DNA of 25,241 nucleotides from a virus: positions 1 through 25,241 of the IMG/VR virus record IMGVR_UViG_3300021364_002627; one strand, written 5' to 3'. The notes beneath the pieces were generated by a model. The model was not told where the DNA came from, made no database searches, and saw only the letters and a program-made list of their open reading frames with translations. Positions 1 through 25,241 of the stretch are shown here, piece after piece. The position numbers and the translations under genes are program-made. Position 1 is the first letter of the stretch, and every line of letters starts with the position of its first letter.

Positions 1-1997
1 ACATTGGAGTTGATAATTCTTTTGTTCATCTCTCTGGCAATTTTTAATTCTGGAGATTCGTTTTCTGTACCTTCATCCGCGGCATCGATTTGATCTTGAG
101 GTCTCACTGATAGTGCACCAGCAGAATTTTTCAGTTCAGGATCTCCACCTCTGATCTCGTATCTTTTTGATTTGATCACATATGAATTGTTGTCAGCATT
201 GAAATCTTCATTGGCGGCAGAAGAGTTTGATGTTTTATTTGTTTTTGTTGGCACAGATTGATAGAATGCAAAATTATAATCCAATTGAAAATCTAATATG
301 TCTGTATTCAGTCCTGTGTAAATGTAATTGTAACCTTTCACAATGTTGTTTCTAATTTCTGTAACACCTGCTGGATACTGATCCGGACTGATGAACAATT
401 CATCTGGCACAGGGAAGGGAACCACACTGTACACACACAGTTTTGGATTTTGTTTTGTGATTCTTTTCACAAACGAATCTTTCAGTTCAAAACATTTTGT
501 AATAATTCTGAACCATGGTTTGTGTCCTATGGGCACATTTGGTAATTCATCTGTTGATTTGCTCAATTTCAAACTGTATTCAGACAGCAGTATCACCGTT
601 TCGATGATGTCTGTGATATAACTGCCTTTGGCAAAACTCAACGTCATTTCTTTCAGATTCAAGGTTATGTTGCCTCTGCTGAATGTTTTTTTCTTCTTGT
701 CATATTTTTCTTTAAACTCTGGAAAAGTTTTTCCTATAATAGACATATTGCCTTCTGAGATGTTCATTTTTGCTTCACCTATCTCGTTACCTAAAAACGA
801 AGCACCTGCTTCTACGTCCTCTCCATCCACAGATTGAAAAACTCTGATGCCTTGACCTCCCACACCATCAAATTCGTTGGTCACCACAATATTATTTCCC
901 AACAGTGTTTCAACTGCGGTGTCTCTTTTTGCTGTTGTAAATGCTCCTGAATAACTTTGCTGTTCTGCTTCATCGTAAGCAACTTCATTTTTTATTGCTC
1001 TATCTTTTAATATAACTTTCCTTTGTTCTTGTGTTATGCTTTTTTCACTTTTGTAAGGAAAATATATCACATAATCATCTGTGGGTGGTTTGGCGGGTTT
1101 ATCTTCTTTTTTCTTGGCTTTGTCTTTCTTATCACCTTTAAAATTTAGTTGTCCCATAAGACTGTTGTCACCCACCTGCAACATTTCATACACAGTCTTG
1201 CCAGACAGTGTTATATCATGTTTTGTAGTATTGTTCACTGTCATTAAACCGTATTCAGTAACAGGTACTCCGTTACATTCGTAGACTGAGCCAGCCGCTG
1301 ATGCTCTCAAAGCCGCCTTAGTGAAATAAAAAGGAATTACTTTTCTAAGTTTTTCATTCTTAAAAAGTTTGCCATTTACGTCTTGACCTACAAAATCTAT
1401 TATTAAACCATAAGGTGCTTTGAGATAATTGGCATCACCGTCGTTTGCCGCTCTCACTGCCTGTACATTCAGTGTTTGAAAAAATAATCCTATACTGAAT
1501 GGTTCGTGAATGGTAAAATCCATTTGTGTAAATTGTGTGTGCTTGTTCTTTTTGGACGGACTCACTATGGCTTGTATTTCAACATTATCCACAAAATATT
1601 CAAGATTTAGCCCTGCTTGTTTGTAAATGGTGACTTCGGGTCCTGTTTTACCTGCGGACTGTGCCACCGGGAATTGAGGATCTCTACTGTATAATATGTC
1701 AGGAAAGTTTACTTCTTCCAGCGTCAATGCCGCCAAAGTGAAGATGGCATTGTAACTTTGAAAATCGTGCAGAGGATTGGAAATATAATTTCTTTGATAA
1801 ACTTCAGTTGTGGTGTATTTTTTTATTTTGCCGGAAGATGTAGTCTCTTGAATTTTTTCTCTGTGGATGTTGCCAATACCTTTTACATTATCATTTATTT
1901 TTGCTGTGGCACTTTCTGTTACTACTCCGGTTTTAACTTTTACCTTTGAACCGATATCTTTTACATTGAGATCTTTAGGTCCGCGTATTCTCGCCAT
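1..1997 (-). CDS. Large tail/baseplate virion structural protein, partial (C-terminus beyond left edge)
   Basis: The reading frame is open from an ATG at 1997 to the left edge, giving at least 665 residues with no stop. I do not recognise a named T4 homologue. It lies one base after the gp53 gene on the same strand, and an AGGAT-type ribosome site sits inside the end of gp53, so the two are probably co-translated. The protein begins MARIRGPKDLNV and is rich in beta-forming segments. A Lys/Pro-rich linker lies near residue 310. Later comes a segment reading VVPFPVP, followed by YNYIYTGLNTDILDFQLDYN; I recall similar segments in structural proteins of marine T4-like phages. The context (gp53, gp48/gp54-like) points to the baseplate or tail. 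It is truncated by the window, so total length and C-terminal domain are unknown. Confidence 0.75.
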   Translation of the reverse strand, partial: MARIRGPKDLNVKDIGSKVKVKTGVVTESATAKINDNVKGIGNIHREKIQETTSSGKIKKYTTTEVYQRNYISNPLHDFQSYNAIFTLAALTLEEVNFPDILYSRDPQFPVAQSAGKTGPEVTIYKQAGLNLEYFVDNVEIQAIVSPSKKNKHTQFTQMDFTIHEPFSIGLFFQTLNVQAVRAANDGDANYLKAPYGLIIDFVGQDVNGKLFKNEKLRKVIPFYFTKAALRASAAGSVYECNGVPVTEYGLMTVNNTTKHDITLSGKTVYEMLQVGDNSLMGQLNFKGDKKDKAKKKEDKPAKPPTDDYVIYFPYKSEKSITQEQRKVILKDRAIKNEVAYDEAEQQSYSGAFTTAKRDTAVETLLGNNIVVTNEFDGVGGQGIRVFQSVDGEDVEAGASFLGNEIGEAKMNISEGNMSIIGKTFPEFKEKYDKKKKTFSRGNITLNLKEMTLSFAKGSYITDIIETVILLSEYSLKLSKSTDELPNVPIGHKPWFRIITKCFELKDSFVKRITKQNPKLCVYSVVPFPVPDELFISPDQYPAGVTEIRNNIVKGYNYIYTGLNTDILDFQLDYNFAFYQSVPTKTNKTSNSSAANEDFNADNNSYVIKSKRYEIRGGDPELKNSAGALSVRPQDQIDAADEGTENESPELKIAREMNKRIINSN

Positions 1998-1998
1998 T

Positions 1999-2301
1999 TT
2001 ACGATCCTAGAATTTCTCTTAGAGCAGGTCCTTGTGGAATATAGATTTCTAAGCCAGGCACAAGATCATACACTGGATCTGAAATCAAATCCATGTTGCG
2101 TTGAGCAAATACCCACCATAATTTTTCGTTGCCATATAAATCATAAGCCAACAAGTCTGGTCTGTGATTGTATTGAGGTTCTACTGTGTACAGTACATCA
2201 TCAGATTTGGCTGGGACAGGTCTGATTGTTAAAAGATCAAGATATTGTTCATCTACAATTGACGTAGATGCATACGGACTAGAATTAGAATAGAATGCCA
2301 T
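1999..2301 (-). CDS. gp53: Baseplate wedge protein gp53-like (short form)
   Basis: This 100-residue protein matches the gp53 baseplate wedge family of T4-like phages, which carries a LysM-like fold and helps join wedges around the hub. Recognisable parts are the N-terminal LDLLTIRPVPA, the central DLLAYDLYGNEKLWWVFAQRN and the C-terminal PGLEIYIPQ, typical of gp53 and LysM-like baseplate proteins. It is about half the length of T4 gp53 (196 residues), with little beyond the core domain, as in marine relatives. It starts two bases after the stop of the upstream gp48/gp54-like gene and ends one base before the next gene. The three are therefore one minus-strand tail operon, probably driven by the late-type box at 3235-3241. 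Confidence 0.8.
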   Translation of the reverse strand: MAFYSNSSPYASTSIVDEQYLDLLTIRPVPAKSDDVLYTVEPQYNHRPDLLAYDLYGNEKLWWVFAQRNMDLISDPVYDLVPGLEIYIPQGPALREILGS

Positions 2302-2303
2302 TT

Positions 2304-3218
2304 TTAAATAAATCCGCTTCCTGTTGTGCCACCGTTCTTAATATAATCTGCGAGGTTGAACTGTGTTTGTTTTGTTCTGCTGTATTGTGGAGTTACTCCT
2401 ACTGTCAACAAACTTTCTGTTGGTGCCCAGGCATATGCTCCTACTCCTTGTGAATCTTGTGTTTTAGGCAATTTGGTGCTGATGTAATCAATCTCTCTTT
2501 TTAAATCAAATTGAAAATTATTGATAATCACAGGAACATTTTTGAAAGTGAAATCTCCGTAGCCGTTCAAATAAACTACAGGAGGTGGTTGTCCTCTATC
2601 CGGTGATTGCCCATAAGCCATTTTGGTCATGGTTCTTAAATAATGAACTGCGGCTACCCAATATTCTGCTTCTTGTTCATTCTGCACATAAAAATCTGCT
2701 GTGATGGTCAATTGATCCACACGTGAATTTTCATAAGCATAAAATGGATAATTGGTGTGAACTGGTTGCATTGGATTCCAATTAGCACTGTGTCCTACCA
2801 ACACTGTTGGTGTGTAAGGAAACACCAATTTACCGCCAGTTGAATTCAGAGGATCTAATAATGTTTTTGATCCATCCATAATTTTCTTTACATTTGCAGG
2901 TATAGATAAACTTACACGCCAATCTAAATCTTCTGGGCCTTTGTTTTTTCCGTCTCCTGTGAACTTTACAGAAGATGGTGCTTTATTGATATCCAATTTT
3001 CCATCTGTAAACTTTGATATGGTGTTCTTTGTACGTTTAAGTTTGCCGAACAGTGAACTGGATACACCTTCTATTGATTTGCCTAAAAAATCCGCTTTGG
3101 TGTCCAAGAATCCTTGGGCATTGTTCAGTATGTCTTTGCCCTTGTCCACAAATTCAGACACATTTACTTTGTTGATTGCGTCTACGCCCTGTTTAAGAAA
3201 ATTATCACCAAATGCCAT
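2304..3218 (-). CDS. Baseplate tail-tube cap/initiator protein (gp48/gp54-like)
   Basis: This 304-residue protein resembles the T4 gp48/gp54 pair, which cap the baseplate hub and start tail-tube polymerisation. The C-terminal half has the tube-like beta fold signature: VFPYTPTVLVGH near residue 130, YPFYAYENSRVDQLTITADF near 157-176, then ADFYVQNEQEAEYWVAAVHYLR, and a closing IINNFQFDLKREIDYIS. The N-terminal 90 residues are helical and Lys-rich. Length is nearer to gp54 (320) than gp48 (364). Marine T4-like phages usually annotate such a protein as gp48, and I cannot separate the two by eye. The start at 3218 has a good ribosome site (TAGGAGT). A late-type promoter box lies upstream at 3235-3241. 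It leads the minus-strand operon with gp53 and the large structural gene. Confidence 0.75.
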   Translation of the reverse strand: MAFGDNFLKQGVDAINKVNVSEFVDKGKDILNNAQGFLDTKADFLGKSIEGVSSSLFGKLKRTKNTISKFTDGKLDINKAPSSVKFTGDGKNKGPEDLDWRVSLSIPANVKKIMDGSKTLLDPLNSTGGKLVFPYTPTVLVGHSANWNPMQPVHTNYPFYAYENSRVDQLTITADFYVQNEQEAEYWVAAVHYLRTMTKMAYGQSPDRGQPPPVVYLNGYGDFTFKNVPVIINNFQFDLKREIDYISTKLPKTQDSQGVGAYAWAPTESLLTVGVTPQYSRTKQTQFNLADYIKNGGTTGSGFI

Positions 3219-3234
3219 TTTATACTCCTACATT

Positions 3235-3241
3235 TATTTAT
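3235..3241 (-). promoter_or_regulatory. Late-type promoter box for the baseplate operon
   Basis: The minus strand reads ATAAATA here, 17 bases or more upstream of the ATG at 3218, with a strong ribosome site between. T4 late promoters, read by gp55-RNA polymerase, have the box TATAAATA; marine relatives use similar TAAATA-type boxes. The box touches the -35 element of the oppositely directed gp55 promoter (3241-3246). Assignment rests on sequence similarity and position only. Confidence 0.5.
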
Positions 3242-3269
3242 TGACAAAATTAACTGAGTAGTTTATAAT
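3241..3269 (+). promoter_or_regulatory. Perfect-consensus sigma70 promoter of gp55
   Basis: TTGACA (3241-3246), a 17-base spacer and TATAAT (3264-3269) match the bacterial sigma70 consensus at all twelve positions with optimal spacing. Predicted transcription starts near 3276, giving a leader of about 20 bases that contains the ribosome site AAGGA (3285-3289) before the gp55 ATG at 3296. This indicates transcription by unmodified host RNA polymerase. Confidence 0.9.
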
Positions 3270-3295
3270 GAAGAGATATATAACAAGGAATATCA

Positions 3296-4150
3296 ATGAA
3301 AAAAGTCAATTATCTTAACAACAGAGACCTTTTGGAAGAAATTCACAAGTCTAAAACGTCATTTTGTAGTTTCACAGACGACGAGTACAGCAGTTATGAT
3401 TTGATTGTGAAAAATGTGGACGCAATCAACATAAGAACTGTGGCCCAAGCCAAAAGAAACAAAGCCAAAAAATTAACACAGCAAGACTACGAAAAACGCA
3501 AAAAAATCAATCCAAAAACCAAGTTGAGCGAATGTGAAATAGATTATCGTAAAATAGACAAGGATGATATAGTTTTTAGAGTGATGACATACGATCACAT
3601 ACCAGATGAACCTGGCAGAAAAAGAAATCCAAAAACCATCGCAGATGGCAAGGTCAAAGTGAATTTTCCACCGTTTCAACATTGGAAATACGATAGAAAA
3701 GGCAATCTTGTATGTGTGGGCAAGAGTCATTGGGAAGGTGGAATGGAGAATGGTAGATTCAACAAAGAAGCAGGCAGAGCCACCAACGAATTGGCAAAGA
3801 TGTGGATGAAACTGTGTGAAAGATATGGTACCAGAGGTAACGTTAGAGGCTACACCTACAACGATGAAATGCAGGGTCAAGCGATTTTACAGTTGGCGCA
3901 GATTGGTTTACAGTTTGATGAATCTAAATCAAACAATCCGTTTGCTTATTACACAGCGGCAGTGACCAATTCATTTGTGAGAATAATCAATATTGAAAAA
4001 CGTAATCAAAATATCAGAGATGACATTTTAGAATTGAACAACATGATGCCTAGTATGACCAGACAAACTTCTGGAGATGCATCTATGCCTCACAAGGCTC
4101 CTAAGTCGGCGCCCAAAACCAAAACGGTAAGCAAACGGAAAAAGAAGTAG
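3296..4150 (+). CDS. gp55: Late-transcription sigma factor gp55
   Basis: This is the phage sigma factor that directs host RNA polymerase to late promoters. The diagnostic region is YTYNDEMQGQAILQLAQIGL followed by QFDESKSNNPFAYYTAAVTN and EKRNQNIRDDILE (about residues 186-246). It corresponds to the sigma region 2-like core of gp55 and is nearly invariant in T4-like phages. The protein is 284 residues against 185 in T4. The extra length lies in a basic N-terminal half and a Lys-rich tail ending SKRKKK, where I see no obvious hydrophobic sliding-clamp-binding tail. The start is fixed by AAGGA six bases upstream. It has its own perfect sigma70 promoter and is divergent from the baseplate operon it presumably activates. 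The next gene, gp47, has a separate promoter beginning at the base after this stop codon. Confidence 0.92.
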   Translation: MKKVNYLNNRDLLEEIHKSKTSFCSFTDDEYSSYDLIVKNVDAINIRTVAQAKRNKAKKLTQQDYEKRKKINPKTKLSECEIDYRKIDKDDIVFRVMTYDHIPDEPGRKRNPKTIADGKVKVNFPPFQHWKYDRKGNLVCVGKSHWEGGMENGRFNKEAGRATNELAKMWMKLCERYGTRGNVRGYTYNDEMQGQAILQLAQIGLQFDESKSNNPFAYYTAAVTNSFVRIINIEKRNQNIRDDILELNNMMPSMTRQTSGDASMPHKAPKSAPKTKTVSKRKKK

Positions 4151-4179
4151 TTGACAAATACAACTTTTTCGTTTATTCT
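4151..4179 (+). promoter_or_regulatory. Sigma70-type promoter of gp47-gp46
   Basis: TTGACA at 4151-4156, immediately after the gp55 stop, is followed by a 17-base spacer and TATTCT at 4174-4179 (four of six -10 matches). Transcription would start near 4186, just before the AGGAG ribosome site at 4191-4195. The -35 is perfect and the -10 moderate. Confidence 0.65.
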
Positions 4180-4201
4180 TAAAGAAAAGTAGGAGATTAT
4201 T

Positions 4202-5221
4202 TTGTTCAAGAAACTAGCGGTTTTTACCGACATACATTTCGGGCTGAAGTCCAATTCTAAATTACACAACGATGACTGCGAAGAATTTGTCGATTGGTAC
4301 ATTGATCTAGCCAAACAACACGGCTGTGAAACAGGACTATTTTGCGGCGACTGGCATCACAACAGAAACAGCGTGAACATCACCACCATGGATGCTTCCA
4401 TCAGAAGTTTAGAAAAAATAGGAAAGGCCTTTGATAAATTTTATTTTTTTCCAGGCAATCACGATTTGTATTACAAAGACAGTAGAGATATTCAATCCAC
4501 AGAGTTTGGAAGATTTATTCCGGGTATAACCATGGTAAATGAAATCATGAAAATTGATGATGTGGTATTAGTGCCTTGGTTGGTAGGAAATGAATGGAAG
4601 AAAGTGGGCAAAATGAAATGTAAGTATATGTTTGGTCACTTTGAATTGCCTAACTTCTTTATGAATGCAATGGTGGAAATGCCGGACACAGGAGAATTAC
4701 GACCTAGCGATTTTAAAAATCAAGAATATGTGTTCTCTGGTCACTTTCATAAACGCCAGGTCAAAAATAATATTCATTACTTGGGCAATCCATTTCCACA
4801 CAATTACGCAGATGTGGATGATGACGACAGAGGAATGATGATACTGGAACATGGCAAAGAGCCTGTGTATTTTAATTGGGGTAACTGTCCCAAGTACAGA
4901 AATGTAAAATTAAGCAAACTGCTGGACAAAACAGAAGAAATAATGAAAAGCAAAATGCACTTGAGAGTGACACTGGATATTGATATCAGTTTCGAAGAAG
5001 CCAGTTACATCAAGGAAACTTTCATGAAAAAATATGATTGTAGAGAAATCACATTGATTCCTAGCAAAAAAGAAGAAGAGATCAACACAGAATTAGATAT
5101 TACTAAATTTGAAAGCGTGGATCAAATTGTATCCAAAGAAATTGAAACCATAGAATCAGATGCTTATGACAAAGCAGTGCTGTTAAAAATATTTAGAGAT
5201 TTAAACAATGATACTGATTAA
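4202..5221 (+). CDS. gp47: Recombination endonuclease subunit gp47 (SbcD/Mre11 family)
   Basis: gp47 is the Mre11-like nuclease that with gp46 resects DNA ends for recombination-dependent replication and host DNA degradation. All metallophosphoesterase motifs are visible: DIHFG (D10, H12), GDWHH (D50), GNHD (N86, H87), GHFE and GHFHKR. The 339 residues equal the T4 length. The start is TTG: AGGAG at 4191-4195 lies six bases upstream of TTG 4202, and the protein from there begins MFKKLAVFTDIHFG, correctly placing the first motif near the N-terminus. It overlaps gp46 by 14 bases, as expected for a tightly coupled heteromeric complex. A sigma70-like promoter precedes it. Confidence 0.93.
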   Translation: MFKKLAVFTDIHFGLKSNSKLHNDDCEEFVDWYIDLAKQHGCETGLFCGDWHHNRNSVNITTMDASIRSLEKIGKAFDKFYFFPGNHDLYYKDSRDIQSTEFGRFIPGITMVNEIMKIDDVVLVPWLVGNEWKKVGKMKCKYMFGHFELPNFFMNAMVEMPDTGELRPSDFKNQEYVFSGHFHKRQVKNNIHYLGNPFPHNYADVDDDDRGMMILEHGKEPVYFNWGNCPKYRNVKLSKLLDKTEEIMKSKMHLRVTLDIDISFEEASYIKETFMKKYDCREITLIPSKKEEEINTELDITKFESVDQIVSKEIETIESDAYDKAVLLKIFRDLNNDTD

Positions 5222-6992
5222 AACATTAACTGTTAAAAACTTTATGAGTGTGGGTAATCAGACCCAAGCCATAGACTTTCAACAAAAACTATTGACATTG
5301 GTGTTGGGAGAAAACTTGGACATGGGTGGAGATGACGCAGGATCACGTAATGGTACAGGTAAAACCACCATTGTGAATGCACTGTGTTACGCACTGTATG
5401 GTGAAGCATTAACAAAAATACGTAAAGATAATCTTGTGAACAAAACCAACGGCAAAGGCATGTTGGTCACAATTCAATTTGAAAAAGACGGAAAAAATTA
5501 CAGAGTAGAACGTGGTAGAAAACCCAACGTGATGAAATACTTTATTGATGAAGAAGAACAAGAACTGTCAGATGTAAGTCAAGGAGATTCTAGAAAAACA
5601 CAAGAAGACCTGAACAGAATGATTGGTATGAATCCTAAAATGTTTAAGCACATTGTGGCATTGAACACATACACACAACCATTTTTAAGTTTACACGCCA
5701 ATGAACAACAAGAGATAATTGAACAACTGTTAGGAATACAACTGTTGTCTGAGAAAGCGGACATTTTAAAAACACACATCAAACGTTCTAAAGAAGACAT
5801 AGCATTGGAAACAGCAAGATTAGAAGGCTTAAAAATAAGCAATGAAAAGGTGGAAGAAACCATACACAGTTTACAAAACAAAAGCAGTGCTTGGCAAAAT
5901 CAAAATGCCACAGACATTCAAAAACTTGAAAAGAATTTGAAAGAATTGGAAAGTGTTGATATAGATGCTGAATTGGAAACACATCAAAAACTAGAAGATT
6001 GGAACAAACTGAATGATGTGTTGCGACAACTACAAAAAGACAGAGCCGGTTTGGAAAGCACCATAGAACAAGCAGACAAAACAGCAAAAAAACTGCATAC
6101 AGATTTAGAAAAATTAAATCACAAAGCCACTTGTTATGCTTGTGGTCAGGATCTTCCGCAAGACAAAATTGAAGAATTACAGAAAAAATTGGAAGAAGAA
6201 TATGGAGAATCCAACAGTTATGTGATGGAGTTGGCGCAACAATTGGAACAAACAGTGAAAGACATTGAAGCAGTGGGCGATTTAGAACAACGTCCAGACA
6301 CATACTACGACACCATCAAAGAAGCATATGATCATAGGCAGTATGTGGAGTCTATCAAAACAGCACTCAGAAACAAACAGGAAGAAACAAATCCATATTT
6401 GGATCAAATAGAAGAATTGAAAAATCAAGCCGTACAAGAAATAAATTGGGACACTGCCAACACACTACAAAAATTAAAAGAGCACCAAGAGTTTTTATAC
6501 AAACTGCTCACAAACAAAGATTCTTTCATAAGAAAGAAAATAATTGATCAAAACCTAACCTTCTTGAACAACAGGTTAACTCACTACTTGGATCAATTGG
6601 GTCTTCCACACTTGGTCACATTCAAAAATGATTTGAGTGTGGAGATCACTCAACTGGGACAAGAATTAGATTTTGATAATCTATCAAGAGGTGAGCGTAA
6701 CAGATTGATTCTAGGATTAAGTTTTGCATTCAGAGATGTATGGGAAAACTTGTATCAAAACATCAACTTGTTGTTCTTGGACGAATTGATTGATTCTGGT
6801 ATGGATTCAGCAGGTGTAGAAAGCAGTTTGGCAATATTGAAGAAAATGAGTAGAGAAGCAGGAAAAAACATATTTTTGATATCGCACAAGGATGAATTGA
6901 TGGGACGTGTGAACAATGTGCTGAAAGTAGTCAAAGAAAATGGCTTCACAGCATATGCCAACGACGTGGAAACATATGACCATACAAGATGA
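5208..6992 (+). CDS. gp46: Recombination endonuclease subunit gp46 (SbcC/Rad50 family ATPase)
   Basis: This is the Rad50-like ATPase partner of gp47, acting on DNA ends during recombination-dependent replication. Visible in order: Walker A GSRNGTGKTT (residues 45-54), a long coiled coil, a zinc hook CYAC (C309 and C312) at the coil apex, a returning coil, the ABC signature LSRGERNR (about 492-499), Walker B LLFLDELID (D525, E526) and a switch histidine in LISHKDE. Length is 594 residues against 560 in T4. It overlaps the 3' end of gp47 by 14 bases and its own 3' end overlaps the next small gene by 17 bases, so translation is probably coupled along the operon. Confidence 0.93.
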   Translation: MILIKTLTVKNFMSVGNQTQAIDFQQKLLTLVLGENLDMGGDDAGSRNGTGKTTIVNALCYALYGEALTKIRKDNLVNKTNGKGMLVTIQFEKDGKNYRVERGRKPNVMKYFIDEEEQELSDVSQGDSRKTQEDLNRMIGMNPKMFKHIVALNTYTQPFLSLHANEQQEIIEQLLGIQLLSEKADILKTHIKRSKEDIALETARLEGLKISNEKVEETIHSLQNKSSAWQNQNATDIQKLEKNLKELESVDIDAELETHQKLEDWNKLNDVLRQLQKDRAGLESTIEQADKTAKKLHTDLEKLNHKATCYACGQDLPQDKIEELQKKLEEEYGESNSYVMELAQQLEQTVKDIEAVGDLEQRPDTYYDTIKEAYDHRQYVESIKTALRNKQEETNPYLDQIEELKNQAVQEINWDTANTLQKLKEHQEFLYKLLTNKDSFIRKKIIDQNLTFLNNRLTHYLDQLGLPHLVTFKNDLSVEITQLGQELDFDNLSRGERNRLILGLSFAFRDVWENLYQNINLLFLDELIDSGMDSAGVESSLAILKKMSREAGKNIFLISHKDELMGRVNNVLKVVKENGFTAYANDVETYDHTR

Positions 6993-7194
6993 TACCCACG
7001 ATAAACTGACCAAAGCATACATGGCGTATTTCAAAGCAAACGAACTGTTTGCTGAAAGGCGGAGCCTTGCTACGAAAGTAGCCGCCAGAAAGGCGCTCGC
7101 GGAAATTAGGATTTTGGCACGTCAAAGACGTAAGGAATTGGAAGACCGATACAAAATCACAAGAATTCAAAAACAGCAAGAGCGAAAAAAATAA
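6976..7194 (+). CDS. Small basic conserved phage protein downstream of gp46
   Basis: I do not recognise a function. The best start is ATG 6976, overlapping the gp46 end by 17 bases and giving 72 residues beginning MTIQDDTHDKLTKAY; an in-frame ATG at 6940 would overlap gp46 by 53 bases and is less likely. The product is helical and strongly basic toward the C-terminus (RILARQRRKELEDRYK, ending QERKK), which suggests nucleic-acid binding or association with the gp46/47 complex, though that is inference. Small basic proteins follow gp46 in several marine T4-like phages. Its coding sequence contains an unusually GC-rich hairpin at 7058-7086. Confidence 0.65.
   Translation: MTIQDDTHDKLTKAYMAYFKANELFAERRSLATKVAARKALAEIRILARQRRKELEDRYKITRIQKQQERKK
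7058..7086 (+). other. GC-rich RNA hairpin with GAAA tetraloop inside a coding region
   Basis: GCTAC (7069-7073) and GTAGC (7078-7082) enclose the tetraloop GAAA, and GGCG (7058-7061) can pair with CGCC (7083-7086), leaving a bulge on the 5' side. It stands out from the AT-rich surroundings. It may affect mRNA stability or be incidental to coding. Confidence 0.4.
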
Positions 7195-7209
7195 TCAGTA
7201 AGTAAGTTC

Positions 7210-7641
7210 ATGCCATGGACTTATCAGGGTAAACCCATAGACTCACTGCCAGAAGACTGCGAAGGATTTGTGTATCTGATCACAAACACAACCAACGGTA
7301 AAAGATATGTGGGCAAAAAATTGGCAAAATTCAAGAAGACACGTCCGCCACTCAAGGGCAGGATAAACAAACGTAGAAGCAAGGTTGAATCGGACTGGAG
7401 AGACTATTGGGGATCATCAGACCATCTACTTGCTGACGTTGAGGCACAAGGCGAACACACATTTACTAGGGAAATATTGTACATTTGTAAAAGCAGAGGC
7501 GTAATGAGTTATCTCGAGGCTCGAGAACAGTTCGAAAGACGAGTACTAGAATCCGACGACTACTACAATGGCATCATCAATGTCAGGGTGGGCGGTTCCC
7601 GAATCCTTAAAGAAGAATTAAAAAATTACAACAAGGCCTAA
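7210..7641 (+). CDS. GIY-YIG nuclease, SegE-like
   Basis: This 143-residue protein belongs to the phage group of GIY-YIG nucleases resembling T4 Seg proteins. The GIY-YIG motif appears as FVYLITN (residues 20-26) and KRYVGKK (31-37). It is followed by KVESDWRDYWGSS (58-70), TREILYICKSRG and YLEAREQFERRVL, ending with the conserved YYNGIINVRV, where N120 is the usual terminal Asn. The full domain is present, so it is probably active. Such proteins are often free-standing homing endonucleases in T4-like phages, though some are stable residents. It closes the plus-strand recombination operon, starting 15 bases after the previous stop without a strong ribosome site. A structured non-coding stretch follows, as one would look for at a homing site or beside an RNA element. 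Confidence 0.75.
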   Translation: MPWTYQGKPIDSLPEDCEGFVYLITNTTNGKRYVGKKLAKFKKTRPPLKGRINKRRSKVESDWRDYWGSSDHLLADVEAQGEHTFTREILYICKSRGVMSYLEAREQFERRVLESDDYYNGIINVRVGGSRILKEELKNYNKA

Positions 7642-8030
7642 CATAGCAACACCACTGATCGTAGATCCAGGAAGTGCGTTTGAAACACAATGGTGAATCC
7701 TGAGTTGCAAGGCAAGTGCTAACTGAAGGCACAAAAGAAGATGCTCTGTGAAAAAGACACAACATCACAACTGCTCACTTTGTTTGTGAAGGGTGAGTTC
7801 AGTTGCCCGTGACTATTGAAGTCTGGAATAGGGAGTTGGCGGGTCACCGCTTCCGTCCGCAAGGAATTTCCTCTCACAAAATGGTAGGCTCATCTCGCAT
7901 GAGGCAACATACTTTGCCCGATACTGGGTGAAGTATGGATCAACTATCTGCATGATGCGACACATAACTTCGTTATGCGATTACTTCAAATGCTTGAGCG
8001 TGAGCGAAAAGCAGAACGACGCAGTCGTTC
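7642..8030 (+). ncRNA. Candidate structured RNA region without genes
   Basis: These 389 bases hold no ORF beyond short stop-broken stretches, yet carry a series of good hairpins. CAGGA (7668-7672) pairs with TCCTG (7698-7702) around an inner hairpin. A CTCAC/GTGAG arm pair lies near 7774-7797, and GCGG/CCGC around GTCA lies near 7838-7850. CATACTT (7908-7914) pairs with AAGTATG (7931-7937), enclosing CCC/GGG with a symmetric TG/TG internal loop. CATAAC (7963-7968) pairs with GTTATG (7972-7977), and AGAACGAC (8013-8020) with GTCGTTCT (8024-8031). It is more GC-rich than its surroundings. I found no tRNA, tmRNA or group I intron core. Plus strand is assumed because it follows the plus-strand operon; it is unproven. 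Confidence 0.4.
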
Positions 8031-8031
8031 T
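8013..8031. terminator. Hairpin between convergent genes, possible bidirectional terminator
   Basis: An eight-base-pair stem with loop GCA (AGAACGAC/GTCGTTCT) sits exactly at the stop of the minus-strand hemD-like gene and at the end of the plus-strand structured region. Only weak T-runs follow on either strand (CTTTTC on the minus side), so termination is plausible but not certain. Confidence 0.4.
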
Positions 8032-8600
8032 TAACTGTTAGGATCAAAAGATTCACAGTCCAACCATAAACTGTGATCAGGATCGCAAGATTCTGTGTGC
8101 CGCAGTCTGGTGTGACTCCAATTACGAATCTCCAACTCTTTCAACACAGAATCTGAATACACATGAATCACATCAGGTTCCAATTTCAATATCTGTCTGA
8201 TGGCATCTGGATCCGGTTTGGATTCATACGTCTGTATCACTGTGCATTCTGGTACATGTGAAAAATCTCGTGCATACTTGTCTCCACGGAGCCAAGTGAT
8301 TGGTCCTATTTCTTTTGAACGCAGTTTGAGTTCGTCCGCACGATGTCTCCAATGAATTTTGTTTTCCTGGAAGCCCGCCTCTACGAGGCGATCGTAAGTC
8401 TTGGCACCCACCGCATACACCTTTTGCTCCAACAGTTTGTTAATGCTGTGAGCATAATGATTGATGGCTTCAATGTGTGTGATGATGAGTGGTTGTTCCG
8501 CCGCTGGCGAATGTTTTACTGGGAATGTCTTAAGACATGGAATCCACAGGTCATCTTCATCCAACTCCGATGGGCGAACAATTTGTGTGTATATCTGCAT
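8031..8600 (-). CDS. hemD: HemD-like protein (uroporphyrinogen-III synthase family)
   Basis: Uroporphyrinogen-III synthase closes hydroxymethylbilane into the macrocycle from which haem, sirohaem and cobalamin derive. The 189-residue product shows the family's low-conservation landmarks in the right order: an N-terminal IVRP; VYAVGAKTYDRLVEAGF (61-77), matching the 'AVGxxTAxxLxxxG' stretch; ITWLRGDKYARDF (101-113), matching the 'LRGxxxRDxL' strand-loop; TYESKPDP (124-131), matching 'VYxxxP'; and IHVYSDSVLKEL (145-156), matching the 'SxSxVxxF' segment. It is shorter than bacterial HemD (about 240-250). HemD is poorly conserved, so fold assignment is moderately firm and activity is inference. 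The gene stands alone on the minus strand downstream of gp26/gp51. A HemB homologue lies about 10 kb away on the other strand. Confidence 0.55.
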   Translation of the reverse strand: MQIYTQIVRPSELDEDDLWIPCLKTFPVKHSPAAEQPLIITHIEAINHYAHSINKLLEQKVYAVGAKTYDRLVEAGFQENKIHWRHRADELKLRSKEIGPITWLRGDKYARDFSHVPECTVIQTYESKPDPDAIRQILKLEPDVIHVYSDSVLKELEIRNWSHTRLRHTESCDPDHSLWLDCESFDPNS

Positions 8601-8705
8601 ACAAGATTTATTTAATTGTGCGGAATTTTAATTAAATGATGTTATTTGCTTGTAGACACCGCAGTGGTAGGATTTTTTATACTTTATATTATGTGGAATA
8701 TACGT

Positions 8706-8936
8706 TTAAAAGAACGGTTGTCCTGATTTCTTGGCAGTATCCAAATTGTCTTTGATCACCCTGGCAATGGCATCTCTGTCTTCCGGAGAACTGCCGTACA
8801 GTTCATCCATGGTGACGCCACCTCGCATGAACCAAGCCATCTTGCCCAATTCCAATTTGAAGTTCTTGACTTCATCCTCCATGTCTTTGGCAATTTTTAG
8901 AATGTCAGAAGTATCCAGTGTACTGATCTTTAAACG
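8706..8936 (-). CDS. gp51: gp51-like baseplate hub/tail assembly protein, likely made as a -1 frameshift extension of gp26
   Basis: The frame encodes LDTSDILKIAKDMEDEV, then MAWFMRGGVTMDELYGSSPE and ends KKSGQPFF, which matches the short gp51-type hub-assembly proteins of marine T4-like phages. It has no start codon in the expected place: the first in-frame ATG (8882) would remove the conserved N-terminal segment and has no ribosome site. Upstream the frame stays open back through the gp26 stop into AAATTTTTTC (8945 down to 8936), a slippery run. A -1 slip there gives a gp26-gp51 fusion of about 362 residues (286 plus 76). The coordinates cover the part unique to the -1 frame. The alternative is initiation at a non-canonical codon or at ATG 8882 (58 residues). 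Confidence 0.7.
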   Translation of the reverse strand, partial: RLKISTLDTSDILKIAKDMEDEVKNFKLELGKMAWFMRGGVTMDELYGSSPEDRDAIARVIKDNLDTAKKSGQPFF

Positions 8937-9793
8937 AAAAAATTTGATGTGTCAAACTGTACAGGGATGGTGTACTCTTCTGGTGCTCCTGCTTTCTTTT
9001 CTTCTTCGGTGGACTGCACGGTGATGTTAGGCAGTGCAAACGCTTGCCTTTGAATTTCCAAATGATCCAGTATGCTCTGAAAGAAACTTTTTTCTGAGTT
9101 TTCTATAAAGTCTTTGATCATGTTCTTGTCTGTGACTGTTTCACCATCCACCTTGACAGAAGCCACTGTGTCTGCTACCATGCTCACATTCAAGTCTGTC
9201 AGTTTGGTCAAACTCTGTTGGAATCTTCTCAATTTTTCTTCTTCTGACATGTCTTGATCTTGTAGAACTTTCTGCAGTCTAGATTCTTCGAAACTCTTGA
9301 TCGCCATCTTGGAGAATTGATCGTATGTGAGCGGTTGTGTTGTGATCTCCATGTTGCCTACAAGTGTTTTATTTTGATAATGAGCATTCAACACTTTGTC
9401 CAATGTGCCTTGTAGATCCAATTCAAAATCTTTTTGAATGTCTGTGTTTGGCACTGTGATTGGAATATTCATTTTGGTTCCGTATGTGGCCATTCTGATG
9501 GCAATCAAACTGGCATCCACATCTATACTGGGCATCTGCCAAGCATCTTTGATGGCTGGAATACAACTTTGTATCACTTGAGTAGTTGCTTCACCGTTCA
9601 ACAGTGCGTCTGGTGTCTTGAACAACAGTTCATCTTTGGCAGTCATAGAGTAAACAGCCACCTCACCTGATGTGGGTACTTCTATTGCACCTGCTGGATA
9701 GTATTTGTACCCGCTGGGTAATTTAATAAATTGTTTAGGCTGTCTGTAATACTTCTTTAAAGGATTACTTGGACCTGGTTGAATTTCGCTCAT
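8930..9793 (-). CDS. gp26: Baseplate hub/tail assembly protein gp26-like
   Basis: gp26 is needed with gp51 to assemble the baseplate hub of T4. The chosen start is ATG 9793 (MSEIQPGPSNPL), because GGAGAT lies just upstream; the longer frame from 9850 has no ribosome site. The 287-residue product has the family pattern near its N-terminus: FIKLPSGYKYYP, GEVAVYSMTAKDELLFKTPD, ALLNGEATTQVIQSCIP and IAIRMATYGTKMNI, as in T4-type baseplate proteins related to gp26. The C-terminal half is helical and probably phage-specific. It ends with a slippery T-run seven bases before the stop, into the gp51 frame. The pair faces away from the tape-measure-like gene, in keeping with a tail-assembly chaperone role. 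Confidence 0.8.
   Translation of the reverse strand: MSEIQPGPSNPLKKYYRQPKQFIKLPSGYKYYPAGAIEVPTSGEVAVYSMTAKDELLFKTPDALLNGEATTQVIQSCIPAIKDAWQMPSIDVDASLIAIRMATYGTKMNIPITVPNTDIQKDFELDLQGTLDKVLNAHYQNKTLVGNMEITTQPLTYDQFSKMAIKSFEESRLQKVLQDQDMSEEEKLRRFQQSLTKLTDLNVSMVADTVASVKVDGETVTDKNMIKDFIENSEKSFFQSILDHLEIQRQAFALPNITVQSTEEEKKAGAPEEYTIPVQFDTSNFFV
8936..8945 (-). promoter_or_regulatory. Candidate -1 ribosomal frameshift site
   Basis: Read on the minus strand, the gp26 codons AAT TTT TTC contain both A-AAT-TTT and T-TTT-TTC, each fitting the X-XXY-YYZ rule for tandem -1 slippage. The gp26 stop follows after one codon (GTT). Slippage puts ribosomes in the gp51 frame, which otherwise lacks a proper start. 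I see only weak downstream pairing and no clear pseudoknot. Confidence 0.6.
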
Positions 9794-9803
9794 TTTATCT
9801 CCA

Positions 9804-9810
9804 ATAAATA
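9804..9810 (+). promoter_or_regulatory. Late-type promoter box for the tape-measure/head operon
   Basis: ATAAATA on the plus strand in the 116-base divergent gap, about 100 bases before the ATG at 9910. A second TTTAAATA-like run lies near 9889-9896, closer to the gene. Late-promoter assignment rests on similarity to the T4 TATAAATA box. Confidence 0.4.
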
Positions 9811-9849
9811 CAAGAACAAAGTTTGATTTAACTGTTCTTAATATACTCA

Positions 9850-9856
9850 TATTTAG
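9850..9856 (-). promoter_or_regulatory. Late-type promoter box for gp26/gp51
   Basis: The minus strand reads CTAAATA, 57 bases upstream of the gp26 start at 9793. With the plus-strand box at 9804-9810 it would make an overlapping divergent promoter pair in the short intergenic gap. Confidence 0.35.
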
Positions 9857-9909
9857 TGAAGTGGATTAAGTACGTACATAATGATTGGATTTAAATACAT
9901 TTTGGTAAC

Positions 9910-12120
9910 ATGGCATTAGATAGAAATGAACTACAGGATCTAGCAGAAGGCTTGAGCAAGGCAGGTATTGCCCAAGAAACCACACTACAAGAGTTGGTGA
10001 AAATTTTAGCCGGTGACAAAGGCATGGCATCGTTGGCCAAAGCCACAGGCAAAACCAAAGAAGAACTAAAAAAAACACAATCATATCTAAAAGATTTTGC
10101 TGACGAATTGGATGATACTTCTGAAAGCATGAGTGGCATTCAAAAAGTCAACAACACACTTGCTATTGGCATAGGCATAGTCACTTCAGACCTAAAAGGA
10201 CTGGGTGCATCTGCCAGCATGATAGGAGAACAGTTTGGAGAAACCGGAAAAATTTTCGGAGACACCATGGCAATGTTGATAGATGGATTGTCAAGAAACG
10301 TAGACTTCTACAGAGCACTGTCTGAGATTGGTGGCACAGTGGGTCAAGGTTTAAATGATTTGAGAAGAGTTGCTGGAACCACTGGCTTGACCATGGGTCA
10401 ATTGAATTCCGCTCTGATTCAAGCAGGACCAAACTTGGCACTGTTGGGAGGCACAACAGGTCAAGGTGTCAAAAACTTTACAGATGCAATCACATCATTG
10501 TCTTCAGGAGAAACATTTGACAAATTTGTGGCATTGGGTTTCACCATGGACGAAATTGCCACCGGTGCCGCAGACTATCTAGAGATTCAAACACAATTGG
10601 GTAGAACACAAAATTTAAATGCACAACAGTTGGCAAGTCAAACCACAGATTACTTAAACAATCTTGATCTATTGACAAGATTGACTGGAAAAAATAGAAA
10701 AGCATTGGCAGATGAAATGAAAGCACGTGCCAATGATACAAGATTAAGTTTACAACTGTCCGGAATGAGTCAAGCACAGCAAAAAGAAATCAATAGTGCT
10801 CTGTCAATGACCGGTGCTGTTTCCAAAGACATGGAACAAAGTATTACCAACCTTATTGCCACTGACGGTGTGGCCACCAATGCTAGAGAGGCTGGTATCT
10901 TGGCAATCGATGGCATGAGAGAAGCCATACACGGTTTGGCAAGAGGTGAAACAGGATCAGCAGAACAGTTGATGAAAGTTTTCCAAACTGCGGCAAATGA
11001 AACTGCTAACATGTCAGCAGAGGAAAAACAAAGATACGCTCAATTGAAACAATTAGGTGTGGACTTCTTCGATGTGAGATTTGAAACAATAGGATTCAAA
11101 AACGCAATGGGAGATATGACCGAAGCACAAAAACAACAAAAAAAAGCACAAGAAATTGGAACAGGCAGTGCTCTTAAATTCAACAAAGCCACACAAAGAT
11201 TAACAGTGGCATTCCAAGCATTGTTGGCTCCAATTGCCGACGTTCTAAGTTCAGTTATTGGCGGATTGTCCTCAGTGATAGAAGGGTTGGCTTCAGGTTT
11301 ACAAAGTTTAACAAAGTATGTGGGAGATGTTGGAGCGGCGTTAATTGCTCTGTTAGGAATACTGGGTACTAAGAAAGTTGGATCCATGGCATTGGGTGCA
11401 GGCGGTAAGGCTATCGGTGCAGGAGCATCTTATCTTTCTGGCAAAGTACCAAATTTTATGAAAAGCAAAACCTCAACTCCATCATTTTTAAACAAAGCAG
11501 GCGCAGGTGGCGGAGGCTTGTTGGGTGGTATGGGAACAGGTATGAAAGGACTGGCAAGTGGATTGAAAGCCTTTGCTAATCCTCAAACTGTGATAGGTGC
11601 CACAGCATTTTCGGCATCAATTGCCATTATAGGTGCAGGTTTAGCCGCGGCAACATTCTTAATGGGCGGAGCATTGAACAAGTTTGCTGAAGGATTATCA
11701 GCAGTAGGTGATGTTGACGGAAAAAATTTATCAGATGTAGCAGTAGGAACAACCAAACTAGCAGGAGCCATGGTTTTAATGGCAGGCGGTTCATCTGCTA
11801 GTGTGGTCACAGGCTTCTTTGGTAAAATTTTTGGTGGAGGTCCAGAAAACTTTGCCAAATCCTTGAATAAAACTCTAGAAGAACTTGACAAAGACAAAAT
11901 TGACATGTATGCTAACAGTTTAGAGAACTTAGGAAATGCAATGACAAGTTTAAGAAGTGGAATGACCGGAGCAACAACAGCCTCCGCAAGTGCCACTGGC
12001 GACAAACTGGATAGGTTAAATACAACGATGGAACAAATTTTGATGGTGTTAGGTGAAGGAAACCGTTACAACAGAATAACTTCTAAAGCAACAACAGACA
12101 CAGCGGAGAATTTCGGATAA
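9910..12120 (+). CDS. Tail tape-measure-like protein
   Basis: The 736-residue protein looks like a tail tape measure, which sets tail length and occupies the tube lumen. It starts with a helical region (to about residue 430) with repeated Gln/Leu/Ala-rich helices such as NLNAQQLASQTTDYLNNLDL. Three hydrophobic stretches follow: IADVLSSVIGGLSSVIEGLA near 440-465, ALIALLGILG near 477-487, and SIAIIGAGLAAATFLMGGAL near 568-588, with a Gly-rich segment between. The C-terminus is helical. T4's tape measure gp29 is 590 residues; I see no point-by-point match, so this is a structural analogy. It lies next to gp26/gp51 and its TAATG stop-start overlap with portal gp20 implies coupled translation. It could instead be another large virion protein. 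Confidence 0.6.
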   Translation: MALDRNELQDLAEGLSKAGIAQETTLQELVKILAGDKGMASLAKATGKTKEELKKTQSYLKDFADELDDTSESMSGIQKVNNTLAIGIGIVTSDLKGLGASASMIGEQFGETGKIFGDTMAMLIDGLSRNVDFYRALSEIGGTVGQGLNDLRRVAGTTGLTMGQLNSALIQAGPNLALLGGTTGQGVKNFTDAITSLSSGETFDKFVALGFTMDEIATGAADYLEIQTQLGRTQNLNAQQLASQTTDYLNNLDLLTRLTGKNRKALADEMKARANDTRLSLQLSGMSQAQQKEINSALSMTGAVSKDMEQSITNLIATDGVATNAREAGILAIDGMREAIHGLARGETGSAEQLMKVFQTAANETANMSAEEKQRYAQLKQLGVDFFDVRFETIGFKNAMGDMTEAQKQQKKAQEIGTGSALKFNKATQRLTVAFQALLAPIADVLSSVIGGLSSVIEGLASGLQSLTKYVGDVGAALIALLGILGTKKVGSMALGAGGKAIGAGASYLSGKVPNFMKSKTSTPSFLNKAGAGGGGLLGGMGTGMKGLASGLKAFANPQTVIGATAFSASIAIIGAGLAAATFLMGGALNKFAEGLSAVGDVDGKNLSDVAVGTTKLAGAMVLMAGGSSASVVTGFFGKIFGGGPENFAKSLNKTLEELDKDKIDMYANSLENLGNAMTSLRSGMTGATTASASATGDKLDRLNTTMEQILMVLGEGNRYNRITSKATTDTAENFG

Positions 12121-13853
12121 TGAGTTGGAAAAAATATTTTACAGAGGTGCCTATTGAAGGCGCAACAGCAGGCATGAACTCACCATTGGGTGGCGGTACA
12201 GGTAGCAAGCCAGGACCTGCCAAGTCAAACTACTCATCATATCTTCCAGATGTGTACAGCGGTGCTCCAAACAGAATAGAACGTTACGGGCAATACAATG
12301 TGATGGACTTAGATTCAGAAGTGAATGCGGCATTGGATATTCTAGCAGAATTCTGCACACAGAACAACACACAGAACGGTACACCATTCAAATTTGATTA
12401 CAGACAAAAAGCAACCAATTCAGAAATACAGATCATTGAACAGTATCTACAACAGTGGTGCAAGTTGAATGACATGAGCAAAAGAGTTTTTAAAATTATT
12501 CGTAATGTGTTCAAGTACGGTGACGCATTTTTTATAAGAGATCCAGAAACTAAGAAACTGTTTCACGTGGACCCAGCAAAAGTTTCTAAAATTATTGTGA
12601 ACGAAAGCACAGGCAAAACACCTGAGCAGTATGTGGTGAGAGACATCAACTTTAACTTTAAGAATCTAGTAGCCACGACTCCATATCAAACCACAGGAAA
12701 TGTGACAGGTGGTGGTTCAGGATATTTAACAGGCGGAGTCAGAGGAATGGTTGGAGCAAACTATCAAGATTCTCCAGGCACGAGATTTGCCACTGGACAG
12801 AGAGAAATTGCCGTGGATGCTGATCACATCATGCACTTGAGTCTTTCAGAAGGCTTGGACAACAATTTTCCATTTGGTAATTCATTACTAGAATCGATTT
12901 TCAAAGTTTACAAACAGAAAGAATTACTAGAAGACGCAATTATAATTTACAGAGTACAGAGAGCACCTGAAAGACGTGTGTTCTACATTGACGTAGGTAA
13001 TATGCCATCGCACTTGGCAATGCAGTTCGTAGAAAGAGTTAAAACAGAGATCCATCAAAGACGTATTCCATCAGCAACAGGTGGTGGAACCAACGTGATT
13101 GACTCCAGTTACAATCCATTATCAATCAATGAAGATTATTTCTTCCCACAAACAGCAGAAGGTAGAGGTTCTAAAGTGGAAACACTGCCAGGTGGTACTA
13201 ATCTTGGTGAGATTGATGACCTGAAATACTTCACAAACAAACTGTTGAGAGGTTTGCGTATTCCAAGTTCGTATCTACCAACAGGCGCAGATGATTCACA
13301 GAGTCAATACAATGATGGCAGAGTGGGCACAGCATACATTCAAGAATTAAGATTCAACAAATACTGTGAAAGACTGCAAAATTTAGTGTCAGATGAATTC
13401 AATCAAGAGTTCAAACGTTATCTATTGGAAAAAGGTGTTAATATTGATACAGGAATGTTTGATATCAAGTTTCAACCACCAATGAACTTTGCTTCTTACA
13501 GACAATCAGAAGTGGACAACCAAAGAATCAGCACATACACACAGATTGCTGGTGTGCCATTTGTGAGCAAACGTTATGCTCTTTCAAGATTCTTAGGATT
13601 GTCTCCAGAAGAAATGGCAGAGAATGAAAGATTGTGGAGAGAAGAAAACGATGAAACCATGCAGGCAAAACCAACAACGTCAGCAACTGAATTAAGAAGT
13701 GCTGGAGTCAGCACAGCAGGTATCCAAGCAGACTTGGATGCGGCAGAACCTGAAGCACCAGCAGGTGAACCTGGTGGAGAAGAACAACCGTCACCAGCGG
13801 CAGGTGGAGGTGCAACAGGTGGAACTGGTGGGACACCAACTCCGGGCGCCTAA
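12120..13853 (+). CDS. gp20: Portal vertex protein gp20
   Basis: gp20 forms the dodecameric portal through which DNA enters the head and to which the tail joins. The 577-residue product shows the T4-family core: ERYGQYNVMDLDSEVNAALD near residue 58, FKIIRNVFKYGDAFFIRDPE, then ILESIFK-like and YRVQRAPERRVFYIDVGNMP near 280, NEDYFFPQTAEGRGSKVETL near 340, and LKYFTNKLLRGLRIPSSYLP near 370. It exceeds T4 gp20 (524) by about 50 residues, mostly a low-complexity Gly/Pro/Ala/Glu-rich C-terminal tail (from about 535), and has a short Gly-rich segment near residue 25. Its ATG shares one base with the stop of the preceding gene. Confidence 0.93.
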   Translation: MSWKKYFTEVPIEGATAGMNSPLGGGTGSKPGPAKSNYSSYLPDVYSGAPNRIERYGQYNVMDLDSEVNAALDILAEFCTQNNTQNGTPFKFDYRQKATNSEIQIIEQYLQQWCKLNDMSKRVFKIIRNVFKYGDAFFIRDPETKKLFHVDPAKVSKIIVNESTGKTPEQYVVRDINFNFKNLVATTPYQTTGNVTGGGSGYLTGGVRGMVGANYQDSPGTRFATGQREIAVDADHIMHLSLSEGLDNNFPFGNSLLESIFKVYKQKELLEDAIIIYRVQRAPERRVFYIDVGNMPSHLAMQFVERVKTEIHQRRIPSATGGGTNVIDSSYNPLSINEDYFFPQTAEGRGSKVETLPGGTNLGEIDDLKYFTNKLLRGLRIPSSYLPTGADDSQSQYNDGRVGTAYIQELRFNKYCERLQNLVSDEFNQEFKRYLLEKGVNIDTGMFDIKFQPPMNFASYRQSEVDNQRISTYTQIAGVPFVSKRYALSRFLGLSPEEMAENERLWREENDETMQAKPTTSATELRSAGVSTAGIQADLDAAEPEAPAGEPGGEEQPSPAAGGGATGGTGGTPTPGA

Positions 13854-13855
13854 AC

Positions 13856-13862
13856 ATAAATA
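13856..13862 (+). promoter_or_regulatory. Late-type promoter box after the portal gene
   Basis: ATAAATA lies in the 14-base gap between gp20 and the next ATG (13868). If it fires, transcription would start almost at that ATG, so its useful target is more likely the gene at 14111 or beyond. Confidence 0.35.
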
Positions 13863-13867
13863 ATTTT

Positions 13868-14107
13868 ATGATATTGCGTGAACTATTCTATTATGATCAA
13901 TTGACAACAGAACCTGTTGAACAGAAACAGTATGACCCCTCTGAAGATCAATCAATTATGAATCTTGACGACACACGCAAAACAAGACTCACACTAAAAC
14001 AGATCAATAAAGCCAGAAAAGCCGGCGAGTTTCACAAAGACGAACAACAAAAAGAACTGAAGTTTGTAAGAGATATGTACGGCGCCGCTAATCAGCCTGA
14101 GGTATAA
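13868..14107 (+). CDS. Small conserved head-region protein between portal and core genes
   Basis: This 79-residue protein has no function I can name. Its second half, KTRLTLKQINKARKAGEFHK followed by KELKFVRDMYG, resembles small proteins found just after the portal gene in marine T4-like phages. In T4 that place is held by gp67, a prohead core protein, so a core or assembly role is possible but not shown. The N-terminus (MILRELFYYDQL) is followed by an acidic stretch. No ribosome site precedes the ATG, so it may depend on translation running on from gp20, 14 bases away. The next gene begins three bases after its stop. Confidence 0.6.
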   Translation: MILRELFYYDQLTTEPVEQKQYDPSEDQSIMNLDDTRKTRLTLKQINKARKAGEFHKDEQQKELKFVRDMYGAANQPEV

Positions 14108-14110
14108 TAA

Positions 14111-14698
14111 ATGTCCGTTGCTTTTGTGTTAGGCAATGGTCTCAGTCGCAAGCCAATTCCATTAGAACCACTTAAACCTTTGGGCAAAGTTTATGCCTGC
14201 AATGCTGTTTACAGAACATTCACACCTGATCACTTAGTGGCAGTGGATGCGAAGATGATCAATGAGATCTGTACAGCAGGTGCTCAACTAAAAATGCCGG
14301 TTTGGACCAATCCAAACAGAGCATATAAAAAGTACAAAGGCTTAAATTACTTTGAACCCAGTCTAGGCTGGTCATCAGGCCCCACAGCACTGTGGTTGGC
14401 AAGCAAACACGGTCATCAATTGATATATTTGTTAGGTTTTGACTTCACTGGCACACCGGATGGCAAACTGAACAACATATTCGGTGACACACCCAACTAC
14501 AAAAAGAACACAGATGTGGCCACATACCATGGCAACTGGAATCGTCAAACAAGCATTATATTACAGAAGAATTCCTTGAAGAGATATATAAGAGTAGTGC
14601 CGGAAGGCACTGATGTTTTTGAGGCCCAAGACCTTAAAAAATACACAAATTACAGTGAAATCACTGTACAAGAGTTCAAAAGACGCTATCATCTCTAA
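14111..14698 (+). CDS. Glycosyltransferase/sialyltransferase-like Rossmann protein
   Basis: The 195-residue product starts with a nucleotide-binding-like strand-loop VAFVLGNGLSRKPI (3-16), followed by KVYACNAVYRTFTPDHLVAVD (26-46). The middle carries GWSSGPTALWLASKHGHQLIYLLGFDF (about 84-110). This pattern (GNGxS, CN, SSGxxA, IYLLGFDF) recalls the DUF115 and GT42-type sialyltransferase fold, in which the sugar nucleotide binds after the first strand. The identification is by pattern only. In a phage it might decorate virion proteins or host glycans. It sits among capsid genes, between the portal and core proteins, with a GAGG ribosome site just before ATG 14111. The product is short for a complete glycosyltransferase. 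Confidence 0.5.
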   Translation: MSVAFVLGNGLSRKPIPLEPLKPLGKVYACNAVYRTFTPDHLVAVDAKMINEICTAGAQLKMPVWTNPNRAYKKYKGLNYFEPSLGWSSGPTALWLASKHGHQLIYLLGFDFTGTPDGKLNNIFGDTPNYKKNTDVATYHGNWNRQTSIILQKNSLKRYIRVVPEGTDVFEAQDLKKYTNYSEITVQEFKRRYHL

Positions 14699-14712
14699 TT
14701 TCAGCGTCAAAC

Positions 14713-14728
14713 GGGCCAATATCGGCCC
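14713..14728 (+). other. Small GC hairpin after the glycosyltransferase-like gene
   Basis: GGGCC (14713-14717) pairs with GGCCC (14724-14728) across six bases. The nearest T-run (six T, 14741-14746) is 12 bases further on, so it is not a standard intrinsic terminator, but it could slow transcription or stabilise the upstream mRNA end. Confidence 0.35.
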
Positions 14729-14757
14729 ATTATCTACCTATTTTTTGCACCTATCGG

Positions 14758-14764
14758 TAAATAA
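14758..14764 (+). promoter_or_regulatory. Late-type promoter box upstream of the prohead core gene
   Basis: TAAATAA in the 107-base gap, about 42 bases upstream of ATG 14806, which has a strong AGGAG ribosome site. This would drive the gp68-gp21-gp22-gp23 head unit. Confidence 0.45.
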
Positions 14765-14805
14765 TACATGACAGTCTTATCATAAACGTTAATAGGAGAA
14801 AAATA

Positions 14806-15825
14806 ATGTCAGATAAAAGTAAATTCGAGCAAATGCTTGAAAAATTAGTTGCTGATGACAGATCAGCGGCTGAAGAGATTTTCCATGATATCGTTGTGGA
14901 GAAATCAAGATCAATCTACGAAGGTCTTTTAGAAGATGATATCAAAGATATCGAAGTAGAAGAAACTTCAAAAGAAGACTCAAAAGAAGAAGAAACAACA
15001 GAAGCGACTAAAGAAGACAAAAAAGAAGACGACAAAGTTGAAGAAAAAACTTCTGAAGAGTCAAAAGAAGATGAAGCAGTAGAAGAAGCATCAAAAGACG
15101 AATCTTCAGAAGAAGAAACTAAAGAAGAAGAGTCAAAAGATGAAGAAGCAACTGATGAATCTTTATTAGATGTAGAACAAACAGAAGTAGCACCGGTTGA
15201 AGCAGGTGGTGACGCAACTGACGACATGGTTGGCGACATCGAAATGCCAGCAGGTGACGAAAATGGTGAAGAAAATGGCGACGACTCTGAAAAAGGTGAA
15301 GAAGAAATCGAAGACAGAGTAGTTGATCTAGAAGATGCAATTGACGACCTTAAAGCCGAATTTGAAAAAATGATGGGCGACAAAGGTGACGACGCTGAAG
15401 ACAATGGCGACGACAATGGCGACGAAGAAGAAAAAGAAGACGAAGCCATCGTGAGTCAAGATGCAGAGGGAGAAACTGTAGAAGTTGCTCCTGAACTTGG
15501 TGAACAACCAGCAGTAGAGTCAAAAGACAACGCACCAAAATCAGCAAGTGAAGAAATTAGAGAATATGTAAACAAAGTTAGTGTTTCACACAACGATGGT
15601 TCAGATTCATCTAAATCACCAGTTGCTGGCAAAAACGACATGGGTGGAACTGCTTCTAACATCGCTAAAGGTGGTGAGGAAAAAGGTGGTAAAGCACCTG
15701 CTCCAAAAGAAGAGAACGCAGGCAACATCAATGTACCAGGTGGTAAGGCTAAACTAGCGGCGGCACCAAAGGCCAAGACTAACACAGAAGATGACGCTTC
15801 TGCGAAGTCAACAATTGGCAGTTAA
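14806..15825 (+). CDS. gp68: Acidic prohead core protein, gp68-like
   Basis: The first 45 residues, including FEQMLEKLVADDRSAAEEIF and VVEKSRSIYEGLL, match the conserved N-terminal helix pair of gp68-type prohead core proteins of marine T4-like phages. Its place between portal and protease gp21 is the usual one. The rest of the 339 residues is extremely low in complexity: long Glu/Asp/Lys/Ser runs (residues 46-135), Asp/Gly/Asn-rich runs with DDNGDDNGDEEE near 205, and an Ala/Lys/Gly-rich tail. It is far longer than T4 gp68 (141). As a core protein it would fill the prohead and be digested by gp21. The acidic region might be released as peptides that stay with the DNA, as T4 internal peptides do; that is inference. 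Confidence 0.75.
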   Translation: MSDKSKFEQMLEKLVADDRSAAEEIFHDIVVEKSRSIYEGLLEDDIKDIEVEETSKEDSKEEETTEATKEDKKEDDKVEEKTSEESKEDEAVEEASKDESSEEETKEEESKDEEATDESLLDVEQTEVAPVEAGGDATDDMVGDIEMPAGDENGEENGDDSEKGEEEIEDRVVDLEDAIDDLKAEFEKMMGDKGDDAEDNGDDNGDEEEKEDEAIVSQDAEGETVEVAPELGEQPAVESKDNAPKSASEEIREYVNKVSVSHNDGSDSSKSPVAGKNDMGGTASNIAKGGEEKGGKAPAPKEENAGNINVPGGKAKLAAAPKAKTNTEDDASAKSTIGS

Positions 15826-15849
15826 TAATAGGTAGTATAAGGACAACGG

Positions 15850-16473
15850 ATGTTATCATTACGTGAGACGCTGACTTTCGACCAAGCCGGTATAGTCGTT
15901 GAGACTAAGGATGAGCACAACGGTAAATCCCTTTACATGAAGGGAATCTGCATTCAGGGAGGTGTTAAAAACGCCAACCAGAGAGTGTATCCTGTTAACG
16001 AAATCCAAAGGGCTGTCAGCACACTTAACGACCAGATCACTGGCGGATACTCAGTGTTAGGCGAAGTGGACCATCCAGAAGGACTTAATATTAACCTAGA
16101 CCGTGTCAGCCACATGGTGAATGAAATGTGGATGGACGGACCAAACGGATACGGCAAATTAAAAGTATTACCAACCCCTATGGGACAACTGGTTAAAACT
16201 ATGCTGGAAAGCGGAGTTAAACTGGGAGTGTCTAGTAGGGGTTCAGGTAACGTCAAAGAAGACGGATCCGGTGAAGTATCAGATTTTGAAATCATCACAG
16301 TAGACATCGTAGCACAACCATCGGCGCCAGGAGCATATCCTGAACCAATCTACGAACATCTAATGAACACAAAAGGTGGTTTAAAAGCATTTAATACAGC
16401 AAGGGACACAAAGGCACAAAAATATCTAAAAGAACAACTAATAAACATAATTGGAAAACTCCAATCTAAATAG
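15850..16473 (+). CDS. gp21: Prohead core protease gp21
   Basis: gp21 is the serine protease in the prohead core that cuts scaffold, core and capsid proteins during head maturation. The 207 residues (T4: 212) include the expected active-site segments: GEVDHPEG with H75, LGVSSRGSG with S128/S129, and FEIITVDIVAQPSAPGAYPE with D152. The fold is that of the herpesvirus-type protease family. An AAGGA ribosome site precedes ATG 15850. A six-base-pair hairpin (16450-16465) lies within its last codons just before the gp22 ribosome site, 12 bases upstream of the gp22 start. Confidence 0.93.
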   Translation: MLSLRETLTFDQAGIVVETKDEHNGKSLYMKGICIQGGVKNANQRVYPVNEIQRAVSTLNDQITGGYSVLGEVDHPEGLNINLDRVSHMVNEMWMDGPNGYGKLKVLPTPMGQLVKTMLESGVKLGVSSRGSGNVKEDGSGEVSDFEIITVDIVAQPSAPGAYPEPIYEHLMNTKGGLKAFNTARDTKAQKYLKEQLINIIGKLQSK

Positions 16474-16484
16474 GAGAAAAAGTA

Positions 16485-17573
16485 ATGTTAGAAGCACTGA
16501 AATCACTTTTTGAAAACAACGCAGTTTCAGAAGAGATCAGAGCAGAAATAGAACAAGCATGGAACCAGAAGGTTGAAGAAAACAAACTTTCTGCCACTGC
16601 TGATCTACGTAAAGAATTTGCTGAGAAGTATGAACACGACAAAGCAAATTTAACAGACGCTGTTGACAAAATGGTATCTGAAAGATTAGAAGCAGAAATG
16701 GCAGACTTTGCGGCGGACAAGAAAGCACTTGCTGAAGAAAAAGTTAAGTATGCTACTCAAATCCGTGAGCATTCGGACAAGTTAAAGTCGTTTGTGTTTG
16801 AACAACTGAAAGGCGAAATTGCTGAATTACACTCAGACCAAAAGGTTATGGCAGAAAACTTCCAGAAACTTGAGGACTTTGTGGTAGAAGCTCTATCTAA
16901 AGAAATCGCTGAATTTCAAAAAGACAAACAAGACGTTGCTGAGACAAAAGTACGTCTTATCAGAGAAGCGAAAGCACATTTTGAAAAAGTTAGAAGTAAC
17001 TTTGTGAAAAAAGGTGCTGAAAAAGTGTCAGAAGTAGTAGGTAAAACTCTTAAAAAAGAGATTGCTTCACTAAAAGAAGACATTGACGCGGCTCGCAAAA
17101 ATGACTTTGGTCGCAGACTGTTTGAATCTTACGCTCAAGAGTACACACAATCATTCTTGAACGAAAAAGGTGAAACAGCCAAACTTCTAAAAGTAGTGGA
17201 CATGGCGAAACTACAGGCGGAAGAAGCGAAGAAGACTGTCGAAGAGAAACAGAAAATGGTTGAAGCAAAAGAAAAAGAAATTGCTACAATCAAAGAAGCG
17301 GCAGAGAGAGAAAAAGTGATCAATGAGTTAGTACAACCATTGAACTCTGAACAAAAAGAAATAATGAACAATCTACTGGAGAGTGTGCAGACGAGTGCTT
17401 TACGAAAGCAATTCGAAAAGTACATACCGTCTGTATTAAACGGTAGGACTCCAGCGAAAAAACAGGCGTTAAAAGAAGGCACAGAAGTTACAGGCGACAA
17501 ACAAATTAACATTGTAAACGGCGGTCAATTCAACAGCAATCTTGTTGATATAAAAAGACTGGCTGGAATCTAA
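16485..17573 (+). CDS. gp22: Prohead core scaffold protein gp22
   Basis: This 362-residue, almost wholly helical, Lys/Glu-rich protein is the main scaffold around which gp23 assembles and which gp21 later digests. Evidence is its place between gp21 and gp23, its long coiled-coil stretches (about 60-300), and the C-terminal part: EKVINELVQPLNSEQKEIMN, then TSALRKQFEKYIPSVL, and VNGGQFNSNLVDIKRLAGI near the end, as in marine gp22 proteins. It is longer than T4 gp22 (269). A TAGGAG ribosome site precedes ATG 16485, and 17 bases separate it from gp23. LxE sites for gp21 are present (for example L2-E3). Confidence 0.88.
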   Translation: MLEALKSLFENNAVSEEIRAEIEQAWNQKVEENKLSATADLRKEFAEKYEHDKANLTDAVDKMVSERLEAEMADFAADKKALAEEKVKYATQIREHSDKLKSFVFEQLKGEIAELHSDQKVMAENFQKLEDFVVEALSKEIAEFQKDKQDVAETKVRLIREAKAHFEKVRSNFVKKGAEKVSEVVGKTLKKEIASLKEDIDAARKNDFGRRLFESYAQEYTQSFLNEKGETAKLLKVVDMAKLQAEEAKKTVEEKQKMVEAKEKEIATIKEAAEREKVINELVQPLNSEQKEIMNNLLESVQTSALRKQFEKYIPSVLNGRTPAKKQALKEGTEVTGDKQINIVNGGQFNSNLVDIKRLAGI

Positions 17574-17590
17574 AAAAGGAGAAAACGACA

Positions 17591-18769
17591 ATGTCAGAAC
17601 TAACAGAAACTCGCTGGCAGGACACAAAGAGTGCGTTATTAGAAGGTCTATCAGGCAATAAAAGAGCCGTGATGGAATCGACTCTAGAAAATACTAAAAA
17701 GTATTTGGCAGAGGCGGCAACAGCAGGTGCTACATCGGCTGGTAACGTTGCTACTTTAAACAGAGTGATCCTACCGGTGATCAGAAGGGTTATGCCTACA
17801 GTTATCGCTAACGAATTAGTTGGCGTTCAACCAATGACAGGCCCTGTGGGTCAAATCCACACATTAAGAGTAAGATACGCAGAAACGGCTACTTCAGGTG
17901 GCGGTGTTGCGGCAGGTGACGAAGCACTATCACCATTCAAAATCGCTCAAGGTTACTCAGGTGACGATGCGGCTGATCCAGATGGAGCGGCGGATGCAAC
18001 AGCGACTAAAGAAGGTACTGGTGGTAAAGCAATGTCAATCCAAATCTTGAAACAAACAGTTGAAGCAAAAACTCGTAAGTTACAAGCAAGATGGACATTC
18101 GAATCTGCACAAGATGCTCAAGCACAACAAGGTATTGATGTAGAAGCAGAAATCATGGCGGCATTAGCCCAAGAGATTACTGCTGAGATTGATCAAGAGA
18201 TCATCACTTCATTAAGATCTTTAGCAGGTGCTCAATCATCTGGTACTTACAACCAAGCGGCTGTATCAGGCACTGCGACTTTCGTAGGTGATGAACATGC
18301 GGCATTGGCTGTATTAATCAACAGAGCGGCTAACAAAATCGCACAGAACACAAGACGTGGTGCTGGTAACTTTGCTGTGGTATCACCATTAGCATTAACA
18401 GTACTTCAGTCTGCTACAACTTCTGCGTTCGCAAGAACAACAGAAGGTACGTTCGAAGCACCAACAAACCAAAAAATGGTTGGTACTTTAAACAGTGCGA
18501 TGAAAATATATGTTGACACTTACGCAAGTGACTCAACAGATGTTTTAGTTGGTTACAAAGGCTCATCAGAAGCAGATGCGGCGGCATTCTATTGCCCATA
18601 CATTCCGTTAATGTCTTCTGGTGTTGTTCTTGATCCATCAACTTTTGAGCCAGTTGTTTCTTTCATGACTAGATATGGTTATGTAGAGTTAAACAACACA
18701 GCGTCATCTTTAGGTAACGCGGCTGATTATGTTGAGACGATCGGTGTATCGAACACATCTTTCAGTTAA
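17591..18769 (+). CDS. gp23: Major capsid protein gp23 (short form)
   Basis: gp23 builds the head hexamers. Core family segments are clear: ATLNRVILPVIRRVMPTVIA near 53-72, GVQPMTGPVGQIHTLRVRY, then RKLQARWTFESAQDAQAQ near 163, IDQEIITSLR, the GAGNFAVVSPLAL strand and YCPYIPLMSSGVV with TRYGYVELNN near the C-terminus. At 392 residues it is much shorter than T4 gp23 (521), suggesting loss of the insertion domain. The N-terminal propeptide carries LAE at 39-41, fitting the gp21 consensus (L/I)xE and giving a mature start AATAGATSAG. AAGGAG lies nine bases before ATG. An intrinsic terminator follows 22 bases after the stop, and no gp24-like gene is present nearby. Confidence 0.95.
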   Translation: MSELTETRWQDTKSALLEGLSGNKRAVMESTLENTKKYLAEAATAGATSAGNVATLNRVILPVIRRVMPTVIANELVGVQPMTGPVGQIHTLRVRYAETATSGGGVAAGDEALSPFKIAQGYSGDDAADPDGAADATATKEGTGGKAMSIQILKQTVEAKTRKLQARWTFESAQDAQAQQGIDVEAEIMAALAQEITAEIDQEIITSLRSLAGAQSSGTYNQAAVSGTATFVGDEHAALAVLINRAANKIAQNTRRGAGNFAVVSPLALTVLQSATTSAFARTTEGTFEAPTNQKMVGTLNSAMKIYVDTYASDSTDVLVGYKGSSEADAAAFYCPYIPLMSSGVVLDPSTFEPVVSFMTRYGYVELNNTASSLGNAADYVETIGVSNTSFS

Positions 18770-18791
18770 TCTTAACGTTAACGAATATATT

Positions 18792-18816
18792 AAAGGGGGC
18801 TTCGGCCCCCTTTTTT
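18792..18816 (+). terminator. Strong intrinsic terminator after gp23
   Basis: GGGGGC and GCCCCC enclose the very stable tetraloop TTCG, with flanking A:T pairs, followed at once by a run of six T. This is a textbook rho-independent terminator that ends the head-gene transcript and isolates the next cassette. Confidence 0.95.
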
Positions 18817-18836
18817 ATTGACTTTTTGCTCAGGTC

Positions 18837-18865
18837 TTGACACTGGTGCCAAAATGTGCTATAAT
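18837..18865 (+). promoter_or_regulatory. Perfect-consensus extended sigma70 promoter of the hemB cassette
   Basis: TTGACA (18837-18842), a 17-base spacer and TATAAT (18860-18865) match consensus at all positions; TGC before TATAAT adds an extended -10. Predicted start is near 18872, about 22 bases before the lipoprotein ATG, with AAGGA at 18884-18888 as ribosome site. Confidence 0.92.
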
Positions 18866-18893
18866 TACAACGACAACACTAACAAGGAACACA

Positions 18894-19097
18894 ATGAAGA
18901 ATATTGCAATATTACTAACCACTTTATTCATAGTGTCTGCTTGTTCTATCAAAGAACCAAGAGTAGCATTTGGAAAAAAATGCGAACAGAATGGTGACAA
19001 AATCACTTATTCATATGTTTGGATCTATGATAAAAACATTGGCTTACCTGCTGATGAAGAACAATGTGCGGCGCTTCCAAGTAAAGAAAAGAAGTAA
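18894..19097 (+). CDS. Small secreted lipoprotein
   Basis: The ATG at 18894 is chosen because AAGGA lies six bases upstream and the earlier in-frame ATGs lie in the promoter. The 67 residues open with a lipoprotein signal peptide MKNIAILLTTLFIVSAC: a Lys, a hydrophobic core and a lipobox VSAC with C17 as the lipidated residue. The mature part is about 50 residues and polar, with two more cysteines (C29 and C57) that could form a disulphide. Function unknown. Phage lipoproteins made early often block superinfection or alter the envelope, but a host-derived passenger is as likely. It is the first gene of the cassette, five bases before hemB. Confidence 0.75.
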   Translation: MKNIAILLTTLFIVSACSIKEPRVAFGKKCEQNGDKITYSYVWIYDKNIGLPADEEQCAALPSKEKK

Positions 19098-19102
19098 ACA
19101 CA

Positions 19103-19906
19103 ATGGACCTTATCCAGCCACTATTTGTCAATCAATCTGATACAAACAAGTCGGCTGGATTGGGTATTGAAAACAGCAGTTGGTCACACAAAGAAATTTT
19201 AGATAGAATTCAAAAAGATGTAGATTTAGGTGTTGAAAGTTTCCTACTGTTCATAACACCAGACACAAAAACTTGGACTCCTGATTGGAGTTTTAATCAA
19301 GAAATTGTAAACAAAATCAAAACACGTTTCCCCAACATAGAATTAATTGTGGATGTGTGTCTATGTTCCACACTGCCAGATGGTCATTGTAGAGTGCTGG
19401 ATCGACCAGACACCAGTGAAGCACTGTTGATTGACCTAGGGAAGAAATTGGAATCAGCAGGTGCAGACATACTGGCTCCTTCAGACATGGGAGACAGAAC
19501 AGTTGAAAATTTGAAACGTGAAACAAAAAGTGAAGTGATGGCTTATGTGAAATACAGAAGTGTGTTCTACAGTTCATTTAGAGATCTAGCCAACAGTTCA
19601 CCCACATCAGGCAGATCATATCAATTGCCCATAGATGGCAATTGGGGTATGATAGCCACAGCCAATCAGTACAGCAGTCAAAAAGCAGATTACATATTGC
19701 TTAAACCAGCACAGCACAGTTTGAATGAATTGGGCATGATAAAATGTGGCACATACACACCGGTAGGCTTGTATCAAGTGAGTGACGAATACAGAGCACT
19801 GCCCAGCATTGATCACCAACTGGAATTGGCACAAGTGTATCGCAGAGCAGGAGCAAAATTTTTAGTGTCATACGGCACAAGAGACATGGTGGGCAAATTT
19901 AAATAA
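19103..19906 (+). CDS. hemB: HemB homologue: delta-aminolevulinate dehydratase (porphobilinogen synthase)
   Basis: HemB condenses two 5-aminolevulinate molecules into porphobilinogen, the first common tetrapyrrole precursor. The 267-residue product has the family motifs in order: IQPLFV at the N-terminus; metal site DVCLCSTLPDGHC (C86, C88, C96, with the usual +2/+10 spacing); AGADILAPSDMGDRTV (119-134); VMAYVKYRSVFYSSFRD with the first active-site lysine K150; ADYILLKP with Schiff-base lysine K201 (51 residues later, against 52 in E. coli); and PVGLYQVSDEYRAL (220-233). Three cysteines suggest the zinc-dependent type. It is about 55-60 residues shorter than cellular HemB, mainly lacking the N-terminal arm used for octamer assembly, so oligomer state may differ. 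It is the second gene of the sigma70-driven cassette. All key residues are present, so activity is likely. Confidence 0.85.
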   Translation: MDLIQPLFVNQSDTNKSAGLGIENSSWSHKEILDRIQKDVDLGVESFLLFITPDTKTWTPDWSFNQEIVNKIKTRFPNIELIVDVCLCSTLPDGHCRVLDRPDTSEALLIDLGKKLESAGADILAPSDMGDRTVENLKRETKSEVMAYVKYRSVFYSSFRDLANSSPTSGRSYQLPIDGNWGMIATANQYSSQKADYILLKPAQHSLNELGMIKCGTYTPVGLYQVSDEYRALPSIDHQLELAQVYRRAGAKFLVSYGTRDMVGKFK

Positions 19907-19910
19907 CGGT

Positions 19911-20183
19911 ATGAAACACGAACAACTGCTGATAGAATTCAAGGAATATCAAGACAGATTACAGATATGGAAACGCAATCACGGCATATTCATCAATGAC
20001 ATCAAACGTTTGGAAAACACCCTCAACAAAATGTATGATGAATACACCAACATATTGGTGGATTATCGCAGAACACGTAAACAACGCTATCTAGATGAAG
20101 CCAATCAAGTACTGATTCAAGCACTGGAATTAGCCAAGAAATTTTCAAAAGTGGAACTATTAGCATCTCTAAGCAAACGATAA
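19911..20183 (+). CDS. Small coiled-coil protein, unknown function
   Basis: This 90-residue protein is highly charged and helical throughout: an N-terminal EFKEYQDRLQIWKRNHG, a heptad-like DIKRLENTLNKMYDEYTNIL, a basic YRRTRKQRYLDEA and a C-terminal helix. There is no motif I recognise. It begins four bases after the hemB stop and is probably the last gene of the lipoprotein-hemB transcript. A late-type box (20179-20186) overlaps its stop codon and starts the next unit. A role tied to hemB is possible from position only. Confidence 0.65.
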   Translation: MKHEQLLIEFKEYQDRLQIWKRNHGIFINDIKRLENTLNKMYDEYTNILVDYRRTRKQRYLDEANQVLIQALELAKKFSKVELLASLSKR

Positions 20184-20186
20184 ATA
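20179..20186 (+). promoter_or_regulatory. Late-type promoter box for the virion-surface genes
   Basis: GATAAATA overlaps the stop of the coiled-coil gene and lies about 90 bases upstream of ATG 20277. The leader it would give is structured (20210-20243). Confidence 0.5.
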
Positions 20187-20209
20187 CTTCTATAAACATA
20201 TGTTTTGGG

Positions 20210-20243
20210 CCAGTTTCGACTGGACTTATGGGGACAAAACCCC
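20210..20243 (+). promoter_or_regulatory. Two-hairpin mRNA leader
   Basis: CCAGT (20210-20214) and ACTGG (20219-20223) enclose a TTCG tetraloop, and GGGG (20230-20233) pairs with CCCC (20240-20243). Both lie in the untranslated leader between the late-type box and the AGGAG ribosome site of the 20277 gene. They could protect the 5' end of an abundant late mRNA. Confidence 0.5.
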
Positions 20244-20276
20244 GTAGACCTAGAACGTCAAAAAAGGAGAAAACAA

Positions 20277-20669
20277 ATGGGAAGACCAGTAAACAGCAGA
20301 TACTTCGGTACTGTACTTGATGAAGTAGGTAGCGAAGCGTCAGAAAATATCACAGTAAACGTAAAAGTTACTGGAGAAGCAATATCAAACACAGGTATAA
20401 TCTTAAGCCAAAGATCAGTTAACAAATTCAAAGTTAATGATGCTAACGATGGTTCAGGTACTGACGGTATCTGTACACTTGTTGACAAAGATGCAGGTGA
20501 TTTAGCAGATGCTGAAATGACCTTAATTGGTTATGTTGGTGGCACAGGTGATGGTGTTAATATTAAAAAACTTTACAACAGAACTTGTAGAGATTTTTCT
20601 AACAACAGATACACTTGGGCAATGTCTGATGACTCAACATCAAACGTTATGGTGTTAACTGCACTGTAA
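20277..20669 (+). CDS. Virion structural protein of the marine T4-like type
   Basis: The start is ATG 20277, because AAGGAG lies eight bases upstream; the longer frame from 20205 runs through the hairpin leader. The 130 residues begin MGRPVNSRYFG and are mostly beta, with KFKVND, GICTLVDK, AEMTLIGYVGG and a C-terminal NRTCRDFSNNRYTW. I recall similar short proteins among the structural genes of marine T4-like phages, where they are taken to be head or tail decoration components; the exact role is unknown. It has a late-type promoter box and a structured leader, and an 11-base-pair hairpin follows its stop, so it seems to be expressed as its own, probably abundant, message. Confidence 0.65.
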   Translation: MGRPVNSRYFGTVLDEVGSEASENITVNVKVTGEAISNTGIILSQRSVNKFKVNDANDGSGTDGICTLVDKDAGDLADAEMTLIGYVGGTGDGVNIKKLYNRTCRDFSNNRYTWAMSDDSTSNVMVLTAL

Positions 20670-20678
20670 TAGATGATT

Positions 20679-20704
20679 TTTAGGGAGTGGCAACACTCCC
20701 TAAA
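20679..20704 (+). other. Stable intergenic hairpin with GCAA tetraloop
   Basis: TTTAGGGAGTG (20679-20689) and CACTCCCTAAA (20694-20704) form an 11-base-pair stem closed by the GNRA loop GCAA. No T-run follows, so it is a poor intrinsic terminator. It sits between two structural genes and more likely stabilises the 3' end of the upstream message or guides processing. Confidence 0.6.
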
Positions 20705-20717
20705 CAAAAGGAACAGG

Positions 20718-21731
20718 ATGTCAAAAACAGTTTATTTAGAAACAGGTGATTACAAGATAAAGGTAGTAGATACCAATAACGAAATCACTTTGGATTCAGC
20801 ACTGACTCACATCACAGGTGATTTACGTGTTGAAGGTGAAACCACCACTGTTAACACAACAAATTTAGAAATCGAAGACAACATTATTGTACTAAACAAA
20901 AATGAAACAGGTACAGGAGTTGGAGAAGGTACAGCAGGTATTGAAGTAGACAGAGGCACTGTAAACGGAGTACAATTTGTATATGACGAATCAATTGCTT
21001 GGAATGATCCAAGCACACAAACAGTTTCTCAAGGACCAAATTTACAAGGACCAGGATACGGTTCTTACAAAGTTTCATCAGCAGATGGAAATGACATTTT
21101 AGCATTAAGAGTTGCCAACATCAACAACAACAATGCAATTTATTTTGAGCCAGGCGGAACTGGCACTTTACGTTTAGGTGGTAGCATTGCTCCAGCCACT
21201 TACATCAGCAGAATGAATGATGACAACGATATTCCAAACAAAAAATATGTGGATGATGAAATCAATGCTGTGGTGATTGGTGCGGCATTTCCAAGAATAG
21301 TTGACGGTGACACAGAAGTAAAAATCACAGATAATTCCACATCAGGCAACACATCAAAAATAGAAATCAAAATTGATAACAATCTATTAGGATTATGGGA
21401 GCCAACAAGATTTGAATTGTATCAACAAACCACAGATATTGGCAGTATAAGAATTGAGGATGACACAATCAGCAGTTTGAATTCAAATCAGGATTTAGAA
21501 TTGGTAGCACCAGGCACGGGGTCTGTTAGGGTAAATGACTCCTTTGTGATCAACAACAGACCAAGCATCCAAGATGCCGCTATAGACCCGTTATTCGACG
21601 CCAATGGCGTTAAATTGTATGCGAAATCACCATCTGGTGGCGATACAGGATTATATTTTGTAAATACAAACGACACAAGAGGAGAAGTGATCAGCAAGAA
21701 CAGAGCACTGCTTTTCGGACTATTATTTTAA
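20718..21731 (+). CDS. Tail-fibre-like virion protein
   Basis: ATG 20718 is preceded by AAAGGA, so the longer frame from 20673, which runs through the hairpin, is rejected. The 337 residues are beta-rich with fibre-like repeats. A segment reading DLRVEGETTTVNTTNLEIED then NIIVLNKNETG (about 35-65) is common in structural proteins of marine T4-like phages, and a later one reads YFEPGGTGTLRLGG. A short helix DIPNKKYVDDEI precedes a C-terminal beta domain with LELVAPGTGSVRVN. Such proteins are usually fibre or fibre-associated. The next gene follows nine bases later. Confidence 0.6.
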   Translation: MSKTVYLETGDYKIKVVDTNNEITLDSALTHITGDLRVEGETTTVNTTNLEIEDNIIVLNKNETGTGVGEGTAGIEVDRGTVNGVQFVYDESIAWNDPSTQTVSQGPNLQGPGYGSYKVSSADGNDILALRVANINNNNAIYFEPGGTGTLRLGGSIAPATYISRMNDDNDIPNKKYVDDEINAVVIGAAFPRIVDGDTEVKITDNSTSGNTSKIEIKIDNNLLGLWEPTRFELYQQTTDIGSIRIEDDTISSLNSNQDLELVAPGTGSVRVNDSFVINNRPSIQDAAIDPLFDANGVKLYAKSPSGGDTGLYFVNTNDTRGEVISKNRALLFGLLF

Positions 21732-21740
21732 GGAGAAACA

Positions 21741-22067
21741 ATGGCAATAACAAACACAGAAGTAAATGGTACAGTTGATGTTTTGACAGTTCCAGCAGGC
21801 AAAAGTTATGCTATCACATCTATATTGATCACAAATGTTGGACCAGAAGATGCCACAGGTGGTGAAGACAGCAACTTCACGTTGTACGCTGTGACAGGTT
21901 CTTACAATGCCAACAGATCAATGATTGTGAACAACGCATTATTACCAGGAGCAGAAACATTCACTTTAGATTCAGAAAAAATTGTTCTGAGTGCTGGTGA
22001 TTTTATCAGAGTTGCTCAATCAGGTGCTAACAACTTATCAGTTGTGGTCAGTTACTTGGAGGTGTAA
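21741..22067 (+). CDS. Small virion structural protein
   Basis: The 108 residues (MAITNTEVNGTVDVLTVPAG) form a beta-sandwich-like pattern with SYAITSILITNVGP, FTLYAVTG and a C-terminal RVAQSGANNLSVVVSYLEV. I do not recognise a named family, although similar short proteins accompany fibre genes in marine phages. A strong AAGGAG ribosome site precedes the ATG. The stop shares bases with the ATG of the next gene (GTAATGA), so the two are translationally coupled. Confidence 0.6.
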   Translation: MAITNTEVNGTVDVLTVPAGKSYAITSILITNVGPEDATGGEDSNFTLYAVTGSYNANRSMIVNNALLPGAETFTLDSEKIVLSAGDFIRVAQSGANNLSVVVSYLEV

Positions 22068-22864
22068 TGAGATATCTCAAGCGTCAAAGCACAAACAAAA
22101 GATTACTCAGAGGTAAAGGTTTAATCTACACTCAGTACGAAGAAATTGAAGCACAATCAACTGGTGCTTTTTTAGTTCCAAAAGGAACTCAAGCACAAAG
22201 ACCAGTTACTCCTCAAGAAGGTCAATTAAGATTTAATACCACACTAAGACAATTGGAAGTTTATGAATCGTTGGGCGGCGGTGCTCCGGTTTGGAAACAG
22301 TTTAGATTATCAGAACCACAAAATATTGTGGTACAAAATTTAAGTAACGGTGATGACATAGAAGTAAACTTTGGAGTACTTGCTGATGGATTCGGTTCAG
22401 GTTTGGGTTATCCAACTGCTCCAGAAAACATTTTAGTTATGGTAGAAAACGTACTTCAAATACCAAACACAAATTACACATTAACACAAAACCCATGCGA
22501 TGTGAACAGTAATTTAATCAGTGCTGTTGCCAATTACAACTCAACTGGAGTTGGTGCTTTTGTTAGTGGTAATACTTCATTGATTGACTGGCAGTCAAAA
22601 GGATATCATGTGGATCAAACTTTAATTGTAACTGGTTCTGCGACCAACAATGGAACCTACACAATAACAGCAGTGACTCCGAGCCATTTGAGTGTGGATC
22701 AACTGTTGAACACTGAGGCAAACCTAGGTGGTGGAAACACTTTTAGAATGGACGGAAGAAGTTCTGTTACAGGTTTACCATATCCGTCAGGTCAATATAT
22801 CACTTTCGGAACAGCAGTTCCAACAGGTAAACCAGTCACAGTTTTACACAACTTTGACAAATAA
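22067..22864 (+). CDS. Fibre-associated virion structural protein
   Basis: This 265-residue protein begins with a basic segment (MRYLKRQSTNKRLLRGKG). A fibre-type element near residues 35-75 reads GAFLVPKGTQAQRPVTPQEG followed by QLRFNTTLRQLEVYE and VWKQF; that 'fixed number of entries, then a W' pattern is typical of phage fibre proteins. A beta-rich body follows, including LIVTGSATNNGTYTITAVTP. Function beyond virion structure is unknown. It overlaps the preceding gene by one base, and 41 bases separate it from the next long fibre gene. Confidence 0.55.
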   Translation: MRYLKRQSTNKRLLRGKGLIYTQYEEIEAQSTGAFLVPKGTQAQRPVTPQEGQLRFNTTLRQLEVYESLGGGAPVWKQFRLSEPQNIVVQNLSNGDDIEVNFGVLADGFGSGLGYPTAPENILVMVENVLQIPNTNYTLTQNPCDVNSNLISAVANYNSTGVGAFVSGNTSLIDWQSKGYHVDQTLIVTGSATNNGTYTITAVTPSHLSVDQLLNTEANLGGGNTFRMDGRSSVTGLPYPSGQYITFGTAVPTGKPVTVLHNFDK

Positions 22865-22882
22865 TACCTTTACCAAAATTCA

Positions 22883-22889
22883 ATAAATA
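22883..22889 (+). promoter_or_regulatory. Late-type promoter box upstream of the long fibre gene
   Basis: ATAAATA, 17 bases before the ATG at 22906, with AAAGGAG between. Its spacing to the start matches the box before the gp48/gp54-like gene on the minus strand. Confidence 0.5.
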
Positions 22890-22905
22890 CTAAAAAAGGA
22901 GCAAT

Positions 22906-25241
22906 ATGGCAGTAACCAATGTAGGTAGAATATCAGGTCCGTTACTCAAAGCAAATCTAACAAGAACATCCGATTTGGCTTTTGAATCGGATTTGTTATA
23001 CATTGGACACACAAATGGTCGAATAGGTATTCGCAATGATGCTCCTACCAGAGACCTTCAAGTGTCAGGAGACGCAATATACAGAGGGGATTTGATTGCA
23101 ACAAACTCGGCAACCTTTGGCAACATTCATATAGACGGTCCAACAGATACTTTTTCCACAATGACTGGTCCAATCAACATGATTTCAGGATCCAGTTTCC
23201 AAATGACAGAATTGCGAACAGACAATTTGGCATTTACCAACAGCGGAATTAGAGCATACAACAATGATGACATCAAGATTTATCCAGGTCCTGGCACAGG
23301 CATATTCAATATTCCATCAGACTTAAAATCCTATGGAAATATTCAAGCCTCAGGCGACATCACTTTTGATGGAAACATTTTTATTGGTGGCGACAGTCAA
23401 GACGACACATTAAGTTTCGAGGGAGACATAGAATCTGATTTAATACCAGATCAAAATCTTACATACAACATAGGTCAAACAGATCAGCGTTGGGGTAGAG
23501 TCGAAGTGAAATCCATGACTGGATTAAACGACATCACCGTTGATAACACAATCTCGTTGGCAGGTGTAAGAGTTAATTTAGGAATTGAAAACAAATGGTA
23601 TGTGAGTACAAATGGTACTAATGATTTAGCAGGTAATCACCCTAACTTTGCTTTTGGATCGATCAAATACGCATTACAATACATCGAAGAAAGCACAGCA
23701 GGACCACACGAGTTACACATATTACCTGGCACATACATTGAAGAGTTTCCACTTGAAGTGCCCGCTAACACCACTGTAAAAGGCGCCGGCATGAGGTCAG
23801 TCACTATAAAACCCACAGTGCCAGGAAGATACAAAGATGCATTTTTGATGAACGATGCATCAATGGTTACAGATTTAACTGTCAAAAATTTCCATTATGA
23901 TTCGAATCAAGATGTTGGTTATGGTTTTAGATTTGCTCCCAATGCCGGCATCGTAACAAAATCTCCTTATGTACAAAACATTACTGTGATCACCCAAGGC
24001 GAAACAAGAACAGCAGATGATCCAAGAGGTTTTGATTCCGGAGACGCAGGTAGAGGTGCTTTGGTAGATGGTTCAGTGTTGGACACAGAATCTCCAAGAG
24101 CTTCCATGTTGTTCAATGCTGTGACTTTTATTACTCCAGGCGCAGATGCAATCACCAGTAAAAACGGAGCAAGAACAGAAATCATAGACTGTTTCACATA
24201 TTTTGCTGACACCAGTATTAAATTGTTGAGTGGTTCAGAATCACGCATAATCGCTTCAGCCAGTGTGTATGGCAACAAAGGTATCACAGCAGATGGTGTG
24301 GACACCAAAGGTTATGCTATATCACACAATTTCGCTTATGTAGGCACAGGCAAAGATGTTGAAAATGATGAATCATTGATTGATCAAAATAATGAAACAG
24401 AAGAAACCAACAGTGGAAGGGTTTATTATGTCAGTCAAGATCAAGGCGGAGATTTTAGAGTAGGTGATAATTTCATTGTTGATTTCGGCAAAGGCACAAC
24501 ATCAATTGCTGTAAATGATGGTGATCTTGGTGCTTCAACATTGACTGTTGGAGTTGCTGGTACAACCACATTCATTGATGCCACTAAAATTGATGTGCCT
24601 GACTTTAGAATCACCAACAACACTATTCAAACACTTTCAAATGGATTTACGATCAGTGCGGCAGGGTCAAACTCGGTGAACATGAATGCCAATGTGTTGA
24701 TGCCAAATGTTGATATCACAGGTGATGTCACAATAGGTGGATCAGCAATTAATTTTGGAAATGAAGCAGGAGACACAGTGGATTTCGCTATGGATTTTGA
24801 ACAAGATTTATTGCCTTCACAAGACACACAGAGCAACATAGGTTCCAACACAAAAAGATGGAAACAATTGAATTCAGCAAGATTCACAGACAACAGCATT
24901 GAAATTCACAACAATATTGTTCAAGTGACAGACACCAACTCAGAATTAGAATTCAGAGGCAGTGGCACAGGATCGGTCAAACTGGAAGATGTAAAATTTA
25001 AAACCACCATCACTTCTGATCAAGGTGATGTTGCATTCAGTGCAGGTGGTGATACAACTGTAATTGATACTACAAGTCATATCAATTTACCTGCAGGCAC
25101 CACAGCACAAGATCCTGGTGTAGGTAATGCCATAAGATTTGATACAGATCTAAATGAATTTGAATTGTTTTCAACAGGCAAAATAGCACTCAACGGAATC
25201 AAAGACGGAGACAGGGACACACAAATAGATTTAAACAGCAA
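22906..25241 (+). CDS. Long beta-helical tail fibre/adhesin, partial (C-terminus beyond right edge)
   Basis: The frame is open from ATG 22906 to the right edge: at least 778 residues. The start has AAGGAG seven bases upstream. The N-terminal 210 residues have fibre repeats (GRIGIRNDAPTRDLQVSGD). A parallel beta-helix, pectate-lyase-like module begins near 229 with WYVSTNGTNDLAGNHPNFAF and HELHILPGTYIEEFPLEVPA. After about residue 500 fibre repeats return. The motif 'DL-P-Q-(N/S)-x-NIG-x-x-RW' occurs twice, near 181-201 (ending TYNIGQTDQRWG) and near 628-648 (ending QSNIGSNTKRWK), so the module is duplicated either side of the beta-helix. The likely role is host recognition. Truncated by the window, so the receptor-binding tip is not seen. 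Confidence 0.75.
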   Translation, partial: MAVTNVGRISGPLLKANLTRTSDLAFESDLLYIGHTNGRIGIRNDAPTRDLQVSGDAIYRGDLIATNSATFGNIHIDGPTDTFSTMTGPINMISGSSFQMTELRTDNLAFTNSGIRAYNNDDIKIYPGPGTGIFNIPSDLKSYGNIQASGDITFDGNIFIGGDSQDDTLSFEGDIESDLIPDQNLTYNIGQTDQRWGRVEVKSMTGLNDITVDNTISLAGVRVNLGIENKWYVSTNGTNDLAGNHPNFAFGSIKYALQYIEESTAGPHELHILPGTYIEEFPLEVPANTTVKGAGMRSVTIKPTVPGRYKDAFLMNDASMVTDLTVKNFHYDSNQDVGYGFRFAPNAGIVTKSPYVQNITVITQGETRTADDPRGFDSGDAGRGALVDGSVLDTESPRASMLFNAVTFITPGADAITSKNGARTEIIDCFTYFADTSIKLLSGSESRIIASASVYGNKGITADGVDTKGYAISHNFAYVGTGKDVENDESLIDQNNETEETNSGRVYYVSQDQGGDFRVGDNFIVDFGKGTTSIAVNDGDLGASTLTVGVAGTTTFIDATKIDVPDFRITNNTIQTLSNGFTISAAGSNSVNMNANVLMPNVDITGDVTIGGSAINFGNEAGDTVDFAMDFEQDLLPSQDTQSNIGSNTKRWKQLNSARFTDNSIEIHNNIVQVTDTNSELEFRGSGTGSVKLEDVKFKTTITSDQGDVAFSAGGDTTVIDTTSHINLPAGTTAQDPGVGNAIRFDTDLNEFELFSTGKIALNGIKDGDRDTQIDLNS

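Follow-up and report, generated by a model that had tools for sequence, protein, structure and literature searches.

The hemB locus

The window, which is the whole stretch of 25,241 nucleotides analysed here and a complete IMG/VR record, comes from a large marine virus of bacteria and probably covers only part of its genome. It encodes a porphobilinogen synthase (HemB, PBGS), which forms the first ring of haem, downstream of a T4-type capsid gene. The relevant features are as follows:

3296–4150, plus strand: gp55-type late sigma factor (PHROG 12791, 274 bits), with the only other perfect sigma-70 promoter, at 3241
8031–8600, minus strand: HemD-like ORF of 189 amino acids, candidate uroporphyrinogen-III synthase (Pfam HEM4, HHalign)
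17591–18769, plus strand: gp23 major capsid protein, T4-type (Pfam Gp23, 334 bits)
18792–18813, plus strand: intrinsic terminator after gp23 (9-pair stem with 6 GC, followed by a T-run)
18837–18865, plus strand: sigma-70 promoter, TTGACA-17-TATAAT and an extended -10 (TG), by consensus match
18894–19097, plus strand: small lipoprotein-like ORF of 67 amino acids, first gene of the hemB transcription unit (lipobox-like VSACS read by eye; syntenic in marine relatives)
19103–19906, plus strand: hemB, arm-less porphobilinogen synthase of 267 amino acids (Pfam ALAD, AlphaFold, Foldseek, dN/dS)
19911–20183, plus strand: ORF of 90 amino acids directly 3' of hemB, probably co-transcribed (4 nt after the hemB stop; syntenic in relatives)

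The hemB reading frame starts with ATG, five nucleotides past the end of the lipoprotein-like ORF, for which Pfam and PHROG searches gave no family match. Other neighbours in the window comprise gp20, gp21, gp46/47 and baseplate genes. The original prediction of a T4-like phage with hemB inside a capsid-gene cluster was borne out by gp23 upstream of hemB, and the capsid and portal proteins are closest to those of large (jumbo) T4-like phages of several hosts. In relatives with HemB identities from 90% down to about 40%, the gene order is conserved, with hemB after gp23 and followed by the same genes as in the window. Between the portal and prohead genes of the window, the ORF at 14111–14698 gave a weak PHROG match to an alpha-2,3-sialyltransferase (E = 1e-4) and has a dN/dS below 0.1.

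Family, fold and active site

The Pfam family ALAD (PF00490) matched residues 2–262 of the window HemB with 144 bits (E = 6e-42; curated cut-off 24.6 bits). Membership in the PBGS family, as originally proposed from the letters alone, is therefore confirmed by profile search, but the NCBIfam equivalog for porphobilinogen synthase (NF006762) scored 125 bits (E = 3e-36) and missed its cut-off of 297 bits. Judged by these profiles, the window HemB belongs to a divergent subfamily and is not a standard PBGS equivalog. A sequence search of the PDB returned a PBGS of known structure (E = 6e-19). With 88 homologues as input, AlphaFold modelled the monomer with a pLDDT of 96.4 and a pTM of 0.94. The top 50 PDB matches of this model in Foldseek were all PBGS, with TM scores of 0.90–0.92 to the E. 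coli and human enzymes. That is, AlphaFold and Foldseek together predict a PBGS-type TIM barrel. Another TIM-barrel family was considered and ruled out by the Pfam ALAD and Foldseek matches. When a viral structure library was searched with the same model, no PBGS-like match was found (best TM 0.54).

To compare single residues, 39 viral HemBs were aligned with 49 cellular HemBs and E. coli HemB. The active-site positions of the window gene, each invariant in all 39 viral proteins, are:

19352–19390, plus strand: D84 and the zinc-type cysteines C86, C88 and C96 (E. coli D118, C120, C122, C130)
19550–19552, plus strand: K150 codon (catalytic lysine, K195 in E. coli)
19703–19705, plus strand: K201 codon (Schiff-base lysine, K247 in E. 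coli)

Altogether, ten residues were found in 39 of 39 viral HemBs, namely D118, C120, C122, C130, S165, K195, R205, Q220, K247 and Y312 (E. coli numbers). The two lysines and three cysteines named in the original prediction thus align with their E. coli counterparts, and by these residues the metal site of viral HemB is of the cysteine (zinc) type. The accompanying claim of an intact active site holds for the lysines and the zinc cysteines, but not throughout, since the residue at E. coli R216 is replaced and the sequence is one residue shorter immediately ahead of K150. Both changes count against an active PBGS. We take R216 of E. coli PBGS to contact the substrate; every cellular HemB has Arg or Lys in this column, while viral HemBs never have Arg and only once Lys there, and all 39 carry an Arg one position later. 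The residue before K150 is missing in 20 of the 39 viral HemBs, including that of the window, and these 20 make up the 20-row viral branch of the tree described below.

The dN/dS of hemB was 0.10–0.22 (gp23: 0.07–0.17), by which measure hemB is under purifying selection. Orthologues that are 85–90% identical, with a dN/dS of about 0.1, place the gene far beyond chance.

Loss of the N-terminal arm and the allosteric site

The N-terminal arm (about E. coli residues 1–27) is missing in 39 of 39 viral HemBs, and the window protein begins at about E. coli residue 28. Since the reading frame is open for only about six codons upstream of the hemB ATG, an armed start is not available. The arm, of which most had been expected to be missing, is in fact entirely absent. 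It was present in every cellular homologue checked and in none of the viral clade. A similar split was found for E232, which we take to be the glutamate that binds the allosteric Mg in E. coli PBGS: it occurs in 48 of 49 cellular but 0 of 39 viral HemBs. The canonical octameric allosteric PBGS of bacteria is defined among other things by the N-terminal arm and by E232, and the window HemB has neither. In addition, its loops near E. coli positions 131–139, 177–182, 208–214 and 280–290 are shortened.

In known PBGS, the N-terminal arm is important for high activity, so that an arm-less enzyme could be weak. Active PBGS octamers interconvert with hexamers, the difference between them lying in the first 24 residues; the allosteric Mg site has been described for all bacteria except Rhodobacter (PMC535902). 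Because both the arm and the allosteric Mg glutamate are absent, the phage HemB would be unable to use the octamer/hexamer switch.

Distribution and origin of viral HemB

Scanning IMG/VR with a profile of the phage protein revealed arm-less HemB in at least 97 stretches. A cellular HemB profile, applied to the same database, added only two other HemBs, both with the arm; hence, nearly all viral HemB found belongs to the arm-less lineage. The short three-cysteine HemB highlighted in the original prediction is real, but it is a member of a widespread, deep and virus-only lineage and not an isolated oddity. An ordinary armed HemB was seen on an IMG/VR contig of 399,796 bp (L313), which belongs either to a huge phage or to a bacterium and was then misclassified. 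Matches in the reference-phage collection (at most 31% identical) were not counted as phage evidence, since the records look unannotated or contaminated, with bacterial-looking sequence in drafts.

In a tree of host and viral HemBs, the 39 viral proteins fell on one side of a branch and 50 cellular HemBs on the other (SH-aLRT 100), with a viral stem of about 2.7 changes per site. The closest cellular HemB in a GTDB scan was 34% identical among the matches listed. On this phylogenetic evidence, the 39 viral HemBs are one deep, exclusively viral clade, far from the 50 cellular HemBs.

Since all bacteria have a hemB, one might suspect that the viral contig contains host DNA or a gene recently captured from the host. 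We give this next to no credence, given that many independent contigs have the gene at this very position next to gp23, that its clade is exclusively viral and so remote from the cellular proteins listed, and that the arm separates the cellular homologues checked from the proteins of the viral clade. Contamination and recent host capture are ruled out by synteny, selection and tree, and a host-DNA origin is refuted for the lineage of the window.

The long stem branch bears on a further possibility. Together with the missed NCBIfam cut-off, the lost arm, the changed R216 column and the residue missing before K150, it would also fit a protein that has kept the PBGS fold and lost catalysis, for example one that binds 5-aminolevulinate (5-ALA), zinc or host HemB in order to regulate or block the latter. 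We regard such a protein as improbable, because the ten active-site residues stayed invariant across deep divergence and because other phages carry the gene in operons with other haem enzymes (see below). A catalytically competent enzyme is hence the reading that we pursue.

Promoter and probable timing of expression

That hemB sits inside the capsid-gene cluster, as originally noted, is correct for its position but probably does not extend to the late virion programme, from which the terminator and its own perfect sigma-70 promoter would set it apart. The same terminator was found in most of the nearer relatives. Within positions 9800–25241, the hemB promoter is the only 12/12 match to the sigma-70 consensus. 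Perfect sigma-70 promoters are similarly rare in two relatives of 134 and 100 kb: each has two, upstream of hemB and of the late sigma factor gene. The promoter scan met T4-type late promoters (TATAAATA) too seldom for them to be interpreted. A close version of the hemB promoter is kept in relatives; its spacer usually includes CCAAAAT or CAAAAT (CCAAAAT in the window). This spacer element persists across distant phages, beyond what sigma-70 needs, and could be an operator or the site of an activator.

Lying behind a terminator and a perfect, conserved sigma-70 promoter, hemB is probably an early gene, and the conserved consensus promoter points to probable transcription by the host polymerase early in infection. 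Across the clade, hemB has gp23 on one side and virion genes on the other, which could instead suggest a virion-associated or late protein. This is very unlikely, considering that the terminator parts hemB from gp23, that the sigma-70 promoter is perfect and that HemB occurs in metabolic operons of other phages.

A HemD-like ORF in the window

The only Pfam match of the ORF at 8031–8600 (minus strand) was HEM4/HemD (PF02602), with 19.4 bits (E = 6e-4), which misses the curated cut-off of 27.5 bits. For this reason we call the protein HemD-like and not HemD. Eleven of its 12 orthologues matched HEM4 independently (best E = 3e-5). When a profile of the HemD-like proteins was aligned with a profile of 16 cellular HemD sequences in HHalign, the probability was 94.5% (E = 8e-8, 123 colinear columns), compared to 0.1% in a control with HemB. 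A search of PDB sequences with the HemD-like profile did not find HemD, so that the assignment stands on Pfam and HHalign. A protein 43% identical to the HemD-like protein of the window is encoded in an 82-kb phage record that also carries 5-ALA synthase (ALAS), HemF and HemB. These matches make the ORF a candidate for a divergent HemD-like protein, and with it for a second tetrapyrrole gene in the window.

Haem genes in other phages carrying the same HemB

Some viral contigs encode the same HemB with none of the window's other genes nearby. On two of them (L210 and L192), HemF, HemC, HemE and HemB follow each other in a row, forming hemF-hemC-hemE-hemB operons; the Pfam scores on L210 were 273, 218, 212 and 181 bits, respectively. 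Shorter arrangements are HemF-HemB (L188) and HemF-HemB-haem oxygenase (L033). Among 36 records searched, HemF was found in ten and HemC in eight, while HemE was present in 4 of 30 records and ALAS in three records (577–581 bits). TP_methylase (PF00590; sirohaem/precorrin methylases) was not found in 30 records, and neither ferrochelatase nor GlutR was found in the records searched. For the clade of the window, contigs of up to 134 kb, all of them fragments, contained no ALAS, HemC, HemE, HemF, haem oxygenase, GlutR, ferrochelatase or TP_methylase.

The contigs with haem genes are taken to be phage, based on their IMG/VR status, a DnaB-like helicase that is 52% identical to that of phage PA5oct, and our own reading of their ORFs, which include ribonucleotide reductase and ClpP-like genes. 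By the same kind of reading, genes for IscU/NifU-like proteins, Rieske oxygenase, ClpP, DnaK and class I ribonucleotide reductase seem to be present in the phages with haem genes, at L222–L226 (G030), L213 and L185.

The 134-kb relative of the window (G001) encodes an alternative oxidase (L138:9913-10524; Pfam AOX, E = 1.4e-80), whose closest reference-phage match is from Phage C48C1 (55%). Alternative oxidase is a haem-free quinol oxidase. That a single phage group has both this oxidase and genes for haem precursors hints at respiration.

A proposed role in haem supply

We consider it likely, from the sequences and the structural model, that hemB encodes an early, unregulated and catalytically competent minimised PBGS that sustains haem flux during infection. 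The host RNA polymerase would make hemB mRNA from the start of infection, using the sigma-70 promoter behind the gp23 terminator. In the infected cell, the phage HemB would join two molecules of 5-aminolevulinate to porphobilinogen by zinc-dependent catalysis. Without the arm and the allosteric Mg glutamate, it would form a small, constitutively active oligomer that does not switch between octamer and hexamer. The purpose would be to hold or raise the flux into haem during the shut-down of host genes. Elsewhere among phages, this enzyme would act within a longer phage-borne route (5-ALA synthase, HemB, HemC, HemE and HemF). In the clade of the window, it would be joined by the HemD-like protein, and the remaining steps would be carried out by the host or encoded in parts of the genome outside the sequenced fragments. 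Since most of the haem pathway is found in distant relatives, these viruses probably maintain haem synthesis in infected cells.

HemE and HemF lead only towards protoporphyrin and haem. Since related phages add both enzymes and TP_methylase was missing from the 30 records, haem is favoured over cobalamin and sirohaem as the product. Of the roles first envisaged, relief of host respiration or of haem or cobalamin supply, a contribution to tetrapyrrole supply is plausible, with haem favoured over cobalamin. An active PBGS that serves cobalamin or sirohaem would nevertheless have some points in its favour: all of these products derive from porphobilinogen and uroporphyrinogen III, a HemD-like gene is present, and T4-like marine phages often carry cobS/cobT (PMC7029224). 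Against the HemE, HemF and TP_methylase results, and the haem oxygenase of one relative, we hold it to be unlikely. Supply of haem remains the preferred function.

A broader proposal could equally well prove right or wrong, namely that an ancient, virus-only haem module exists. Large T4-like phages of the sea and of lakes would share an arm-less, unregulated PBGS and a HemD-like protein, to which some add 5-ALA synthase, HemC, HemE and HemF, so that phage enzymes, altered in ways that evade control by the host, would cover most steps between glycine plus succinyl-CoA and protoporphyrinogen. Arm-less HemBs would then represent a new structural class of PBGS without an octamer.

If the enzyme is active, phage intervention in haem synthesis reaches past the first step of the pathway, by means of a PBGS without the arm and the allosteric site to which a central part in its control is ascribed. 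The need of PBGS for an N-terminal arm, and the reason for which lytic phages spend resources on haem, would become testable. With its sigma-70 promoter and its place beside the capsid gene, hemB is a stable gene of widespread, uncultured large marine and freshwater phages.

Comparison with known systems

With cellular zinc-type PBGS/ALAD (E. coli HemB, human ALAD), the phage HemB has in common the TIM barrel, the two lysines, the three cysteines and D118, S165, R205, Q220 and Y312. It differs in the missing arm and allosteric Mg glutamate, the replaced R216, the shortened loops and its size (267 versus 324 amino acids), at about 30% identity. The PBGS of Rhodobacter capsulatus is an active hexamer without allosteric Mg determinants (PMC535902). 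It shares the lack of these determinants with the phage HemB and shows that a PBGS can be active without being an octamer. However, the R. capsulatus enzyme has no catalytic metal site and is reported with a full-size subunit of 35.9 kDa, whereas the phage HemB has zinc cysteines and no arm.

Among phage genes, a 5-ALA synthase (AlaS) is active and complements E. coli, and was described together with HemO and PcyA/X (PMC11480375). Like hemB, these are tetrapyrrole auxiliary metabolic genes of marine and freshwater phages, and AlaS occurs together with the phage HemB on some contigs; that study covers AlaS, HemO and PcyA/X, and HemB, HemC and HemF are unmentioned in its text. For pelagimyophages, which are T4-like and marine, coproporphyrinogen oxidase and porphobilinogen deaminase have been reported (PMC7029224). 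HemB and AlaS are unmentioned there, and the capsid and portal proteins of the window match jumbo T4-like phages best. A search of the open-access literature found no earlier report of a phage HemB. Phage AlaS, HemO and PcyX as well as pelagimyophage HemC and HemF were thus known, while the HemD-like ORF and the presence of the same HemB in hemF-hemC-hemE-hemB operons, some with 5-ALA synthase, or next to hemF and haem oxygenase are new here.
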